The translations under genes and the position numbers were made by a program. Shown here piece after piece: positions 1-64,000 of a stretch of DNA of 64,000 nt. The number at the start of each line of letters is the position of its first letter. Position 1 is the stretch's first letter. This DNA is from Rhodospirillales bacterium (GTDB lineage Bacteria; Pseudomonadota; Alphaproteobacteria; Rhodospirillales; SHVQ01), in assembly GCA_009694195.1 (NCBI GenBank), contig SHVQ01000008.1, positions 22,219 to 86,218 of the forward strand. The letters are read 5' to 3'. The notes below the pieces were generated by a model. That model made no database searches and was not told where the DNA came from. It saw only the letters and a list, made by a program, of their open reading frames with translations.

Positions 1-2
1 AA

Positions 3-1046
3 TGGCGCGAGTGCTCGCGTCAGGCCCTCGTCAAGAAGGCGATGGACTCATGGACCGGCGATACGCTCGGCCGCGACGATCCCATGCTGGTCGAGCAGAT
101 CCGCACGCGCCTTCTACCGCGCCGCGGAATTCGCGCGGGCGATGACGAGATTCTGATCACGCTCGGCGCTCAGAACGCGCTCTATCTCGTCGCCAGCCTG
201 CTCATCGACGAGAGCACCCGCATCGCGATCGAGGACCCGGGCTACCCGGACGTGCGCAATATCGCCTTGCTGAAGACCCGGCGGGTGGATCCGATTGCGG
301 TGGACGAAGGCGGACTTCCCGTGGACGGACGCCTCGACGGTTGCGATCTCGTCTTCGTGACGCCCTCGCATCAGTTTCCGACGACCGTCACCATGCCGAT
401 CGAACGCCGCCAGGCGCTTCTCGATCGGGCCGCCGCGAGCCGGCTCCTCATCATCGAAGACGATTACGAGTGCGAGACAAACTACGTGCGCGAGCCGACG
501 CCGGCGCTGAAGTCCCTCGATACCGAGAATCGGGTGATCTACGTCGGCAGCCTTTCCAAGACCTTGTTCCCGGGGCTTCGGCTGGGTTACTTGGTGGGAT
601 CGCGCGAGCTTATCCGGGAGGCGCGCGCGCTCCGGCGCCTCATGCTGCGCCACCCGGCCTCCAACAATCAGCGCACGACCGCGCTCTTTCTCGCGCTCGG
701 CCACCACGACGCGCTCGTCCACCGCCTGCATCGCGCCTACCGGGCCCGTTGGGAGCAGATGGGCGAGTCCCTCGCGCGGCATCTGCCCTATTCGTTCCAG
801 GTGCCGACGTTCGGCGGCACCAGCTACTGGGTCGAGGGACCGGAGGCTCTGGACGCCGATCGGCTGGCTGAGGAAGCGCTCAAGGACGGCGTCGTCATCG
901 AGCCCGGACGCGTGCACTTCGCCGCCGAGGATGGGCCGTCCAACTGCTTCCGTCTCGGGTTTTCATCGATCGCCGTCGAGAAGATCGATCCGGGCATCAA
1001 GCGTCTCGCCGCCCTCATCGAGCGGCACATGGTGGGGCGGAGCTAA
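3..1046 (+). CDS. MocR/TauR-like regulator, C-terminal aminotransferase-fold part (5' end outside window)
   Basis: This is the C-terminal ~347 residues of a PLP-dependent regulator of the MocR branch of the GntR family. The reading frame is open from base 3, so the DNA-binding winged helix lies before the window. The fold-type I aminotransferase domain shows the PLP lysine in SLSKTLFPG (Lys codon 558-560) and the IEDDYECE motif that supplies the PLP-binding Asp. MocR proteins use this domain as an effector sensor, not as an enzyme. It lies beside ald and xsc, and TauR, the known taurine regulator of Rhodobacter capsulatus, is of this family, so a taurine regulator is the likely role (inference). 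A TauR-like box lies in front of ald. The stop overlaps the convergent TPR gene by four bases. A free aminotransferase is less likely. Confidence 0.8.
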   Translation, partial: WRECSRQALVKKAMDSWTGDTLGRDDPMLVEQIRTRLLPRRGIRAGDDEILITLGAQNALYLVASLLIDESTRIAIEDPGYPDVRNIALLKTRRVDPIAVDEGGLPVDGRLDGCDLVFVTPSHQFPTTVTMPIERRQALLDRAAASRLLIIEDDYECETNYVREPTPALKSLDTENRVIYVGSLSKTLFPGLRLGYLVGSRELIREARALRRLMLRHPASNNQRTTALFLALGHHDALVHRLHRAYRARWEQMGESLARHLPYSFQVPTFGGTSYWVEGPEALDADRLAEEALKDGVVIEPGRVHFAAEDGPSNCFRLGFSSIAVEKIDPGIKRLAALIERHMVGRS

Positions 1047-1681
1047 GGCTTCGGCTTCGAAAGACTCTGGATCGCCCGCGCCCGCTGCTCGATGGGCTCG
1101 GCTTCCTTGCCTCGCCCCTGACCGCGGTAGACATCTGCGAGAGCGATGAGCGGCCGCACCAGCTCCGGGTGATCCGGCCCTAGAACCTTCTCCCAGATCG
1201 CAACGGTGCGGCGTTGCGGCGCTTCGGCGTCTGCATAGCGGCCTTGCTCGCGGTAGAAACCTGCCAGCGCAGCAAGCTCACTTGCGACCTCCGGGCTGTC
1301 GCGCCCGAGGGCCTTCTCCCAAATCGCGAGCGCCCGCATATAGAGCGGCTCGGCGTCCTTATAGCGGCGCTGCTCGTGGTAGATGCGGGCCAGTCCCTCG
1401 GCGACCCGCGCGACAAACGGATGTTCTCGTCCGAAGGCGCGCTCGCCGGTCGGAAGCGCACGTGCGTAGAACGTCTCGGCGTCCCGATTGCGCTCTTTCT
1501 CCTGGTAGAAGCCGGCGAGGTCGGCAAGAGCGACCGCGACGTCCGGATGATCCGGGCCGCCGGTCCGTTCCGCCGCTTCAAGCGCCCGCTTGTAGGATTC
1601 TTCGGTGTGAACAGCGGGGACGGCCGCCGCGAGGAGAAATACTGCCGCCGCAAGCGAGAACAGCCGCAAAAATACTTGCAC
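1043..1681 (-). CDS. Exported tetratricopeptide (kinesin-light-chain type) repeat protein
   Basis: A 212-residue protein with an N-terminal hydrophobic signal segment (residues 1-22) ending near AVPAVHTEE. It then has four 42-residue TPR units of the kinesin light chain kind, each with a Y/QxRAL...GxxHP start and an A.LA.xYxEQxRYxDAE centre. These repeats are protein-protein interaction scaffolds and the signal sequence points to the periplasm. No partner can be named. It is transcribed away from ald and overlaps the end of the MocR gene by four bases. The family assignment is solid, the role unknown. Confidence 0.8.
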   Translation of the reverse strand: MQVFLRLFSLAAAVFLLAAAVPAVHTEESYKRALEAAERTGGPDHPDVAVALADLAGFYQEKERNRDAETFYARALPTGERAFGREHPFVARVAEGLARIYHEQRRYKDAEPLYMRALAIWEKALGRDSPEVASELAALAGFYREQGRYADAEAPQRRTVAIWEKVLGPDHPELVRPLIALADVYRGQGRGKEAEPIEQRARAIQSLSKPKP

Positions 1682-1784
1682 GTCCGCTCTCCCGTCCTAC
1701 TGTGATCCGGTTCGAATCACGCTCAAGGTCCATCCTATCACATCGGCTGACGGCGCTTTGCCTGGCATACCGAAATCGCCTGAT

Positions 1785-1794
1785 CTGGACCTAG
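1785..1794 (+). promoter_or_regulatory. Candidate TauR-type box upstream of ald
   Basis: CTGGACCTAG lies about 100 bases before the ald start and matches nine of ten positions of the direct repeat CTGGACYTAA that I recall for TauR of Rhodobacter capsulatus. A weaker, inverted partial match lies near 1728-1737. Only one good copy is seen, so this is a suggestion. Confidence 0.35.
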
Positions 1795-1893
1795 TAATTT
1801 GCGAATCAACCGCCTAATCAACGACTTGGTGCAAAAACCGCAGCTTGATAAACGAGCGGCGGACAAAACCAATTCTACCGGAGGAAAATTGAA

Positions 1894-3012
1894 ATGCACG
1901 TTGGCGTTCCGAAGGAGATCAAGACCGACGAGAACCGTGTCGGCATGGTGCCGTCGAGCGTGCGGGAATTCGTCCACCATGGCCACACCGTCTTCGTGGA
2001 AACAAACGCAGGTGCCGGCATCGGCGTCTCTGACGCCGACTACGAGAACGCCGGCGCAAAAATCGCGATGTCGGCGAAGGACGTTTTCGCCGACGCCGAG
2101 ATGATCGTGAAGGTCAAGGAGCCCCAGGCCCAGGAGCGCGCTTGGTTGAAGCCTGGCCAAATCCTATTCACGTATCTCCACCTCGCACCCGATCCCGACC
2201 AGACGCGCGACCTGGTCAAGAGCGGCGCCGTTTGCATCGCCTACGAGACGGTGACCTCGCCCCACGGCGGGCTCCCGCTGCTGGCGCCGATGTCGGAAGT
2301 CGCCGGCCGCATGTCGATCCAGGCCGGCGCCCATTGCCTGGAAAAAAAGGCGGGCGGGCGTGGCGTGCTGCTGAGCGGCGTCACCGGCGTTCCGCCGGCC
2401 AAGGTCGTCGTGCTGGGCGGCGGGGTCGTCGGCACCAACGCCGTCTTCGTCGCCCTCGGCATGGGCGCCGACGTGGTCGTTCTCGACCGCAACGTGGGCG
2501 TGCTGCGCCGCCTGGGCGAGCAGTTCGGCGCCGCCCTCAAGACTGAATTCTCGACCCGCGAGTCGGTGACCGAGCACGTCCTGCAGGCCGATCTCGTCAT
2601 TGGCGGGGTGCTTATCCCCGGTGCGGCCGCACCGCGACTCGTCACCAAGGATATGTTGAAACGCATGAAACCGGGCGCGGTGCTGGTGGATGTGTCGATC
2701 GACCAGGGCGGATGCTTTGAGACCTCGCGCGCGACCACGCATTCGAAGCCGACCTATATCGTCGACGGCATCGTTCACTACTGCGTCGCCAACATGCCGG
2801 GCGGAGTTCCCAGGACCTCGACCTTCGCGCTCAACAACGTGACGTTGCCGTTCGCGCTCGCCATCGCCGGCAAGGGATACGCGAAGGCGCTCAAGGATGA
2901 CGCGCACCTGCGCGCCGGGCTCAACGTCTGTCGGGGCAAGGTGACCAACAAGCCGGTGGCGGACGCGCTCGGGTATCCTTTCGTCGAGCCGAACGAGACG
3001 CTCGCGGCCTGA
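1894..3012 (+). CDS. ald: Alanine dehydrogenase
   Basis: L-alanine:NAD+ oxidoreductase of the usual family length (372 aa). It interconverts L-alanine and pyruvate plus ammonium in the cytoplasm. Catalytic Lys75 (VKVKEPQ) and His96 (TYLHLAPD) fall at exactly the positions known from characterised Ald enzymes, and the Rossmann glycine motif VVVLGGGVVGTNAV begins near residue 170. A strong ribosome site, GGAGGA at 1880-1885, supports the start. Next to xsc, its likely job is to regenerate pruvate-type amino acceptor for taurine:pyruvate aminotransferase, by oxidising the alanine formed. The aminotransferase gene is not in the window. xsc follows after 34 bases and is probably co-transcribed. 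Confidence 0.95.
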   Translation: MHVGVPKEIKTDENRVGMVPSSVREFVHHGHTVFVETNAGAGIGVSDADYENAGAKIAMSAKDVFADAEMIVKVKEPQAQERAWLKPGQILFTYLHLAPDPDQTRDLVKSGAVCIAYETVTSPHGGLPLLAPMSEVAGRMSIQAGAHCLEKKAGGRGVLLSGVTGVPPAKVVVLGGGVVGTNAVFVALGMGADVVVLDRNVGVLRRLGEQFGAALKTEFSTRESVTEHVLQADLVIGGVLIPGAAAPRLVTKDMLKRMKPGAVLVDVSIDQGGCFETSRATTHSKPTYIVDGIVHYCVANMPGGVPRTSTFALNNVTLPFALAIAGKGYAKALKDDAHLRAGLNVCRGKVTNKPVADALGYPFVEPNETLAA

Positions 3013-3046
3013 GAGCCGTCGCTTCATTAAGGAAGGACTCAACGCC

Positions 3047-4759
3047 ATGACCCGGATGACCCCCAGCGAGGCGTTCGTCGAAACGCTGGTCGCCCAGGGC
3101 GTAACGCACGTCTTCGGCATCGTCGGCTCGGCCTACATGGACGCGCTCGATCTCTTCCCGGCGGCGGGCATCCGCTTCGTCTCGGTCGCCCACGAGCAGG
3201 GCGGCGGGCACATGGCCGACGGCTATTCGCGCGTCAGCGGCCGCGCGGGCGTCTGCATCGCGCAGAACGGACCCGGGATCACCAATTTCGTCACCGCGAT
3301 CGCGGCCGCCTATTGGGCCCATTCGCCGGTTGTCTGCATCACGCCGGAGACGGGATCGGGCACCCAGGGCTTGGGCGGCTTTCAGGAGACGGAGCAGCTC
3401 CCGTTCTTCGAGAAGATCACAAAGTACCAGGCCCACGTGAACCGGCCCGACCGCTTGGCGGAGTTCACCTCCCGTTGCTTCGATCTCGCCCTCGCCGAAC
3501 GCGGTCCGACCCAGCTCAACATCCCACGCGACTACTTTTACGGCGACATCGACGTGGAGATCCCGAAGCCCAACCGGATCGAGCGCGCGCCCGGCTCGCC
3601 CCGGAGCCTCGACGAGGCGGCGGCGGCGCTCGCGGGTGCCCAGTTCCCGGTTATCATCGCGGGCGGCGGCGTCGTGATGTCGGGCGGCGTCGCCGAGGCG
3701 GCGGCGCTTGCCGAACACCTGTCGGCGCCGGTGGTCGCAAGCTACCTCCACAACGACGCCTTTCCGGCGAGCCATCCGCTGGCCTGCGGGCCGCTCGGCT
3801 ATCAGGGCTCCAAGGCGGCGATGAAGATCATCGCCCAGGCGGACGTGGTGCTCGCGCTCGGCACGCGCCTCGGCCCCTTCGGGACGCTGCCCCAGCACGG
3901 GATCGAATATTGGCCGAAGAACGCCAAGATCATCCAGGTGGACAGCGACCACCGGATGCTCGGCCTGGTGAAACGGATCGACGTCGGCGTCTGCGGCGAT
4001 GCCAAGGGTGCCGCCGCCGAAATTCTCACGCGACTCCGCACCATGAATATCAAAGTCGCGGCCCACGCGAACCGGGAGAAGCGCCTCGCCGAAGTCAAAA
4101 GGCAGAAGGACGCGTGGGAAGCCGAGCTCAATACCTGGGGCCAGGGCAACGGAACCCCCATCGCGCCCCGGCGGGCGCTCCGCGAGCTCGAAAAGGCGAT
4201 GCCGAAGAACGCCATGGTGACGACCGACATCGGCAACATCTGCTCGGTCGCCAACAGCTATCTCCGCTTCGAGAAACCCAACAGCTTCTTCGCGGCGATG
4301 AGCTTCGGCAACTGCGGGTACGCGTTCCCGACCGCGATCGGGGCCAAGGTCGCTTCCCCCGACCGGCCGGCGGTCGCCTACGTCGGCGACGGCGCCTGGG
4401 GCATGAGCTTCGGCGAGACGCTGACCTGTGTGCGCGAGAACATCCCCGTCACGGCGGTCGTCTTCAACAACCAGCAATGGGGCGCCGAGAAGAAGAACCA
4501 GGTCGACTTCTACAGCGACCGCTACGTCGGCACCAACCTCACGAACCCGAGCTTCGCGGCGATTGCCAAGGCCATGGGCGCCGACGGCATCCGCGTCGAT
4601 CATCCGGACCAGGTCGGCGACGCCCTCGGCAAGGCGACGCGCTCCGGCAAAGTGACGGTCATCGAGATCATGGTGACGCAGGAGCTCGGCGATCCCTTCC
4701 GCCGCGACGCCCTCAAGAAGCCCGTCCGCACGCTCGCCAAGTACAAGGATTACGTTTAA
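3047..4759 (+). CDS. xsc: Sulfoacetaldehyde acetyltransferase
   Basis: Thiamine diphosphate enzyme (570 aa) that desulfonates sulfoacetaldehyde with phosphate, giving acetyl phosphate and sulfite. The N-terminal Pyr domain carries the catalytic Glu50 (SVAHEQGGGHMADGY). The C-terminal TPP motif GDGAW starts near residue 447 and is closed by the NN of VVFNNQQWG. The length and the GSGTQGLGGFQETEQ region fit Xsc better than acetolactate synthase. The neighbours ald and pta supply the flanking steps of taurine dissimilation and make the call firm. RBS AAGGAAGG lies just upstream. Sulfite handling genes are not visible nearby. Confidence 0.92.
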   Translation: MTRMTPSEAFVETLVAQGVTHVFGIVGSAYMDALDLFPAAGIRFVSVAHEQGGGHMADGYSRVSGRAGVCIAQNGPGITNFVTAIAAAYWAHSPVVCITPETGSGTQGLGGFQETEQLPFFEKITKYQAHVNRPDRLAEFTSRCFDLALAERGPTQLNIPRDYFYGDIDVEIPKPNRIERAPGSPRSLDEAAAALAGAQFPVIIAGGGVVMSGGVAEAAALAEHLSAPVVASYLHNDAFPASHPLACGPLGYQGSKAAMKIIAQADVVLALGTRLGPFGTLPQHGIEYWPKNAKIIQVDSDHRMLGLVKRIDVGVCGDAKGAAAEILTRLRTMNIKVAAHANREKRLAEVKRQKDAWEAELNTWGQGNGTPIAPRRALRELEKAMPKNAMVTTDIGNICSVANSYLRFEKPNSFFAAMSFGNCGYAFPTAIGAKVASPDRPAVAYVGDGAWGMSFGETLTCVRENIPVTAVVFNNQQWGAEKKNQVDFYSDRYVGTNLTNPSFAAIAKAMGADGIRVDHPDQVGDALGKATRSGKVTVIEIMVTQELGDPFRRDALKKPVRTLAKYKDYV

Positions 4760-4784
4760 CCGCCCTCAGCCCACGGAGGTCCCG

Positions 4785-5393
4785 ATGAAGCTCTATTACA
4801 CTCCCGGCGCCTGCTCGCTCTCCCCGCACATCGTGCTGCGCGAGGCCGGCCTGACGTTCGATCTGGAGAAGGTCGACCTCGGCACCAAAAAAACCCAGGA
4901 CGGCGGCGATTACCTCAAGATCAATCCCAAGGGCCAGGTGCCCGCGCTCAAGCTGGACGACGGCTCGGTTCTGACGGAAGGACCCGCGATCGTCCAATAC
5001 ATCGCGGACAAGAACCCCGGCTCCGGTCTCGCGCCGGCCAACGGCTCGATCGGGCGCTATCGCCTGCAGGAGCTATTGAATTTCATTTCGACGGAAATAC
5101 ACAAAGGCTTCAGCCCGCTGTTCAAGCCGAACACCCCCGACGCCTATAAGGCGATCGCCAAGGAGAATCTTGCCGCACGGTTCGCCCTCGTCGATGCGCA
5201 GCTTTCGGGCAAGCAGTACCTGATGGGCGACAAATTCACCGCCGCCGACGCCTACCTGTTCACGGTGGTCAACTGGACGAGGTTTCACAAGATCGACCTC
5301 GCGCCGTGGCCCAACCTCAAGGCCTTCATGGAGCGGGTCAAGGCCCGCCCGAAGGTGCAGGAGGCGATGAAGGCCGAGGGCCTCCTCAAGTAG
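4785..5393 (+). CDS. Glutathione S-transferase, beta-class like
   Basis: A 202-residue GST with an N-terminal thioredoxin fold starting MKLYYTPGACSLSPHIVLRE. Cys10 is the beta-class catalytic cysteine position. KGQVPALKLDDG and LTEGPAIVQYIAD form the glutathione-binding cis-Pro and Ser/Glu elements, followed by an all-helical C-terminal domain. It lies 25 bases after xsc with its own GGAGG site, so it is probably in the same transcript. A role in removing reactive aldehyde or sulfite by glutathione conjugation is possible but not shown. Confidence 0.88.
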   Translation: MKLYYTPGACSLSPHIVLREAGLTFDLEKVDLGTKKTQDGGDYLKINPKGQVPALKLDDGSVLTEGPAIVQYIADKNPGSGLAPANGSIGRYRLQELLNFISTEIHKGFSPLFKPNTPDAYKAIAKENLAARFALVDAQLSGKQYLMGDKFTAADAYLFTVVNWTRFHKIDLAPWPNLKAFMERVKARPKVQEAMKAEGLLK

Positions 5394-5401
5394 GCTTCCG
5401 A

Positions 5402-6397
5402 TCACGCGCGCGCGAGGGCGATGGCGGCGGAGGCCACGATGTCGTCCACCGTGGCGCCGCGCGAAAGATCGCTGATCGGTTTTGCGAAACCCTGCAGAAC
5501 GGGGCCGATCGCCTGCGCGCCCGCCAGGTACTGCGTCAGCTTGTAGCCGATGTTGCCGGCGTCGAGGTCGGGGAAGATCAAGACGTTCGCCCGCCCGGCG
5601 ACCGTGCTTTCGCCCTTCACCTTGCGCGCAGCCACGCTCGCGACGAGCGCCGAGTCGGCCTGGAGCTCGCCGTCAAACGCGATCTCGGGCGCCCGCTCCC
5701 GCGCGATGGCGAGCGCGCGTGTAACTTTGTCGACGCGGGGGTGTTGGGCGCTGCCCCGCGTCGAGAACGAAAGAAACGCCACGCGCGGCTCATCTTCGAG
5801 GAGCTTCCGGGCGCTCGCCGCCGACGCAAGCGCGATGTCGGCAAGCGCCTCCGCCGTCGGCTCCACGTTGACCGCGCAGTCGGCGAAGATGAGCGGCACG
5901 TCGCGTTGGCTCTGAAACTCCGGGATCACCATCAAGAAGAAGCTCGACGGCGTGTTGATGCCGGGGGCGAGCCCGACCGTCAGAAGGCCGGCCTCGATCA
6001 CGCGACGGGTCGGGTTGGCGGCGCCGCCGATCATGGCCGCGGCCTCTCCCTGTCGCACCATCATGCCGCCGAAATAAAGGGGCTTTTGGACGAGCCGCCG
6101 CGCGACCTTCGCGTCCACGCGCTCGCGCCCGGCCGCATAGGACGCGGCGTACGAGTCGATGCGCGCGTCGGTCTGGGGGTCGATAAGCGTAAGTCCGTCG
6201 AGCGACACGCCCGCGCGCGCCGCGGCCGCGGATATGCTTTCTTCCGAGCCGAGAAGGATCGGCTCTGCGATGCCCCCGTCTTGGAGCCGGCGCGCCGCGA
6301 GGAGAATGCGCGCTTCGGTGCCTTCCGGAAGCACGACGGGCAAGCGGCGGCGAGCTGCCGCGGTCACGATCCGATCGACAATACTCTCCACGCTCAC
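5402..6397 (-). CDS. pta: Phosphate acetyltransferase
   Basis: Short single-domain Pta (331 aa) that turns acetyl phosphate and CoA into acetyl-CoA and phosphate. The family core is visible in [13 protein letters not shown] near the N-terminus, [18 protein letters not shown] in the middle and the C-terminal segment [26 protein letters not shown] read in order. It is convergent with the GST gene and eight bases from it. Acetyl phosphate is the Xsc product, so this enzyme closes the taurine-to-acetyl-CoA route. It faces away from xsc, so it has a separate promoter in the 107-base gap shared with the citrate synthase gene. Confidence 0.92.
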
Positions 6398-6504
6398 GGC
6401 GCAACCCTAGTGACAGCATTTCCGGTTGTAAATGCGTTCCCCGTCTTGCCAGTCGGGAGGCGCTTTGAGACGATGACCGCCGCGCCGATAGGGAGACCCG
6501 AGCC

Positions 6505-7650
6505 ATGGAGAACGAAGGCGAGCCGATCAAGATCCACCGCGGCCTGATGGGCGTCTATTTCGACCGCTCGCCCACCACCTTCATCGACGGCAAGGCAGGC
6601 GAGTTGCGTTACCGCGGCTACTCGATCCACGACCTGGCCCAGCACTCGAGCTTCGAAGAGACGGCTTACCTGCTGCTCCGGGACGAGCTTCCGACCCGCG
6701 CGCAACTGGACACGTTCACGGGCGAGCTGAGCGCCGCCCGCGCGCTGCCGCCGGCGATCTACGACCTCATCGGCGCGATCGGGAACGCGCATCCCATGGA
6801 CGTGTTGCGCACGGCTGTTTCCGCCCTCTCTGCCTTCGATCCGGAAACGGCCGACAATTCCCGCGCGGCGACGATCCGCAAAGGCATCCGCCTGACGGCG
6901 CAAGTGCCGGGGATCGTGACGGCCCACCATCACATCCGGCAGGGCCGGGCGCCGGTTCGGCCCCGCCCGGACCTCGGCCACGCCGCCAACTTTCTCTACA
7001 TGCTGACAGGCGAGGCGCCGAGCGCCGGGGCCGCGCGTCTTTTCGATACCGACATGCTGCTCCACGCCGAGCACGGCTCGAATGCGTCGGCCTTCGCGGC
7101 CCGCGTGGTCACTGGGACGCAGGCGAACCTGCATGCCGCCGTGACGGCCGCGGTCGCCGCGCTCTCGGGACCCGCCCACGGGGGCGCCGCCGAGGACGTG
7201 ATGCGCATGGCCGAAGAGATCGGCGATGCCGCCAACGCGGCCGACTACGTGAAACGGAAGCGCAAGGCGGGTGAGCCGATCACCGGCTTCGGCCACCGCG
7301 TCTACCGGACGGAGGACCCGCGCGCGCGCCACATGCGGGACGGCGTGAAGCGCCTCTCCCGGGAGATGGGCGAGCCCAGGTGGTTCGCGATCCTGGAGGC
7401 CGTCGTCGAAGCGATGAAACCCTACGCCCGCCACGGCGTGAGCGTGAACGTCGATTTCTATTCGGGCGTCATTTACTACCTGCACGGCATCCCGCGCGAT
7501 CTGTTCGTGCCGATTTTCGCCGTCGGGCGGGTCCCCGGCTGGACCGTGCAGATACTGGAGCAGTCCGAGAACAACATTCTGATCCGCCCCCTCCTGCAAT
7601 ACACGGGGCCGGACCTCCGCCCGTACCTCCCGATCGACCGGCGAGCGTGA
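6505..7650 (+). CDS. Citrate synthase family protein (citrate/2-methylcitrate synthase)
   Basis: A 381-residue enzyme of the short bacterial citrate synthase type. The catalytic set is present: His in LLHAEHGSNASAF, the GPAHGGA oxaloacetate-binding motif and the GFGHRVYRTEDPRA motif, with the catalytic Asp in NVDFYSG. It condenses acetyl-CoA or propionyl-CoA with oxaloacetate. Beside pta it could draw off acetyl-CoA from sulfonate breakdown. Sequence alone does not separate citrate from 2-methylcitrate synthase, and no prp genes are nearby. The start at 6505 is preceded by a weak GGGAGACCCGAGCC site. Confidence 0.88.
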   Translation: MENEGEPIKIHRGLMGVYFDRSPTTFIDGKAGELRYRGYSIHDLAQHSSFEETAYLLLRDELPTRAQLDTFTGELSAARALPPAIYDLIGAIGNAHPMDVLRTAVSALSAFDPETADNSRAATIRKGIRLTAQVPGIVTAHHHIRQGRAPVRPRPDLGHAANFLYMLTGEAPSAGAARLFDTDMLLHAEHGSNASAFAARVVTGTQANLHAAVTAAVAALSGPAHGGAAEDVMRMAEEIGDAANAADYVKRKRKAGEPITGFGHRVYRTEDPRARHMRDGVKRLSREMGEPRWFAILEAVVEAMKPYARHGVSVNVDFYSGVIYYLHGIPRDLFVPIFAVGRVPGWTVQILEQSENNILIRPLLQYTGPDLRPYLPIDRRA

Positions 7651-7738
7651 CGGCCGGTCTCCGTCCTCCCGGCAGTCGCGTCTCGCAATTGGCGGGCCGC
7701 TTGTGTATCCTCCGGCGCTCTGAACGTGAGAGCGTCGC

Positions 7739-8995
7739 GTGACCCGCTATTCGATCTTCAGCCTTGCCCGCAATGCGTTGAGCCATCACGAGCGCTGGCC
7801 GCTCGCTTGGCGGAGCCCCGAGCCGAAACCCGCTTACGACGTCGTCATCATCGGCGGCGGCGGCCACGGTCTGGCGACCGCCTATTACCTCGCGAAGGAG
7901 CACGGCATCACCAACGTCGCCGTGCTGGAGAAAAGCTGGCTCGGGCTCGGAAACACCGGCCGCAACACGACGATCGTGCGCTCGAACTACATGATCGAGC
8001 CGAACGCACACTTCTACGAGCATTCGCTCAAGCTCTGGGAAGGCTTGAGCCAGGACCTCAACTACAACGTGATGTTCAGCCAGCGCGGCGTCATCAACCT
8101 CGCCCAATCGGACGCCCAGGTCGATGCCATGCAGCGGCGCGGAAACGCCATGCGCCTCAACGGAATCGACGCCGTATGGCTCAGCCGCGACCAACTGAAG
8201 GCGATGGTGCCGCTCCTCGACTGTTCCGACCATCCGCGATACCCGATCCTGGGCGCTCTCCTGCAGCCCCGCGGCGGCACGGCCCGGCACGACGCGGTCG
8301 CCTGGGGTTACGCGCGGGCGGCGGATGCGCGCGGGGTCGATATCATCCAGGACTGCGAGGTCACCGGGTTCCGCATCGATCGCGGCCGCGTTACGGCCGT
8401 CGAGACGACGAAGGGCCTGATCGCCGCCGGGAAGATCGGCGTCGCGGTCGCCGGCCATTCGGGCCACGTGATGGCGCTTGCCGGCCTTCGGCTTCCGATC
8501 GAAACCCACCTCCTGCAGGCGATGGTCTCGGAGCCGGTGAAGCCGTGTTTCGATACGGTCATCTCGTCCGGCGCGACCCACTGTTACGTCAGCCAGTCGG
8601 ACAAAGGCGAGCTTGTTTTCGGCGGCAGCCTCGACGGGTACAACTCCTATGCCCAGCGCGGCAATTTCCCGGCGATCAGCCACGCCGCGACCGGGCTGAT
8701 TTCTCTGTTCCCGAGCTTCAGCCGCTTGAAGCTGATGCGCACCTGGGGCGGCGTCATGGACATGACGATGGACGGGAGCCCGATCATCGGGAGGACGCCG
8801 ATCGACGGCCTCTATCTCGACGGCGGATGGTGCTATGGCGGATTCAAGGCGACCCCGGGCTCCGGATGGGTGTTCGCCTACACGATCGCCCGCGACCGCC
8901 CGCATGCGCTCAACGAAGCCTTCTCGCTCGACCGCTTCCAGCGCGGCTTTGCGCTCGACGAGAAAGGCATGGGCCCGACGACGGGCCTGCATTGA
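7739..8995 (+). CDS. soxB: Sarcosine oxidase beta subunit / N-methylglutamate dehydrogenase subunit A-like
   Basis: FAD and FMN-bearing subunit (418 aa, GTG start) of heterotetrameric sarcosine oxidase, which demethylates sarcosine to glycine and passes the methyl group to tetrahydrofolate. A Rossmann motif lies at residues 35-54 (VVIIGGGGHGLATAYY). His184 in TARHDAVAW is the likely covalent FMN site. It opens the soxB-D-A-G operon with almost no gaps. The same subunit order occurs in N-methylglutamate dehydrogenase (mgdABCD) of methylamine users. A glxBCD-glnT set 19 kb away makes that alternative worth considering. Confidence 0.9.
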   Translation: MTRYSIFSLARNALSHHERWPLAWRSPEPKPAYDVVIIGGGGHGLATAYYLAKEHGITNVAVLEKSWLGLGNTGRNTTIVRSNYMIEPNAHFYEHSLKLWEGLSQDLNYNVMFSQRGVINLAQSDAQVDAMQRRGNAMRLNGIDAVWLSRDQLKAMVPLLDCSDHPRYPILGALLQPRGGTARHDAVAWGYARAADARGVDIIQDCEVTGFRIDRGRVTAVETTKGLIAAGKIGVAVAGHSGHVMALAGLRLPIETHLLQAMVSEPVKPCFDTVISSGATHCYVSQSDKGELVFGGSLDGYNSYAQRGNFPAISHAATGLISLFPSFSRLKLMRTWGGVMDMTMDGSPIIGRTPIDGLYLDGGWCYGGFKATPGSGWVFAYTIARDRPHALNEAFSLDRFQRGFALDEKGMGPTTGLH

Positions 8996-9005
8996 GGAGC
9001 CGGCG

Positions 9006-9272
9006 ATGATGTTGATTCCCTGCCCCTGGTGCGGCGAGCGCGCGCAAGTCGAGTTCGCTTACGGCGGCGACGCGACGGTGAAGCGCCCCGCCGATCCTGC
9101 CTCGGCGAGCGACCGGGAGTGGCACGACTACGTGTTCGTTCGCGACAATCCCAAAGGGCCGCTCGACGAGCTTTGGTATCACGCCGCAGGCTGCCGCCGG
9201 TACTTCAGGGTCCGGCGCGACACCGTCACGCACGCGATCCTCGCTTCCACGCCCCTTCCGGAGATAACGTGA
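9006..9272 (+). CDS. soxD: Sarcosine oxidase delta subunit
   Basis: A small zinc-binding subunit (88 aa) of the sarcosine oxidase complex. The start at 9006 was chosen because it gives the normal family N-terminus MMLIPCPWCG. A longer open frame runs upstream inside soxB and was ignored. Cys6, Cys9, His59 and Cys63 form the expected zinc site. It follows soxB by ten bases, and its stop overlaps the soxA start by one base, implying translational coupling and fixed stoichiometry. Confidence 0.93.
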   Translation: MMLIPCPWCGERAQVEFAYGGDATVKRPADPASASDREWHDYVFVRDNPKGPLDELWYHAAGCRRYFRVRRDTVTHAILASTPLPEIT

Positions 9273-12200
9273 TGGCGGGCCAGCCATTCCGCGGCGACGA
9301 AGGCGGCCTCATCGACCGCGAGCGGCCGATCGCTTTCACCTTCAACGGCGAGCGCCTTCAGGGGTATGCCGGCGACACGCTCGCCTCCGCCCTTCTCGCG
9401 AACGGCATCCGGCTCGTCGGCCGCAGCTTCAAGTACCACCGCCCGCGCGGCATCGTCTCGGCCGGCGCCGAGGAACCGAACGCCCTGGTCCAGCTTGCGG
9501 TCGGCGCCCGCACCGAGCCCAACGCGCGGGCGACCCAGGTCGAGCTGTTCGAGGGGCTGGAGGCGGAGAGCCAGAACTGCTGGCCGGGGGTCGGGTTCGA
9601 CGTCGGCGCCCTCAACGGCGTCTTCTCGAGCTTGTTCCCCGCAGGCTTCTACTACAAGACATTCATGTGGCCGGCCAGTCTCTGGATGACCTACGAGCAC
9701 TGGATCCGCAAGATGGCCGGGCTGGGCCGCGCCCCCGTGCAGCCCGACCCCGACCGTTACGAGCACCGCTTTGCCCACTGCGACGTGCTGGTCGCGGGCG
9801 GCGGGCCGGCGGGGCTCGCGGCGGCACTCGCGGCGGCGCGCTCGGGCGCGCGCGTGATCCTGGCCGACGAAGGCGCCGACTTCGGCGGCGCATTGCGGGG
9901 GCTGCGGGCCACGATCGAGGGACGGCCGGCGATGAACTGGGTTCGGGCCGCGGTCGCCGAGCTCGCCGCGATGCCCGATGTCGTCCTCCTCCGCCGGGCG
10001 ACGGTCGCCGGATACTATGACCACAATTCGTTCGTCGTCAGCGAGCGGCCGGCCGAGCATATGGCGGTGCCGGCACCCTTCCAAGCACGCGGCCGCCTCT
10101 GGTCCGTGCGCGCGAAGGAAGCCGTACTGGCGACGGGGGCCATCGAACGGCCGCTGGTGTTCGGCAACAACGACCGCCCGGGTGTCATGCTCGCCTCGGC
10201 CGCGCAGGCTTACGCGAACCGATTCGCCGTCCGTCCGGGCTCACGCGCCGTCGTCTTCACCAACAATGATTCGGCCTACGAAGCCGCGCTCGATTTGGCG
10301 CGCGCGGGCGTCTCGGTCGCCGCCGTGATCGACGCGCGCGAGGACCCCGGGCCCGCCGCCCGCCGCGTGCGCGAAGCCGGAATTGAATCCATTCCAGGCC
10401 ATGCCGTCATCAATGTCCAAGGGGGCCGGAAGCTGAAAGCGGCCGAAGTGATGGCGATCAACGGCGACGGAACGGCGTGCGCCGGCGGCGATTGGCGCGC
10501 GATCCCGTGCGATCTGCTGGCCGTATCCGGCGGCTGGAACCCGGCCGTGCATCTCTTTTCCCAGTCTCGAGGCAAGCTCCGCTTCGACGATCGGATTGCC
10601 GCGCTGGTGCCGGGCGAGTCCTTCCAACGCGAGCGTTCCGCCGGCGCGGCGCGGGGGACGTTCACGCTCAGAGGATGTCTCGCGGAGGGCTTCCGCGCGG
10701 GCGCCGTCGCCGCGCGCGCGGCCGGCTTCGATAAAGCCGGGGAGCCACCGGTCCCGGATTGCGACACGCAGGCGGAAACTCCCCTCCGGCCCCTGTGGGT
10801 CGTCCCGCTGCCCAAACACACCCGGCTCAAGCGTTTCGTCGACCTCCAGAACGACGTGACCGCCGAGGATGTCGCGCTCGCCTTGCGCGAGGGATACGAC
10901 AACGTCGAACACTTGAAGCGCTACACGACGCTCGGCATGGGCACGGATCAGGGGCGGACGTCCAACGTGAGCGGGCTCGGCATCCTCGCGGGCTTGCGCG
11001 GCAAGAGCATCCCGAGTCTCGGCACCACCACGTTCCGCCCGCCCTACACGGCGATTCCGTTCGGCACCATCGCGGGGCGCGAGATCGGCCATCACTTCGC
11101 GCCGACCCGGCGCTCGGCCATGCACGCCTGGCACGAACAGGCGGGCGCCTCTTTCATCCCCGCCGGGCTGTGGTTCCGCCCGCAGGTCTATCGCCGCCCG
11201 GGCGAAGGGATGATGGACGCCATCTACCGCGAGACCAAGAGCGTTCGCACCACCGTCGGCATGATCGACGTCTCCACCCTCGGCAAGATCGACATCCAGG
11301 GGCGCGACGCCGCTCTTTTCCTCGACCGCGTCTACACCAATAATTTCCGCAAGCTCCCGGTCGGCAAAGCCCGCTACGGCCTCATGTTGCGCGAGGATGG
11401 AATGGTGTTCGACGACGGCACCACGACGCGCATCGGCGAGAGCCGCTACCTCATGACGACGACGACCGCGCGCGCGGGCGAAGTCATGCGGCACCTGGAA
11501 TATTGCTTGCAAGTTTTGTGGCCGGAGCTCGACGCCTACGCCGTCTCCGTCACCGAGGAGTGGGCGGCGATCGCTCTCGCCGGTCCCGCAAGCCGCAGCG
11601 TGCTCGAGCGCGTGGTCGGCGGCGTCGACGTGAGCAACGAAGGCCTGCCCTACATGGGCTACCGCGAGGGCACGGTCGCGGAAGTCCCGGCCCGCATCTT
11701 CCGCATCAGCTTCTCCGGCGAGCTCGCTTACGAGATCAACGTGCCGGCGGACTACGGGGCCGCCGTGTGGGAGGCGATTCACACCGCCGGCCGGTCGTTC
11801 GACATCATCCCCTACGGCACCGAAGCGCTCTCCATCCTCCGGATCGAGAAGGGGCACGTAGTATCGGGCGAGCTCAACGGCCGCACCACGGCGGATGACC
11901 TCGGGTTTTCCGCCTTCCTCAGCAAGGAGAAAGATTTCATCGGCAAGCGCTCGCTCGCCCGCGAGGGCCTGTGGCGGCCGGACCGGAAGCAACTCGTCGG
12001 CCTGATCCCGGTCGACAAAAAGACGCGGGTTCCGCGCGGGGCCCAGATCGTCGAAGACCCGGACCGCGAGACGCCCGTCCCCATGCTCGGCGAGATCACA
12101 TCCCAGTGCTACAGCCCAAATCTCGGCCATCCCATCGCGCTTGGCATCGTCGCGGGCGGCCGCGCGCTGCATGGCCGGACGCTGCACGCCCTTTCGCCCG

Positions 12201-12277
12201 TGACGGGCGAGCGGGTGCCGGTGACGGTGACACCCAACGTCTTCATCGATCCGAAGGGAGAGCGCCTCCGTGGCTAA
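9272..12277 (+). CDS. soxA: Sarcosine oxidase alpha subunit
   Basis: The large subunit (1001 aa), binding NAD+ and carrying the folate-accepting domain. In order: an N-terminal 2Fe-2S-ferredoxin-like fold starting DRERPIAFTFNGE (about residues 12-110), a Rossmann domain with VLVAGGGPAGLAAALAAA near 171-195, a linker, and a C-terminal GcvT/aminomethyltransferase domain from about residue 630 that takes the methyl group to tetrahydrofolate. The ATG at 9272 overlaps the soxD stop. The open frame extends upstream to 9029 but that part only mirrors soxD. The length matches the family. The homologous MgdC has the same architecture. Confidence 0.93.
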   Translation: MAGQPFRGDEGGLIDRERPIAFTFNGERLQGYAGDTLASALLANGIRLVGRSFKYHRPRGIVSAGAEEPNALVQLAVGARTEPNARATQVELFEGLEAESQNCWPGVGFDVGALNGVFSSLFPAGFYYKTFMWPASLWMTYEHWIRKMAGLGRAPVQPDPDRYEHRFAHCDVLVAGGGPAGLAAALAAARSGARVILADEGADFGGALRGLRATIEGRPAMNWVRAAVAELAAMPDVVLLRRATVAGYYDHNSFVVSERPAEHMAVPAPFQARGRLWSVRAKEAVLATGAIERPLVFGNNDRPGVMLASAAQAYANRFAVRPGSRAVVFTNNDSAYEAALDLARAGVSVAAVIDAREDPGPAARRVREAGIESIPGHAVINVQGGRKLKAAEVMAINGDGTACAGGDWRAIPCDLLAVSGGWNPAVHLFSQSRGKLRFDDRIAALVPGESFQRERSAGAARGTFTLRGCLAEGFRAGAVAARAAGFDKAGEPPVPDCDTQAETPLRPLWVVPLPKHTRLKRFVDLQNDVTAEDVALALREGYDNVEHLKRYTTLGMGTDQGRTSNVSGLGILAGLRGKSIPSLGTTTFRPPYTAIPFGTIAGREIGHHFAPTRRSAMHAWHEQAGASFIPAGLWFRPQVYRRPGEGMMDAIYRETKSVRTTVGMIDVSTLGKIDIQGRDAALFLDRVYTNNFRKLPVGKARYGLMLREDGMVFDDGTTTRIGESRYLMTTTTARAGEVMRHLEYCLQVLWPELDAYAVSVTEEWAAIALAGPASRSVLERVVGGVDVSNEGLPYMGYREGTVAEVPARIFRISFSGELAYEINVPADYGAAVWEAIHTAGRSFDIIPYGTEALSILRIEKGHVVSGELNGRTTADDLGFSAFLSKEKDFIGKRSLAREGLWRPDRKQLVGLIPVDKKTRVPRGAQIVEDPDRETPVPMLGEITSQCYSPNLGHPIALGIVAGGRALHGRTLHALSPVTGERVPVTVTPNVFIDPKGERLRG

Positions 12278-12878
12278 GCCCGCCGAACGACGCTCGGCCT
12301 TGGCCGAGGTCTATTCGCCCGGCACCTACGGAGCCGCAACTCCGGACGGGCCCGGCGTCACGCTGGCCGAGCGCCGAGGGCTCACGCTCGTTCACCTCGC
12401 GGGCGAGGCGGCCACCCTCAACGAGGGGGTGCGAAAGGCGACGGGTCACGATCTCCCGATCACGCCCAACACCGTCATCGGGGACGACCGGGGCGGCGCT
12501 CTTTGGCTTGCCCCCGACCGCTGGCTCATCGTCTCCGCACGCGAGGAGTCGGAGCGCCTGGAGCGGCGGCTGGCGGCCGGGATCGGTTCGGCGGGCGCCG
12601 CGACTGACGTGAGCTCGGGTCGCACGGTCGTCCGCATCGGCGGCGCCAATGCGCGCGACCTCCTCGCCAAAGGATGCCCGCTCGATTTGCACCCGCGCGC
12701 GTTCGCGGCCGGCCATTGCGCGCAAAGCCTGATCGCCCAGGTGAACGTCCTTCTCCACGCGGTCGACGAGTCCCGCGTCGATCTCTACGTCGCGCGCGGA
12801 TTCGGGCTCACCATGTGGGAGTGGCTCACCGACGCGGCGGCCGAATTCGGCTGCCGAATCAACGCGCCGGAAGGGTAA
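12270..12878 (+). CDS. soxG: Sarcosine oxidase gamma subunit
   Basis: A 202-residue gamma subunit with a GcvT-like fold, starting at a GTG that overlaps soxA by eight bases. Family features are the GALWLAPDRWLIVS segment near residue 70 and the C-terminal RGFGLTMWEWLTDAAAEFG. It completes the four-gene complex. No glyA, folD or purU is adjacent, so the one-carbon units released must be handled by genes elsewhere. Confidence 0.9.
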   Translation: MAKPAERRSALAEVYSPGTYGAATPDGPGVTLAERRGLTLVHLAGEAATLNEGVRKATGHDLPITPNTVIGDDRGGALWLAPDRWLIVSAREESERLERRLAAGIGSAGAATDVSSGRTVVRIGGANARDLLAKGCPLDLHPRAFAAGHCAQSLIAQVNVLLHAVDESRVDLYVARGFGLTMWEWLTDAAAEFGCRINAPEG

Positions 12879-12900
12879 AGCGCGGGGCTTGAGGCCTAGA

Positions 12901-13212
12901 TCACGCCGCCCTTGGCCGGATCGCCGCAATTTGCGATCCGATCTCACGCCGCCGCTCCATCAGGTCGTAATCGACCTGTAGGCCCATAAAAAACCCCTCG
13001 GAAACGCCGAAGTACCGGGCTAGCCGGAGATCGGTGTCCGCCGTGACTGCACGCTTGCCGTGAACCAGTTCGTTGACCCGCCTCGGCGGCACCTGAATGG
13101 CACGTGCGAGGGCATTCTGGCTGATGCCGAGGGGCTTCATGAAGTCTTCCCACAGGATTTCGCCCGGATGGGGATTGGGAAGACGCCTACGCTTCAGTCC
13201 CATTCTCACCAT
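12901..13212 (-). CDS. higA: HigA-family antitoxin, orphan
   Basis: A 103-residue HTH protein of the HigA/VapI addiction-module type: HPGEILWEDFMKPLGISQ, then the helix-turn-helix ALARAIQVPPRRVNELVHG and LARYFGVSEGFFMGLQ. The start at 13212 follows the family pattern. An open frame continues upstream but only reads through repeats. A HigB toxin normally precedes HigA. None is found in the 150 bases upstream, which hold palindromic repeats. It is either a solitary regulator or the remnant of a lost system. Confidence 0.82.
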   Translation of the reverse strand: MVRMGLKRRRLPNPHPGEILWEDFMKPLGISQNALARAIQVPPRRVNELVHGKRAVTADTDLRLARYFGVSEGFFMGLQVDYDLMERRREIGSQIAAIRPRAA

Positions 13213-13267
13213 GGTATCAATAAACTTTCTGTAATCGTCATGGCCGTGCTTGTCCAAGGGGGCCTTC

Positions 13268-13353
13268 TTGCGGGGGAGTCCCCCGCAGACCCCTGTGCCA
13301 TCCACGTCTCTGACCTCGTTGAAGGCGTGGATGCCCGGCATAAAGCCGGGCAT
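13268..13353. repeat. Two juxtaposed dispersed palindromic repeats
   Basis: The first part (13268-13293) is an inverted copy of the GGGGTCTGCGGGGG family also found at 36491 and 62087. The second (13331-13353) is the perfect hairpin ATGCCCGGC-ATAAA-GCCGGGCAT, a common alphaproteobacterial intergenic repeat. Together they fill the space where higB would be expected. Confidence 0.75.
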
Positions 13354-13364
13354 GACGTACTCGG

Positions 13365-14792
13365 TTATGTCCTTCCGTACAAATCTTCCAGGCGGACGAT
13401 GTCGTCCTCGCCGAGGTAATCGCCCGACTGCACTTCGATCAGGTGCAGCGGCGTCTTGCCGACGTTCTGCAGCCGGTGCTTGGCGCGGACCGGGATGAAC
13501 GTCGATTGGTTCTCTTCCAGGACGAACTGTTCGTCGTCGCGCCACACCTTCGCCCGGCCGGCGACGATGATCCAGTGCTCGGCACGGCGGCGGTGATATT
13601 GCAGGCTCAGCGCGGCGCCCGGCTTCACGGTGATCTGCTTCACCTGAAAGCGGTCGCCCCGCTTGAGCGTGCGGTAGCTGCCCCACGGCCGGTGCACGGT
13701 GACGGCGGAGAAGACGGCGCCGGCCTCGTCCTTCTCGGCAAGCTCGGCGACCCGGCGCACCTCTTCGGCGCGGGCGCGGGGCGCCACGAGCACCGCGTCC
13801 TCGGTCGCGACCACGACCATGTCGTCGAGCCCGACGACGGCCAGTGTGAGTGCGTCGCTGTGGAGATAGGAGCCCTTCACGTCGTGGGTCTTCACGTTGC
13901 CGACGCGGACGTTGCCGGCGGCGTCCTTGCGGCCGGATTCCCAGATGGTCACCCAGGAGCCCGCGTCGGTCCAATCCATATCCACCGGCACCACGGCCGC
14001 GCGGCTCGTGCGCTCCATCACGAGCACGTCGATGGAGCCGGACGGGCAGCGCTGAAACGCCTTCTTGTCGAGCCGGAAGAAGTCCAGGTCCCGCGCGCCC
14101 TTGGAGAAGGCCTTGCGGCAGGCCGCGAGCACCGCCGGCGCATGGCGAGCCAGTTCCTCGAGGTAACTGGGCGCCCGGAAGAGAAAGATGCTGGCGTTCC
14201 AAAAATATTTGCCGCCGGCGACGTAGGCCATAGCTTTCTTCAAGCTCGGCTTCTCGACGAACGCGGCGGCGCGGAAACAGCCGTCAGCGTGGGCAACTGC
14301 TTTTCCCTTGCGGATGTAGCCGTAGCCGGTATGCGGCCCGTTCGGCGCCACACCGAGGCAGACGAGAAAATCCCGCTCGGCGGCCGCCCGCGCGCGCCGG
14401 ACGGCGGCGAGGAAACGAGCGGGGCGCTTCACGATGTGATCGGAGGCCAAGAGCAGCATGAGCGCGCCGGGTTCTTTCTCCACGATCGCGAGCGCGGCGA
14501 CAGTGGCGGCGGCGGCCGTGTTGCGCCCGACGGGCTCCAGGATCACAGCGCGCGGGCGCACGCCAATCTCGCGGAGTTGCTCGGCGACGAGAAAGCGGTG
14601 CTCCTGATTGCAGATGATGATGGGAGCCGCAAAGCCGGGGCCCGACACCCGGCGGATCGTGTCCTGAAACAAGCTCCGTTCGCCGCCGAGCGGCAGAAAT
14701 TGCTTCGGCCGCGCCGGCCGCGACATCGGCCAGAGACGCGTACCGGAACCACCGGAAAGAATAACGGGGACGATGAGGGACGGTTTTTTCAC
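13365..14792 (-). CDS. manC: Mannose-1-phosphate guanylyltransferase / mannose-6-phosphate isomerase
   Basis: Bifunctional enzyme (475 aa) making GDP-mannose for cell-surface polysaccharide. The nucleotidyltransferase domain starts with LSGGSGTRLWPMSR near residue 12, followed by RPKQFLPL. The C-terminal type II phosphomannose isomerase cupin (about 345-465) reads WGSYRTLKRGD, LSLQYHRRRAEHWIIVAG and ENQSTFIP. It is a single gene with no polysaccharide cluster around it. It is transcribed in the same direction as the large minus-strand operon and follows its end by 47 bases. Confidence 0.93.
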   Translation of the reverse strand: MKKPSLIVPVILSGGSGTRLWPMSRPARPKQFLPLGGERSLFQDTIRRVSGPGFAAPIIICNQEHRFLVAEQLREIGVRPRAVILEPVGRNTAAAATVAALAIVEKEPGALMLLLASDHIVKRPARFLAAVRRARAAAERDFLVCLGVAPNGPHTGYGYIRKGKAVAHADGCFRAAAFVEKPSLKKAMAYVAGGKYFWNASIFLFRAPSYLEELARHAPAVLAACRKAFSKGARDLDFFRLDKKAFQRCPSGSIDVLVMERTSRAAVVPVDMDWTDAGSWVTIWESGRKDAAGNVRVGNVKTHDVKGSYLHSDALTLAVVGLDDMVVVATEDAVLVAPRARAEEVRRVAELAEKDEAGAVFSAVTVHRPWGSYRTLKRGDRFQVKQITVKPGAALSLQYHRRRAEHWIIVAGRAKVWRDDEQFVLEENQSTFIPVRAKHRLQNVGKTPLHLIEVQSGDYLGEDDIVRLEDLYGRT

Positions 14793-14816
14793 GCGCCGGA
14801 CCCTAGCACGGGAAGG

Positions 14817-14832
14817 CCGCGTGTCAACGCGG
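14817..14832 (-). terminator. Small hairpin after the minus-strand operon
   Basis: A perfect six-base stem CCGCGT-GTCA-ACGCGG lies just after the stop of the last gene of the sdh/fum operon and before manC. It has no T-tract, so termination is only a possibility. Confidence 0.25.
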
Positions 14833-14839
14833 GGCTACC

Positions 14840-16561
14840 CTACGCAGCCGACTCTTTGACCAACGTCTGGCCGGGTCGCACGCGGGCAAACTGCACGCTT
14901 TCGGTCGCGACGCAAGCAAGGTCGCCGTCCATCCGAACGCGGGTCGAGTAGGCCGGATCCTTGGCCGCCGGGTTCGAGAAGTCGGAGCGGAAATGGGCGC
15001 CGCAGGAATCCCGGCGCGCGGCCGACGACGCGACAATGGCGCGGCTCACCAGGATCAAATTCTTGAGGTTGAGCCAGTCGTGCCAAGTGAGGTTATAGGC
15101 GAGGTTGTCGGCGGAAACCCCCACTTGATCCAGCTCCCGCTCCAGGGCTTCGAGACCCGTCTCCGCCCGGTGGAGAGAATGGGAGTCGCGGATGATGCCC
15201 GCGTCCTCCCACATGAGCTCGTAAAGGCGCTCGCGGACGGATTCCAGGTTAGCCGGCGGCCGCTTGAGGGGCGCCCGGCATCGTTCGAGGGCGCTCTCGA
15301 TCGCGGCCTCGTCGGGCTCGCGCACGGCGCCCTGCTCCGCGACCCAGCGGGCCATGGTGTCGCCGGCGATGCCGCCGAACACGGTCGAGTTGGCGACCCC
15401 GTTGCCGCCGAGCCGATTCGCCCCGTGGACGCCACCCGTGTCCTCGCCCGCCGCGAACAAGCCCGTCAAGGCGGTCGCGCAGTCCGGCTGGAAGACCAAG
15501 CCGCCCATCATGTAATGCGCCGTCGGCACCACTTCGACCAAGCCGTGCACCAGATCGAACCCGTAGTCCGCGCAGCGCTCGACCATGCCTTTGAAGTTCA
15601 TCCGCACCTGGTCGTGGTCGAGGTGGCGCATGGTGAAGTAGACGCCGCCGTTGGCACTCGTGTTGCCCTTCCGCATCTCCTGGAACATGGCGCGACTCAC
15701 GATGTCGCGGGTCGCGCGGTCGGCGCGCGGATCGTAGTCGAGCATGAAGCGGCGCTCCTCGCCGTCGAGCAGGTAGCCGCCGAATCCGCGAAGGCCCTCT
15801 TCGATGACCGTGCCGGTGATGCGGGTCTCCGGGCCGGCGAGCAGGCCGGTCGGGTGGAACTGCACCATCTCCATATCGCGCAAGGTCAACCCGGCCCGGA
15901 GCGCCATGGCGAGCCCGTCGCAGCTCTTGTCGCCGGAGGGCGTGTGATACCTGTACATGGTCGGGCCGCCGCCGGTCGCCAGCAACACCGCCTTCGCCCG
16001 GACGAATAGGAATTCTCCCGTGCTCATCTCCATCATGAGGACACCGGCGACGGCGTCTCCGGACGGCGTCTTGATCAGGTCGACCGCGCGGGTGTCTTCG
16101 AGGCGATGGATGTCGCGGACCCACACCTGCTCGGCGAGCCGGTTGATGATCTCGATCCCCGTGAGATCGCCCTTGTGGACCGTGCGGTCGAAGGTCTGAC
16201 CGGCGAATGCCTTCTGGTGGATGCTGCCGTCCGGATTGCGGTCGAAGAAGCAGCCGAGCTCGTTTTCGAGCTCGCGCACCCGCTCGGGCGCGGTCGCGAC
16301 CAGGGTCCAGGCGAGGTCCTGGTCGTTGATCCAGGCGCCGCCTTCGATCGTGTCCATGAAGTGGCGCTCGACCGAGTCGCCCTTGACGAGGGCGACGTTG
16401 TAGCCCCCCTGCACCATGCGCGTGCATCCGCACTTTCCGAGCAGGCCTTTGACGGCGATGGTGATGGAAAGGCTGGAATTGGCCGCGTGGGCGTGGAGGG
16501 CCGCAAACAGGCCGGCGCCGCCGGCGCCGAGAATCAGGATATCGGTGTCGAGCCCCCTCAC
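14840..16561 (-). CDS. Succinate dehydrogenase/fumarate reductase flavoprotein-like subunit (non-canonical)
   Basis: A 573-residue flavoprotein of the SdhA/FrdA/NadB/AprA superfamily, begun at a GTG that overlaps the fumarase beta stop. FAD motif ILILGAGGAGLFAALHA spans residues 8-24. Dicarboxylate-site residues are kept: His236 (QFHPTG), the EEGLRGFGG loop, Arg290 (RDIVSRA), His349 (TAHYMMGG) and Arg383 (GANRLGGN). The position of the FAD-linking His of SdhA/FrdA is Cys46 (GCTRMVQGG), so FAD is probably non-covalent. In E. coli FrdA, loss of that His abolishes succinate oxidation but spares fumarate reduction. A fumarate-like acid as electron acceptor or an unusual substrate is therefore possible. 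Electron-transfer partners lie upstream in the operon. Confidence 0.85.
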   Translation of the reverse strand: MRGLDTDILILGAGGAGLFAALHAHAANSSLSITIAVKGLLGKCGCTRMVQGGYNVALVKGDSVERHFMDTIEGGAWINDQDLAWTLVATAPERVRELENELGCFFDRNPDGSIHQKAFAGQTFDRTVHKGDLTGIEIINRLAEQVWVRDIHRLEDTRAVDLIKTPSGDAVAGVLMMEMSTGEFLFVRAKAVLLATGGGPTMYRYHTPSGDKSCDGLAMALRAGLTLRDMEMVQFHPTGLLAGPETRITGTVIEEGLRGFGGYLLDGEERRFMLDYDPRADRATRDIVSRAMFQEMRKGNTSANGGVYFTMRHLDHDQVRMNFKGMVERCADYGFDLVHGLVEVVPTAHYMMGGLVFQPDCATALTGLFAAGEDTGGVHGANRLGGNGVANSTVFGGIAGDTMARWVAEQGAVREPDEAAIESALERCRAPLKRPPANLESVRERLYELMWEDAGIIRDSHSLHRAETGLEALERELDQVGVSADNLAYNLTWHDWLNLKNLILVSRAIVASSAARRDSCGAHFRSDFSNPAAKDPAYSTRVRMDGDLACVATESVQFARVRPGQTLVKESAA

Positions 16562-17169
16562 CCGCGGACCCCGATGGATTTGAGCGCAGCCGCCCGGCGA
16601 TCGGCCGCCCGGCCCTGCACGTCGGCGTAGAGGCTCGCCCCGTGCGAATCCATGCCGACAAGGAGCGGCCCGAACCCCCGGACCCTGAACTTCCAGAGGC
16701 TCTCCGGGTTGAGATCGTCGAGATCGACGTCCTCGATCCGCTCGATCCACGTGGTTTCGAGCGCGGCCGTGCCGCCGATCACGGCGAGGTAGGCGCCGCC
16801 CAAGTCGCGGAAAGCTTTCGAAGTCTCCGGCCCGAGGCCGCCCTTGCCGATGATGAGCCGGACGCCGTGACGCTCCATCAGCGGGCGGGTGAACCGCTCC
16901 ATGCGGGCGCTCGTCGTCGTGCCGATGCAAAGGGGGGCGTAGCCGGCCGGGTGCTCGGCCGACGGCGGGACCTTTTTCGCGCCCGGCGCCGTGTGAAGCA
17001 CGGCATGGTCCCGGAGATCGAAACGGGTCGTGCGGCCGCGGTCGAACATGTGGATGAGCGTCGCGTCCCGGATGCCGAACAGCGTCCCTTCCAACGTAAC
17101 GCGATCGCCGACGCGGAGCTTGCGAACGTCCGCTTCGGAACAGGGCAGGCGAAGCGTAAGCTCCGTCAT
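16558..17169 (-). CDS. Class I fumarase / L-tartrate dehydratase beta subunit
   Basis: The swivelling C-terminal half (203 aa) of a two-subunit iron-sulfur hydro-lyase. Landmarks are CIGTTTSARME, IIGKGGLG and the C-terminal FGPLLVGMDSHG. It pairs with the alpha subunit at 17636-18511. Two-subunit enzymes of this size may act on fumarate, mesaconate or tartrate, and sequence does not settle the substrate. Here the link to a succinate dehydrogenase-like complex favours fumarate or a substituted fumarate. It starts three bases after the Xre gene and its stop overlaps the flavoprotein start. Confidence 0.88.
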   Translation of the reverse strand: MTELTLRLPCSEADVRKLRVGDRVTLEGTLFGIRDATLIHMFDRGRTTRFDLRDHAVLHTAPGAKKVPPSAEHPAGYAPLCIGTTTSARMERFTRPLMERHGVRLIIGKGGLGPETSKAFRDLGGAYLAVIGGTAALETTWIERIEDVDLDDLNPESLWKFRVRGFGPLLVGMDSHGASLYADVQGRAADRRAAALKSIGVRG

Positions 17170-17172
17170 GGC

Positions 17173-17532
17173 CTACTCCCGGAGAGCCCGCATGACTGCT
17201 TTGGGATCGCGATCAATCGCCACCAGCAAGGCACGCGCAGGACCCTCTGGTACGCGGCGGCCCTGTTCCCAATTCCGCAATGTGTGAGCGCTGATGCGGA
17301 AGGCGCGCGCGAACCGATCCTGCGAGAGCCCGGTCTTTCCCCGAATCGCCGCAACGTCCAGCGGCTTAACGACGCGCAGCGTGCCGTCTTTTAGGGCAGC
17401 CCTAAGATCAATGGATGCCGTCGAGGTGTCATCCTCCGCCGCGTGCCGAGCAATATCCGATTCTGTGGTCCTCGCCACGATCCTGCGCCGGACGCGCGCC
17501 TTCCAGCGTGCCCGATCAACCGAATACTTCAT
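17173..17532 (-). CDS. Xre-type antitoxin/regulator between the two fumarase genes
   Basis: A 119-residue HTH protein of the COG2944-like antitoxin kind. The N-terminal stretch contains TESDIARHAAEDDTS, typical of antitoxins paired with BrnT/RelE-like toxins. The HTH is GLSQDRFARAFRISAHTLRNWEQ near residues 72-95 (read in two pieces). The ATG at 17532 overlaps the stop of a 19-codon BrnT remnant. A perfect 13-bp inverted repeat lies upstream. It is inserted between fumarase alpha and beta and ends three bases before the beta start. It may regulate itself and thereby the downstream genes. Confidence 0.82.
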   Translation of the reverse strand: MKYSVDRARWKARVRRRIVARTTESDIARHAAEDDTSTASIDLRAALKDGTLRVVKPLDVAAIRGKTGLSQDRFARAFRISAHTLRNWEQGRRVPEGPARALLVAIDRDPKAVMRALRE

Positions 17533-17588
17533 GATAAACCTCGCGCGCGAAGATTGGCCTCGCTCTTCGTGTCGTCCCACTCAAACAT
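17529..17588 (-). pseudogene. BrnT (DUF497) toxin remnant
   Basis: Nineteen codons starting at the ATG at 17588 read MFEWDDTKSEANLRARGLS and then stop. This is the characteristic N-terminus of BrnT/DUF497 toxins (FEWDxxKxxxNLxKHG), which are normally about 90 residues. The stop overlaps the Xre start in the manner of a toxin-antitoxin operon. The toxin core has been deleted, leaving the operator, the start and the antitoxin. Confidence 0.75.
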
Positions 17589-17596
17589 GGTTGACT

Positions 17597-17630
17597 ATAA
17601 GCCATTGACTTATATAGGTCAATGGCTTAT
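17597..17630 (-). promoter_or_regulatory. Perfect 13-bp inverted repeat, probable toxin-antitoxin operator
   Basis: Arms ATAAGCCATTGAC (17597-17609) and GTCAATGGCTTAT (17618-17630) are perfect complements around an AT-rich 8-base centre (TTATATAG) that may supply a -10. The repeat begins nine bases before the BrnT-remnant start and lies just after the fumarase alpha stop. An autoregulatory operator for the Xre protein is the simple reading. Confidence 0.7.
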
Positions 17631-17635
17631 GTCGC

Positions 17636-18511
17636 CTAAAATCCCAGCTCCACGCCCTTCGGTGTGAAGGTGGCGGTCGCGCGCCTGGCCGAGTGGCATT
17701 GAATGTTGACGGCGACCGGGTTCATGGTGATGTGGGTCGCCGCCGTCTCCACATGCACGGCGAAGGCGGTCGCGTTGCCGCCCAAGCCCTGCGGCCCGAT
17801 GCCGAGGCTGTTGACGGCCCGGCTCAGCTCCTGTTCCAGCTTCGCCCCTTCGGCGTCCGCGCAGCGGGACCCGAGTGCCCGCGTCGCCGCGATCTTGGCC
17901 AGGTGCATGCAGAGGTCCGCCGTGCCGCCGACCCCGACGCCGACGATGGTCGGCGGGCACACGCGGCCGCCCGCCTCGATCACCTTGTCGACGACGAAGG
18001 TCTTGATGGCGTCGACGCCCTCGGCCGGGATCGCCATCTTGAGGAAGGAGCCGTTCTCCGAGCCCGATCCCTTCGGGATCATCTCGATCGTGAGCGTCTC
18101 ATCCTCGGCCGAGAAGTCGATGTTGATGACGGGGATGCGCTCACCCGAGGACGTATGCGCGTTCACCCGCGTGATCGGATGCACGATCGAGGAGCGGAGC
18201 GGATGCTCCCGCGTCGCGCGCTCGCAGCCCTTGATGATCGCTTCCTTGAGGGCATGACCGTCCACCTGCACGCGCCTCCCGATGGTCACGTTGTAAATGG
18301 GAATTCCGGTATCCTGGCAGAGGAGATTGTTGGTCTTCTCGGCGACCCCGATGTTCTCGATCATCGTCTTGAGGATGCTCTTGCCGGTCGGATCGGTCTC
18401 GGCCGCATCGAGGCGCTTGAAGCCCTCCTTGATATCCGGCGGCAATATCTTCAGCGCCCGGATGTAGAGAAGCTTCGCGGTTTCCTCGACGGCAGCGAGA
18501 TCGACGATCAT
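17636..18511 (-). CDS. Class I fumarase / L-tartrate dehydratase alpha subunit
   Basis: The catalytic iron-sulfur half (291 aa) of the two-subunit hydro-lyase. The three 4Fe-4S ligands are Cys65 (NNLLCQDTG), Cys185 (GGRVCPPTIVG) and Cys272 (NIQCHSARRA), with spacing close to that of E. coli FumA. It adds water across a C4 unsaturated dicarboxylate. The beta subunit lies 466 bases downstream, separated by the decayed toxin-antitoxin pair, which is unusual because the two halves are normally adjacent. It follows the cytochrome subunit gene by 47 bases. Confidence 0.92.
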   Translation of the reverse strand: MIVDLAAVEETAKLLYIRALKILPPDIKEGFKRLDAAETDPTGKSILKTMIENIGVAEKTNNLLCQDTGIPIYNVTIGRRVQVDGHALKEAIIKGCERATREHPLRSSIVHPITRVNAHTSSGERIPVINIDFSAEDETLTIEMIPKGSGSENGSFLKMAIPAEGVDAIKTFVVDKVIEAGGRVCPPTIVGVGVGGTADLCMHLAKIAATRALGSRCADAEGAKLEQELSRAVNSLGIGPQGLGGNATAFAVHVETAATHITMNPVAVNIQCHSARRATATFTPKGVELGF

Positions 18512-18558
18512 GCTAGGTTTCCCTCTGCTGTAGGCCCCATCCGTGGGCAGGTCGAAGC

Positions 18559-18900
18559 TCAGGATGCGACGAGAAAGAACGCGAGTCCGACGAGCACGCT
18601 CAGCCCCCCGGCGGCGGCGACGAGGGTCTTCTGCCAGTCGCGCCAGGGAAGAAATTCAACGGCGAGCACGCGGAGGCCCCCCGTCAGGTGCGCGGCAAGC
18701 AGCACGATCAGGAGCGCCTCGGCGATCTTGACCGGCGGCTGAGCCGACCACCGGAGAAAGCCGTCGAGCGCGGCCTCGCCCTCGATGGCGAACGCGAGGA
18801 CATAGAAATGCACGGGCAAAAAGAGAGCGAGCGCGAGGCCGGAGACGCGGTGAAGGACGAACGCCCAATAGGTCGGGTGGTTGCGGTGCCCGCTCGCCAT
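18559..18900 (-). CDS. Succinate dehydrogenase-like cytochrome b subunit (SdhC type)
   Basis: A 113-residue membrane anchor with three hydrophobic helices. Conserved features are the quinone-site Ser and the Arg of HRVSGLALALFLPVHFYVL, and His residues able to bind heme b (PVHF, AAHLTGG). The ATG at 18900 overlaps the upstream anchor stop. It carries electrons between the iron-sulfur subunit and the quinone pool. Confidence 0.85.
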   Translation of the reverse strand: MASGHRNHPTYWAFVLHRVSGLALALFLPVHFYVLAFAIEGEAALDGFLRWSAQPPVKIAEALLIVLLAAHLTGGLRVLAVEFLPWRDWQKTLVAAAGGLSVLVGLAFFLVAS

Positions 18901-19244
18901 CAGGCTGCCCCGTAAAGGCCCCACGCGGCCCGGAATCCCAGCGCCAAAATCAACCCGGCGGTGGCAACGGCGAGTCCGTCCACGACGCCCCGCCGGAGCG
19001 CAGTCATTTCGTGGAGGATCGTACGAATTCCGATCGGCCCGTGCACCGCGACGGCGGCGACGAACAGGCTGTAGAACGCCAGCCAAGCGCCGCTGCCGCG
19101 GACGCGCGCGAGAATCTCGGCGCCGGTCAATCCGCCTTGCACCGCGACGATAATGGTCGCGAGATGGACGATGACGCAAAGCCCAAGCACGGCGGCGCTT
19201 CCCCGCTGGGCGACCCACAGCAGAACTTGGCCGCGCGGCGTCAT
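18900..19244 (-). CDS. Succinate dehydrogenase-like membrane anchor (SdhD type)
   Basis: A 114-residue three-helix anchor. VIVHLATIIVAVQGG and VAVHGPIGIRTILHEM place His residues in helices as in heme-binding anchors, and the HGxxGxRxxLxE pattern is the SdhD/FrdD hallmark. Its start overlaps the iron-sulfur subunit stop (ATGA). The gene order B-D-C before fumarase and the flavoprotein is not the housekeeping sdhCDAB order. Confidence 0.8.
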   Translation of the reverse strand: MTPRGQVLLWVAQRGSAAVLGLCVIVHLATIIVAVQGGLTGAEILARVRGSGAWLAFYSLFVAAVAVHGPIGIRTILHEMTALRRGVVDGLAVATAGLILALGFRAAWGLYGAA

Positions 19245-19957
19245 ATCTGGCCCTTGAGAGCCGCCCAGGCCGCCGCCCGCTTGAGGCCGGCGATCGAGGC
19301 CGTCGGGTTCAAATGCTTCGGGCAGTGCTCCTGGCAGCTTTGGTGCGAGTGGCAGGCGTGGCAGCCCGCGTCGCCGGCGACCGCGGCGAGGCGCGTCGCC
19401 TGCCCGCCGTCGCGCGTGTCGCTAAAGAGCGTCCACGCGCGATTGAGCGCGGCGGGGCCGAGGTAGTCCCGGTTCCATGCGACCACGTCGCACGCCGCAT
19501 GGCAAACCCCGCAGCCGATGCATTCGATCCCGGCGTCGGCCTGCTTGCGCGCAGCCGAGTCGGGGCGCACCACGGCAAAGCCGTCCCGCCGGCTCGCGGT
19601 CGGCTGGAACTGCCCCTTCGCACGCGCCCATTTGTCGAAGAACTCCCGCATGTCGACGGCGAGATCCTTGATCACCGGAAGATTTCGAAGCGGCGCAATG
19701 GTGAGGTCGCCGTTTTTCGCGACGCGGTCGACGTGGGTGCGGCAGGTCCAGCGCGGCCGGCCGTTCACCGTCATCGCGCAGGAACCGCACATGCCGACCC
19801 GGCAGGCGAACCGATAGCTCAAGGAGGCATCGATCCTTCGCTGGATGTGGGTCACCACGTCGAGCACGGTTTGGCTCGCGCGGCGCGGCACCGAATAGGC
19901 GACGAACGCGCCCCGCTCGCTGCCCCGCCAGACTTGCACGCTCAACGTCTCGGTCAT
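19241..19957 (-). CDS. Succinate dehydrogenase/fumarate reductase iron-sulfur subunit-like
   Basis: A 238-residue electron-transfer subunit. 2Fe-2S ligands are Cys52, Cys57, Cys60 and Cys72 (CRVGMCGSC then TC). The 4Fe-4S motif is CIGCGVCHAAC, without the usual following proline, and a third cluster lies in CHACHSHQSCQEHCPKHLNP. I placed the start at 19957 (MTETLSVQV) because it follows the ceramidase-like gene stop by seven bases. An in-frame start at 20008 would add 17 unlikely residues. It links the flavoprotein to the two anchors. Confidence 0.9.
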   Translation of the reverse strand: MTETLSVQVWRGSERGAFVAYSVPRRASQTVLDVVTHIQRRIDASLSYRFACRVGMCGSCAMTVNGRPRWTCRTHVDRVAKNGDLTIAPLRNLPVIKDLAVDMREFFDKWARAKGQFQPTASRRDGFAVVRPDSAARKQADAGIECIGCGVCHAACDVVAWNRDYLGPAALNRAWTLFSDTRDGGQATRLAAVAGDAGCHACHSHQSCQEHCPKHLNPTASIAGLKRAAAWAALKGQI

Positions 19958-19964
19958 GTCGGGA

Positions 19965-20774
19965 TCATAGGCGGTCGAGCGCCGGGCTGCCACGCCCGCC
20001 GTCTTCACGGCGCAGCGCCGGCAGCATGAACATCACCATGCCGATCGCAGCGGCAGCAAAAACGTGCTTCAGCGTGTGGCCGCTCACGACACCGCCGAGC
20101 GCGGCGAACACGGCGTGGTCGCCAACTTCGAGCAGCTTGGCGACACCGTAGAGGACGAAGACCCAAATGATGTAAGGGACTTTCGTGTACCGCGCGCGCG
20201 GGAACAGCCAGCAGATCACCGGCATCCCGAGCATCGGGAGAAACTGGACGATGCCGTAGGGGCGGAGATCGCCGCGCCCGTTGTGTTCGGTCCATGCCCA
20301 ATAGCCGACGCTCGCGACGCCGATGAGCACGAAGCCGGCGAGCACATGGGCCGCGGCCTGCCGATCGATACGGTCGGTCACGATGGCGGCGAGAAAGGAC
20401 ATGAAGGCAACCGTCATCGGCAGCCGGTCCCAGATGAGCGTCCCGTTGCCGGGAGCCCAGTGATAGTACGCGGATCCGAGGCCTATTCCGATCGCGGCCA
20501 GGAAAAAGAGCGCGTAGGGAGCCGCCTCCTCAGGCGTGTCGAAACCACCGCCTCGGAGCGAGCGCCGGACGGCCAGGAGGCCGAGCGCGCCGGCCGCGGC
20601 GAACGCCACATTCGACAATACGTTCGCCGCGTTGGGAACGCCGAGCCAGCCGCGGGCGTCGGCGAATTCGTGGTACGCGGGCGGCTGCGGGACGGGCGGG
20701 AACATTGCGAAAACGGCCGCGGCCGCGACCACGAAGTAGCCGACGACGGCGCCGATTCGAGTGTGGAAGGTCAT
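19965..20774 (-). CDS. Alkaline ceramidase-like (CREST superfamily) membrane protein
   Basis: A 269-residue protein with about seven membrane helices. CREST hydrolase motifs are visible: GLGSAYYHWAPGN...WDRLPMTVAFM near residues 98-125 (Ser, His, Asp) and GGVVSGHTLKHVFAAA near 230 (His pair). These proteins are zinc-dependent amide hydrolases (ceramidase, PAQR, Per1). Its place between the ligase and dehydrogenase genes of a catabolic operon is odd. It could be a transport-like or lipid-modifying bystander. The substrate is unknown. Confidence 0.75.
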   Translation of the reverse strand: MTFHTRIGAVVGYFVVAAAAVFAMFPPVPQPPAYHEFADARGWLGVPNAANVLSNVAFAAAGALGLLAVRRSLRGGGFDTPEEAAPYALFFLAAIGIGLGSAYYHWAPGNGTLIWDRLPMTVAFMSFLAAIVTDRIDRQAAAHVLAGFVLIGVASVGYWAWTEHNGRGDLRPYGIVQFLPMLGMPVICWLFPRARYTKVPYIIWVFVLYGVAKLLEVGDHAVFAALGGVVSGHTLKHVFAAAAIGMVMFMLPALRREDGGRGSPALDRL

Positions 20775-20783
20775 CGGCGTCCT

Positions 20784-21653
20784 TCAGGCCAAGGCTTCGG
20801 CGAGCGCGGCGCCGACATCGTTCGGCGTCGCCAGCACGCGGACTCCGGCGCGCTCAAGGGCGCGGCGCTTGGACGCATAGCTTCCCTTGTCGCCGACCAC
20901 GATCGCGCCGGCATGACCCATCTTGCGGCCTTCGGGCGCGGCACCGCCGGCGATCAGCGCGACGACGGGCTTCTTCATCGTGACCGCGTATTCGGCCGCT
21001 TCCTCTTCCATGGTGCCGCCGATCTCGCCGACTATGACGACAGCTCGCGTGCCCGGGAACGTGTCCAAGGCTTCGAGCGCTTCGCGCGTGGTGGTGCCGA
21101 TGACCGGATCGCCGCCGATCCCGACGAACGCCGATTGGCCGAAGCCCGCCTGGCAGATGCTGAGGCAGACGAGCGTGCCCAAGCTGCCGCTCCGGGAGAC
21201 GACGCCGACCGCGCCCGGGCGGACGATCTTCGCGTTGAAGGCGGGCATGAAGCCTGCGAAACATTCGCCCGGCGTGACCGTACCGGCCGTGTTGGGTCCG
21301 AGCACGCGCGTCCCGGCCTCCTTCGCCGCGGCGAGGATATACATGGTGTCCTGCACCGGCACGTGTTCGGTTAACACGACAAGTCCCTTGGCGCCTGCTT
21401 CGATGGCGTCGAGCGCAGCCTCCTTGACGCCGAGCGGCGGAATGAACAGTACGGAGACATCGAAGCCGTTTCCTTTCATGGCGGCCTTGGCGCTCGCGTA
21501 AACCGGGAGGCCCAAGTGCGTCTCGCCCCCTCGCTTCGGATTGACGCCGCCCATGATGGCCGTGCCGTACTCCCGCATGCGTTCGGCCCAGAACGTTCCT
21601 TGTTTTCCGGTGATTCCCTGGATCAGCACGCGATCGGGTCGCCTGAGAATCAT
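20784..21653 (-). CDS. ADP-forming acyl-CoA ligase alpha subunit (SucD-like, divergent)
   Basis: A 289-residue CoA-binding subunit, the same size as SucD. The N-terminal Rossmann motif is IQGITGKQGT and the phosphohistidine is His247 (GRKMGHAGAIV). It differs from housekeeping SucD at substrate-site motifs: GPNTAGTVTPGE replaces GPNCPG and SGSLGTL replaces SGTLTYE. Thus it probably activates an acid other than succinate, or works in the reverse direction. The ATG overlaps the beta subunit stop. Malate-CoA ligase and the sulfoacetate-CoA ligase SauD are known relatives with other substrates. Confidence 0.85.
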   Translation of the reverse strand: MILRRPDRVLIQGITGKQGTFWAERMREYGTAIMGGVNPKRGGETHLGLPVYASAKAAMKGNGFDVSVLFIPPLGVKEAALDAIEAGAKGLVVLTEHVPVQDTMYILAAAKEAGTRVLGPNTAGTVTPGECFAGFMPAFNAKIVRPGAVGVVSRSGSLGTLVCLSICQAGFGQSAFVGIGGDPVIGTTTREALEALDTFPGTRAVVIVGEIGGTMEEEAAEYAVTMKKPVVALIAGGAAPEGRKMGHAGAIVVGDKGSYASKRRALERAGVRVLATPNDVGAALAEALA

Positions 21654-22771
21654 CGCGCCGCCTCCACCGCGGCCTTGCAGGCGAGCGCCATGGTCGGGAA
21701 GGGATCGAGGCCGAGGCGCTTCTTCAGAATGGCGATCGCCTCCACGTCGCCGGTGCCGTCGATCGAGAAGAAGATCGGGACCGAAGGCTTCAGCTCCTGC
21801 CACGCCGCCGCGACGCCTTCCATCATCACGTCGCAGCGCGCGAAGGCGCCGCAGAAGTTGACGACCAGGCTTTTGACGTGCGGATTGGCGAGCACGAGCT
21901 CGAGCGCGGGCTTGGCGCGCGTATACGACTCGCCGCCGATCTCGAGAAAGTTGGCGGGCCGCCCGCCCCAGTGACGGACCATGTCCATGGTCGCCATGGT
22001 GAGCCCGGCGCCGTTGGCGAGCACGCCGACGTTGCCGTCGAGCTCGATGAATTTGAGCGCAAGGTCCTTGCCCCGCTGTTCGAGCGGCGACAGCGTCTCC
22101 GGCGTGCCGCGGGCGGCAAGCTCGGCGTGCCGGGGAGCGGCAGAATCGTCCATGACGAACTTGCAGTCGAGCGCGACCGGGCCGGACGCCGTCAACGCGA
22201 GCGGGTTCACTTCCAGGAGCTCGGCGTCGTGGCGGCGATAGACGCTGTAGAGGCTTACGAGAAACTTGGCGACGGCCGGCTCGTGATCTCCCAGATCCAG
22301 TCCCCGCACCAGCGCGCGGGCCGCTTCATCGGCAAGGCCTGATCGGATGTCAACATGGTGTCGCCGCACGCGCTCGGGTCTGGCGGCGGCGATCTCCTCG
22401 ATATCCATCCCGCCTTCGGTGGAGAAGAGGACGAGCGGTTGGCGGGCGGCGGCGTCGTTGAGAACCGCCGCGTAAAGCTCGCGCTCGATCGCGACCTGCT
22501 CTTCGACGAGCACGCGCGCGACCGCGTGGCCGCCGATCGCCATGCCGAGAATCCCGCGCGCCGCAGATTCGGCCTCTTCCGGCGTCTGGGCCCGCCGGAT
22601 GCCGCCCGCCTTGCCGCGCTTTCCTGCCGGCACCTGCGCCTTGACCACCACCGGCCCAAGCGCGCGGGCGGCGGCGGCGGCTTCCTCGGACGTCGTTGCG
22701 AGGCGGCTGCGGGGGACCGCGATCCCCGCTTCCGCGAGCAGCGGCTTCGCCGCGCATTCCTCGAAATTCAT
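21650..22771 (-). CDS. ADP-forming acyl-CoA ligase beta subunit (SucC-like, divergent)
   Basis: A 373-residue ATP-grasp subunit starting MNFEECAAKPLLAEAGIAVP. Family marks are VLVEEQVAIERELYAAV, LLEVNPLAL, ANGAGLTMATMD and GGRPANFLEIGG. The loop NFCGAFARCDVMMEG stands where SucC has NIFGGIVRCD, another departure from housekeeping enzymes. It starts five bases after the acylating aldehyde dehydrogenase stop. Together with the alpha subunit it interconverts an acyl-CoA plus ADP and phosphate with the free acid plus ATP. Confidence 0.85.
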   Translation of the reverse strand: MNFEECAAKPLLAEAGIAVPRSRLATTSEEAAAAARALGPVVVKAQVPAGKRGKAGGIRRAQTPEEAESAARGILGMAIGGHAVARVLVEEQVAIERELYAAVLNDAAARQPLVLFSTEGGMDIEEIAAARPERVRRHHVDIRSGLADEAARALVRGLDLGDHEPAVAKFLVSLYSVYRRHDAELLEVNPLALTASGPVALDCKFVMDDSAAPRHAELAARGTPETLSPLEQRGKDLALKFIELDGNVGVLANGAGLTMATMDMVRHWGGRPANFLEIGGESYTRAKPALELVLANPHVKSLVVNFCGAFARCDVMMEGVAAAWQELKPSVPIFFSIDGTGDVEAIAILKKRLGLDPFPTMALACKAAVEAAR

Positions 22772-22776
22772 GCAGC

Positions 22777-24201
22777 TTACTTGCCGTATTTCGCCCAGTA
22801 GGCGCCGAACAGCGCCTCCTCGGACGGCTTGTCCTCGGGGATGACGGTCACGAGATGGGTCACGTTGATGAAGTGCCGGTAGTTGAGATTTTCGCTGATC
22901 GAGTTTCCGCCCCAGGTGCCGCACCCCATGCTGAGGGTGAAGTTGAGGCCGTTGTCGAAGCTGCCGCCGTTGCCGAACGCGTGGGCCTGGTTGACGAGCA
23001 CGCGGACGACGTCGAGCTCCTCGGCGAGCCGCCTCGCGTTGGCCATGGCCTTCGTATGGATGCCGACGGAGTGTCCGCGGCCGACGAAATCGAGCACGGC
23101 CCGCACCTGGGCGACCGCGGCGTCGAAGTCTTTCGCTTTGTAGAGGGTGAGCACGAGCGCGAGCTTCTCGTCGGAAAACGGACGATCGGGCCCGGCGCCT
23201 TCGTCCTCGACCATGAAGAACTTGGCGTTCCCCGCGGCCTCGGGGAGCCCGGCCTCGCGGGCGAACACGGGCGCATCCTTGGCGATGACCCGCCGGTTGA
23301 GCTTGCCGCCGACCCAGAGCGTCTGCTCGACCTTTTTCTTCTCCTCCGGCGAGCAGAGATAGCCGCCCGCCGCCTGCAAGGCCCCGAGCGCCCGGTCGTA
23401 CACATCCGCAAGGATGGTGACCGAGTTCTCGGACGAGCACGAGGTCGCGTTGTCGAAAATCTTGGACGCGCAAATCTTATCGGCCGCGTCCTTGACGTCC
23501 GCCGTCGAATCGACGATGACGGGCACGTTGCCGGTGCCGACGCCGATCGCGGGCGTGCCGCTCGAATAGGCCCGGCGCACGTTGTCCTGGGAGCCCGTCA
23601 CCACCACGAGATCGGCGGCCTCCATCAGCGCCTGGGTGAGCGCCTTGTCCACCGGCTCCGGCAACACTTGCACCAGGTCCTCGGGGGCGCCGATCCGCCG
23701 GAGCTCGCTTTGCATGTGCTCGACCGTGCGGGCGGTCGTCCGGTACCCCGCGGGCGAGGGCGCAACGACAATCGCGTTGCGGCCCTTGACCGCCATCATC
23801 GCCTTGTTGACCGGCGTGGCGGCGGGGTTGGTCGCGGGCACGACGGCGGCGACGACGCCGACCGGCTTCGCGTACTTGACGATGCCCCGCGCCCGGTCCT
23901 CCTCGATCACGCCGACGGTCTTGACGCGCAACAAGTCGCGCAGCGTGCCGAACGTCTTCCGCTGGTTCTTGACGATCTTGCTCGCGACGTTCCCGAGACC
24001 GGTGTCGGCGGCGGCAAGCTCGGCCAGCTCACGCGCGCGCTCCGGCTTGTAGATCGACCAGGCGAGCGCGGTCACCGCCTCGTCGACCCGCGCCTGGTCG
24101 GCATTCGCGAACGCTGCCATGGCGGCGCGCGCCCGCGCGATCAGTCCGGGGATGGCGGCGGCGGGACCGGTTTCCGGCTCCGCGCGCGAGATGGCGGTCA
24201 T
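22777..24201 (-). CDS. CoA-acylating aldehyde dehydrogenase (sulfoacetaldehyde or semialdehyde type)
   Basis: A 474-residue EutE/AdhE/SauS-family enzyme that oxidises an aldehyde to the acyl-CoA, or reduces it back. Catalytic Cys255 sits in NATSCSSENSVTIL. Nucleotide binding is marked by VPATNPAATPVNKAM and GIGVGTGNVPV-type glycine motifs, and the C-terminus has SENLNYRHFINVTHLV. The similarity pattern recalls the acylating sulfoacetaldehyde dehydrogenase SauS, and xsc is in this window. Acylating succinate semialdehyde dehydrogenase is an equal alternative. It is the first catalytic gene of the operon, after tctC. Confidence 0.85.
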   Translation of the reverse strand: MTAISRAEPETGPAAAIPGLIARARAAMAAFANADQARVDEAVTALAWSIYKPERARELAELAAADTGLGNVASKIVKNQRKTFGTLRDLLRVKTVGVIEEDRARGIVKYAKPVGVVAAVVPATNPAATPVNKAMMAVKGRNAIVVAPSPAGYRTTARTVEHMQSELRRIGAPEDLVQVLPEPVDKALTQALMEAADLVVVTGSQDNVRRAYSSGTPAIGVGTGNVPVIVDSTADVKDAADKICASKIFDNATSCSSENSVTILADVYDRALGALQAAGGYLCSPEEKKKVEQTLWVGGKLNRRVIAKDAPVFAREAGLPEAAGNAKFFMVEDEGAGPDRPFSDEKLALVLTLYKAKDFDAAVAQVRAVLDFVGRGHSVGIHTKAMANARRLAEELDVVRVLVNQAHAFGNGGSFDNGLNFTLSMGCGTWGGNSISENLNYRHFINVTHLVTVIPEDKPSEEALFGAYWAKYGK

Positions 24202-24277
24202 CGGTCGGGGCTCTCCATGGTTTTGGCGGCGGTTGCCGCCACTATAACACCGGAGCCTCCGTCGTGGAGATGGCCGG

Positions 24278-25222
24278 TTAGCGCGGGAGACTGTCGAGGT
24301 GCCGTTTGACCGTGCGGTGAAAGTCGATGACCGTCGTCATGGCATTCTCCGGCGGCTCTTTCCGGATGCACGTGTAGGTCCTCACGCAAAAAACACCCCA
24401 GTCCGTCGTTTGGAGAGCCTTGTCGAAGACGCCGGTCAGCGCGCGAATGCGATCTCCAGGCGTTCCCGCCCGCACGACGAGAGCGCGGAAATTATAGAGG
24501 TTGCCGACGTCGATCCCGAGCTCCTGCGACGTGGTCACGGTCGGAAACGCATAGTGGCGTACGTCGTCGAACACGACGAGGGGCCTAAGTTGGCGCGCCG
24601 AGACGTACCGGGTGACGTCGCCCGGCTCCTCATACAGAGCATCGGTCTCGAGATCGACCGTCGATCGATAACGCTCGACCGGATTTGGGAACGGGATGTT
24701 GACCATCGGATAGCCGAGCGACGCCAGCGACCGGAGGGCAACGTCGTCGTCGGTCCCGAATCCTGAAGTCGCGACCTTGAGGGCCCGCGGGTTCGCCTTG
24801 GCATGCCCGAGCAGGTCCTGGATGGTGGCGAACGGGCTTTGTCTCGGGACGAACAGCATCGAGGGCGAATTCTGCGCCCAGGCCACGATGGCAAAATCGT
24901 CGGGCTTTGCGGCACCGAGACCGGCCGCCCAGGACGCGACCGAGAGCCCCACCAGGGTTGCCACCGTGTAGCCGTCGGGGGGCCGCCCGGTGAGCTTCCC
25001 GAGGCCTTCGTTGCCGGAGGCGCCGGCGACGTTCGAAACACGGATCGGAACACCCAGCAGAGGCTCGGCCAGTCTCGCCAGCGTCCGCGCCATCAAGTCG
25101 GCGCCGCCCCCCGGCCCGAAGGTGACGATCAGATCGATCGGCCGCGCGGGAAACGGCTCCTGGGCTTCGACCGGCCCGGCGGCGAGCCACCCGGCGAGAA
25201 TCCCGGCGACGATGCGGAGCAT
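24278..25222 (-). CDS. Tripartite tricarboxylate transporter substrate-binding protein (TctC/Bug family), orphan
   Basis: A 314-residue periplasmic receptor with signal peptide MLRIVAGILAGWLAAGPVEA. The mature start QEPFPARPIDLIVTFGPGGGADLMAR is the Bug family signature, and PPDGYTVATL follows. Bug proteins bind carboxylates for the TctAB permease. No tctA or tctB is present, as is common for orphan Bug proteins. It lies 76 bases upstream of the aldehyde dehydrogenase, in the same direction, so its ligand may be the operon's acid substrate. Confidence 0.88.
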   Translation of the reverse strand: MLRIVAGILAGWLAAGPVEAQEPFPARPIDLIVTFGPGGGADLMARTLARLAEPLLGVPIRVSNVAGASGNEGLGKLTGRPPDGYTVATLVGLSVASWAAGLGAAKPDDFAIVAWAQNSPSMLFVPRQSPFATIQDLLGHAKANPRALKVATSGFGTDDDVALRSLASLGYPMVNIPFPNPVERYRSTVDLETDALYEEPGDVTRYVSARQLRPLVVFDDVRHYAFPTVTTSQELGIDVGNLYNFRALVVRAGTPGDRIRALTGVFDKALQTTDWGVFCVRTYTCIRKEPPENAMTTVIDFHRTVKRHLDSLPR

Positions 25223-25323
25223 GCCCCCTCCCGTGCTGCCGGGATCAGCATATGCCGCCGCGCGTTCTCAGGAAATAGACTGGCCGGGGACCCTGGGTGC
25301 AAGCATAAGATGGGCGGGGACCC

Positions 25324-26058
25324 ATGGCAGACACCGCGCCCGTCCAGCCGTTTGCGAGCGAGGCCGATGCCTTTCGTCACGGCCTCCGGGACGCGCTCGG
25401 GCTCCCCGCGCTCGTGCTCCTCGCGAGCATGACCGGGTTCGGTTCGCTCGCGCGCGAAAGCGGCTTCACGGCGCTGATCGCGGTTCTGTCATCGGCGGCC
25501 GTGTGGGCGCTGCCGGGGCAAGTCGTGATGGCCGAGCTCTACGCGGCGGGCGCGCCGCTCCTCGCGATCGCCGTGGCCGTGGCCGGCGCGAATGCGCGCT
25601 TCCTCCCGATGACGGTCGCGTTGATCCCGCAGTTCCAACAGGCCCGCACGAGCTGGCGCTGGCGTTATCTCCTGGCCCAGATGATCTCCGTCAACACGTG
25701 GGCCTTGGCGATGCGCCGAGGGCCGTCGCTGCCGCCGGAGCAGCGCGCGCCTTACTTCTCGGGCGTCTCGCTCGTGTGCATGGGGTCGGGCGTGATCGGA
25801 ACCGCCTGCGGCTTCGTGCTGGCCGGCGCGCTTCCCCGCGTCGTCACCCTCGGCCTCGTGTTCCTCAACCCGGTCTACTTCGCGCTTCTGTTCGCGGGCG
25901 TCCGCCACCGCGCGGGCGTGCTCGCCCTCCTGATCGGCGCCGCGCTCGGGCCCACCATCCACCTCGCGTGGCCGCGCTGGGGATTGCCGATGACCGGCCT
26001 CCTCGCCGGCACCATCGCCGTCCTCCTCGACCGGGCTTGGGAGAAGCGCCGTGGATGA
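25324..26058 (+). CDS. azlC: AzlC family branched-chain amino acid exporter large subunit
   Basis: A 244-residue inner membrane protein of the LIV-E family: HGLRDALGLPALVLLASMTGFGSLARE near the start and FLPMTVALIPQF in the middle (split motifs). With AzlD it exports branched-chain amino acids or analogues. The ATG directly follows a short divergent gap to tctC. It overlaps azlD by eight bases. Confidence 0.87.
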   Translation: MADTAPVQPFASEADAFRHGLRDALGLPALVLLASMTGFGSLARESGFTALIAVLSSAAVWALPGQVVMAELYAAGAPLLAIAVAVAGANARFLPMTVALIPQFQQARTSWRWRYLLAQMISVNTWALAMRRGPSLPPEQRAPYFSGVSLVCMGSGVIGTACGFVLAGALPRVVTLGLVFLNPVYFALLFAGVRHRAGVLALLIGAALGPTIHLAWPRWGLPMTGLLAGTIAVLLDRAWEKRRG

Positions 26059-26383
26059 GCCGTCGCTCTGGATCGTGCTCGCGGTCGCGACGGGCGCAAC
26101 CTATCTCTGGCGCGGGCTCGGCGTCGCGGTCGCGAGCCGCATCAGCCCCGAAGGCGACTTTGCGAGTTGGATGTCCTGCGTCGCCTACGCGATGCTGGCG
26201 GGCCTGATCGCGCGGATGATTCTCTTTCCCGCCGGAGTCCTCGGCGAAACCCTGCTCGAAGACCGCCTGGCCGCGACCGCGGCCGGCCTCTCCATCTTCT
26301 TCATATTCAAGAGAAATCTACTTCTTTCGACGGTTGCGGCGACGGTGCTTTTCATCGCGATCATTGCCGTCCGCGGGGCCTAG
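26051..26383 (+). CDS. azlD: AzlD family branched-chain amino acid exporter small subunit
   Basis: A 110-residue four-helix membrane protein, the usual AzlD size, with the family pattern TGATYLWRGLGVAVASRI and SWMSCVAYAMLAGLIARM. It overlaps azlC by eight bases, so it is the coupled partner. The 81 bases that follow, before the convergent methyltransferase, hold only an AT-rich TTTGTAC-repeated stretch. Confidence 0.87.
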   Translation: MDEPSLWIVLAVATGATYLWRGLGVAVASRISPEGDFASWMSCVAYAMLAGLIARMILFPAGVLGETLLEDRLAATAAGLSIFFIFKRNLLLSTVAATVLFIAIIAVRGA

Positions 26384-26464
26384 AGGCGCACGCCCGGTTT
26401 GTACGTTTTGTACAATTTGTTACCGGATTCAAAAACGATATGTTTTACGTACCACGCCGTACCG

Positions 26465-27529
26465 TCAGGCAGCGCCGAGAACGTACACCGCGGCGTCGAC
26501 CGGATCGCCCTTCTCGAAGCGGAGCACGCAATCCCGGCGCGCCCGCACAGCGAAGCCGGCGCGCGAGGCCTCGGCCGCCACATAGGCGGCGCCGTGCCGG
26601 TAGTGCCCGGACGGCGCGAGGCCGTACCCCGGCCCCGGACCCCGCTCGACCGTGAACGCGAAATGGCCGGGCGGGCGGAGCACGCGGCGGACCGCCGCAT
26701 AGAGCGGCGCAAGGTCGCCGATATAGATCAGCACGTCGCCCGCAAGGACGAGGTCGTAGCGCGCGCTCATGCGCGCCAGCGTCTCCGCCACCTCGCCGAC
26801 CGTGAGCGCGGCGTAGATTGCCTTCTCGCGCGCCTTGGCAATCATGCCCGGCGACAAATCGACGCCGTCGATGCGGCGCGCGAGCGGGTGGAACGCGGCG
26901 CCGCAGAGCCCGGTGCCGCAACCGGCATCCAGGATGTCGAGGTTCTGCGCGCGCTGGCCGAGGACGCCCTGCACCGCGTCGAGAAGAAACCCGGGGCCCC
27001 CGTACTTGAGGCTCTGAACGAGGTCGGCTTCGAATTTTTCCGCATAGACGTCGAAAAGCTCGACGACGAGCTGCCGGGGCGCCTGCGCCGGCACCTCGGC
27101 CGCGCCGAGAGCGCTCAGGTAATAGCGGGCGCCGCGCGCGCCCGGATCGAGATCGACACATTTCTGGTACTCGACGATCGCGGCCGCGTGATCGCCGCGC
27201 TGCTGGAGCGCGTGGGCCAGCGCGAAACGGGCCGCGGCCGACCGAGGCTCCGCGGCCACCTTGCGGCGCGCTTCCGAGACGGCCTTGTCGAGCTTCTCGT
27301 TGAGCTTCGCTCGTTCCAAGGCGCGTCGCAGGGTGCCGGCGCCCGGGGCGCCGCTATCGAGCTCGGCCGTTATTCTGGTGAAATCGGGCGCGACCGGCGC
27401 GACCTCGCCCGCATGGGCCATGAGCGCCGCGCTCACGCTCGCCGGCCGGCCCGGCCGGGGGCCGGAGAGACCGGACCTGCGGCCACGCGGGCCGGACGGT
27501 GGCTTGTTGCGCGATTTCGCCATGGCCAT
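26465..27529 (-). CDS. TPR-containing SAM-dependent methyltransferase
   Basis: A 354-residue protein with a basic N-terminus (KSRNKPPSGPRGRRSG), one or two TPR-like helices at 95-130 (AHALQQRGDHAAAIVEYQKCVDLDP) and a class I methyltransferase domain from about 155. Motif I is LDILDAGCGTGLCG (197-210) and GVDLSPGMIAKAREK follows. The substrate is unknown. The first 25 codons and the region before them are duplicated at 28160-28291. In that copy only the second ATG (equivalent of 27523) is kept, so the start may be 27523. Confidence 0.85.
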   Translation of the reverse strand: MAMAKSRNKPPSGPRGRRSGLSGPRPGRPASVSAALMAHAGEVAPVAPDFTRITAELDSGAPGAGTLRRALERAKLNEKLDKAVSEARRKVAAEPRSAAARFALAHALQQRGDHAAAIVEYQKCVDLDPGARGARYYLSALGAAEVPAQAPRQLVVELFDVYAEKFEADLVQSLKYGGPGFLLDAVQGVLGQRAQNLDILDAGCGTGLCGAAFHPLARRIDGVDLSPGMIAKAREKAIYAALTVGEVAETLARMSARYDLVLAGDVLIYIGDLAPLYAAVRRVLRPPGHFAFTVERGPGPGYGLAPSGHYRHGAAYVAAEASRAGFAVRARRDCVLRFEKGDPVDAAVYVLGAA

Positions 27530-27575
27530 GCATATTTTACCGGACCGCTTCGGCGTTTAACACCCTGCCCCCCGG
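27440..27575. repeat. Direct repeat, copy A, flanking the DUF488 gene
   Basis: About 130 bases covering the methyltransferase N-terminal codons and the end of a PNPOx gene recur in direct orientation at 28160-28291 with roughly nine in ten bases identical. The two copies bracket the DUF488 gene. Confidence 0.85.
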
Positions 27576-27686
27576 CCGCACGAACGCCGCCCGCCGGGGG
27601 CCGTCCGGATTGAGATAGAGCCACTCCAGGCGCTCGACCGCAACCTCGATGACGGTGAACTTGCGGAAGGCGGGACCGCTTTCCAT
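27537..27686 (-). pseudogene. C-terminal fragment of a pyridoxamine-phosphate-oxidase-like gene
   Basis: Fifty codons from the ATG at 27686 encode the missing tail of the PNPOx gene at 28274: PAFRKFTVIEVAVERLEW, then LYLNPDGPRRAAF and VLNAEAVR before the stop. The WLYL...G..R segment is the PNPOx C-terminal dimerisation region. The fragment lacks the FMN domain and is separated from it by the DUF488 gene. It may be dead, or a relic of a duplication. Confidence 0.8.
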
Positions 27687-27698
27687 GCGGCGCACCGG

Positions 27699-28052
27699 CT
27701 ATCGATGCGCTCCAAGATATTCCGCGAGGACCAGTGCCTGATTGTGCGCCACATCGCGCGCCGAGTAGAGCAATGTGACCGGCCCGCGTACGCATATGGC
27801 GCGTAGCTTTGCAATTGCATCGGGATTGCGGTCGAGCTCTGCCGCGTAGCGAGCGCAGAATTGCTTCCAGCGCTCGGGGCGATGATTGAACCATTTCCGC
27901 AATTCCGTGCTTGGGGCGACGTCCTTGAACCAAACTACGTCGCCGAGCTTCTCCTTGCTGATCCCGCGCGGCCAAACACGGTCTACCAGAACGCACAGCC
28001 CGTCGTCCGAGGAGCGCCGCTCATAAACTCGCTTGATCTGCGGATTTGCCAT
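27699..28052 (-). CDS. DUF488 family protein
   Basis: A 117-residue DUF488 protein: IKRVYERRSSDDGLCVLVDRVWPRG, KDVAPSTELRKWFNH, WKQFCARYAAEL and VTLLYSARDVAHNQALVLAEYL in order. The function of the family is not established. The start at 28052 gives the family-typical MANPQIKRVYE. It lies exactly between two direct repeats that contain pieces of its neighbours, so it was inserted into, or trapped by, a rearrangement. Confidence 0.88.
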   Translation of the reverse strand: MANPQIKRVYERRSSDDGLCVLVDRVWPRGISKEKLGDVVWFKDVAPSTELRKWFNHRPERWKQFCARYAAELDRNPDAIAKLRAICVRGPVTLLYSARDVAHNQALVLAEYLGAHR

Positions 28053-28099
28053 GCCTCTTCGTGCATTTTTTACGGTGTCCCGTTTGCGACGCATCTTCG

Positions 28100-28240
28100 T
28101 CATCGCACGCACATGATCGCAAGGCGCTGGTCATACGCCAAGACGGCGCAGTCGGGCCAATCCGGCCGGCGGCCGGAGCCTGGAGGACCGGACCTGCGGC
28201 CACGCGGGGCGGACGGAGGCTTGTTGCGCGATTTCGCCAT
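28100..28240 (-). pseudogene. Truncated second copy of the methyltransferase N-terminus
   Basis: The 46 codons from 28240 begin MAKSRNKPPSAPRGRRSG, nearly the same as the methyltransferase N-terminus at 27523. Similarity stops after about 25 codons near 28163 and the frame ends in unrelated sequence. No methyltransferase domain follows. Confidence 0.75.
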
Positions 28241-28291
28241 GGCCGCGCAGATTCTACCGGACCGCCTCGGCGTTTAACACCCTTCCCCCAG
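28160..28291. repeat. Direct repeat, copy B
   Basis: The second copy of the repeat at 27440-27575. It includes the tail of the PNPOx gene, here frameshifted, and the first codons of a truncated methyltransferase copy. Confidence 0.85.
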
Positions 28292-28792
28292 GGCAACGGC
28301 GAAGTCCTGGAACGCGGGATCGCTTTCCTCCGCGCTCGGCAACCGCCCGATGTACGCGGCCGGAAATCCCCCGGTCGGCACAGCCGACGGCGTTCCCGGC
28401 ACGTCTTCGCCCATGTAGGCCCGGCGGACGGGCGGCACGGTCGCGGCCCAGGCGGCGCGGTCGCGCGCGTCGCCGCGGCGCACCGTTGCCGTGCCGGTCG
28501 CGCGGATTTGCACGTTCTCTTGCGGGTGATGGAAGACGACCTGCACGCGGGGCTCGGCCGTGATCTCCTGGACCTTGGCCGAGCGCGCGTCGGTGTGGAC
28601 CTGGAGCGTCCGGCGCTCCGCGTCGACCGCGCGGAGGATGACGGTGCGCACGGCGGGCGCACCGTCCAGGCCCGTCGTCGCCAGCACGGGCGTGCGCAAG
28701 GGCGACTCCCGCTTCGCCTGGCCGTCCTGCATCAACGCCCACGCGTGGGCGGCCTCCAGGTCCGCGTAGTGGTCGGGCTTCGGCCCGGCCAT
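28274..28792 (-). CDS. Pyridoxamine 5'-phosphate oxidase-like flavoprotein, C-terminally truncated
   Basis: A 172-residue PNPOx-family protein. The FMN-binding split barrel is present: PVLATTGLDGAPAVRTVILR, LQVHTDARSAKVQEI, VVFHHPQENVQIRATG. It ends abruptly as DPAFQDFAV-ALGEGC, where relatives continue with about 35 more residues. After the early stop, the normal ending VLNAEAVR is still readable in another frame to 28254, so an internal deletion of about 80 bases plus a frameshift has occurred. A copy of the lost tail lies at 27537-27686. Activity is doubtful. The start overlaps the DUF4864 stop. Confidence 0.82.
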   Translation of the reverse strand: MAGPKPDHYADLEAAHAWALMQDGQAKRESPLRTPVLATTGLDGAPAVRTVILRAVDAERRTLQVHTDARSAKVQEITAEPRVQVVFHHPQENVQIRATGTATVRRGDARDRAAWAATVPPVRRAYMGEDVPGTPSAVPTGGFPAAYIGRLPSAEESDPAFQDFAVALGEGC

Positions 28793-29217
28793 CAGATCTT
28801 CGGCAACGGCACGAGGGCGCAGCCGTCGATCCGCCAGCTTCCGTCCGGCATCCGCATCATCGGATAGAGCGCCATGAAGGCGTCGCCGTCGGCACCGACG
28901 ATGGTCGCGCGCTGGATCAGGCGGCCGTCGTCCTCGACCAGCTCGAGAAAGGTGACGCTCTTCGGCCTGTACACCGGCGGGTAACCGGAGATCACCATCT
29001 GCATGAAGATCTCCGGCGAGCGGAATTGGGTCTGGATGTTGGGCGAGGCAAAGGAGAAGGCGAGCTTGCCGTCGTCCTTCTTGAAGGCGTCGAGCTGCCG
29101 CTCGATCACCTGGACAATCTGGGCCCGCTGCTCGGCGCGCGGATCGGCGCGGGCCGGCAGGGGGAACAGGAGTGCGGCGAACAGGAGTGCGGCGAGGACG
29201 AGAGCAACGGCGCGCAT
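28792..29217 (-). CDS. DUF4864 exported protein
   Basis: A 141-residue protein with a signal peptide (residues 1-24, ending PLPARA) and a small SnoaL/NTF2-like alpha+beta body: QIVQVIERQLDAFKKDDGKLAFSFASPNI in two parts, and GSWRIDGCALVPLP at the end. This is the DUF4864 pattern and its function is unknown. It overlaps the PNPOx start and lies 12 bases after ridA, so the three are probably co-transcribed. Confidence 0.82.
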   Translation of the reverse strand: MRAVALVLAALLFAALLFPLPARADPRAEQRAQIVQVIERQLDAFKKDDGKLAFSFASPNIQTQFRSPEIFMQMVISGYPPVYRPKSVTFLELVEDDGRLIQRATIVGADGDAFMALYPMMRMPDGSWRIDGCALVPLPKI

Positions 29218-29229
29218 GAGATGTCTCCC

Positions 29230-29706
29230 TTAGTTGCGGCGCGAACGGGTTCGGCGCGCACGCGCGGGCCGCGCCGGTCTGCGGGTGGAGGGGACGCGCT
29301 TCTTGCGCTTTTTGGGCGCATCGACCTTGGCCGCCCACGCCTCGATCTCGACCAGGTACTCAGGGTGCGGCAGCGCGGTGACCGTGATGAGCGTGCTTGC
29401 CGGCTTCTCGCCGCCGAGCATGCGGTTGCGCGCCGCCTGGAAACCCGCGCGGTCCTCAGCTCTCGGCATGAAGATGGTGACGGCGACCAGGTCCTCCGCG
29501 CTCATGCCCGCGTGCGCGAGCACGGCGAAGATGTTGAGCCACACGCGCTCGGCCTGGGCCTCGATGCCCTTGGGAATGGTGCCGTCCGGATTGACCGGGA
29601 CTTGGCCGGAGAGGCGGAGCCAGCGCGCGTTCGGCGGGATCTCGACCGCGGCGGAGAAATGCGCGCCGGGCGCGGCGATGGTGGGCACGTTGAAGCGCTT
29701 GATCAT
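29230..29706 (-). CDS. RidA family protein
   Basis: A 158-residue RidA/YjgF-like protein with the barrel core ARWLRLSGQVPVNPDGTIP, AERVWLNIFAVLAHAGMS and LITVTALPHPEYLVEIEAWA. It has an added basic C-terminal tail rich in Lys/Arg (KKRKKRVPSTRRPARPARAR). RidA proteins hydrolyse reactive enamine/imine intermediates. The usual catalytic Arg of the first subgroup is not obvious (ITVTALPHPEY stands at that region), so it may belong to another Rid subgroup. Confidence 0.85.
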   Translation of the reverse strand: MIKRFNVPTIAAPGAHFSAAVEIPPNARWLRLSGQVPVNPDGTIPKGIEAQAERVWLNIFAVLAHAGMSAEDLVAVTIFMPRAEDRAGFQAARNRMLGGEKPASTLITVTALPHPEYLVEIEAWAAKVDAPKKRKKRVPSTRRPARPARARRTRSRRN

Positions 29707-29723
29707 GATGAAGCTCCCCCGTC

Positions 29724-29812
29724 CGTCATGCCCGCACTTGTTGCGGGCATCCACGACTTGGCTCACAGCATCAAGAGCGTGGATCGCCGGGTCAAGCCCG
29801 GCGATGACGCAA
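29724..29812. repeat. Pair of palindromic intergenic repeats
   Basis: Two hairpins, ATGCCCGC-ACTTGTT-GCGGGCAT (29728-29750) and ATCGCCGGG-TCAAG-CCCGGCGAT (29783-29805), lie between ridA and the DMT exporter. They belong to the same alphaproteobacterial family as the one at 13331. Confidence 0.75.
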
Positions 29813-29820
29813 GAAGGATA

Positions 29821-30687
29821 TCAATGGCCGGAGAGTACCGCGACGCCGCCGAAGATCAGCGCCATCCCGCCCCATTGGGCCGGCGTGATCGTCTCCTTGA
29901 GGAAACCGCGGGCCCAAAGAGCGGCGACGGCGCCGAATCCGGAGGCGATCACCGCGGCGATCTCGCCCCCGTCGCCGTGCCCGGCCGTGAAAAGCGCGAG
30001 GTAGGCGCCGGCGTCCAGCAATCCCTGCAACAGCAGGGCGGGGACCAGGGATGCGGAAAACCGGAGCTTGTAGCGCGGGAGGAGAAAGAGCGGCAGGAGC
30101 GCGAGAAGGCCCACGATGCGCGAGGCCCAGACCGTCTGAACCTCGCCGAACATCGGCGTGGCCGCCTGGCCGGCGACGATGCTCAGGGCAAAGAAGAACG
30201 CCGCCGCGCCGGCATAGAGGAGCGTCCGCCGGATGCCGCCCGGCGGCTCCGGCTCTCCTTCCGCGTCCTCGGCCTTGGCCGCGCGGCCGACCACCGCGAC
30301 GCCCGCCATGACGACAGCCATGGCGATCCATTGGAGCCAGCCCGGCCGGGCGCCGAGAGCGACCGCGATGAGAAGGACGAGCGCCGGATAGGCGCCGACG
30401 ACCGGCGCGACCACGCTCACGGGGCCGCGCGCGAGCGCGTTGTAGAGAAAGAGCGTCGGCACCATCACCAGGACGCCGGTCGCCAGCAGAAGCCAGGCGC
30501 CCGGCCACTGCCAGACCAAGGGCTCGCCGGCGGCGAACATCCATGCGGTGAGCGCGACCGAGCCGACGGCGAGCATGCCGAAGAGGGAGCTGGCGGAACC
30601 GATCCCGCGGCTCGTGAAGCGGGCGACGAAGTCGGCGGTGCCCCAGGCGAAGGCCGCCGCGATTCCGAGCAATACGGGGTTCATCAT
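29821..30687 (-). CDS. DMT superfamily transporter (EamA), ten-helix
   Basis: A 288-residue protein with ten predicted membrane helices in two EamA repeats. It starts NPVLLGIAAAFAWGTADFVARF and the second repeat contains GEVQTVWASRIVGLLALLP. Such proteins export metabolites such as amino acids. It is distant from the four DMT genes at 55-62 kb, which share a different start (RRGIxWM). The substrate is unknown. Confidence 0.83.
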   Translation of the reverse strand: MMNPVLLGIAAAFAWGTADFVARFTSRGIGSASSLFGMLAVGSVALTAWMFAAGEPLVWQWPGAWLLLATGVLVMVPTLFLYNALARGPVSVVAPVVGAYPALVLLIAVALGARPGWLQWIAMAVVMAGVAVVGRAAKAEDAEGEPEPPGGIRRTLLYAGAAAFFFALSIVAGQAATPMFGEVQTVWASRIVGLLALLPLFLLPRYKLRFSASLVPALLLQGLLDAGAYLALFTAGHGDGGEIAAVIASGFGAVAALWARGFLKETITPAQWGGMALIFGGVAVLSGH

Positions 30688-30733
30688 GGGCGGCGATCAT
30701 GCTCCGCCGGCCGCCGCCCGGCAACCGCCGAGC

Positions 30734-30790
30734 CTTTCGACAGGCTCACCCTTCGACAGGCTCACCCTTCGACAGGCTCAGGGTGAGGCG
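30734..30790. repeat. Triple tandem repeat of a dispersed 16-17 bp unit
   Basis: Three units of CTTCGACAGGCTCACC-type sequence run head to tail, and the last continues into AGGGTGAG to form the widespread CTTCGACAGGCTCAGGGTGAG element. Related inverted copies occur at 53630 and 58500. It lies 45 bases before the XRE-cupin gene. Confidence 0.8.
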
Positions 30791-30834
30791 CGCGCGTGTG
30801 ATACGATGCGAGCGCCGTTCGGGGGACCGTTCCG

Positions 30835-31485
30835 ATGAAAAAGCGTTCCAAGCCGCGCCGCACGCCGCCCAAGTTCCAGGACCCCCACGCCCTCGCGGGG
30901 AGCCGCGACGGCTCGCTCGAAGTCGCGATCGGCGCCGAGGTGCGCGCGTTCCGCCGGAAGCAGAACATGACCGTCGCCGAACTCGCGAAGCGGGCGGCGC
31001 TCTCGACGGGGATGCTGTCGAAGATCGAGAACGGCGTCACGTCGCCCTCCCTCGACACGCTGCGGTCTCTCTCGAAGGCGCTGCACGTGCCGGTGACGGC
31101 CTTCTTCCGCCGTTACGAAGAAGAGCGCGACGCGACGTTCGTCCACGCCGGACACGGCCTCAAGATCGAGCGGCGCGGCACGCGCGCCGGGCACCAGTAC
31201 CAGCTCCTCGGCCACACGACGGGGAAGCGCCTGGTGGTCGAGCCGTATCTCATCACGCTCACCGAGGAGTCGGACGTCTTCCCCCTCTTCCAGCACTCCG
31301 GCGTCGAGTTCCTGTACATGCTGGAGGGCGAGGTCGAGTACCGGCACAGCAACAAGACCTATCGCCTGACGCCCGGCGACTCGCTCTTTTTCGACGCCGA
31401 CGCGCCGCACGGGCCGGAAGAGCTGACGCGGCTCCCCATCCGCTTCATTTCCGTCATTTGCTACCCGCGGGCGGACGAGGACTAG
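30835..31485 (+). CDS. XRE-family regulator with C-terminal cupin
   Basis: A 216-residue regulator with an HTH at about residues 30-85 (RKQNMTVAELAKRAALSTGML, SKIENGVTSPSLDTLRSL) and a cupin_2 effector domain from about 120 (VFPLFQHSGVEFLYMLEGEVEYR, LTPGDSLFFDADAPHG). Such proteins often control amine, polyamine or amino-acid genes and sense a small carboxylate or amine. It is 111 bases upstream of glxB and stands in the position that the regulator glxA holds in rhizobial glx clusters. A palindrome in the gap may be its operator. Confidence 0.88.
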   Translation: MKKRSKPRRTPPKFQDPHALAGSRDGSLEVAIGAEVRAFRRKQNMTVAELAKRAALSTGMLSKIENGVTSPSLDTLRSLSKALHVPVTAFFRRYEEERDATFVHAGHGLKIERRGTRAGHQYQLLGHTTGKRLVVEPYLITLTEESDVFPLFQHSGVEFLYMLEGEVEYRHSNKTYRLTPGDSLFFDADAPHGPEELTRLPIRFISVICYPRADED

Positions 31486-31500
31486 GGCCTTTCCTTTCCG

Positions 31501-31515
31501 TTTCCCTTGGGGAAA
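31501..31515 (+). promoter_or_regulatory. TTTCCC-TTG-GGGAAA palindrome, candidate operator for the glx operon
   Basis: A perfect 6-bp inverted repeat with a 3-base centre lies 82 bases before glxB and just after the XRE-cupin stop. TTTCC half-sites also precede it at 31489-31500. The position suits control of glxB by the upstream regulator. Confidence 0.45.
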
Positions 31516-31596
31516 ATAAGTTTACCCGGGCCTTGAACCCCATCAGCCGATCCGATACGGTCGCGACAACGATCCGATCCCCGGAGGACATGATCC

Positions 31597-32496
31597 ATGT
31601 GCGGCATCGTCGGCCTCTACCTGAAGAACAAGAAGCTCGAAAAACACTTGGGCAAGCACCTGACGGCCATGCTGGTCGGGATGAGCGACCGCGGGCCGGA
31701 CTCGGCAGGGATGGCCGTCTATCGGAACCCGGCACCCAAGGGCTCGGTCAAGCTTTCGCTCTTCCATCCGGACCCCACGTTCGCTTGGAAGAAGCTCGCA
31801 TCCCAGGTGCGGAAGGCGTTCGGCGGCAAGGCCAAAGGCGAGGTGCGCGGGAGCCACTACGTGCTCGTCGCCAAGGGGTCGCCTGAGCGCCTCAGGAAAT
31901 GGATTCCCGAGCACTTCCCGACCGTCCGCATCATGGGCATCGGCGACATCATCGAGATTTATAAGGAGAAGGGCCGGCCCGAGCAGGTGGCCCAGCGCTT
32001 CCGGCTGCACGAGCTCACGGGCACCCACGCCATCGGCCACACGCGGATGGCAACGGAGAGCGCGGTGACGACCGAGCACTCGCACCCCTTCTCCACCGGC
32101 CAGGACCTCTGCCTCGTCCACAACGGCTCGCTCTCCAACTACAATCGCCTCCGCCAGTGGCTGCAGCGCCATGGCATCCAGTTCCAGACCGACAACGACA
32201 CGGAAGTGGCGGCCGGCTATTTCGCCTTTCGCCTGCAGCAAGGCGACAGCCTGAAGGAGGCGTTGAAGGCCGGGCTCGTCGACCTCGACGGCTTCTTCAC
32301 CTTCGCCGTCGGGACCCGCGACGGGTTCGCGGTGGTCCGCGACGGGATCGCCTGCAAGCCCGCCGTGCTGGCGGAAAACGACGACTGGGTCGCGATGGCG
32401 TCCGAGTATCGATCGATCGCGCATCTGCCCGGCGCGGAGAAGGCGAAGATTTGGGAGCCCGCCCCCGCCACCATCTACACCTGGGGCAACGCTTAA
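31597..32496 (+). CDS. glxB: Class II glutamine amidotransferase (GlxB / MgsA-like)
   Basis: A 299-residue Ntn-type glutaminase domain matching the N-terminal part of glutamate synthase. Cys2 (MCGIVGLYLK) is the nucleophile after Met removal. MSDRGPDSAGMAVY, HTRMATESAVTTEHSHPF and LVHNGSLSNYNRLR are the glutamine-binding elements. It would release ammonia to GlxD. In methylamine-using bacteria the homologue is the first subunit of N-methylglutamate synthase. GGAGG occurs upstream and glxC follows after ten bases. Confidence 0.9.
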   Translation: MCGIVGLYLKNKKLEKHLGKHLTAMLVGMSDRGPDSAGMAVYRNPAPKGSVKLSLFHPDPTFAWKKLASQVRKAFGGKAKGEVRGSHYVLVAKGSPERLRKWIPEHFPTVRIMGIGDIIEIYKEKGRPEQVAQRFRLHELTGTHAIGHTRMATESAVTTEHSHPFSTGQDLCLVHNGSLSNYNRLRQWLQRHGIQFQTDNDTEVAAGYFAFRLQQGDSLKEALKAGLVDLDGFFTFAVGTRDGFAVVRDGIACKPAVLAENDDWVAMASEYRSIAHLPGAEKAKIWEPAPATIYTWGNA

Positions 32497-32506
32497 AGGT
32501 CCAGCC

Positions 32507-33193
32507 ATGATCACCGTCGATTTGGAGACCGCGGGCGGCGTGCGCGCGCTGAATGACCGCCTGCACAAGCTGCCGCACGATACCAACGAAACCGCCTGGA
32601 AGGTTCTCAACCCGATGGGGGCGCACGCGGTCGCCGTCGGCGTGAACGCGCCGATCCAGGTCGAGATCGACGGCCACGTCGGCTACTACTGCGGCGGCAT
32701 GAACACGGACGCGACCATCACCGTCAACGGCCACGCCGGCCCCGGGCTGGGCGAGAACATCATGTCCGGCACGATCCGCGTGAAGGGAAACGCCTCCCAG
32801 TCCGCGGCCGCCACCGGGCGCGGCGGCCTCGTGGTGATCGAAGGGAGCGCGAGCTCGCGCTGCGGGATCGCCATGAAGGGCGTCGACATCGTGGTCGGCG
32901 GCGACGTCGGCCACATGAGCGCCTTCATGGCGCAGGCCGGGCATTTGGTCGTCTGCGGCGACGCGGGCTCGAGCTTGGGCGACTCGATTTATGAAGCGAT
33001 CCTCTACGTGCGCGGCCAGGTCGAGAGCCTCGGCGCCGATTGCATCGAGAAAGAGATGACTCCCGAGCACCTGAAGACGGTCGAAAGCCTGCTCAAGCGG
33101 GCGGGCGTGAAGGCCGATCCGAAGGCGTTCAAGCGCTACGGCTCGGCCCGCAAGCTCTACAATTTCAAGATCGACAACGCGGCGAATTACTAG
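32507..33193 (+). CDS. glxC: Glutamate synthase GltB C-terminal-like subunit (GlxC / MgsB-like)
   Basis: A 228-residue protein with the right-handed beta-helix repeat of the GXGXG domain of glutamate synthase: HVGYYCGGMNTDATITVNGHAG, MSGTIRVKGNASQSAAATG and GSSLGDSIYEAILYVRG read in order. It is the structural third part of the split enzyme. It is separated from glxD by a 0.5-kb DUF559-carrying element, whereas glxC and glxD normally adjoin. Confidence 0.9.
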   Translation: MITVDLETAGGVRALNDRLHKLPHDTNETAWKVLNPMGAHAVAVGVNAPIQVEIDGHVGYYCGGMNTDATITVNGHAGPGLGENIMSGTIRVKGNASQSAAATGRGGLVVIEGSASSRCGIAMKGVDIVVGGDVGHMSAFMAQAGHLVVCGDAGSSLGDSIYEAILYVRGQVESLGADCIEKEMTPEHLKTVESLLKRAGVKADPKAFKRYGSARKLYNFKIDNAANY

Positions 33194-33237
33194 ATGACAG
33201 CGCGCTGGCCGGAACACGTTTCCACGGACATCGAAGC

Positions 33238-33742
33238 CCCTCTCGCGCGCGAGCGGGAGAGGGTGGCGAACCCGCGGGATTGGCCTGCGGGGAGCCGGGT
33301 GAGGGCTATTCCGTCAGCCCCGACGAGGGCGACTCAGGACGCGCAAGATGGTCCCTTGCACCGCATCAATGTTGGTCAGAATGTCGGTGTTCCAAAAGCG
33401 CAGCACCTTCCAGCCATGGCGCTTGAGCCAAGCGGTTCGGCGTTGGTCGTCGGTGCATCCGGAGTGCTGACCGCCGTCGGCCTCGATCACAAGGCAGTAT
33501 TCAATACAGGCAAAATCGACCACGAACGGCCCCAGCGGATGCTGACGGCGAAATTTGTATCCTCGCAGCCGCTGTCCACGCAGCGCCGACCACAGCCGGC
33601 GTTCGGCATCTGTCATTGTCGCCCGCAAGCGGAGTGCCGTGCGGTTGGGCATCGTCGGCAGGATAGCACGAGTGTAAATCACCCTCACCTTCCCGGCCCT
33701 GAAGGGCCGGGTCCCTCCCTCTCCCGCTCGCGCGGGAGAGGG
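33238..33742. mobile_element. DUF559-carrying element bounded by 26-bp inverted repeats
   Basis: Positions 33238-33263 and 33717-33742 are inverted copies of each other with 25 of 26 bases matching; each is itself nearly palindromic. A second hairpin (CCCGGCCCT-GA-AGGGCCGGG, 33692-33711) lies inside the right end. The interior codes for a DUF559 protein on the opposite strand. The unit interrupts the glxC-glxD junction. No target-site duplication could be fixed. Confidence 0.6.
33314..33652 (-). CDS. DUF559 (restriction-endonuclease-like fold) protein
   Basis: A 112-residue protein starting MPNRTALRLRATMTDAERRLW. The DUF559 core follows: LRGQRLRGYKFRRQHPLGPF, VVDFACIEYCLVIEADGGQH and RTAWLKRHGWKVLRFWNTDI. 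The D...E-D-G-x-Q-H arrangement matches the PD-(D/E)XK nuclease site shared with Vsr very-short-patch endonucleases. It is antisense to the glx operon and enclosed by inverted repeats. Its cellular role is unproven. Transposition or repeat-directed nicking is a guess. Confidence 0.88.
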   Translation of the reverse strand: MPNRTALRLRATMTDAERRLWSALRGQRLRGYKFRRQHPLGPFVVDFACIEYCLVIEADGGQHSGCTDDQRRTAWLKRHGWKVLRFWNTDILTNIDAVQGTILRVLSRPRRG

Positions 33743-33764
33743 GCTGTTCCGGAGTGAAAGCACA

Positions 33765-35087
33765 ATGTCGGTCGATCCGCGCAATCTCAGGGACTCGTAC
33801 ACGTACTCGCCCGATGTCATCGGCGAGATCCAGCGGGCGGCAAAGGAAGGGATCTATTCGATCCGCGGCGCCGGGGCCAAACGCAGGCTGCCGACGTTCG
33901 ACGATCTCGTGTTTCTGGGCGCCTCGGTCTCCCGCTATCCGCTCGAAGGCTACCGCGAAAAGTGCGCGACCGATGTCGTGCTCGGCACGCGCTTTGCGAA
34001 GAAACCCGTCCACCTGAAAATCCCGATCACCATCGCCGGCATGAGCTTCGGCGCGCTCGGGGTGAACGCGAAGCAGGCGCTCGGCATGGCCGCCTCGCAA
34101 ATGGGAACGTCCACCACGACGGGCGACGGCGGCATGGTCGAGGAGGAACGGCAGGCCTCGAAGACCCTCGTCTACCAGATCCTGCCCTCCCGCTACGGCG
34201 TCAATCCGGATCACTTGAGACGCTCGGACGCGGTCGAGGTCGTCATCGGCCAGGGAGCCAAGCCCGGCGGCGGCGGCATGCTGCTCGGCCAGAAGATCAC
34301 CAAGCGGGTCGCCGGCATGCGCACGCTGCCGGAGGGCATCGACCAGCGGAGCGCGTCCCGCCACCCCGACTGGACGGGGCCCGACGATCTGGAGATCAAG
34401 ATCAATGAGCTCCGCGAGCTCACGGATTGGGAGAAGCCGATCTACGTCAAGGTCGGCGCGACGCGCACGTATTACGACACCGCGCTTGCCGTGAAAGCGG
34501 GCGCCGACGTGGTCGTGGTCGACGGCATGCAGGGCGGCACGGGTGCCACCCAGGACGTGTTCATCGAGAACGTCGGAATCCCGACGCTTGCGGCGGTTCG
34601 CTTGGCCGTAAAGGCACTGCAGGAGCTGGACATGCACCGGAAGGTGCAACTGATCGTGTCCGGCGGCATCCGCTCAGGCGCGGACGTGGCGAAAGCAATT
34701 GCCATGGGGGCGGACGCCGTTTCCATCGGCATGGCATCGCTCATCGCGCTCAATTGCAACGCGCCGCTCTATCTCGAAGACTACGAGAAGCTCGGGACGG
34801 CTCCCGGCTTCTGCCACCATTGCAACACCGGGCGCTGTCCGGTCGGCGTGACGACCCAGGACCCGGAGCTGGAAAAGCGCCTGGATCCCGAGCAGGGTGC
34901 CCGGCGCGTCCGCAATTATCTCTCCACGCTGGTGATGGAAGCGCAGACCCTGGCCCGCGCCTGCGGCAAGTCGCACATACACAATTTGGAGCCCGAGGAC
35001 ATGGTGGCGCTCACCATCGAGGCCGCCGCGATGGCGGGAATTCCGCTCGCCGGCACCGACTGGATTCCCGGAAGGAATCCGCTGTAG
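33765..35087 (+). CDS. glxD: FMN-binding glutamate synthase-like subunit (GlxD / MgsC-like)
   Basis: A 440-residue TIM-barrel protein with the FMN and 3Fe-4S region of GltB: TTTGDGGMVEEERQASKT near 120, VVDGMQGGTGATQDVFIENV in the middle and the cluster cysteines in FCHHCNTGRCPVG near 345. It would join 2-oxoglutarate with ammonia, or with methylamine in the N-methylglutamate synthase version. The start has a GGAGTGAAAG site within the element's outer edge, so the element may now supply part of its leader. glnT follows after 35 bases. Confidence 0.9.
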   Translation: MSVDPRNLRDSYTYSPDVIGEIQRAAKEGIYSIRGAGAKRRLPTFDDLVFLGASVSRYPLEGYREKCATDVVLGTRFAKKPVHLKIPITIAGMSFGALGVNAKQALGMAASQMGTSTTTGDGGMVEEERQASKTLVYQILPSRYGVNPDHLRRSDAVEVVIGQGAKPGGGGMLLGQKITKRVAGMRTLPEGIDQRSASRHPDWTGPDDLEIKINELRELTDWEKPIYVKVGATRTYYDTALAVKAGADVVVVDGMQGGTGATQDVFIENVGIPTLAAVRLAVKALQELDMHRKVQLIVSGGIRSGADVAKAIAMGADAVSIGMASLIALNCNAPLYLEDYEKLGTAPGFCHHCNTGRCPVGVTTQDPELEKRLDPEQGARRVRNYLSTLVMEAQTLARACGKSHIHNLEPEDMVALTIEAAAMAGIPLAGTDWIPGRNPL

Positions 35088-35122
35088 GCTTTGCCGCCAC
35101 GTAAAAACAGGGGGGATCAGGG

Positions 35123-36430
35123 ATGAGCACGGACCTGGAAAAAATCGCCAAAAGCCGGAAGATCAAATACTTCCTGATAAGCTTCGTCGACATGTTCGGC
35201 GTGCTCCGGGCGAAGCTCGTGCCCGCCCGCGCGATCGGCATGATGCAGCGGGACGGCGCCGCGTTCGCAGGCTTCGCCACCTGGCTGGACATGACGCCCG
35301 CACACCCCGATATGTTCGCCAAGCCCGATCCCGATAGCCTCATCGTGCTCCCGTGGAAGCCCGAGGTCGCCTGGCTCGCGGCCGACCTCTGGATGGACGG
35401 CAAGGAAGTGGAGGCCTCGCCCCGCGTCCTCTTGAAGCGCCAGCTCGAGCGGGCGGCGAAGCTCGGCTACCGGATGAAGACGGGCGTCGAGTGCGAATAC
35501 TTCCTCATCAACCCGGACGGCACCGCGATCTCGGATGCGCGCGACGTGCAGCCGAAGCCCTGTTACGACCAGACGGCCTTGATGCGCCGCTACGATGTGA
35601 TCTCGGAAATCTGCGACGCCATGAACCTGCTCGGCTGGTGCCCTTATCAGAACGACCACGAGGACGCCAACGGCCAGTTCGAAATGAACTGGGACTATGA
35701 CGACGCGCTCCGGACCGCCGACAAGCACGCGTTCTTCAAGTACATGACCCGCACGATCGCCGAGATGCACGGGCTCCGCGCGACGTTCATGCCGAAGCCT
35801 TTCCTCGGCCTCACGGGCAACGGCTGCCATGCGCACGTTTCGGTCTGGGATTCCGCGGGGAAGAAAAACCTGTTCCTCGATGCGAAGGGCGAGCTCGGCC
35901 TTTCCAAGCTCGCCTACAGCTTCCTCGGCGGCATCATCCACAACGCGGAATCGCTCTGCGCGTTCTTCAATCCCACGATCAACAGCTTCAAGCGGATCAA
36001 CGCCCCGGTGACGGCTTCCGGCGCCACGTGGTCGCCCAACACGATCACTTACAGCGGCAACAACCGCACGCACATGATCCGCATCCCGGAGGCCGGCCGG
36101 TTCGAGCTCCGGCTGATGGACGGCGCGGTCAACCCCTACCTCGGGCAGGCGGGCGTGCTCGCCGCCGGCTTGGACGGCGTCAAAAACAAGCGCGATCCGG
36201 GGAAGCGCCTGGACATCGACATGTACGCCCTCGGGCACACGGTGAAGGGCGCGAAGAAGCTGCCCTTGAACATGCTCGATTCCGTTCGCTTCGCCGACCA
36301 GAGCAAGGTGCTCCGCGACGCCTTCGGGAACGCGTTCATGGACAGCTACGTGAAGCTAAAAATGCGCGAGTGGGCCAGCTTCAACAGCGCGCTCACGCCG
36401 TGGGAGCGCGACAACACGTTGGATTGCTGA
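35123..36430 (+). CDS. glnT: Glutamine synthetase III-like ligase (GlnT / gamma-glutamylmethylamide synthetase-like)
   Basis: A 435-residue glutamine-synthetase fold. The beta-grasp domain begins KIKYFLISFVDMFGVLRAKL. The catalytic domain shows VECEYFLI, NDHEDANGQFEMNW, FMPKPFLGLTGNGCHAHVS and RIEAGRFELR-type ATP/metal motifs (RIPEAGRFELRLMDG). It ligates glutamate to ammonia or, in GmaS, to methylamine. The glxBCD plus glnT grouping is known in rhizobia, and the near-identical mgsABC-gmaS grouping in methylamine users. Sequence inspection alone cannot choose between them. Confidence 0.9.
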   Translation: MSTDLEKIAKSRKIKYFLISFVDMFGVLRAKLVPARAIGMMQRDGAAFAGFATWLDMTPAHPDMFAKPDPDSLIVLPWKPEVAWLAADLWMDGKEVEASPRVLLKRQLERAAKLGYRMKTGVECEYFLINPDGTAISDARDVQPKPCYDQTALMRRYDVISEICDAMNLLGWCPYQNDHEDANGQFEMNWDYDDALRTADKHAFFKYMTRTIAEMHGLRATFMPKPFLGLTGNGCHAHVSVWDSAGKKNLFLDAKGELGLSKLAYSFLGGIIHNAESLCAFFNPTINSFKRINAPVTASGATWSPNTITYSGNNRTHMIRIPEAGRFELRLMDGAVNPYLGQAGVLAAGLDGVKNKRDPGKRLDIDMYALGHTVKGAKKLPLNMLDSVRFADQSKVLRDAFGNAFMDSYVKLKMREWASFNSALTPWERDNTLDC

Positions 36431-36445
36431 AGGGCGGGAATCCAG

Positions 36446-36610
36446 CCCCTCACCCTTCCCTCTCCCCCAGATGGGGGAGAGGGTTGCTCAGGGTCTGCGG
36501 GGAATCCCCGCAAGTGTCCCCTTGGGTTGGCGCGGCGTCAGCCGCGCCTTACCCGCCTGCGGGGCCGAAGCCCCTGCGGCGCGGCGAAGGCCCGGAGCTG
36601 GGTGAGGGGG
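36446..36610. repeat. MITE-like palindromic repeat, copy 1
   Basis: The ends are CCCCTCACCC and GGGTGAGGGG. Inside is a perfect 11-bp hairpin (CCCTCTCCCCC-AGAT-GGGGGAGAGGG, 36458-36483), a GGGTCTGCGGGG unit and a GGCGCGGCGTCAGCCGCGCC stem. Shorter copies lie at 39223 and 49390. It occupies nearly the whole convergent gap after glnT. Confidence 0.8.
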
Positions 36611-36629
36611 TGACGATGGGCGTCGGCCG

Positions 36630-37880
36630 TTACCGCTTCAGATAATCGTAGGCGGTCATCGCGATCGTGCGGAACACGCGATGCACGTCCTCGACTGCGA
36701 CCGCCTCGTCGGGGCCGCCCAGGTTGTGGGCGTTCGGCCCGCAAAGGATCGCCGGCATTCCCGCCCGGCGGTAGAACCGGCAATCGGAATAGCCGAGCCG
36801 GTAGTTGAGGTGGACGTCCTCGCCCGATGCCTCGGCGGCGTTCTTCAGCGCCAGCCGCACGATCGGATGATCGGGATCGGTCCACGCCGGCTCGAACGAC
36901 GACATGATCGTGAAGGAGACCCCGGAAACGCTCGTGAGCCGGCCCGCGATCCGCTTCTGCATTTCGGCGACCGAGAGCCCGGCCGGAATGCGGACGTCGA
37001 GGCGGGCCAGCGCCCGGCCGGCGACCAGGTTGAAGGCCTCGCCGCCTTCGATGACGCCGACGTTCACGGTGACGGCGGTGAGATTGCGGATTTCACCCGA
37101 GTCCGCGCCCGCGCGCGCGCCCGCCGCATCGACGGCCGCGCGAACCTGCGCCGGCACCTCCGGAGCGGGCCCCTCCAACGTTTTGATCGCGGTGATCGCC
37201 CGGATCAACGCATCGATCGCGCTGACGCCCTTGTGCGGGTGCGCGCCGTGACTTGCGCGTCCTTCCGCCTGGAGCTCGATCCAGAGATAGCCCTTCTCGC
37301 CGAAGCGGAGCACGGTCGGCGAGCCCGCATCGGCGTTGAGCACGGCATCGCCGCGGGCCTCCGGCACGTTCGCCACCAGATAGCCGGTGCCGAAGCTGCC
37401 CCCGGTTTCCTCGTCGCCGACGAGGGAGAGCACGATCCGGCCGCCGAGCTGCCCCCGCGCCGCGGCGAGGGCCCGCACCGCGAGGATCTCGCAGGCGACC
37501 CCGGATTTCATGTCGGCGACGCCGCGCCCCAACAGGCGGCCGTCCTTCAAGGTGCCTTCGAGGGGCGGCACCGTCCACGTCCCTTCGTCGCCGACGGGGA
37601 ACGTGTCGAGATGGCCGTTGAACACGAGGGTCGGGCCGGGCGCGCCCAAGTCGATGATACAGTTGAGATTGATGCAGTCGGGCTTGGGCTCGATGCGCGC
37701 GACCCGGAGCCCCTCGATGCCGTCCAGCTGCTTGAGACAAAAGGCGGCGGCGGCAACCGTGTTCCCGGGGGGATTGATCGACGGAATCCGGAGGAGAGCC
37801 TGAACGAGCGGGATCAAATTCTTTTCGTCGGCCGCGAGCCGTTTCTTGAATGCAGACCGTGCATCGCTCTCCGCCGACAC
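36630..37880 (-). CDS. M20 family metallopeptidase / acylase (ArgE/DapE type)
   Basis: A 416-residue di-zinc amidohydrolase. Metal ligands are visible in order: FNGHLDTFPVG (His), GVADMKSG (bridging Asp), GDEETGGSFG (Glu pair), LNADAGSP (Asp) and CGPNAHNLGG (His). A dimerisation lid domain lies in the middle (SHGAHPHKGVSAIDALI). It cleaves N-acyl amino acids or small peptides. I placed the start at the GTG 37880, just after the MFS stop. It forms an operon with the MFS gene, suggesting uptake and hydrolysis of one substrate. Confidence 0.87.
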   Translation of the reverse strand: MSAESDARSAFKKRLAADEKNLIPLVQALLRIPSINPPGNTVAAAAFCLKQLDGIEGLRVARIEPKPDCINLNCIIDLGAPGPTLVFNGHLDTFPVGDEGTWTVPPLEGTLKDGRLLGRGVADMKSGVACEILAVRALAAARGQLGGRIVLSLVGDEETGGSFGTGYLVANVPEARGDAVLNADAGSPTVLRFGEKGYLWIELQAEGRASHGAHPHKGVSAIDALIRAITAIKTLEGPAPEVPAQVRAAVDAAGARAGADSGEIRNLTAVTVNVGVIEGGEAFNLVAGRALARLDVRIPAGLSVAEMQKRIAGRLTSVSGVSFTIMSSFEPAWTDPDHPIVRLALKNAAEASGEDVHLNYRLGYSDCRFYRRAGMPAILCGPNAHNLGGPDEAVAVEDVHRVFRTIAMTAYDYLKR

Positions 37881-37888
37881 CGTCCACC

Positions 37889-39154
37889 TCAGGCAGTCGC
37901 CGGACGCAGGCGTCCGGCGCGGGTCATCTGGACGAGCATCGCGATGATCGTGAGGTTGGTGATGTTGAACGCGATCCCGATGGCAAATGCATATGTGTAG
38001 CCCCCCGTGAGGTCGAAGGCGTAGCCGCCGACCCAGCCGCCGAGCGCCATGCCGAGGCCGGCGAACAGGTCGATCTGCGCGTAGCGGCGGCCGACCTCGT
38101 GGACCGGCATGTATTCGCGGGCGATGGCGATGTTGCTGGGTCCGATGCCGCCCCACCCGAGCCCGAACAGAACGGCGACGACGTAGAAGGTCCAGAGACT
38201 ATCGATCGCCATGAACAGGCAAAGACCGATCACCTGCGCGGCCGAAAACATGAGCAGCGTCGGCAGCCCGCCGAACCGCTCGACGACGGGCCCGAAGACG
38301 AGCAGGCGCGTGACCAGGCTCGCGGCCAGCATCAGCGAGAGGACTTCGGCGGCCCTGACGGCCGGATACCCGATGTCCGTCGCGTAGGCCACCACATGAG
38401 CGTGCGGGATCGCCATGGCGACGCAACACCCGATGACCCCGAGGGAGAGCGCGACCTGCAGGACCGGCGTCGAGAGGACGGGCCCGGTCGCGGCCTCGAC
38501 CTGGCGGCGGGGGGTTTCGCCTGAGCGGACGTACGTTTCCCCGCGACCCGCCTCAGCCGCGGGCGTCCTCCGCATGAGGATGAAGCTCAGCGGCACCATG
38601 GTCGCAAGCGCGAAGACGCCGTACCAGAAGAACGTCTCCCGCCACCCGATGGTGTCGTTGAGGTAGCGGAAGATCGGCGGCAAAATGATTCCGCCCAGGC
38701 TCTGGCCGCTTGAAACGATGCCGATGGCAAGACCGCGGCGGCGGTCGAACCAATGCGTCACGTTGGCGCTGAGCGGCGCATAGAGGCTGGCGACCCCGAG
38801 CAAGCCCATCATCACGCCGAACGCGACATAAAACTCCCATTGGCTCGTGGCCGTGCTGGCGAAGATCGCGCCGGAGCCGATCATCACCGCACCGATCAAG
38901 GACGGCCCGAACATCCGGCGCGAACGGTCCATCCAGGCGCCCATCGCGATCGCGCCGAACCCGCCGCCGATGAAACTGAGCGCATAGGCCGTCGAGGGAA
39001 CTGTCCGCGGCCAGTCGAAGTCCTGGGAAATGCTCTTCAGCATCACGACGAGAGCGAACTGACCGCCGAGCCCGATCAAGAGAAGCGCGACCGAAGCGAA
39101 GAGCACGGCAAACCGGTAGTTGCGGTCGATGCTGTCGCGGACGGATCGCAACAC
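37889..39154 (-). CDS. MFS transporter
   Basis: A 421-residue protein with twelve hydrophobic helices. The loop 2-3 signature is GAWMDRSRRMFGP and loop 8-9 has GPVVERFGGLPTL. The pattern of the helix 4-5 region (NVTHWFDRRRGLAIGIVSSGQSLGG) is that of the monocarboxylate/oxalate-formate-like MFS group. It is followed by the M20 peptidase after eight bases, so it may import an N-acyl or carboxylate compound. The substrate is unknown. Confidence 0.87.
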   Translation of the reverse strand: MLRSVRDSIDRNYRFAVLFASVALLLIGLGGQFALVVMLKSISQDFDWPRTVPSTAYALSFIGGGFGAIAMGAWMDRSRRMFGPSLIGAVMIGSGAIFASTATSQWEFYVAFGVMMGLLGVASLYAPLSANVTHWFDRRRGLAIGIVSSGQSLGGIILPPIFRYLNDTIGWRETFFWYGVFALATMVPLSFILMRRTPAAEAGRGETYVRSGETPRRQVEAATGPVLSTPVLQVALSLGVIGCCVAMAIPHAHVVAYATDIGYPAVRAAEVLSLMLAASLVTRLLVFGPVVERFGGLPTLLMFSAAQVIGLCLFMAIDSLWTFYVVAVLFGLGWGGIGPSNIAIAREYMPVHEVGRRYAQIDLFAGLGMALGGWVGGYAFDLTGGYTYAFAIGIAFNITNLTIIAMLVQMTRAGRLRPATA

Positions 39155-39222
39155 TGAAGGCCTCCCGGGTCGATCCTGCGAGAGTACCCTCGAACGCTTC
39201 GCGCCGTCAGCTTATTGAATCA

Positions 39223-39317
39223 CCCCCTCACCCAGCTTCGGGTAGAGCGCGGCTGACGCCGCGCCAACCCTACACAACCCTCTCCCCCGTATAGGGGGAG
39301 AGGGAAGGGTGAGGGGG
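39223..39317. repeat. MITE-like palindromic repeat, copy 2
   Basis: A 95-base unit with perfect 11-bp terminal inverted repeats (CCCCCTCACCC/GGGTGAGGGGG) and an internal CCCTCTCCCCC...GGGGGAGAGGG hairpin, in the orientation opposite to copies 1 and 3. It fills the gap between the RND stop and the MFS start. Confidence 0.85.
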
Positions 39318-39323
39318 CGTACA

Positions 39324-42300
39324 CTATTCCGCCGGTTGCGGATGCTTCTGCGCGGCCCCGGCGGGAAGCGGCTTCGGCTTGCGGCCGCGGATGACCGTGT
39401 AGACGCTCGGAATGACGAAGAGCGTAAAGAAGGTTCCGACCAGCAGGCCGCCGACGATCACCCAGCCGATCTGCTTCCGGCTCTCCGCTCCGGCGCCCGT
39501 CGAGAGCGCCAGCGGGATGGCGCCGAGGACCATCGCGCCCGTGGTCATCAGGATCGGGCGAAGCCGGAGGACGGTCGCCTCGATGACGGCCTCGACCGGC
39601 GACTTCCCGGCCTCCCGCATCTGGTTCGAGAACTCGACGATGAGAATGCCGTGCTTGGTGATCAGGCCGATGAGCGTGACGAGGCCGACCTTGCTGTAGA
39701 CATTGAGCGTGCCGCCCGTGAGATGGAGCAGCAGAAGCGCTCCCGCCATCGAGAGCGGCACCGTCAGCATGATGATGAAGGGGTCGATGAAGCTTTCGAA
39801 CTGGGCGGCGAGCACCAGGTAGATGAACGCGAGCGCGAGCAGGAACATGACGAAGATGTCGGCGCTCGACGTCTTGAACTCCCGGGAGGGGCCCGCGTAG
39901 TCCGTGCGCGCCCACGCCGGCAGCACCTCCTTGGCGGCGGCCTCGACGGCCTGAAGGGCGTCGCCGAGGGCGTAGCCCGGCGCCACGTTGGCCGTGAGGG
40001 TGACGGAGCGAAGCTGGTTGAAGTGATTGAGCTCCCGCGGCGCCACGGTCTCCGTCACCCGGATCAGGTTGGCGAGCGGAATCATTTCGCCCCCTGGGGC
40101 GCGCACATAGATCTTGTGAAGGTCGTCGGGGTTGCGCCGGTCGACGTCGCCGATCTGGACCACCACGTCGTATTGCTTGCCCTCGCGCTTGAAGCGGGTG
40201 ACCTCGCGGCCGCCCAACATCGTCTCAAGCGCCCGGCCGAGGGTCTCGACCTCGAGCCCGAGCGTCGCCATCTTGTCGCGGTCGACGGCCACCTTGAGCT
40301 GCGGCGTATTCAGCTTGAGGTCGGTTTCGATGTTGAGGAGCGTCGGGTTCCCGTCGAGCTTGGCGATCAGCCGATCAGCCATCTGCTGAAGCTCGAGATA
40401 GGGGTGCGACGTGAGCACCACGAACTGCAGCGGCTTGTCGCGGACGCTCTGGCCGAGCGGCGGCGGGTTGACGGGGAAGGCCAGGATGCCCGGGATCTTG
40501 AACATCTCCGGCGCGATCGAAGCGGCGATCTCCTGCTGCGTCCGCGTGCGCTCGCCCCACGGCTTGACGCGGACGAAGGAAATCCCCTGCGCCACGGTCG
40601 GGAACCCGGAGACGACGAAGTATTTGTTCACCTCCGGCACGGCGGCGAAGATCTTTTCCAGTTCGCGCGCGTAGCTGTCCGTATAGGTGATCGTCGAGCC
40701 TTCCGGCGCGATGAAGATGCCGACGATGACGCCCTGGTCCTCGAAGGGCGCGAGCTCCGACTTCAAGAGCTTGAAGAAATAGACGCTGCTGCCGGCGACC
40801 GCGAGGCCGAGGAGGATGACGAGGACGCGCGCCCGCAACGCGCGGGTGAGCACGAACCGGTAGCCCTGGGTCAACCGGTCGAGACCCCAGCCGACGGCGC
40901 GGGAGAGCGGGTTCGGGCGCGCGTGATGGCGGAGCATCTTCGAGCACATCATCGGCGAGAGGGAGAGCGCGACGAATCCGGAGACCAGCACCGCACCGGC
41001 GAGCGTCCAGGCGAATTCGGCGAACAGCCGCCCGGTGCCGCCGGTCATGAACCCGATCGGCGCATAGACGGCAGCCAGCGTCAGCGTCATCGCGACCACC
41101 GCGAAGCCGATCTCGCGGCTACCGCGCTTGGCGGCCTCCATCGGCGGCATCCCGGCCTCCACGTGCCGGTGAATGTTCTCCAGCATCACGATCGCGTCGT
41201 CGACGACGAGCCCGATCGCGAGCACGAGAGCCAGGAGCGTCAGCGTGTTGATCGTGAACCCGCAGACGTACATCAGCGCGAACGCGCCGATCAGGGAGAC
41301 CGGGATGGTGACGAGCGGGATCATCGTCGCCCGCACCGAGCGCAGGAAGATGAAGATGATCAGCACGACCAGCCCGGTCGCCTCGAAGATCGTGCGGTTC
41401 ACGTTCTTGATCGATTCCTCGATGAAGACGGACTTGTCGTAAGCGACCTCGGAATTCATTCCCTGCGGCAGGCCCTCGATGATGCGCGGCAGCTCCTCGC
41501 GGATGGCGCGCGAGACCTCGAGCGGGTTCGCCGTCGCCTGCTTGACGATGCCGAGCGCGATCGCGTTGCGCCCCCGGTAGCGGGCGATCCGGCGCTCGTC
41601 GCGGGCGGCGAGCTCGGCGTGACCGACGTCCGAGAGCCGCACCAGGTAGCCTTTGTCATCCTTGAGGATGAGGCGGTTGAAATCCTCGGGCGTGCGCATA
41701 TCGGTTTCCGAGAGCACCGTGAACTCGCGGCGCGCACTTTCGATGCGCCCCGACGGCACCTCGACGTTCTGGCGCCGCAACGCCGCTTCGATGTCCTGCG
41801 GCGTGAGGGCGAACGCCGCGAGCTTCGAGGGGTCGAGCCAGATCCGCATGGAGTAGCGGCGCTCGCCGAAGATGCGCACTTCGGCGACGCCCGAGAGCGT
41901 CTGCAACTGGTCCTTCACGTAGCGGTCGGCGTAGTCGGAGATCTCGAGCGGGCTGTGGCGGTCGCTGAAGAAGGCGAGGTAGAGGATGGGCTGGGCGTCC
42001 GCCTCCACTTTCTGGATCACCGGCTCGTCGATCTCGTCGGGGAGCTTGCCGCGCACCCGGCTCACCCGGTCGCGCACGTCGGCGGCGGCGCCGTCGGGAG
42101 CGCGCTTCAGCTTGAAGACGACGGCGATCTGGCTGCTCTCCTGGCGGCTGACGGAGCTCATGATCTCCACGCCTTCGATGCCGGCGAGGGATTCTTCGAT
42201 CACCTGGGTCACCTGGGTCTCGACGATCTCGGCGCTGGCGCCCCGGTAGGTCGTCTGCACCGTCACCACCGGCGGGTCGACGTTCGGGTACTCGCGGACC

Positions 42301-42398
42301 GAGAGACGGTCGAAGGAGACGAGGCCGATGAGGACGATGACGAGGCTCATCACCGTCGCGAACACGGGCCGCCGGATGCAGAGATCGGAAATCGTCAT
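39324..42398 (-). CDS. RND efflux pump inner-membrane protein (HAE1 type)
   Basis: A 1024-residue AcrB/MexB-like proton-driven exporter. It starts with the family hallmark SDLCIRRPVFATVMSLVIVL, and VREYPNVDPPVVTVQTTYRG begins the first porter domain. The proton-relay Asp pair lies in LAIGLVVDDAIVMLENI near residue 400. Two sets of six helices flank large periplasmic loops. With the adaptor upstream it forms a tripartite pump, but no outer-membrane channel gene is present. The C-terminus ends KPLPAGAAQKHPQPAE. Confidence 0.95.
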   Translation of the reverse strand: MTISDLCIRRPVFATVMSLVIVLIGLVSFDRLSVREYPNVDPPVVTVQTTYRGASAEIVETQVTQVIEESLAGIEGVEIMSSVSRQESSQIAVVFKLKRAPDGAAADVRDRVSRVRGKLPDEIDEPVIQKVEADAQPILYLAFFSDRHSPLEISDYADRYVKDQLQTLSGVAEVRIFGERRYSMRIWLDPSKLAAFALTPQDIEAALRRQNVEVPSGRIESARREFTVLSETDMRTPEDFNRLILKDDKGYLVRLSDVGHAELAARDERRIARYRGRNAIALGIVKQATANPLEVSRAIREELPRIIEGLPQGMNSEVAYDKSVFIEESIKNVNRTIFEATGLVVLIIFIFLRSVRATMIPLVTIPVSLIGAFALMYVCGFTINTLTLLALVLAIGLVVDDAIVMLENIHRHVEAGMPPMEAAKRGSREIGFAVVAMTLTLAAVYAPIGFMTGGTGRLFAEFAWTLAGAVLVSGFVALSLSPMMCSKMLRHHARPNPLSRAVGWGLDRLTQGYRFVLTRALRARVLVILLGLAVAGSSVYFFKLLKSELAPFEDQGVIVGIFIAPEGSTITYTDSYARELEKIFAAVPEVNKYFVVSGFPTVAQGISFVRVKPWGERTRTQQEIAASIAPEMFKIPGILAFPVNPPPLGQSVRDKPLQFVVLTSHPYLELQQMADRLIAKLDGNPTLLNIETDLKLNTPQLKVAVDRDKMATLGLEVETLGRALETMLGGREVTRFKREGKQYDVVVQIGDVDRRNPDDLHKIYVRAPGGEMIPLANLIRVTETVAPRELNHFNQLRSVTLTANVAPGYALGDALQAVEAAAKEVLPAWARTDYAGPSREFKTSSADIFVMFLLALAFIYLVLAAQFESFIDPFIIMLTVPLSMAGALLLLHLTGGTLNVYSKVGLVTLIGLITKHGILIVEFSNQMREAGKSPVEAVIEATVLRLRPILMTTGAMVLGAIPLALSTGAGAESRKQIGWVIVGGLLVGTFFTLFVIPSVYTVIRGRKPKPLPAGAAQKHPQPAE

Positions 42399-42410
42399 CG
42401 GCCCCCCGTC

Positions 42411-43490
42411 CTAGCTCGCGCCGGCCGGCGCCACCGCGCTGCCGTCGCGGATCTTCAGGTGCCCGGCCTTGACGATCACGTCGTCGGGGCCGAGGCCTTC
42501 GACGATCTCGATGACGCCGGCGCGGTAGAGACCGGTCTTCACCTTGGTGAGGACGGCTTTCCCGTCGACGACCTTGAAGACGTACTGGGAGTCGCCGCGC
42601 GGGAAGACCGTCTGCTCGGACACCAGGATCGCGTTCTCGCGCTGGTCCAGCATCAGCGTCACGCGCGCATAGAGGCCGGGCCGCAACACCTTGTCCTGGT
42701 TCGGGATGCGGGCGCGGATGCCGATGCTGCGGCCGGCCTCGCTGATGTGCGGATCGATGGCATAGACGGTGCCGTCGAAGGCGCGGGTGGGGAAGGCGTC
42801 GAGCTGGATGCGGATTTGCTGGCCTTCCTTGAGGGCACCCAGATTGCGCTCGGGGATGCGGAAATCGACCTTGATGGTCTCGATGTCTTCCAGATTGACC
42901 AGGTCCTGGCCGGGCGAAATGTAGTCGCCCGGGCTCACCTTGCGGAGCCCGATGATCCCGCGAAAGGGCGCGACGATCTTCGTCGTCTCAAGCCGCGCGC
43001 GAGCCAGATGGACCGACGCTTCGCCGCGTTCGACCGCGGCCCGCGCCTCGTCGCGCGCACGCTCGGTGCCGGCGCCTTTCTGGGCCAGCTCTTCGGCGCG
43101 GGCGAAATTGCGCTTGCTCAGGTTGAGGTTGGCCTGGGCCTCGGCGAGCTCGGCCTTGAAGACCGCGTCCTCGATATTGAAGAGCCGCGCACCCTTGTCC
43201 ACGAACTCGCCCTCCGAGAAGGCGATCGTCGTGATGCGGCCCGGAATCTCCGGGCGGATGATGACGGACTCGTTCGAGCGGAGCGAACCGACCGCGAGGA
43301 CCTCGGCGGCGATGGTTCCCAAGTCGACCTTGGCCATCTCGACGGGGACCGCCGGCGGCGCCGGCTGGCTTTGGAGCGCGGCGTTCGCCGCCGTACCGCC
43401 GCGCCGGCTGTCGGTGAAGTAGACATAGCCGGCCCCGGCGGCAGCGGCCAGCATCAAGAGCGCCAGAGCGGTCATGACCGGTTTGGTCAT
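42411..43490 (-). CDS. RND periplasmic adaptor (membrane fusion protein)
   Basis: A 359-residue HlyD/AcrA-type adaptor. An N-terminal membrane anchor or signal (residues 1-25) is followed by the lipoyl half-motifs VRPEIPGRITTI (reading IIRPEIPGRITTIAFSEGEF) and a coiled-coil hairpin rich in Ala/Glu at about 105-165. Barrel segments such as VAPFRGIIGLRKVSPGDYI follow. It starts the pump operon and has a 12-base gap to the RND gene. A TetR-like operator sits 52-74 bases upstream. Confidence 0.92.
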   Translation of the reverse strand: MTKPVMTALALLMLAAAAGAGYVYFTDSRRGGTAANAALQSQPAPPAVPVEMAKVDLGTIAAEVLAVGSLRSNESVIIRPEIPGRITTIAFSEGEFVDKGARLFNIEDAVFKAELAEAQANLNLSKRNFARAEELAQKGAGTERARDEARAAVERGEASVHLARARLETTKIVAPFRGIIGLRKVSPGDYISPGQDLVNLEDIETIKVDFRIPERNLGALKEGQQIRIQLDAFPTRAFDGTVYAIDPHISEAGRSIGIRARIPNQDKVLRPGLYARVTLMLDQRENAILVSEQTVFPRGDSQYVFKVVDGKAVLTKVKTGLYRAGVIEIVEGLGPDDVIVKAGHLKIRDGSAVAPAGAS

Positions 43491-43541
43491 CGTGCTTTCT
43501 TGGCGCGGGCCGCACCCGCGCCAATTCCCCGGGTCAACAAT

Positions 43542-43564
43542 CTAGACTAGACCGTCCAGTCTAG
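43542..43564 (-). promoter_or_regulatory. TetR-type operator upstream of the RND operon
   Basis: TAGAC-CGTCCA-GTCTA (43548-43563) is a perfect palindrome, overlapped by a second TAGAC at 43543, giving CTAGACT...AGTCTAG arms. This kind of site is typical of TetR/AcrR repressors of efflux pumps. No tetR gene is adjacent. An 11-base C run lies farther upstream at 43608-43618. Confidence 0.55.
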
Positions 43565-43635
43565 TGACGGTGGTCCGCCCAGTCAACGGCTCTTCGCGCC
43601 GTGCCGTCCCCCCCCCCCGTGCGTTCGAATCCTCC

Positions 43636-44592
43636 TCAGCGCTTCTTCTTCGGATTTTTCCCCGGAAATATCGTCCCCAGCGATTCGATGATGACGTGGG
43701 TCGCGGTCAGCGCCGTGATGAAACTCGGGTCGTAGAGGGGATTCACCTCCATCAGGTCGAACCCGACGATGTGGTTCTTGCTGCAGACGAGGTCGAGGAA
43801 CTTGCGCGCCTGAAGGAAGGTAAGCCCACCCGGCTCGGGCGTCCCCGTCCCCGGCACGATCGAGGCGTCGAGGGCGTCGATGTCGAAGGTGATGTAGACG
43901 TCCTTCCCCTTCGGCAACAGCTTGGCGAAGTGGTCGACGCCCTTCTCGTGAACCTCCCAGGCGCAGATCATCCGGTTTCCGTCCCGCTTGTGGTCCGCGA
44001 GGTCGCTCGGCTGCTGGCGGAAGCTGTTGATCCCGATCGAGACGATCCGCTCGACGAACGGGAGCTCGCGCACGCGGCGCAGCACGTTGCCGTGCCCGAA
44101 GCGGACGCCGTAGACCTCGTCCCGGTAGTCGGCGTGGGCGTCGAACTGCACCACCGTGATCGGCTTCCGCCAGCCTTCGTAGGCGCGCATGACCGGAAAC
44201 GTGATGGAGTGATCGCCGCCGAGGACGACCGGCATCGCCTTATGATCGAGGATGTTTTTGACGGCGTCGGTCGTGCGCTGGAAGTTGTCCTCCCAGACGA
44301 GCGGAAGGATCTCGACGTCCGCGCAGTCGACGATCTTGCACTCGCCCCGCCAGCAGTTTCTCCGCATGTCCCAATAGCCGGGGCGCTCCGCCGAGAGCGA
44401 CGTGTAGCGGACCGACCAGTCGCGGATGTGCTTGGGCCCGTGCCGGGTGCCCGAGCGGAAGCCCGTGCCTTGATCGAACGGCACCCCGAGGACGGCGACG
44501 TCCGCGGTCCATTTTCCGTCCGTCGTGACTTGCGGCGCCTTCCCGAACGTCGGGATGCCGAACATCGATAGTCCGAGTTGCTTGAAACTCAT
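43636..44592 (-). CDS. Ureohydrolase family protein (agmatinase-like)
   Basis: A 318-residue binuclear manganese hydrolase that splits a guanidino group to urea and an amine. Metal ligands are GGDHS (His), DAHAD (Asp, His, Asp) and DIDALD (Asp, Asp). The substrate could be agmatine, guanidinobutyrate or another guanidino acid. Its partner gene, a TPP enzyme, lies 28 bases upstream in the same direction. The C-terminus is basic (KNPKKKR). Confidence 0.88.
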   Translation of the reverse strand: MSFKQLGLSMFGIPTFGKAPQVTTDGKWTADVAVLGVPFDQGTGFRSGTRHGPKHIRDWSVRYTSLSAERPGYWDMRRNCWRGECKIVDCADVEILPLVWEDNFQRTTDAVKNILDHKAMPVVLGGDHSITFPVMRAYEGWRKPITVVQFDAHADYRDEVYGVRFGHGNVLRRVRELPFVERIVSIGINSFRQQPSDLADHKRDGNRMICAWEVHEKGVDHFAKLLPKGKDVYITFDIDALDASIVPGTGTPEPGGLTFLQARKFLDLVCSKNHIVGFDLMEVNPLYDPSFITALTATHVIIESLGTIFPGKNPKKKR

Positions 44593-44620
44593 GGAACGAC
44601 CCCTTTCTTAAAAATTTGCA

Positions 44621-46309
44621 TTAGCGATTTCGATGGATGCCGCGCAGTTGCGCGATAGTTCGGTCGGTGGTGATCAATTCGGGCTCGACCCGCAGCTCGA
44701 GGACGGCCGGCCGCCCCGACTTCCGCGCGCGCGCGAACGCGGGCGCGAACTCCTTCGTCGTCCGCACCGTCTCGCCGTGGGCGCCGAAGCTTTTCGCCCA
44801 CGCGGCGAAGTCCGGATTGACGAGGTCCGTCCCGACCACCCGGCGCGGGTAGTCGCGCTCCTGGTGCACGCGGATGGAGCCGTACATGTTGTTGTTGACG
44901 ACGATGATGATCGGCTTCACGCCGTACTGGACGGCCGTCGCGATCTCCTGCCCCGTCATGAGGGCCCCACCGTCGCCGCAGAACCCGATGACCGGGCGAT
45001 CGGGGTGGGCGAGGCTCGCGCCGACGGCGGCCGGAACGGCGTACCCCATGCTGCCGCTGGTCGGCCCGAGATGGGTGGGGAAGCGGCGGAACCGATGGAA
45101 GCGCTGGACCCAGCCGGAGAACGTGCCGGCATCGGTCGTGATGATCGCCTCGGGCGGCAGCACCTCTCCGAGATGCTTCATGACGGCCGTCATGTCGAGC
45201 CGCCGCCCGACCATTCCCTTCGTCGGCTGTAGGCGGCTCACATAGACCTGGCGAAGACGCTTCGTCCACGCGGCCCAGCGCGCGCTGTCCACCGGCTTCA
45301 AGGCCGTCGCGGCGCGCAAGAAATTCCCGACGCCGGCGCAGATGGGAAGGGTCGGGTGAATGGCGCGGCCGATCTCATCGGGATCGGGAAAGACCTGGAT
45401 CAACTTTTGCTTCGGAACCGGTACTTCGAGCAAGGCGTACTGATCCGTCGTGTCGTCGTCGAGCCTGGTGCCGATGGCGAGCACAAGGTCCGCCGTCTTC
45501 AAAAGATCGTTCGTCTCCTTCGGACCGCTCCCCGCGATGGGGCCGATGTAGCAGTCGCTTGCATTGTCGATCCGGTCCTGGCAGCGAAACCCCGCCCCGA
45601 CCGGGAGCCGGTTTGCGGCTGCGAATTTTTCCAAGTCCGCGCACGCCTCGGGCGTCCAGCCGCCGCCGCCCGCGATGACGAACGGACGCTTCGCGCGCGA
45701 CAAGAGGGCCTGCATCTCGCGGAGCGCCCGCGGCTCCGCCCCCGGCTCAACCGCGACGTAAGGACCCGTGTCCGCCACATCGGTCCGCTCGGTCTGCATG
45801 TCTTCGGGCAGCGCGACGGCGACCGGGCCCGCGCGTCCGGCACAGGCCCTTTGGAAGGCCTGCTTCATGAGCTCGGGAATGCGGTTCGGCCGCTCGACCT
45901 GGACCACCCATTTGCAAAGCGGCGCCAGAAACTTCCGGTAATCCATTTCCTGGATCGGGTCCCGATATTCCTGGTAGCGCGGGACTTGACCGACCAGGAG
46001 GACGAGCGGCGTCGAATCCTCTTGAGCGTTGTGCAAGCCGATCGTCGCGTGGCAGGCGCCGGGGCCGCGCGAGACGAAGATCACGCCGGGCTTCCCCGTG
46101 ACGCGCGCATACGCCGACGCCATGTGGACGGCACCGCCTTCGTGGCGGCAGGTGATCACGCGGATGTCGTTGCGCCCGTAAAGCGCGTCGAGCACGCCGA
46201 GGAAGCTCTCGCCGGGAACGGAGAAGACCGTTTCGATGCCGTGGATGCGGAGCGCATCGACGACGATCTCGCCGCCCGTCCGCCGGCGGCCTGCGGTGCG
46301 CTTTTTCAT
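44621..46309 (-). CDS. Thiamine diphosphate enzyme, acetolactate-synthase-like
   Basis: A 562-residue TPP enzyme with the standard three domains. Catalytic Glu is in CRHEGGAVHMASAYARV. The C-terminal TPP/Mg motif is GFCGDGGALMTGQE closed by VVNNNMYGS. A strong GGGGAGAGG site before 46309 supports this start over the longer frame. Acetolactate synthase, glyoxylate carboligase and carboxyethylarginine synthase (CEAS) share this fold. No ilvH-like small subunit is present, so it is unlikely to be the biosynthetic enzyme. Confidence 0.85.
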   Translation of the reverse strand: MKKRTAGRRRTGGEIVVDALRIHGIETVFSVPGESFLGVLDALYGRNDIRVITCRHEGGAVHMASAYARVTGKPGVIFVSRGPGACHATIGLHNAQEDSTPLVLLVGQVPRYQEYRDPIQEMDYRKFLAPLCKWVVQVERPNRIPELMKQAFQRACAGRAGPVAVALPEDMQTERTDVADTGPYVAVEPGAEPRALREMQALLSRAKRPFVIAGGGGWTPEACADLEKFAAANRLPVGAGFRCQDRIDNASDCYIGPIAGSGPKETNDLLKTADLVLAIGTRLDDDTTDQYALLEVPVPKQKLIQVFPDPDEIGRAIHPTLPICAGVGNFLRAATALKPVDSARWAAWTKRLRQVYVSRLQPTKGMVGRRLDMTAVMKHLGEVLPPEAIITTDAGTFSGWVQRFHRFRRFPTHLGPTSGSMGYAVPAAVGASLAHPDRPVIGFCGDGGALMTGQEIATAVQYGVKPIIIVVNNNMYGSIRVHQERDYPRRVVGTDLVNPDFAAWAKSFGAHGETVRTTKEFAPAFARARKSGRPAVLELRVEPELITTDRTIAQLRGIHRNR

Positions 46310-46441
46310 TCCTCTCCCCAGGCTTCGGTCGCCTCCCGGCGGCCAGAGGGCGACAAAACTACAAGACGCCAAGGGCAGGGTCGAGTATCATCGTTCCACC
46401 TAGAGATTCCTCGTTTTTGGGGCGTGGAGTCCCGCCGGCGG

Positions 46442-47275
46442 ATGGTTTCGTTTTCCAGTACGCGCCTTCGCGGCGCAGCCACCCGGGTACCGCCGATCGT
46501 TTTCCTCTTCGCGTTCCACATCCTCCTCCAACTCGCGGCACTCGCGAGCGCGCCTTCGCCCGCAGAAGCCCAGCAGATGTTCATGGGCGTCGTGGTCACG
46601 CCCGCGTCCGGCACCTATGTCATCCTGCAGGACATCAACGTCAGGGCCGAGCCCGCGACGAAGAGCAACAAGGTCGCCAACCTGAAGACGGGCGACCGCG
46701 TGGAGGCCGCCGGCCGCGTGACCGGAGGCTGGGTCGCCGTCAGGAAAGGCGACAACGACATCGGCTTCGTCTACGCGCCTTCGATGATGCCGTTGATCGA
46801 CGGCGTGCTGACCGAAGACATTCGCGCCAACATCGCGATCGAAAAGGACATCAAGTGCAACTACACGGTCCGCTTCGAAGGGAAGAACGCGATCGAGGGC
46901 GAGGACTACGACATTGCCGACTACGAGGTCGCCTATGTCTGCCAGGTCGGCGCCAAAAAGGTCGAGTTTCTCGCCTCCATGTACATGAGCGAAGCGTCCT
47001 ACCAATTGTCCCAGAACGCCGTCTTCCAAATCAATATCGACGTTCTCGACATGAATCGCAGCTTCGACAATGTGTTTTCGACCGTGCTTTTGTACGACCG
47101 CGAGAAAGAGCACGTCGTGCTCGACTCGATCAGCATCGAGGATTATCGCGGCACGCCGGGGACGAAAGAAAAGCCGGCGAAAACGGTCGCCGAGGCGCTC
47201 CGCGTCGCAGTCGAGCTGGCACTCGGGGCCTGGAGCCGGAAGGCGTGGACGGGGCTCGCCGAACCCCGGCGGTAG
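46442..47275 (+). CDS. Exported SH3-domain protein
   Basis: A 277-residue protein with a signal peptide (residues about 1-43, ending SPAEAQQ). A bacterial SH3 domain follows at about 58-105 (YVILQDINVRAEPATKSNKVAN, LKTGDRVEAAGRVTGGWVAV). The C-terminal half is beta-rich and unclassified. Such domains bind cell-wall or protein ligands. An open frame extends upstream to 45356 but only opposite the TPP gene, so I use the ATG at 46442. Confidence 0.8.
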   Translation: MVSFSSTRLRGAATRVPPIVFLFAFHILLQLAALASAPSPAEAQQMFMGVVVTPASGTYVILQDINVRAEPATKSNKVANLKTGDRVEAAGRVTGGWVAVRKGDNDIGFVYAPSMMPLIDGVLTEDIRANIAIEKDIKCNYTVRFEGKNAIEGEDYDIADYEVAYVCQVGAKKVEFLASMYMSEASYQLSQNAVFQINIDVLDMNRSFDNVFSTVLLYDREKEHVVLDSISIEDYRGTPGTKEKPAKTVAEALRVAVELALGAWSRKAWTGLAEPRR

Positions 47276-47307
47276 ATCGCCCGCCGCGGCCTTTCTCGGC
47301 CACCCCA

Positions 47308-47351
47308 TTGCGCGCGGTCTCAATAGAGACTATATTCGGTCTCACATGAGA
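47308..47351 (+). promoter_or_regulatory. Promoter and palindromic operators of the Xre-RES operon
   Basis: TTGCGC (47308-47313), a 17-base spacer and TATATT (47331-47336) make a good promoter. The spacer contains the perfect palindrome GTCTC-AATA-GAGAC (47317-47330), and TCTCA-CA-TGAGA (47340-47351) follows the -10. AAGGAG lies just before the antitoxin ATG. This is a typical self-repressed toxin-antitoxin arrangement. Confidence 0.65.
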
Positions 47352-47363
47352 TAAGGAGATTCC

Positions 47364-47780
47364 ATGACCACGCTCTTCGACGCGGCAAGGTTCCTCAAGG
47401 TTCCGGCCGCATCGGCCGTCCAATATATCGAGCGCGTGAACAGGGGGCTTCCCGTGCGTACGCTCGCAAGGATCGCGGACGCCATCGCGCCGGCGGACGT
47501 CGAGTTTCGATACCGCATCATACCGAAGGCAACGCTCGCGCGGTTCAAATTGACGCGCCGCCTGAACAAGGTTCAGGGCGAGCTTGTGACGCGCCTCGCC
47601 GAAGTGTGGACGGATGCGATTCGCGTTTGGAAGTCCGACGAAGCCGCCCGGAATTTTCTGAATCGCAAGCACCCCTTGCTGGAAAACAAACGTCCGATAG
47701 ACATCGTTCTGCAAAGCGAGATCGGCGCGCAGCTCGTGCGCGACGTGCTTGGCCGACTTGAGCACGGGTCTGCCGTGTGA
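47364..47780 (+). CDS. Xre/MbcA/ParS-type antitoxin (DUF2384)
   Basis: A 138-residue antitoxin. The N-terminal half is an Xre-like helical domain and the C-terminal half is the toxin-binding region, with AEVWTDAIRVWKSDEAARNFLNRKHPLL and the ending RPIDIVLQSEIGAQLVRDVLGRLEHG (each the family pattern). It neutralises the RES toxin encoded next. The stop overlaps the toxin start (GTGA), and a palindromic operator lies upstream, fitting autoregulation. Confidence 0.9.
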   Translation: MTTLFDAARFLKVPAASAVQYIERVNRGLPVRTLARIADAIAPADVEFRYRIIPKATLARFKLTRRLNKVQGELVTRLAEVWTDAIRVWKSDEAARNFLNRKHPLLENKRPIDIVLQSEIGAQLVRDVLGRLEHGSAV

Positions 47781-48259
47781 CGGCACAAATTCTCGACCGG
47801 ATTCTTACGAGTTACAGGATCGGCGACCCGCGCGGCCAATACCCCATCTTTGACGCCAGGGGCTCCACCGTCAGTCCCGGTCGGTGGAACTCGGCGTCAT
47901 GTCCGATGATTTACACGAGCGAGCACTATTCGACCGCGATGCTCGAAAAGCTCGTACACGGTAGCGGCCATATACCGCCGAACCAGCACTTCGTAAAAAT
48001 CACGATCCCAAATGGCGTCAGCTATGAAGTGCTCAATACCGCCATGCTGCCCAATTGGCATTTAGGATCATTCGCGGGCAGCCGGCCGTTCGGCGATGCG
48101 TGGCAGCAAAGCAAGCGAACGCTGTTGCTGATCGTTCCGAGTGTTGTCGCGCGCGAAGAGCGGAACATTCTTATCAATCCGCAGCACCCCGAATTTCCAA
48201 CCGTCACATGCAGCCTAGCCACTCCCGTGTGGTGGGATTCGCGGCTGTTCGTGCCATAG
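47777..48259 (+). CDS. RES-domain toxin (NAD+ phosphorylase/hydrolase family)
   Basis: A 160-residue RES toxin with a GTG start. The family elements are YRIGDPRGQYPIFDARGST, SPGRWNSASCPMIYTSEHYS and AMLEKLVH, which include the R-x-x-x and glycine-arginine residues of the NAD-binding cleft. RES toxins deplete cellular NAD+. Together with the Xre antitoxin this forms an apparently intact type II system. Codon use looks less G+C-biased than its neighbours, suggesting transfer. Confidence 0.9.
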   Translation: MTAQILDRILTSYRIGDPRGQYPIFDARGSTVSPGRWNSASCPMIYTSEHYSTAMLEKLVHGSGHIPPNQHFVKITIPNGVSYEVLNTAMLPNWHLGSFAGSRPFGDAWQQSKRTLLLIVPSVVAREERNILINPQHPEFPTVTCSLATPVWWDSRLFVP

Positions 48260-48289
48260 GCGCTAAGCCAAGGTTCAGTGCCCCACCGC

Positions 48290-48319
48290 CTTGGTATACC
48301 AAGCGCAATGTGGCATATT
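48290..48319 (+). promoter_or_regulatory. Promoter with a GntR-type palindromic operator before the ABC importer
   Basis: CTTGGTATACCAAG (48290-48303) is a perfect 14-bp palindrome of the TGGTATACCA kind bound by FadR-group GntR regulators. Its TTGGTA can act as a -35, with CATATT at 48314-48319 as -10 after 17 bases. A regulator bound there would block transcription of 48382 onward. No gntR gene is adjacent. Confidence 0.55.
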
Positions 48320-48381
48320 TCGGCGAGCCCGCGAGGACTAAGGGGGAAGCCGCGCGGGCCTGAAACCAGCGGAGGATCACG

Positions 48382-49383
48382 ATGAAAAAGCATCTCGGGA
48401 CGAAATCGTTCTTTGTCATTGCCGCAGTCTTCACCCTTGCAACGCTCGCAGGCGACGCGCTTGCGCAAACGAAGACCACCAAGATCCGCTACGCGCTCGG
48501 CGATATCGTCACCCACGATGACCTCAATCTCCTGATCGCGCTCGACCGTGCGAAAGCGCGCGGCGTCGAGGTGGAGATCACGCCGTTCAAGTCCGAGGAC
48601 CTGGCGACCCAGGCGGTGATCAACGGCCAGGCCGACATCGGCCAGGGGACGCCCTATGCCGTCATCCAGAAGCTGAAGGCGCCGGTCCGCTTCTTCTATC
48701 AGCTGAGCGCGCTGCAGTTCTTCCCCGTTGTCGATAAGTCGCTCTACAAGACCTGGAAGGACCTGGACGGCCAGGACATCGTCGTCCATTCGCGCGGCTC
48801 CGGCACCGAAGCGATCATGAGCATGATGGCGAAGCACCACGGCATTAAATACAAGAGCGTGAGTTACGTGCCGGGCTCGGAAGTGCGGGCGCTGGCCATG
48901 CTGAAGGGCAACATCAAGGCCTCCATCGTCGACAACACGAACAAGAACCTGCTGATGAAGGAGGCGCCGGACAAGTTCCTGGTGCTGCCCTTGGGCGAGA
49001 TCAAGGCCAGCGACGAAGCATTGTTCGCCACCAACGCCTTCCTCGACGCCAATAAAGCGGCCGTCGGCATCCTGCTCGAAGAGCTGTTGAAGGTGTGGCG
49101 CGAGATCAACAAGGACCCCGCCTTCGCCGTCCGCGAGCGCCAGCGCCTGGGGCTCCTCAAGGACCTGCCCGCCAAGCTCGAGGGCGAAGTCGAGCCCTAC
49201 TTCAAGCAGGCCGTCGCCGGCGGCATTTTCCCCAACGACGGCGGCCTCGCCGGCGCGGTCAAGAACGACTTCGAGTTCTTCACCGCCTCCGGCGCGCTCC
49301 AGGGCACGCCGCAGGAGCTAAAGGCCGACGACTTCTGGAACCTTGCGCCCTTGAAAGCGGCGCTGGCCAAGGTCGGCGGCTGA
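48382..49383 (+). CDS. ABC importer substrate-binding protein (NMT1/SsuA/TauA-like)
   Basis: A 333-residue periplasmic protein. The signal peptide MKKHLGTKSFFVIAAVFTLA runs to about residue 28 (GDALAQ). The NMT1-like body starts KIRYALGDIVTHDDLNLLIA and includes VINGQADIGQGTPYAVIQ and VVHSRGSGTEAIMSMMAKHHG. The family binds sulfonates, nitrate, pyrimidine precursors or similar anions. The xsc module in this window makes a sulfonate an attractive but unproven ligand. It begins the four-gene importer. Confidence 0.87.
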   Translation: MKKHLGTKSFFVIAAVFTLATLAGDALAQTKTTKIRYALGDIVTHDDLNLLIALDRAKARGVEVEITPFKSEDLATQAVINGQADIGQGTPYAVIQKLKAPVRFFYQLSALQFFPVVDKSLYKTWKDLDGQDIVVHSRGSGTEAIMSMMAKHHGIKYKSVSYVPGSEVRALAMLKGNIKASIVDNTNKNLLMKEAPDKFLVLPLGEIKASDEALFATNAFLDANKAAVGILLEELLKVWREINKDPAFAVRERQRLGLLKDLPAKLEGEVEPYFKQAVAGGIFPNDGGLAGAVKNDFEFFTASGALQGTPQELKADDFWNLAPLKAALAKVGG

Positions 49384-49389
49384 GTTTAA

Positions 49390-49485
49390 CCCCCTCACCC
49401 TCCCCTCTCCCCCGCTAAACGGGGGAGAGGGTTGAGAAGGGTTGACGCGGCGCCAGCCGCGGTTACCCGAAGCTGGGTGAGGGGG
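49390..49485. repeat. MITE-like palindromic repeat, copy 3
   Basis: A 96-base unit with the same 11-bp terminal inverted repeats and hairpin as the copy at 39223. It lies between the binding-protein and permease genes of the ABC operon and could form a stem that lowers or stabilises expression downstream. Confidence 0.85.
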
Positions 49486-49499
49486 CGAAATCCTCTTCG

Positions 49500-50273
49500 A
49501 TGATGCTTCACGACAGGTCTCCAGCGCTCTCACGCCATCCCTGGCGGGCGGTGTCGTTCGTGCTCGTCTTCGGCGCGTGGGAGATCGCGGGCCGGATTCC
49601 GATCAGTCTCGCTTTTCCGACGTTCGGCGAAACGGTCGCGGCGCTTCTCGCACTCATCGCCGATGGCTCGTTGATCAAGGCCTACGCATCGACCTTGCAA
49701 CCGCTCCTCATCGGCATTGCGGTCTCGGCCGTGGTCGGCGTGGCCGCGGGCGTCGGCATGGGCCTCTCGCGGTCGCTCGAGTGGCTGGCGCTTCCGATCT
49801 TCATCATTCTGCAGGCGGCTCCGCTCGCCGCGATCATTCCGCTGATCACGTACATCTACGGCATCGGGCTGACGGCGAAGTCGCTCGCCGTCATCCTGCT
49901 GGCGACGCCCGTGGTGGTGATGAACGCCTACAAGGGCATCCGCAACACCGACCCCTCCCTCATCGCCATGGGCCGGTCCTTCCTCGGCACGCGCACGCAA
50001 CAGATTTTGAAGATCATGATCCCGCACGCGCGCGGGCTGATCTTCGCCGGCCTCCGGCTCGGGCTCGCCATGGGGTTCGTGGGCGTCGTCGTCGCCGAGC
50101 TTCTGATCACGCCGACCGGCATCGGCGATCTCATCACCTATCACGGCTCCGTCGCCAATTACGCGGAGATGTACGCATCCATCGTCTCCATCGTGGCGCT
50201 CGCCGCCGTCACCATCGGCGCCCTCGAGCGCGTCGAGCGGCGGCTGTTTCGCGCGACCGGCGCGGCGGCCTAG
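49500..50273 (+). CDS. ABC importer permease 1
   Basis: A 257-residue BPD-type permease with six helices. The EAA loop is MGRSFLGTRTQQILKIMIPHARGLIFAGLRLG (read as EAA-like signature with the conserved IP.A). It is similar in type to SsuC/TauC. It follows the binding protein after a palindromic repeat. A second, different permease gene after the ATPase suggests a heterodimeric channel. Confidence 0.87.
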   Translation: MMLHDRSPALSRHPWRAVSFVLVFGAWEIAGRIPISLAFPTFGETVAALLALIADGSLIKAYASTLQPLLIGIAVSAVVGVAAGVGMGLSRSLEWLALPIFIILQAAPLAAIIPLITYIYGIGLTAKSLAVILLATPVVVMNAYKGIRNTDPSLIAMGRSFLGTRTQQILKIMIPHARGLIFAGLRLGLAMGFVGVVVAELLITPTGIGDLITYHGSVANYAEMYASIVSIVALAAVTIGALERVERRLFRATGAAA

Positions 50274-50285
50274 GAGAACGGCCCC

Positions 50286-51050
50286 TTGGACGGGAAAATC
50301 ATCGTCGACGTGAAGGGTGTCTCGAAGACCTATGAGGGCGGCGTCGAGGCGTTGCAGGACGTCCACCTCGCCGTCCCGCCCGGCCGCCTTACGACGTTTC
50401 TCGGGCCCAGCGGGTGCGGCAAGACGACGCTTCTCAAGATCATCGCCGGCCTGATCGAGCCGACGGCGGGGGACGTGCTGGTCAAGGGGCGCCGCATCTC
50501 CGGGCCGGGCCCGGAGCGGGCCTTCGTGTTCCAGGATTTCGCGCTGCTGCCGTGGGCGAACGTGCTTCGCAACGTCGCCTTCGGGCTCGAGCTTCGCGGC
50601 ATGCCGGTGCCCGAGCGGCACGCGGTCGCGCGGACGTACATCGCCGAGGTCGGTCTCGCGGGCTTCGAGGAGAGCTACCCGAGCCAGCTTTCCGGCGGCA
50701 TGCGCCAGCGGGTAGGGCTCGCCCGCGCGCTCGCCGTCGACGCCGATATCCTGCTGATGGACGAGCCCTTCTCGTCCGTCGACGAGCAGACGCGCCGCAA
50801 GTTCCAGGAGGATCTGCTCGCCTTGCTCGGCCACCAGCGGAAGACGGTGATTTTCGTCACCCACTCGATCGAAGAGGCGGTCTATCTCTCCGACCGGATC
50901 GTGCTCCTCTCCCGACGGCCGGGAAAAGTATCCCGCGTGATCGAGTCGAACATCGACCGTTCGGGCTCGCCCGACGACATCCGGCGCGACCGGAACTATC
51001 TCGACGCCGTCGACGAGATTTGGCGGACGCTGAAAGCGTATCTCCCATGA
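50286..51050 (+). CDS. ABC importer ATP-binding protein
   Basis: A 254-residue ATPase of the SsuB/TauB/NrtD group. Walker A is LGPSGCGKTTLLKI, the signature is QLSGGMRQRVGLARAL, Walker B is ILLMDEPFSSVD and the switch His is VTHSIEEAV. The start is taken as TTG at 50286, which lacks a strong ribosome site. It powers the two permeases on either side and overlaps the second permease by four bases. Confidence 0.9.
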   Translation: MDGKIIVDVKGVSKTYEGGVEALQDVHLAVPPGRLTTFLGPSGCGKTTLLKIIAGLIEPTAGDVLVKGRRISGPGPERAFVFQDFALLPWANVLRNVAFGLELRGMPVPERHAVARTYIAEVGLAGFEESYPSQLSGGMRQRVGLARALAVDADILLMDEPFSSVDEQTRRKFQEDLLALLGHQRKTVIFVTHSIEEAVYLSDRIVLLSRRPGKVSRVIESNIDRSGSPDDIRRDRNYLDAVDEIWRTLKAYLP

Positions 51051-51799
51051 CGATCTTCGGCTGGAGAATTCCCCTCGCCGCCTCGCTCGCCGTCTGGTTC
51101 CTCGCGTGGGAAGCGGTCGGGCAGGCGAAGCTGTCGATGATCGTGCCGCCGGTCTCCGCCGTCGTCGTCGCCGGAATGGAGCTTATGCCCACGCAGAAGT
51201 TTCTCTCGGCCGCCTGGATCACGCTCACAGCCTTCGGCACCGGTCTCGGGCTCGCAATCGTGGTGGGGATCGCTCTCGGCGTCCTGATGGCGCGCGTCCC
51301 AAGGGTCGGGGACATCCTCGGCCTCTGGGTCAACATCTTCGTCAGCGCGCCCATCTCGGCCCTCGTTCCCATGCTGATGGCGATCGTCGGCATCGGCCAG
51401 GCGACGGTGGTGGTGACGGTCTTCCTGTTCGCCGTGTTCGTGATCATCCTGGACACCGAGGTCGGCGTCCGCCAGGCGAGCCCGTCGCTCCTCGAAATGG
51501 CGCGCTCGTTCGGGGCCAGCCGCCGCCAGCTCTACGCCAAGGTGCTGATCCTGGCGGCGCTGCCGGAGATCCTCGCCGGCGTCAGGCTCGGCGTGATCCG
51601 CGGCGTCAAGGGCGTGGTCATCGGCCAGCTCCTGATCTCCATTATCGGCATCGGCGAGATGTTCGAGCTCTACTCCCGCAACTTCCTGATGGAGGAGTTC
51701 TGGGCGCTCGTCATTCTCGTCTTCCTGTTCGCGTTCGCCGTCTCCGAATCCGTTGCCTGGCTCGAGCGCCGCATCGAGTACTACGCCGGCGCGCGCTGA
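51047..51799 (+). CDS. ABC importer permease 2
   Basis: A 250-residue BPD-type permease whose ATG overlaps the ATPase stop. The EAA loop reads EMARSFGASRRQLYAKVLILAALPEILAGVRLG across residues about 145-177. A longer open frame upstream only shadows the ATPase gene and was discarded. It completes a binding protein, permease, ATPase, permease set. Confidence 0.88.
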   Translation: MTIFGWRIPLAASLAVWFLAWEAVGQAKLSMIVPPVSAVVVAGMELMPTQKFLSAAWITLTAFGTGLGLAIVVGIALGVLMARVPRVGDILGLWVNIFVSAPISALVPMLMAIVGIGQATVVVTVFLFAVFVIILDTEVGVRQASPSLLEMARSFGASRRQLYAKVLILAALPEILAGVRLGVIRGVKGVVIGQLLISIIGIGEMFELYSRNFLMEEFWALVILVFLFAFAVSESVAWLERRIEYYAGAR

Positions 51800-51829
51800 C
51801 GCTCCCCTCGGTTGCAGGGCCGGGGAGCG
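51800..51829 (+). terminator. Hairpin after the ABC importer operon
   Basis: Perfect 8-bp arms CGCTCCCC and GGGGAGCG enclose a 14-base loop immediately after the permease stop and before gatC. There is no T-tract, so it may be a processing or Rho-assisted stop. Confidence 0.4.
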
Positions 51830-51870
51830 GGTGCTAACGTCCGCGCCCTTGAACGCCCAAGAGGACCCCC

Positions 51871-52158
51871 ATGGCGCTCGACCGCGCGACCGTGAAGAAG
51901 ATCGCCCTTCTCGCCCGCATCAAAGTGCCGGAGTCCGAGCTCGATTCGCTCGCGGGCGAGCTCTCGAGCATTCTCACCTGGGTCGAGCAGCTCAATAAAA
52001 TCGACACGGGGAACGTCCAGCCCATGGCGGGCGGCGGCCACCTTGCGCTGCCCAAGCGCGCCGATGCCGTCACCGACGGCGGCGCGCCTGAGAAGGTGCT
52101 CGCCAACGCGCCCGAGCGCGTGGAGACCTACTACGCCGTGCCGAAGGTGGTGGAATGA
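51871..52158 (+). CDS. gatC: Asp-tRNA(Asn)/Glu-tRNA(Gln) amidotransferase subunit C
   Basis: The small subunit (95 aa) of Gat[38 protein letters not shown] and the ending [13 protein letters not shown] are the family pattern. GatCAB amidates mischarged tRNA to make Gln-tRNA(Gln) and Asn-tRNA(Asn). It overlaps gatA by four bases. Confidence 0.95.
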
Positions 52159-53624
52159 CCCTCACCGATCTCACGCTCGCGGAGGCGCGGGACGGCCTCA
52201 CGAAAGGGTCGTTCTCCGCGGTCGAGCTCGCGAAAGCCCATCTCGCTGCAATCGAGGCCGCGCGCGGTCTCAACGCCTTCATCACGCCGACGGCCGAGCT
52301 CGCGATCGCGCGCGCCAAGGCCGCCGACGAGCGCCTGGCGAAGAAGACCGCGCGGCCGATGGAGGGAATCCCCGTGGCGGTGAAGGACCTCTTCTGCACG
52401 GAGGGCGTCCTCACCACGGCGGGATCGCACATCCTCGACGGATTCAAGCCGACCTACGAATCGACGGTCACGCGGAAGCTGATCGAGGCGGGCACGGTCA
52501 TGGTCGGCAAGACCAACCTGGACGAGTTCGCCATGGGCTCATCCAACATCACCAGCCACTACGGCCCCGTGAAAAACCCGTGGGCACCTCCGGGAGACAA
52601 GGACCTGGTGCCCGGCGGCTCGTCCGGCGGCTCTGCGGCGGCGGTCGCGGCACGGCTCTGTCTCGGCGCGACGGGCACGGACACCGGCGGCTCGATCCGC
52701 CAGCCGGCGGCGTTTTGCGGGATCGTCGGCCTGAAGCCCACGTATGGACGCTGCTCGCGTTGGGGCATCGTCGCGTTCGCCTCTTCCCTCGACCAGGCGG
52801 GGCCGATGACGCGGACGGTCGGGGACTCGGCGATCATGCTCAACGCCATGGCCGGGCACGACCCGAAGGATTCGACGTCGGCGCCCGTGCCGGTCCCCGA
52901 CTTTGAGGCCGCCGTCGAGCGCGGCGTCAAGGGGCTGCGCGTCGGAATCCCCCGCGAATACACCATGGACGGGATGCCGGCCGAGATCGCCGATCTCTGG
53001 CGGCAGGGGGCGGCCTGGCTGAAAGAGGCGGGCGCGACGACCGTCGAGGTCTCGCTCCCGCACACCAGTTATGCGCTCCCGACTTATTATATTATCGCGC
53101 CGGCGGAGGCCTCCTCCAACCTCGCCCGCTACGACGGCGTGCGCTACGGGCTTCGCGTCCCGGGCGAAACCTTGGACGAAATGTACGAGAACACGCGCGG
53201 CGAGGGCTTCGGCAAGGAGGTCCGCCGCCGCGTCCTGATCGGCACGTACGTGTTGTCGGCCGGCTACTACGACGCCTATTACCTGAAAGCGCAGCGGGTC
53301 CGGACGCTGATCGCGCGCGACTTCAGCCAAGCGTTCGAGAAGATCGACGCGCTGCTGACGCCGACCGCCCCCAACGCGGCGTTTGCAATCGGGGAAAAAA
53401 TGGACGATCCGGTGGCGATGTACCTGAACGACGTGTTCACGGTGCCGGTCAACCTGGCGGGCCTCCCCGGAATCTCCGTGCCGGCGGGCTTGAGCGCGCG
53501 CGGGCTTCCCTTGGGCCTGCAAGTCATCGGCCGCGCGTTCGACGAGGAAACGGTGTTCGCCACGGCGCGCGTGATCGAGAAGGCGGCCAAGTTCGACACG
53601 CGGCCGCCGTGTCTGAAAAAATGA
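52155..53624 (+). CDS. gatA: Glutamyl-tRNA(Gln) amidotransferase subunit A
   Basis: The amidase subunit (489 aa). The Ser-cisSer-Lys triad is Lys77 (PVAVKDLF), Ser156 (PGGSSGGS) and Ser180 ([10 protein letters not shown]). It hydrolyses glutamine and channels ammonia to GatB. The start overlaps gatC. A CTCATCC repeat lies between gatA and gatB. Confidence 0.96.
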
Positions 53625-53629
53625 AACAC

Positions 53630-53656
53630 CTCATCCTGAGCTTGTCGAAGGATGAG
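53630..53656. repeat. Dispersed CTCATCCTGAG..GTCGAAGGATGAG repeat
   Basis: The inverted ends CTCATCC and GGATGAG enclose TGAGCTTGTCGAA. It is a member of the same family as 30734 and 58500, and it lies inside the gatA-gatB gap. Confidence 0.75.
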
Positions 53657-53674
53657 ATAAGAGAGTAGCGACCC

Positions 53675-55159
53675 ATGAGTTACGTGATCCACGGCAAAAC
53701 GGGCGATTGGGAAGTGGTGATCGGCCTCGAGATCCACGCCCAGATCATCTCGAAATCGAAGCTCTTCTCGGGCGCCGCCACCGATTTCGGGTCCGAGCCG
53801 AACAGCCAAGTCTCGATCGTCGACGCCGCCATGCCGGGCATGCTTCCGGTCATCAACGAATATTGCATCGAGCAGGCGGTGCGCACGGGCCTCGGCCTGA
53901 AAGCGCGCATCAATCTGCACTCGGTGTTCGAGCGGAAGAACTATTTTTACGCCGACTTGCCGCAGGGCTATCAGATTTCTCAGTACCAGCACCCGGTCGT
54001 CGGCGGGGGCAAGGTCATTCTCGATCTCCCGGACGGGACGACCCGCGAGATCGGCATCGAGCGCCTGCACATGGAGCAGGACGCGGGCAAGTCCCTCCAC
54101 GACCAGGACCCGCGCCGTTCCTTCATCGACCTCAACCGCTCGGGCGTGGCGCTCATGGAAATCGTCTCCAAGCCGGACATGCGAGGCCCCGAGGACGCGG
54201 GCCTTTACCTCAAAAAACTGCGCTCGATCCTCCGCTATCTCGGCACCTGCGACGGCAACATGGAGCAGGGCAGCCTGCGCGCGGACGTGAACGTGTCCGT
54301 TCGCAAGCCGGGCGAGAAATTGCGCACGCGCACGGAAACGAAGAACGTGAACTCGGTCCGCTTCGTCATGCAGGCGATCGAGCACGAGGCCCAGCGACAG
54401 GTGGACGCCTACGAGAGCGGCGGCACGGTCGTGCAGGAGACGCGCCTTTACGACGCCGGCAAGGGCGAGACACGGCCGATGCGGGCCAAGGAGTTTGCCC
54501 ACGACTACCGCTACTTCCCCGACCCGGACCTGCTGCCGCTCGAATTGACGGATGCGTATGTCGAGGGTATCCGGAAATCGCTGCCCGAGCTTCCGGACGA
54601 CAAGAAGCTTCGTTTCATTGGCGACTTCGGGCTCATCCCCTACAACGCGAGTGTGCTCGTCAGCGAAAAAGACATCGCCGACTACTACGAGAAATTCGTC
54701 GCGGAGGTCTTGGTGCGAACGAAGCTTCCCAAGGAACGCATCGGAACGGAATGCGCGAACGTGGTTATCAACGATCTTCTCGGCCACCTCAATAAGGCGG
54801 GTCTGGACATCGCGAAGTCGCCCGTGACTCCTCAAATGCTCGCGAACCTGCAGGCGCTCAAACACGACAACACGATTTCCGGCCGCATCGCGAAGGACGT
54901 CTTCGAGATCATGGTCGAAACCGGCAAGGACCCGGCCGACATCGTCGCCGAGAAAGGCCTGAAGCAGATCACCGACACCGGCGCGATCGAGGCCGCCGTG
55001 GACAAGGCGATCGCCGCCAATCCGACCCAGGCCGCCCAGTACAAGGCCGGCAACGAGAAGGTCGCCGGCTGGTTCGTGGGCCAGGTGATGAAGGCGACGC
55101 AGGGCAAGGCCAACCCCGGTCTCGTCAACGAGCTTCTCAAGAAAAAGCTTAAGGATTAA
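53675..55159 (+). CDS. gatB: Aspartyl/glutamyl-tRNA amidotransferase subunit B
   Basis: The tRNA-binding kinase subunit (494 aa). [12 protein letters not shown] near residue 15 is the family start, and [36 protein letters not shown] and [16 protein letters not shown] lie in the cradle domain. A C-terminal YqeY-like tail domain ends [11 protein letters not shown]. It completes the gatCAB operon. A DMT gene follows after nine bases. Confidence 0.96.
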
Positions 55160-55168
55160 GAGCTCGTC

Positions 55169-56077
55169 GTGGACAGCTCTGCCGGGTCAGCGGCGGCCAC
55201 CGCCGCACGCGAGTCCTATCGGCGCGGCATTCTCTGGATGCTGGTCGCGACCGCGTTGTTCGTCGTCACCGACGGGATGGCGAAGTACACGGTGAACCTG
55301 GGCATCCCGGTCCCGCAACTCATGTGGGGGTACTTCACATTCCAGGCGGTGCTGGTCCTGCTGGTGAAGGGCAAGAACATCGTCGCCATCGCCGCGGCCC
55401 AGCGTCCGAGCATGCAGATTTTCCGCGCCTTCACGCTGCTCGGCTCGACCGCGTTCTTCTTCATCGGCCTCCGGTTCATCCCGCTCGCGGACGCAGGCGC
55501 GGTCTTCTATCTCGCGCCGGTGATCGTCACGGCCCTCTCGCTGCCGATCCTGGGAGAGCGGGTCGGGCCCCGCCGATGGCTCGGCGTCGTCGTCGCCTTC
55601 ATCGGCACCCTCATCATCGTCCGTCCCGGCAGCGCGGCCATGCAGGGGGGGGCGCTATTCCCGTTGGCGGGAGCGTTCTTCTCGGCCCTTTTTCACCTGA
55701 TGACCCGGCTCGTCGGGAAAAGCGACGGGCCGTTCACCACGCTTTTTTATACGGCCTTCGTGGGCATGGTCGTCACCGGCATGGTGACACCCTTTTACTG
55801 GGTCCCCCTGGATGCCGAGGGATGGGTTTTGCTCATCGGACAGGGCCTGATCGTCGGTCTCGGCCACCTCGCCATGATCCGCGCCTACGGTTCGGCACCC
55901 GCCGCGACCATCGCTCCCTTTGCATACAGCTACCTGGTCTGGGTGACGCTCGTGAGCGTCCTCGTGTTCGGAGACGTGCCGGATGTGTGGACGATCGGCG
56001 GAACGGCGTTGATCGGTTTCAGCGGCCTCTACATTCTTCACCGCGAGAAGGTGCGGGCGGCTGCGAGCGTCATCTGA
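55169..56077 (+). CDS. DMT superfamily transporter (EamA)
   Basis: A 302-residue ten-helix exporter with a GTG start, nine bases after gatB. It starts ESYRRGILWMLVATALFVVTDG and has GPRRWLGVVVAFIGTLIIVRPG at the end of the first repeat. The C-terminal half reads IAPFAYSYLVWVTLVSVLVFGDVPD. These features are shared with three more DMT genes downstream. The substrate is unknown. Confidence 0.85.
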   Translation: MDSSAGSAAATAARESYRRGILWMLVATALFVVTDGMAKYTVNLGIPVPQLMWGYFTFQAVLVLLVKGKNIVAIAAAQRPSMQIFRAFTLLGSTAFFFIGLRFIPLADAGAVFYLAPVIVTALSLPILGERVGPRRWLGVVVAFIGTLIIVRPGSAAMQGGALFPLAGAFFSALFHLMTRLVGKSDGPFTTLFYTAFVGMVVTGMVTPFYWVPLDAEGWVLLIGQGLIVGLGHLAMIRAYGSAPAATIAPFAYSYLVWVTLVSVLVFGDVPDVWTIGGTALIGFSGLYILHREKVRAAASVI

Positions 56078-56163
56078 CGTTCATTTGACCGTCGCCAGCC
56101 GACGCCGATGTGTTAGGCTTACCGCCGATTGCATTTCTTTGTCAGCTTGGGGGGCTGGCGCGG

Positions 56164-57003
56164 ATGCCAGGGAAGAGCGAGCAGGTCACCAATCTCGAGG
56201 AATGCAAGGCGGCGCTGCGCGACGCTGAGAAGGCGCTGGCCGCCGCGCTCAAGCGAGAATCGAAGCAGGAAGACGCACATCGCAAGGAAACGGCGGAGCT
56301 GGTTCACGAGCTGCGGACGCCGCTGACGGCGATCGCCGGGTTTTGCGAGATCATGAAGGACGAAACGTTCGGCCCGCTCGGCAACGACGCCTACCGCGAG
56401 CCTGCCCGCATTGTGCATGAGGCCGCCTTGCAGCTTTTGGAGATGTGCGAGCGCGTGCTGCCCGCCGCTGCCGACGACATCGTGCTGCCGCCTCCGACGG
56501 TCGCGGACGTCGACGTCGGCGATCTCGCCGGGCAAGTCGTCGAGCTCTTCTCCGCCATGGCACTCCAGCGCGGGGTGCACATCGTGGCGGAGGTCGTGCC
56601 AGACTTCCCGATCCTCAAGACCGACCCCCTGCGGCTCCGCCAAGTGCTCGCCAACCTTGTCTCCAACGCGATCAAATTCACGCCCGCGGGCGGCCGCGTC
56701 ACCGTCAAATCCCGGGTCGATTCGCAGGAAGGCGTGGCCATCCTGATCGTCCAGGACCAGGGCCGCGGAATTCCGGCCGAGAAGATCGTGAGCATCCTTC
56801 GCGGGATGTCCATGCTGATGCCGACGGCGAAGGACGCGGGCGCGTCGCCCCACGGGGACCGCGGCTCCGGCCTCGGCCTGCAGATTGCGTACCGCCTGGT
56901 CCAAGAGCTCGGCGGCAGACTGGAGATCGTAAGCAAGGAGACCGTCGGCACCATTGTCTCCATTAAGTTCCCGCTCTCGATGACCACCCCCAAGCGGCGG
57001 TAA
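56164..57003 (+). CDS. Soluble sensor histidine kinase
   Basis: A 279-residue kinase without membrane helices. An N-terminal coiled coil (residues 10-42, Ala/Glu/Lys-rich) leads to the H box [16 protein letters not shown] with His48. Then come the N box [15 protein letters not shown]1 DQGRGIP and G2 [12 protein letters not shown]. There is no sensor domain and no receiver gene nearby, so its input and partner are unknown. A GTG at 56110 would add 18 residues. I prefer the ATG at 56164. Confidence 0.85.
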
Positions 57004-57040
57004 GATCGCTTCCCCATCTCACGCAAGGGAGGAAAATCCC

Positions 57041-57514
57041 ATGGCGGAAGAAAAAGCCACGTTCGCGGCCGGGTGTTTTTGGGGCGTCGAGGCGACGTTC
57101 CGCAAGGTTCCGGGAGTGCTGTCGGCGTCCGTCGGCTACACCGGCGGCCATGTGAAAAATCCGACCTACGAGGCGGTCTGCACCGATCGCACCGGGCACG
57201 CGGAAGCGGTCGAGGTCGTCTACGACCCGGCCAAAGTGACCTATGACCGGCTTCTCGACGTTTTCTGGTCCCTCCACGACCCGACCCAACTCAACCGGCA
57301 GGGGCCGGACATGGGCTCGCAATACCGCTCGGCCATCTTCTTTCACAACGCCGACCAGGAAGCGCGGGCGAAGGCGTCGAAGGAGAAGCTCGAAAAATCG
57401 GAGCGGTTCCGGCGCCCCGTCGTGACCCAGATCGCTCCGGTCGAGGACTACTGGCGGGCCGAGGAGCATCATCAGCAATACGAAGAGAAGCACGCGCGCC
57501 GGCGGTTTTGGTAG
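57041..57514 (+). CDS. msrA: Peptide methionine (S)-S-oxide reductase
   Basis: A short MsrA (157 aa). The catalytic Cys12 is in [10 protein letters not shown], followed by [31 protein letters not shown] and [15 protein letters not shown]. It reduces the S-epimer of methionine sulfoxide in the cytoplasm. A good GGAGG site precedes it. It is convergent with the next DMT gene. Confidence 0.95.
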
Positions 57515-57520
57515 CGCGTC

Positions 57521-58420
57521 TTATCCCTGCGTCTTCGGAGCGGAAGCGGCGGGGCGCGTCTGCTCGCCGCGAAAGACCCAGAGCCCGCTCGCGACGATGA
57601 GGACCGCGCCGGAGATCGTCCAAATGTCCGGCAGATCGCCGAAGATCAGAAAGCCGTAGCCCGTCGCCCACAGCAGGTTCGCGTAGAAAAAGGGCGCGAC
57701 CGCGGCGGCTTCGGATTGCTGATACGCCTTGATGAGCGCGAACTGGCCGGAGCCGGCGAGAAATCCGATCGCAGCCATTAGGAGCCACCCTTCCGTGTCC
57801 GGCATGACCCAGCCGAACGGCGCGAACAGGCTCGAGGCCGCGGTACCGAAGACCGCGGTATAGAAGAGCGTCGTCAAGGGGATGTCGTAGCGGGCGAGGG
57901 CGCGCGTCGTCATCTGGTTGGCCGCCGAAAAGACGGCGCCCGCGAGCACGAGAAGCGCGCCCGCGTGCATCATGCCGGTTCCCGGGCGGATGATGATGAG
58001 CGCGCCCGCGAATCCCGCGACCACGCCGATCCAGCGTCGGACGCCGACCGCTTCGCCGAGCAGCGGCGCCGAGAACACGGTCACGAGAAGCGGCGAGACG
58101 AACAGGATCGCGCTGGCTTCCGCGAGGCCGATGAACCGGAGCCCCAGGATGAAGAGACCGTTGGATACGGCCAGCGAGAGGCCGCGAACCATTTGCAGGT
58201 CCCAGCGGTGGCTTTTGACGATCACCGGCAGCCGCCGCCAGAACACGGCCGTCATCAGGAGAAGGTGGAACAGAAACCGCGCCCACAGCACCTCCAGCGC
58301 CGGATACGTGCGGACGAGGTGCTTGATGATCGTGTCCGAGCTCACGAGGAGAACGGTCGCCAGCAGCATCCAGAGGATCCCGCGACGACCGGGCGCGAAG
58401 ACCCGAGCCGAGTCCGTCAT
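57521..58420 (-). CDS. DMT superfamily transporter (EamA), second of the cluster
   Basis: A 299-residue ten-helix protein starting with APGRRGILWMLLATVLLVSSD. GVRRWIGVVAGFAGALIIIRPG closes the first repeat, and the C-terminus has APFFYANLLWATGYGFLIFGDLPD. It is clearly a paralogue of the DMT genes at 55169, 60053 and 60937. Confidence 0.85.
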   Translation of the reverse strand: MTDSARVFAPGRRGILWMLLATVLLVSSDTIIKHLVRTYPALEVLWARFLFHLLLMTAVFWRRLPVIVKSHRWDLQMVRGLSLAVSNGLFILGLRFIGLAEASAILFVSPLLVTVFSAPLLGEAVGVRRWIGVVAGFAGALIIIRPGTGMMHAGALLVLAGAVFSAANQMTTRALARYDIPLTTLFYTAVFGTAASSLFAPFGWVMPDTEGWLLMAAIGFLAGSGQFALIKAYQQSEAAAVAPFFYANLLWATGYGFLIFGDLPDIWTISGAVLIVASGLWVFRGEQTRPAASAPKTQG

Positions 58421-58499
58421 CGAAGCGCCATCCCGGTTCCTACGCGATACATCTTACCGGCGGCCCGGAGGCCGTTCCAATCGTCACGTATTTTCGGGC

Positions 58500-58526
58500 C
58501 TCACCCTGAGCTTGTCGAAGCATGAG
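58500..58526. repeat. Dispersed CTCACCCTGAG..GTCGAAGCATGAG repeat
   Basis: A member of the family seen at 53630 and 30734. It lies in the 215-base gap before the class IV aminotransferase. Confidence 0.7.
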
Positions 58527-58572
58527 AGCAAACTGACCCATTACCGGCGCGGGCCACGGCTTGACGGCATGC

Positions 58573-58597
58573 GAGCCGCGCGCGAAAATCGCGGCTC
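58573..58597 (+). promoter_or_regulatory. Leader hairpin before the class IV aminotransferase
   Basis: GAGCCGCG (58573-58580) and CGCGGCTC (58590-58597) form a perfect 8-bp stem 39 bases before the ATG. It could be a transcript-stabilising or attenuating structure; nothing more is visible. Confidence 0.35.
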
Positions 58598-58635
58598 GGG
58601 CCCGACGCGCCCGCAAGATCATCAAGGAGACATCC

Positions 58636-59571
58636 ATGCCCATCCCCAATCAATGGTTCGCCTGGTTCAACGGCAAGATCATGCCGGAACAGGACGTGCG
58701 CGTCCCGTTCCGCGATCGCGGGTTTCTCTACGGCGACGCCGTGTTCGACACCACGCGCACCTTCAATCACCGGCTGTTCAAGGTGAAGGAGCACGTGGAC
58801 CGGCTCTACAAGTCGTTGGCCTACGTGCGCATGGACCCCGGCATTTCGCCGAAGGAGTTCATCGACGCGAGCGAAGAAGTGGCCGCGCTGAACCTCAAAC
58901 ACATGCCGAAGAACGAAGACATCTGGGTGACCCAGCGCGTCTCGCGCGGGCTCGACGAATACGCGCGCGAGATGTGGCCGGATTACCGCTCGCCGATGGT
59001 CATGGTCGAGTGCCGGGTGCTCCCGTTCCGCGAGCGCGCGCGGTTCTTCCGCGACGGGCTCCCGGTCGTCATCCCGTCGATCCGGCGGCCCGGTCCCGAC
59101 GTCCTGAGCCCGCGCGCGAAGGCGAACCAGTATCTCAATTTCATCCTCGCCGACCTCGAGGCGAAATCGATGCAACCGGACGCCGTCTCGGTCCTGCTCG
59201 ACACCAACGGCAATCTCGCCGAGGGCCGCGGCAACAACATTTTCATCGTCAAGGACGGCACCCTCTACACGCCGAAGGAGCAATTCGTGCTGCCGGGCAT
59301 CAGCCGGGCGACGGCGATGATGCTCGCGCAGGGCCTCAAGATCCCGGTCGTCGAGAAGGACCTGGATGTCTACGACGCGATGACCGCCGACGAGGCGTTC
59401 CTGACGTCCACCAGTTGGTGCATCTGCCCGATCTCCACCGTGAACGGCGCCAAGATCGGCCGCTTCGGCGACGGCAAGATTCCCGGTCCCGTCACCAAGA
59501 AGCTCACGGACGCCTACGTGAAGCTCGTCGACTTCGACTGGGTCGGACAATACCTACGGTATCTGAACTAA
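58636..59571 (+). CDS. Class IV PLP aminotransferase (branched-chain/D-amino acid type)
   Basis: A 311-residue aminotransferase. DRGFLYGDAVFDTTRTFN and the PLP lysine Lys162 (PRAKANQYLNFILADLE) are class IV marks, with the Glu of NLAEGRGNNIFIV near 196. It could be a branched-chain aminotransferase, D-amino acid transaminase or aminodeoxychorismate lyase relative. It lacks the BCAT Y-G-R pattern that I could recognise with certainty. AAGGAG precedes the chosen ATG. DoxX follows after ten bases. Confidence 0.85.
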   Translation: MPIPNQWFAWFNGKIMPEQDVRVPFRDRGFLYGDAVFDTTRTFNHRLFKVKEHVDRLYKSLAYVRMDPGISPKEFIDASEEVAALNLKHMPKNEDIWVTQRVSRGLDEYAREMWPDYRSPMVMVECRVLPFRERARFFRDGLPVVIPSIRRPGPDVLSPRAKANQYLNFILADLEAKSMQPDAVSVLLDTNGNLAEGRGNNIFIVKDGTLYTPKEQFVLPGISRATAMMLAQGLKIPVVEKDLDVYDAMTADEAFLTSTSWCICPISTVNGAKIGRFGDGKIPGPVTKKLTDAYVKLVDFDWVGQYLRYLN

Positions 59572-59581
59572 GGAGGGACCG

Positions 59582-60046
59582 ATGACCGACGGACAGACCT
59601 CGCAAACGCCGAAGCGGATCATTCCCGCCCTCGGCTCTATCTACGACTCGTTTTCCTGCTATTCGTATCCCCTCATCCGCTTCACGTGCGGGATCTTGCT
59701 GGTGCCGCACGGCTACAGGAAGCTGTTCCAGGGGGGTATTCCGAACACCGCCAAGGGCATGGCCGCCATGGGCCTGGAGCCCGCCACGTTCTTCGCCTGG
59801 TACATCGGTTCCCTCGAATTCTTCGGCGGAATCATGCTGGCGATCGGGCTGTTGACCCGGCCCGTGGCCGCCCTCGTCGTCGGGTTCATGGCCGTCGCCG
59901 CGTTCCATGTCCACTGGGCAAACGGCTTTTACTGGATCAACAAAGGCTACGAGGTCCCGCTCTTCTGGGGTCTGGTGACGCTGGCAATCCTCATCCGCGG
60001 CGGCGGCAATCTCTCCCTCGACAAGCGGATCGGCAAGGAGCTCTGA
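59582..60046 (+). CDS. DoxX family membrane protein
   Basis: A 154-residue protein with four membrane helices. PLIRFTCGILLVPHGYRKLFQGG, FAWYIGSLEFFGGIMLAIGLLTRP and FHVHWANGFYWINKG are the DoxX pattern. The family includes quinone-linked thiosulfate and redox proteins, but most members are uncharacterised. It is co-directional with the aminotransferase and probably co-transcribed. Confidence 0.87.
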   Translation: MTDGQTSQTPKRIIPALGSIYDSFSCYSYPLIRFTCGILLVPHGYRKLFQGGIPNTAKGMAAMGLEPATFFAWYIGSLEFFGGIMLAIGLLTRPVAALVVGFMAVAAFHVHWANGFYWINKGYEVPLFWGLVTLAILIRGGGNLSLDKRIGKEL

Positions 60047-60052
60047 CCGCCG

Positions 60053-60940
60053 TCAGTCGGGCGGTGCGGCGGATTTCCGCACGCGCTCCCGGTGGAAGAT
60101 GTAGAGACCGCTGCCCGCGATCACCGCGATGCCGAGCGACGACCAGGCGTCCGGCCATTGCCCGAACAGAACCGCGCCCAGCACGATCGCCCACGCCATC
60201 CCCGTATAATAATAAGGTGTGACGACCGAGGCCGGCGCCGCCTCGAACGACTTGATCATCGTGTACGTGGCGGCAAATCCGAACACAGCCAGCGTCACGA
60301 GGCCGAGCCACCCCTCCGCGCTCGGCGTCACCCAATAGAGCGGCAGCGTCAGGTTGAACAGCACGAATCCGACGAGGGTGGTATAGGCGAGCGTCGTGAG
60401 CGGCCCGTCGGTCCGGCTCGTAAGCCGCGTGGTGATCTGGAGCACCGCGGCGGAGAGCGACGCGCCGAGCGCGAGCAGGGCGCCGGCCTGCATGATGTCG
60501 GTTCCCGGCCGGATGATCAAAAGCGCGCCGAGGAAGCCGACGCCGACGCCGATCCACCGGCGGGGGCCGACGGTCTCGCCCAGGAACGGGACGGCGAGCG
60601 CGGTGGTGAAGATGGGCGACGCCAGGTAGATCGCGCTCGCGTCCGCCAGCGAAATGTAGCGCAGACTCCAGAACATGAAGCCGACCGCGAGCACCTGCAT
60701 CACGGAGCGCACGAGGTGCAGCCGGAGATTCCGGGTGACCATGACGCGGGGCAGCCGGGGGCCGAGGAGGAGGACGAGAAAGAGCACGTGGAAGGTGATC
60801 CGGGCCCACAGCAGCATGAGCACGGGATGGTCCCGCACGAGGTACATGGCGGTCGCGTCCATCCCGGCGCCGAGCAGCGTGGTCAGTATCATCCAGAAGA
60901 TGCCGCGCCGGGCATCGGACGACTCAGGCCGCGGGGTCAT
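60053..60940 (-). CDS. DMT superfamily transporter (EamA), third of the cluster
   Basis: A 295-residue ten-helix protein starting MTPRPESSDARRGIFWMILT. GPRRWIGVGVGFLGALLIIRPG closes the first half. Its ATG overlaps the stop of the next upstream DMT gene (ATGA), so the two are translationally coupled. The paired genes may work as a heterodimer, though DMT exporters of ten helices normally act alone. Confidence 0.85.
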   Translation of the reverse strand: MTPRPESSDARRGIFWMILTTLLGAGMDATAMYLVRDHPVLMLLWARITFHVLFLVLLLGPRLPRVMVTRNLRLHLVRSVMQVLAVGFMFWSLRYISLADASAIYLASPIFTTALAVPFLGETVGPRRWIGVGVGFLGALLIIRPGTDIMQAGALLALGASLSAAVLQITTRLTSRTDGPLTTLAYTTLVGFVLFNLTLPLYWVTPSAEGWLGLVTLAVFGFAATYTMIKSFEAAPASVVTPYYYTGMAWAIVLGAVLFGQWPDAWSSLGIAVIAGSGLYIFHRERVRKSAAPPD

Positions 60941-61932
60941 TCCGCCCGCCGGTCTGCGCTCTCGGCCGCCCGCCTCCGGGCGCGCAGCCGCACTTCCCGT
61001 CTGAGGATGTAAAGGCCGCTCCCGATGACGAGGACGGCGCCGCCGGCCACCCACTGGTCCGGGATATCACCCCAGACGACGTAGCCGATGATCACCGCCC
61101 AGACCATGAACATGTACAGGAACGGCGCGACCACCGCGGCCTCGGCCCAGCGAAACGTCTCGATCAGCAGATAATGACCGACGCCCAGCAGCAATCCCGC
61201 GCACGCCATGAGCGCGAGATCGAATGCTGAGATGGAGAGCCAGCCGAACGGGAGGGTGGCGAGGCCGGTCAGCGCGGTCGCAAGGGTGGAGTAAAGGAGC
61301 GTCGCAACCGAGCTGTCGGCGAGCGTGTTGCGCCGCGTCACCAGATCGCGGAGAGCGGCGAGCAAGGCGGCGCCGAGCGGCCACAGGGCGGCCCAGGCGA
61401 TGGCGTCACCCGTCGGGCGAATCATCACGACGACGCCGGCGAATCCGATCGCGACCGCGAGCCATCGCCGCCACCCCACGTGCTCGCGAAGCAGCAGCGG
61501 CGCGAGCGCGGTGACGAAGAGCGGCTGCGTGAGCGTGACGGCCGTCGCGTCGGCGAGCGCCATCTGGCGCAGGCCCTCCATGAACATGAAGATCGAGATC
61601 ACGGTGAGAAGGGCGCGCCACGCCTGGCCGCCCTTGCTCTTGACGCGGAGAATGGCAAAGCCCCCCTCGCGCCGTATCAGCAACAGGATCGGAGCGATGA
61701 AGAAGACGCCGCGCACGGAGAGGATCTCGCCGATGGGGTAGCCTGCGCTGAGCCACTTCATGATGGCATCGCTCATGGACGCGAGCGCGACGCCGCCGAT
61801 CATGCAAACGATGCCGCGGGTCGGCGAAAGCGAACTGGCGGTGCCTGCGCCGACGGACGGCCGCGCGCCGTCCGTCCCCGGCGCGTCGAGCGGGACCCGC
61901 GGAGGCGCGGACGGCAGAGGAACGCGGTTCAT
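60937..61932 (-). CDS. DMT superfamily transporter (EamA), fourth of the cluster
   Basis: A 331-residue protein with an extra proline/glycine-rich N-terminus (about 35 residues) before SPTRGIVCMIGGVALASMSD and ten helices. GWRRWLAVAIGFAGVVVMIRPTG closes the first half, and the C-terminal tail is basic (RREVRLRARRRAAES). The start at 61932 is chosen because the region farther upstream consists of intergenic repeats. Confidence 0.85.
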   Translation of the reverse strand: MNRVPLPSAPPRVPLDAPGTDGARPSVGAGTASSLSPTRGIVCMIGGVALASMSDAIMKWLSAGYPIGEILSVRGVFFIAPILLLIRREGGFAILRVKSKGGQAWRALLTVISIFMFMEGLRQMALADATAVTLTQPLFVTALAPLLLREHVGWRRWLAVAIGFAGVVVMIRPTGDAIAWAALWPLGAALLAALRDLVTRRNTLADSSVATLLYSTLATALTGLATLPFGWLSISAFDLALMACAGLLLGVGHYLLIETFRWAEAAVVAPFLYMFMVWAVIIGYVVWGDIPDQWVAGGAVLVIGSGLYILRREVRLRARRRAAESADRRAE

Positions 61933-62086
61933 GGAGCGGTGTCCGATTCGGACGCGGAAACGAGCTCGTCCAAGGCACCGGGGGATTAAAGTATGGAGAC
62001 CCCCGGAATTCAACCGGCCATTTCCCGGCAACGACAGGGCGGCTGCTTGAGCCCCACGGGACATGCCTGTACAGTCGGCGCGCTTT

Positions 62087-62150
62087 GGGGTCTGCGGGGG
62101 TGTCCCCCCGCAAACGGCCCCCTTGGGGTCTGCGGGGGTGTCCCCCGCAA
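62087..62150. repeat. Tandem pair of GGGGTCTGCGGGGG hairpin repeats
   Basis: Two direct copies (62087-62113 and 62125-62150) of a unit that folds on itself as GCGGGGG-TGT-CCCCCGC-type stems lie 35 to 98 bases before the GST start. Single copies occur at 13268 (inverted) and 36491. They fill much of the 252-base gap. Confidence 0.8.
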
Positions 62151-62184
62151 TCGGCCCGCTTGAGGGCAACGAGCAGGAACGCCG

Positions 62185-62811
62185 ATGATCGACCTCTACA
62201 CCTGGGCGACGCCGAACGGCCGCAAAGTCTCCGTCATGCTCGAGGAACTGGGGCTTCCCTACAAGGTGCATCCCATCGACATCGGCAAGGGCGAGCAGTT
62301 CAGGCCGGAGTTTCTCGCGATCAGCCCCAACAACAAAATTCCGGCGATCGTGGATGAGGACGGGCCGGACGGCCGGCCGATTTCCGTGTTCGAATCGGGA
62401 GCGATCCTGATCTATCTCGCGGACAAGGCGAGAAGCCCCCTCTACCCCATGGACAATCCGCGCGCCCGCATCGTCACGCTGCAGTGGCTGATGTTCCAGA
62501 TGGGCGGCGTCGGGCCCATGTTCGGTCAGGCGCATCACTTCCTCTTTCAACCGAAGGAGGACGTGCCATACGGGAAGAAGCGCTACCACGACGAGACCGT
62601 TCGCCTGTACGGCGTGATGAACAAGCGGCTCGGCGGCGAGGCACACCTGGCCGGCGAGAGTTATTCCATTGCCGACATCGCCACGTATCCCTGGGTGTCC
62701 CGCTTCGAGCGCCATCAGGTCGATCTCGCCCGTTTTCCGAACGTGAAACGCTGGCACGAAGCCATTTCGAAGCGGCCGGCCGTGCAACGGGGAATGAAGG
62801 TGCCGTCATGA
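62185..62811 (+). CDS. Glutathione S-transferase (Nu/Ure2p-like, YfcG type)
   Basis: A 208-residue GST. The start MIDLYTWATPNGRKVSVMLE with Thr/Asn in place of a catalytic Cys is the YfcG/YghU pattern. SPNNKIPAIVDEDG and VFESGAILIYLADK bind glutathione, and the C-terminal helices contain WLMFQMGGVGPMFGQAHHF. These proteins act as disulfide-bond reductases. The stop overlaps the ybaK-like start (ATGA). Confidence 0.9.
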   Translation: MIDLYTWATPNGRKVSVMLEELGLPYKVHPIDIGKGEQFRPEFLAISPNNKIPAIVDEDGPDGRPISVFESGAILIYLADKARSPLYPMDNPRARIVTLQWLMFQMGGVGPMFGQAHHFLFQPKEDVPYGKKRYHDETVRLYGVMNKRLGGEAHLAGESYSIADIATYPWVSRFERHQVDLARFPNVKRWHEAISKRPAVQRGMKVPS

Positions 62812-63473
62812 ACGTCTTCGAACACCCGTCCGTGAAACGCGTGGCGGAGGTGCTGGGCGCGGCCGGGCTCGCAGATCGGCTGATCGCGCTCGCCGAGACG
62901 GCGCGCACGGCCGAGGATGCGGCCCGCGCCGTCGGCGCCCCGCTCGGCGCCATCGTGAAATCCCTCGTCTTTTCCATCGACCGGCGCATGGTGATGGCGC
63001 TCGTGGCGGGGGATCATCGTTGCCTGCCGGAGAACCTGCCGGCGGCGCTCTTCATGAAGGGCGAAGCGCGCCAGGCCAACGCGAGCGAAGTGAAGGCGGT
63101 GACCGGGTTCACCATCGGCGGCGTGGCGCCGGTGGGCGCGCTGCACGCGCTGCCGATGGTGATGGACCGCTCGCTCAAGCGGTTCCCCGATCTTTACGCG
63201 GCGGCCGGCCATCCCCACTGCGTCTTTCGCGTGACGGTGGACGAGCTCAAGCGCCTCACCGGCGCGATCGTTTCCTACAACATCGCGGCGCCGATCGCGG
63301 GGAAAGCCGCCGACTCCGGCTTCGCCCCCTCGGCTCCCGCGCACTGGCCGCTCGGCGCCGACGGGAGACGCCTGCCCCCCCGCCCGCGCACACCCGAGCC
63401 CGCGGCCGGAAGCGGCGGCCCGCGGAAGAAGCGGCGGGCCGTGCTTCCCGCCGGCAAGCGCAAACGCCCGTAA
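62808..63473 (+). CDS. YbaK/EbsC-type aminoacyl-tRNA deacylase
   Basis: A 221-residue protein. The YbaK/ProX editing domain spans about 15-155: AEDAARAVGAPLGAIVKSLVF, KGEARQANASEVKAVTGF and GGVAPVGALHAL. Such enzymes hydrolyse mischarged Cys/Ala-tRNA(Pro). A C-terminal extension of about 45 residues is proline- and lysine/arginine-rich and lacks family similarity. The start is set by overlap with the GST stop. Confidence 0.87.
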   Translation: MNVFEHPSVKRVAEVLGAAGLADRLIALAETARTAEDAARAVGAPLGAIVKSLVFSIDRRMVMALVAGDHRCLPENLPAALFMKGEARQANASEVKAVTGFTIGGVAPVGALHALPMVMDRSLKRFPDLYAAAGHPHCVFRVTVDELKRLTGAIVSYNIAAPIAGKAADSGFAPSAPAHWPLGADGRRLPPRPRTPEPAAGSGGPRKKRRAVLPAGKRKRP

Positions 63474-63528
63474 CCGTCGCCGTAACCATCTCGTTCGTCG
63501 GAGGCGCGGATTTTCGCGCGACCTTGCG

Positions 63529-63557
63529 TTGACAGGAGCGCGCTCACAGCCTAGAAC
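63529..63557 (+). promoter_or_regulatory. Consensus-like promoter for the tRNA
   Basis: TTGACA (63529-63534), a 17-base spacer and TAGAAC (63552-63557) form an almost ideal sigma-70 promoter ending 38 bases before the tRNA-Ser start. Its strength fits a stable RNA gene. Confidence 0.7.
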
Positions 63558-63595
63558 CGGCGGCGCATACGCCGTGGCGATAGCCGCCTCCCGGC

Positions 63596-63633
63596 GGAGG
63601 GATGGCCGAGCGGCTGAAGGCGGCGGTTTGCTA
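63596..63633 (+). tRNA. tRNA-Ser(GCU), 5' half only
   Basis: The acceptor arm 5' strand GGAGGGA, the D-arm TGGCCGAGCGGCTGAAGGC and the anticodon arm GCGGT-TTGCTAA (anticodon GCT) match a serine tRNA. After the anticodon loop the sequence becomes GCCTTC, not ACCGC, so the stem cannot close. No variable arm, T-arm (GTTCGAATCC) or 3' acceptor follows within the window. It is a broken gene, cut exactly after loop position 38. Confidence 0.75.
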
Positions 63634-63636
63634 AGC

Positions 63637-63854
63637 CTTCTAGAACGTTCCCGTCCCTCCCCTTCCTCTCCCTAGAATCTCGGTTTTCTGCGCTTTTCAC
63701 AGCGCCCACCAAGGATTCCTTCCCGCCCATTCCCGGCGGTTCCTTTTCCTTTGATACCAATTCGGATACCAATAGATGGCTTAAGCAGGGGCGAACATGG
63801 TCGACAAGGATGCCAAAGACGGCGTGGACGCGCTCCTGGCCCATGTCCAGATTG
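63637..63854. other. Junction region after the broken tRNA
   Basis: This stretch holds a GATACCAA-TTCG-GATACCAA direct repeat (about 63753-63772) and a short open frame from the ATG at 63797 (MVDKDAKDGVDALLAHV). That frame runs into the IS end and is probably the truncated start of an unrecognised gene. I see no complete gene in it. Confidence 0.4.
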
Positions 63855-63886
63855 ACCGGCCCCCACTGGGTGGTCCAAGCTGAATG

Positions 63887-64000
63887 TTAGTGCATTGTGT
63901 CCTCCTTCGCCATTGCCGGCTGTAGGTGGAGCGTAGCGGAGCCGGAAGGCGGCAATGGCGGTATCGCGGTTTCCGGGGCCGGCGGTCGGTAGCCGAGGCT
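63887..64000 (-). CDS. C-terminal end of an integrase-core (IS3/IS481-like) transposase, runs out of window
   Basis: Read on the minus strand, the 37 codons before the stop at 63887 begin SLGYRPPAPETAIPPLPPSG and end AKEDTMH. LGYRPPAPE is the usual C-terminal tail of DDE transposases of the IS3/IS481 kind. The sequence after the stop (about 63855-63886) resembles the IS terminal region, with TGACCGGCCCCCACTGGGTG near the outer end. Most of the element lies beyond the window. Confidence 0.7.
   Translation of the reverse strand, partial: SLGYRPPAPETAIPPLPPSGSATLHLQPAMAKEDTMH

Follow-up and report, generated by a model that had tools for sequence, protein, structure and literature searches.

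The window analysed here, a stretch of 64,000 nucleotides from a bacterium of the order Rhodospirillales, contains eleven co-directional genes on its minus strand, running from 25222 down to 14840. That these genes form an operon of the enzyme families named in an initial annotation is borne out by the gene calls and by a separate Pfam scan, which supported 10 of the 11 genes, the second small anchor at 18900-19244 lying outside that scan. The families matched are TctC, Aldedh, ATP-grasp_2/Ligase_CoA, CoA_binding/Ligase_CoA, Ceramidase, Fer2_3/Fer4, Sdh_cyt, Fumerase, Fumerase_C and FAD_binding_2/Succ_DH_flav_C. The genes are:

24278-25222, minus strand: tctC, TctC-type periplasmic solute-binding protein (PF03401, 78.7 bits)
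22777-24201, minus strand: sauS, CoA-acylating sulfoacetaldehyde dehydrogenase family (NF047625, 795.6 bits; cut-off 600)
21650-22771, minus strand: sauC, SauC-like beta subunit of an ADP-forming acyl-CoA ligase (PF08442, PF00549; GIV replaced by GAF)
20784-21653, minus strand: sauD, SauD-like alpha subunit of the ligase (PF02629, PF00549; succinate-site Tyr replaced by Thr)
19965-20774, minus strand: Ceramidase/CREST-like membrane protein (PF05875, 38.7 bits; cut-off 32.5)
19241-19957, minus strand: SdhB-like iron-sulfur subunit (TIGR00384, 193.3 bits; cut-off 88; Cys motifs)
18900-19244, minus strand: sdhD, small SdhD-like membrane anchor (position and conservation in relatives)
18559-18900, minus strand: sdhC, cytochrome b-type SdhC-like anchor (PF01127, 39.8 bits)
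17636-18511, minus strand: fumA, class I fumarase-like alpha subunit, proposed sulfoacrylate hydratase (PF05681; NF004885, 306.9 bits)
16558-17169, minus strand: fumB, class I fumarase-like beta subunit (PF05683; TIGR00723, 142.3 bits; cut-off 145.15)
14840-16561, minus strand: complex-II-like flavoprotein, proposed 3-sulfopropionate dehydrogenase (FAD_binding_2/Succ_DH_flav_C; residues and clade)

The ATGA and GTGA overlaps reported initially were measured at three junctions, each of 4 bases: ATGA at sauC/sauD and at the junction of the iron-sulfur gene with sdhD, and GTGA at that of fumB with the flavoprotein gene. In addition, sdhD and sdhC overlap by 1 base, and gaps of 76, 47 and 466 bases separate tctC from sauS, sdhC from fumA, and fumA from fumB, respectively, the three remaining junctions having gaps of 5, 9 and 7 bases. 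(Note that the 466-base gap, on which the initial annotation is silent, holds a small helix-turn-helix ORF.) No TctA or TctB gene is labelled in the window beside the TctC-type receptor, and a Ceramidase/CREST gene is labelled in 0 of the other 146 annotated loci.

The dehydrogenase clears the curated SauS cut-off, and both ligase subunits fall under the curated cut-offs for SucC and SucD (320.8 of 336 bits and 347.5 of 370 bits). Departures of the ligase from SucCD at its substrate motifs, already remarked upon, are evident in both subunits: the Tyr and GIV motifs of SucCD succinyl-CoA synthetase are absent, with Thr and GAF in their place, while E. coli SucCD and the SucCD encoded elsewhere in the same genome have Tyr and GIV or GIM. 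Among relatives with more than 50% identity over more than 80% of the length, the alpha-subunit Thr is found in 37 of 37 and the beta-subunit GAF in 38 of 38. The operon ligase is a SucCD-like pair that adjoins SauS and lacks the succinate-site residues of SucCD, as expected of a SauCD-type ligase. Moreover, sauS, sauC and sauD occur together in 37 of 40 relatives, and two of the other three contigs end right after sauS. Relatives with Thr and GAF include four loci (L139, L141, L143 and L149) that lie beside Xsc; two of these (L143 and L149) have SoeB, SoeC and TTT genes besides, the order in L149, from Azospirillum, being TTT-SauS-SauC-SauD-SoeB-SoeC-Xsc. The fact that the Thr/GAF signature is common to relatives beside Xsc, SoeBC and TTT points to sulfoacetate, and SauS and the ligase likely work on this C2 sulfonate. 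They most likely turn the acid into the aldehyde, opposite to the direction first proposed. (Note that the ligase has Thr and Phe in place of the HpfYZ signature residues His and Asn; an HpfX/HpfYZ-type assignment was lowered because these residues differ. An aldehyde dehydrogenase of Enterococcus raffinosus (40%) was dropped as an HpfX reference, since it lies next to genes for a phosphate acyltransferase and a butyrate kinase.) In several relatives SauS also has beside it the glutamate-mutase genes GlmE, GlmL and GlmS, for which the curated models are those of methylaspartate mutase and its accessory protein.

The flavoprotein lacks the FAD-linking His, as had been noted, and carries a Cys at that site; the substrate-site Thr is replaced by Glu. 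Both Cys and Glu are present in 100 of 100 flavoprotein relatives, in 120 of the 120 nearest proteins (one of which is the window's own) and in 6 of 6 further plasmid loci, and a short insertion carrying Arg or Lys occurs in every relative checked. The catalytic Arg of succinate dehydrogenase (SDH) and fumarate reductase is present, together with the substrate-site His pair and Arg; H232, E245, R248, R287, H355 and R390 (FrdA literature numbering, one higher when Met is counted) are kept in 100 of 100 relatives. A check proposed at the outset, whether the flavoprotein stands apart from SdhA, returned a separate clade with a support of 0.997. The best curated model is that of the thiol:fumarate reductase TfrA, at a score below its cut-off (NF004900, 506.2 of 718 bits), and the score against the L-aspartate oxidase NadB model is likewise too low (TIGR00551, 352.3 of 452.75 bits). 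A structure model built from 28 close sequences has a mean pLDDT of 72.6, with low values around the active site, so that the insertion could not be placed; comparison of the modelled fold confirmed a complex-II fold, and no more than that. The Glu is no obvious sulfonate-binding change. The invariant Cys could serve as a covalent attachment point for FAD.

The iron-sulfur subunit carries Cys ligand motifs for three clusters and is accompanied by membrane anchors, one of them matching PF01127, as in SDH and fumarate reductase. The fumarase alpha subunit exceeds the cut-off of 276 bits of the curated model NF004885, and the beta subunit falls marginally short of TIGR00723. Because the alpha subunit passes an ordinary fumarate hydratase model, plain fumarase chemistry is a possible activity of this pair.

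Two further genes of the window bear on the fate of the products:

3047-4759, plus strand: Xsc, sulfoacetaldehyde acetyltransferase, which would act on the SauS product (TIGR03457, 910.8 bits; cut-off 676.4)
5402-6397, minus strand: Pta, phosphate acetyltransferase, after Xsc (PF01515, 358.9 bits)

Elsewhere in the genome, which is 73% complete, contig C35 carries a SuyAB pair (a small protein and a GD_AH_C protein) that matches SuyA at 54% and SuyB at 69% from the hps cluster of Cupriavidus pinatubonensis, and there are 16 Ldh2 genes. Contig C1 carries another SucCD and an SdhA; the genome is therefore not one devoid of other sdh, suc or fum genes, in keeping with the initial view of the operon enzymes as non-housekeeping.

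Recurrence of the complex-II-like and fumarase-like module was surveyed in 101 unique flavoprotein loci (109 loci, less two lacking a usable flavoprotein hit, L200 and L203, and six repeats), of which 63 have at least 4 kb of flank on both sides and were searched within 10 kb. The module is found in Betaproteobacteria, Rhodospirillales, Rhodobacterales, Methylobacterium and Pseudomonas; Rhodococcus and haloarchaea have parts of it only. That the gene set is conserved in other genomes, as the initial annotation had suggested checking, is evident from the iron-sulfur subunit and sdhC (each 60 of 63) and the fumarase alpha subunit (54 of 63), compared with 0 of 20 each in a small set of controls, which are 20-kb stretches hand-chosen at round positions, all from the window's own order, most of the loci being betaproteobacterial. 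Against the same controls, SuyB (at least 60% to the C. pinatubonensis protein, the sole reference used for it) is near 31 of 63 loci (controls 0 of 20), Ldh2 (at least 40%) near 29 (2 of 20), TauE (at least 35%) near 19 (0 of 20, TauE-family genes being present in each of the 14 named control genomes) and Xsc (at least 60%) near 6 (0 of 20). Any one of SuyB, TauE, Xsc or SauS, a strict sulfonate marker, is near 47 of 63 loci (controls 0 of 20) and absent from the other 16. Of the nine loci without fumarase alpha, four have AcnX and five have neither, which argues that the hydration step is not uniform. (Note that neighbour labels reflect tblastn similarity to hand-picked references, some from the same loci; in the counts given, a locus was never scored against a reference taken from itself. 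Four of the loci compared are titled Bordetella parapertussis (L023, L035, L037 and L048); L023 and L037 supplied references for two neighbour genes, and L048 one for SuyA. Genes of relatives were called with a home-made caller that misses some, for example in L011, L137, L142 and L208.)

Among 297 genomes of the same order, the flavoprotein was found in 54, SauS (at about 600 bits or more) in 56 and both in 44, counts that may be low given that only four candidates were scored per genome. SuyB is present in 46 of the 297, 29 of which hold the flavoprotein, and is absent from 25 of the 54 flavoprotein genomes. (An order-wide Xsc count of 8 of 297 was discarded; it missed genome G094, where Xsc is present at 77% identity in locus L199.) One island of Methylobacterium oryzae unites the module with TauE, SuyA, SuyB, dehydrogenases resembling SlcC and ComC, and a gene of sulfite-oxidase type, and in Rhodococcus jostii RHA1 the set lies on pRHL1, anchors not being detected. 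A haloarchaeal UxaA-type pair, at only about 34% identity to SuyB, was rejected as SuyAB and is SuyAB-like at most.

These findings suggest that this is probably a sulfonate-breakdown operon of two modules, with SauS and the ligase acting on sulfoacetate and the SDH-like and fumarase-like enzymes on 3-sulfopropionate. In the first, the ligase would convert sulfoacetate, CoA and ATP to sulfoacetyl-CoA, which SauS would reduce to sulfoacetaldehyde for cleavage by Xsc, with Pta, to sulfite and acetyl-CoA, steps that we infer from family and context. In the second, which likely acts on a C3 sulfonate mimicking a C4 diacid, the complex-II-like set would oxidize 3-sulfopropionate to sulfoacrylate. 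As in complex II, the flavoprotein would hand electrons to the iron-sulfur subunit, and these would reach quinone by way of the b-type anchors, while the two-subunit fumarase would add water to give 3-sulfolactate. By analogy with L-malate formation the product should be (R)-3-sulfolactate, the enantiomer cleaved by SuyAB, and the SuyAB of contig C35 would yield pyruvate and sulfite from it. The chain would thus be that of succinate, fumarate and malate with one carboxylate swapped for a sulfonate. Against this reading stand the 16 wide-flank loci lacking a strict marker, the 25 flavoprotein genomes lacking SuyB, the loss of the FAD-linking His, a substrate-site Glu that does not obviously suit a sulfonate, the fumarate hydratase match of the alpha subunit, the nine loci without it, the glutamate-mutase genes beside SauS, and how common Ldh2 and TauE-family genes are. 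Of the single aldehyde-to-hydroxyacid chain first envisaged, the operon and its enzymes stand, but the linear order is better read as two modules, given a Thr/GAF ligase signature found beside Xsc, SoeBC and TTT. Similarly, the suggestion of a substituted C4 acid probably holds as to the sulfo substituent but not as to C4, the likely substrate being 3-sulfopropionate (SuyB near 31 of 63 loci, the marker near 47 of 63).

A linear C3 chain, in which SauS and the ligase turn 3-sulfopropionaldehyde into 3-sulfopropionate and ATP before the SDH-like and fumarase enzymes carry it to sulfolactate, matches the gene order exactly, being the order first proposed with a sulfo-C3 substrate. Enterococcus gilvus HpfX and HpfYZ, of the same Pfam families, perform the first two steps on C3 sulfonates, and at least 16 genomes, that of the window among them, have the two halves starting within 31 kb of each other on the same contig. 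However, where His and GIN are proposed for HpfYZ, the ligase has Thr and GAF, as in relatives beside Xsc and SoeBC. SauS, moreover, clears the cut-off of the sulfoacetaldehyde dehydrogenase model, and just 5 of the 101 unique flavoprotein loci have it within 10 kb; we regard this chain as unlikely. Work on mutants leads one to expect that an enzyme without the FAD-linking His is better at reduction than at oxidation, and this loss, together with the sub-threshold TfrA match and the fact that 3-sulfopropionate is a known microbial product, would suit a flavoprotein running in reverse, from sulfoacrylate to 3-sulfopropionate with quinol, in the manner of fumarate reductase. Such a reversal nonetheless seems improbable, as TTT-type uptake genes, SuyAB, TauE, sulfate exporters or sulfite oxidases adjoin the module in several annotated relatives, which suits consumption, and the Cys might tether FAD in place of the His.

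Class I fumarases can also act on mesaconate. A C4 or methyl-C4 substrate (methylsuccinate, by way of mesaconate, to citramalate, or else succinate itself) would fit this, the pass of the fumarase alpha subunit against the fumarate hydratase model and the GlmE, GlmL and GlmS genes beside SauS in several relatives; but the SuyB and sulfonate-marker counts (31 and 47 of 63), the rarity of GlmE near the flavoprotein (just 7 of 101 unique loci have it within 10 kb), and an SdhA elsewhere in the genome make it improbable. Duplicate or housekeeping TCA genes leading from succinate semialdehyde to malate would account for family names that match TCA steps, and succinate semialdehyde had been offered as the plain reading. 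With a dehydrogenase that passes the SauS cut-off, a ligase without either SucCD succinate-site motif, separate housekeeping SucCD and SdhA genes on contig C1 and a flavoprotein clade supported at 0.997, we discarded that chain and give it almost no weight.

If the two-module reading is correct, the predicted role of the operon is to make the carbon of 3-sulfopropionate usable and to set its sulfur free. With a conserved gene set and named carriers, such as Rhodococcus jostii RHA1, Methylobacterium radiotolerans and Paracoccus versutus, the 3-sulfopropionate question can be put directly to the test. The Cys/Glu signature could also be used to rename many proteins whose present annotation is fumarate reductase flavoprotein, FAD-binding protein or L-aspartate oxidase, names that appear among the best 120 of 8000 scored flavoprotein relatives, and the invariant Cys raises the question of how complex-II flavins are tethered and tuned. 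We entertain, tentatively and at somewhat less than an even chance, the idea of a widespread, hitherto unnamed complex-II branch acting as a 3-sulfopropionate:quinone oxidoreductase with its FAD on a cysteine (8-alpha-S-cysteinyl-FAD), not on a histidine, which, with a recruited fumarase, forms a sulfonate mirror of the succinate-fumarate-malate arm in bacteria and haloarchaea.

Our literature searches found nothing on sulfosuccinate degradation with sulfoacetaldehyde, and nothing joining sulfonate, succinate dehydrogenase, fumarate hydratase and suyB. According to passages of PMC11489063, E. gilvus makes 3-sulfopropionate from the plant sulfolipid sugar sulfoquinovose, other bacteria make it from homotaurine, and its breakdown had not previously been reported; passages of PMC9594981 and PMC12890257 describe that breakdown as in need of investigation and as unclear in Bilophila, respectively. 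The thesis of J. Mayer, as cited in PMC11489063, proposed conversion of 3-sulfopropionate through sulfoacrylate to sulfolactate in the homotaurine route of Roseovarius nubinhibens, the same chemistry as proposed here; the citing passage names no genes.

Compared with complex II of the SDH/fumarate reductase type, the present flavoprotein has Cys where the FAD-linking His would be and Glu at the position of the substrate-site Thr, carries the Arg/Lys insertion and forms a clade of its own. With the SauS/SauCD system of Bilophila wadsworthia, as described in parts of PMC12890257 and PMC12625764, the operon shares a SauS-family dehydrogenase, a SucCD-like ADP-forming ligase and an adjoining TTT-type receptor, but here the trio is followed by the complex-II-like and fumarase-like module, and sulfoacetaldehyde would be passed to Xsc instead of being converted to isethionate. 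E. gilvus HpfX/HpfYZ (from the relevant passages of PMC11489063) likewise pairs an acylating dehydrogenase and a SucCD-like ligase that act on a short sulfonate, with His and GIN where the present ligase has Thr and GAF; E. gilvus produces 3-sulfopropionate, whereas this operon would consume it. Finally, SuyAB and SlcC/ComC-like genes adjoin many copies of the module, whereas in the SlcC/ComC/SuyAB systems, as portrayed in parts of PMC12421959 and PMC11382572, sulfolactate comes from sulfolactaldehyde or DHPS and not from 3-sulfopropionate.

The window operon is very probably a conserved sulfonate-catabolic operon, in the general sense of sulfonate catabolism, and it consists of two modules. 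Module 1 comprises a SauS dehydrogenase and a SucCD-like ligase (SauC beta, SauD alpha); module 2 comprises complex-II-like flavoprotein, iron-sulfur and anchor subunits with a fumarase-like pair, which makes it a candidate for the 3-sulfopropionate genes that have been missing. The window contains:

25222 to 14840, minus strand: the operon, transcribed in the order TctC receptor, aldehyde dehydrogenase, SucCD-like ligase beta and alpha, ceramidase-like membrane protein, SdhB-like iron-sulfur protein, two small anchors, class I fumarase (two subunits), SdhA-like flavoprotein
19965-20774, within the operon: the ceramidase/CREST-like membrane protein
17170-17635, between fumA and fumB: a stretch with two ORFs, a short one of helix-turn-helix type and a very short one
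25324-26383, divergent from the operon: an AzlC/AzlD export pair
3047-6397: Xsc with Pta, beside alanine dehydrogenase
1894-6397 (also locus L164): a taurine-type region of alanine dehydrogenase, Xsc, GST and Pta

The initial annotation had described these genes as co-directional, overlapping and non-housekeeping, and all of this holds. They lie on one strand, with overlaps of 1-4 bases at four junctions, gaps of 5 to 9 bases at three more and a fumA-fumB spacing of 466 bases. Because a separate SucCD pair and SdhA are located on another contig (C1) of the same genome (SucC, SucD and SdhA being 56%, 70% and 55% identical to their E. coli counterparts), the operon genes are not the housekeeping TCA set. 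Note that fumA and fumB almost abut in many relatives, unlike in the window, and that the very short ORF may resemble the start of a BrnT-type toxin. The ceramidase/CREST-like protein is present in 0/146 other annotated loci, and its plasmid matches are at most 46% identical. Since AzlC lies beside the operon and is present in 11/41 SauS loci, the AzlC/AzlD pair may export a product.

The flavoprotein of module 2 scores under the cut-off for all of the best 25 of 32 matched NCBIfam models listed, the top model among the matches listed being TfrA (506.2 of 718). A tree combining 41 family members (35 drawn at random) with SdhA, FrdA and NadB of E. coli plus SdhA and NadB of the window's own genome placed the family in a single clade (support 0.997, midpoint rooting), the separation from SdhA that the initial annotation had put forward as a check. 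It had also reported loss of the FAD-linking His, correctly: where SdhA and FrdA have the FAD-carrying His, a Cys stands in the window's protein, in 100/100 relatives, in 120/120 nearest proteins (the window's own included) and in 6/6 further plasmid loci. Likewise, the substrate-site Thr of SdhA, FrdA and NadB is Glu in the window and in each of these sets (100/100, 120/120 and 6/6), and a short insertion adjoining the Glu site carries Arg in 98/101 and Lys in 3/101. Six checked His, Glu and Arg residues are kept. From the sequence we infer that the Cys may hold FAD covalently and that the Arg/Lys insertion and the Glu may shape a sulfonate pocket, the structure model being too weak around the Cys, Glu and insertion to judge either.

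Module 2 recurs in other genomes, where a search for the gene set had been suggested. One scan returned at least 80 loci with close flavoprotein relatives (67-74% identity), mostly in Betaproteobacteria and Rhodospirillales as judged from record titles, and plasmid records add loci in Methylobacterium, Pseudomonas, Sulfitobacter, Paracoccus, Pseudorhizobium, Cupriavidus, Rhodococcus and two haloarchaea. Merging gave 109 loci, or 101 after removal of 2 without a usable flavoprotein match and 6 repeats; in 63 of these each flank measured 4 kb or more. Neighbours were counted within 10 kb of the flavoprotein, with no locus scored by its own reference. The iron-sulfur protein and sdhC were each present in 60/63 loci and fumarase alpha in 54/63 (46/63 at ≥60% identity), together with SuyB (≥60%; 31/63), TctC (≥30%; 30/63), the ComC-like Ldh2 (≥40%; 29/63), TauE (≥35%; 19/63) and Xsc (≥60%; 6/63). 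At the stated thresholds, 47/63 loci had one or more of the markers SuyB, TauE, Xsc and SauS, and 16/63 had none. In control stretches (20, hand-picked, 20 kb, from same-order genomes) each neighbour scored 0/20 except Ldh2 (2/20), and looser identity thresholds gave a sulfonate marker in 50/63 loci versus 2/20 controls.

The reference for SuyB was the protein adjoining hpsN and hpsO in Cupriavidus pinatubonensis, a cluster type described in PMC11382572 (in excerpt); a SuyAB pair on contig C35 of the window's own genome is 54% and 69% identical to the C. pinatubonensis pair. The fullest island, that of Methylobacterium oryzae, holds module 2, TauE, SuyA, SuyB, a dicarboxylate symporter, SlcC-like and ComC-like dehydrogenases, a molybdopterin oxidoreductase and a sulfate exporter. 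On pRHL1 of Rhodococcus jostii RHA1 there are flavoprotein, iron-sulfur protein, fumarase, TauE-like, SlcC-like, ComC-like and SuyA/B genes, and no membrane anchors were detected at that locus. (Note that the 2.5-Mb draft genome of the window has sixteen Ldh_2 family genes, four of them clustered on C35, and that a ThDP enzyme under the cut-offs for acetolactate synthase and Xsc, as at L023:3778-5523 and L145:8308-9909 in relatives, lies near module 2 in 21/63 loci.)

In about half of the loci, then, a sulfolactate-cleaving enzyme sits beside the succinate-type dehydrogenase and fumarase. Sulfolactate is malate with a sulfonate for one carboxylate, and tracing back from the cleaving enzyme through the fumarase and then the dehydrogenase leads to sulfoacrylate and then to 3-sulfopropionate as substrate. 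Accordingly ordered, the dehydrogenase would convert 3-sulfopropionate to sulfoacrylate, the fumarase-like pair would convert sulfoacrylate to sulfolactate, and SuyAB would cleave the latter. By stereochemistry, an L-malate-forming fumarase would yield (R)-sulfolactate. This is the enantiomer used by SuyAB (PMC12421959, in excerpt). Exactly this route to sulfolactate was proposed for Roseovarius nubinhibens in a thesis reported in PMC11489063, which also states that no breakdown of 3-sulfopropionate had been described before; excerpts of PMC9594981 state that such breakdown should be investigated, and those of PMC12890257 call the Bilophila mechanism unclear. We found no assignment of genes to the route in the literature covered, partly in excerpt, with subscription journals mostly outside its scope and a report elsewhere possible. 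That module 2 oxidises 3-sulfopropionate is our prediction, and a reasonably likely one.

The hydratase varies among loci. In two haloarchaea the flavoprotein, iron-sulfur protein and TauE are retained, together with a SuyAB-like pair (in Haloarcula, ~34% identity to SuyB), and the fumarase position is taken by an argininosuccinate-lyase-family gene that scores above the argininosuccinate lyase cut-off and also has a sub-cut-off match to the XcbC (coenzyme M synthesis) model. A different class I fumarase (alpha 31-37% identical) is found in Rhodobacterales, Pseudorhizobium, Pseudomonas and two Cupriavidus plasmids. AcnX lies within 10 kb in 6/63 loci, four of those without fumarase, and five loci have neither. 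These swaps fit a step requiring some hydratase; they could also mean different substrates. (L026, L207 and L210, flavoprotein loci without fumarase, have a split aconitase X (PF04412 and PF01989) and a DUF3604 protein, L026 also a glyoxalase-like protein.)

Among 297 genomes of the order, the flavoprotein was found in 54, SauS (~600 bits or more) in 56 and both in 44; SuyB was found in 46, 29 of them with the flavoprotein. Both associations are far from chance (Fisher's test, 1e-31 for flavoprotein-SauS and 4e-14 for flavoprotein-SuyB, uncorrected for genome kinship). The SauS and flavoprotein matches share a contig, with starts no more than 31 kb apart, in at least 16 genomes, counting that of the window.

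The aldehyde dehydrogenase of module 1 passes the NCBIfam cut-off for SauS, the acylating sulfoacetaldehyde dehydrogenase, with 795.6 bits where 600 are required. SauS and ligase beta and alpha occur together in 37/40 same-order relatives (a set fetched with wider flanks), and in two of the three exceptions the contig stops directly after sauS. In Azospirillum argentinense the trio lies downstream of TTT transporter genes and upstream of SoeB, SoeC and Xsc. Matches to GlmE, GlmS and GlmL (B12-dependent methylaspartate (glutamate) mutase and its partner GlmL) adjoin SauS in 8/41 SauS loci (L107, L108, L109, L110, L113, L116, L126 and L128); we know of no role for this mutase in sulfonate metabolism. 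Belonging to the taurine-type region, but just outside the window, are an omega-aminotransferase (AptA model, 645.5 bits, cut-off 500) and an MmsA-type dehydrogenase.

The initial annotation ran module 1 from aldehyde to acid. Given an Xsc/Pta consumer in the same window (Xsc, 910.8 bits, cut-off 676.4), the reverse, acid to aldehyde, is likely, as described for this pathway in Bilophila (PMC12890257, in excerpt). The same annotation was right that the ligase subunits depart from SucCD: both score under the SucCD cut-offs, and the Tyr and GIV motif with which succinyl-CoA synthetase binds the distal carboxylate (excerpts of PMC11489063) are replaced by Thr and GAF, conserved in 37/37 alpha and 38/38 beta relatives aligned. 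Sulfoacetate is probably the substrate, being the likeliest choice because ligase relatives adjoining Xsc and SoeBC also have Thr and GAF, whereas His and GIN are proposed for HpfYZ, the 3-sulfopropionate ligase (PMC11489063, in excerpt).
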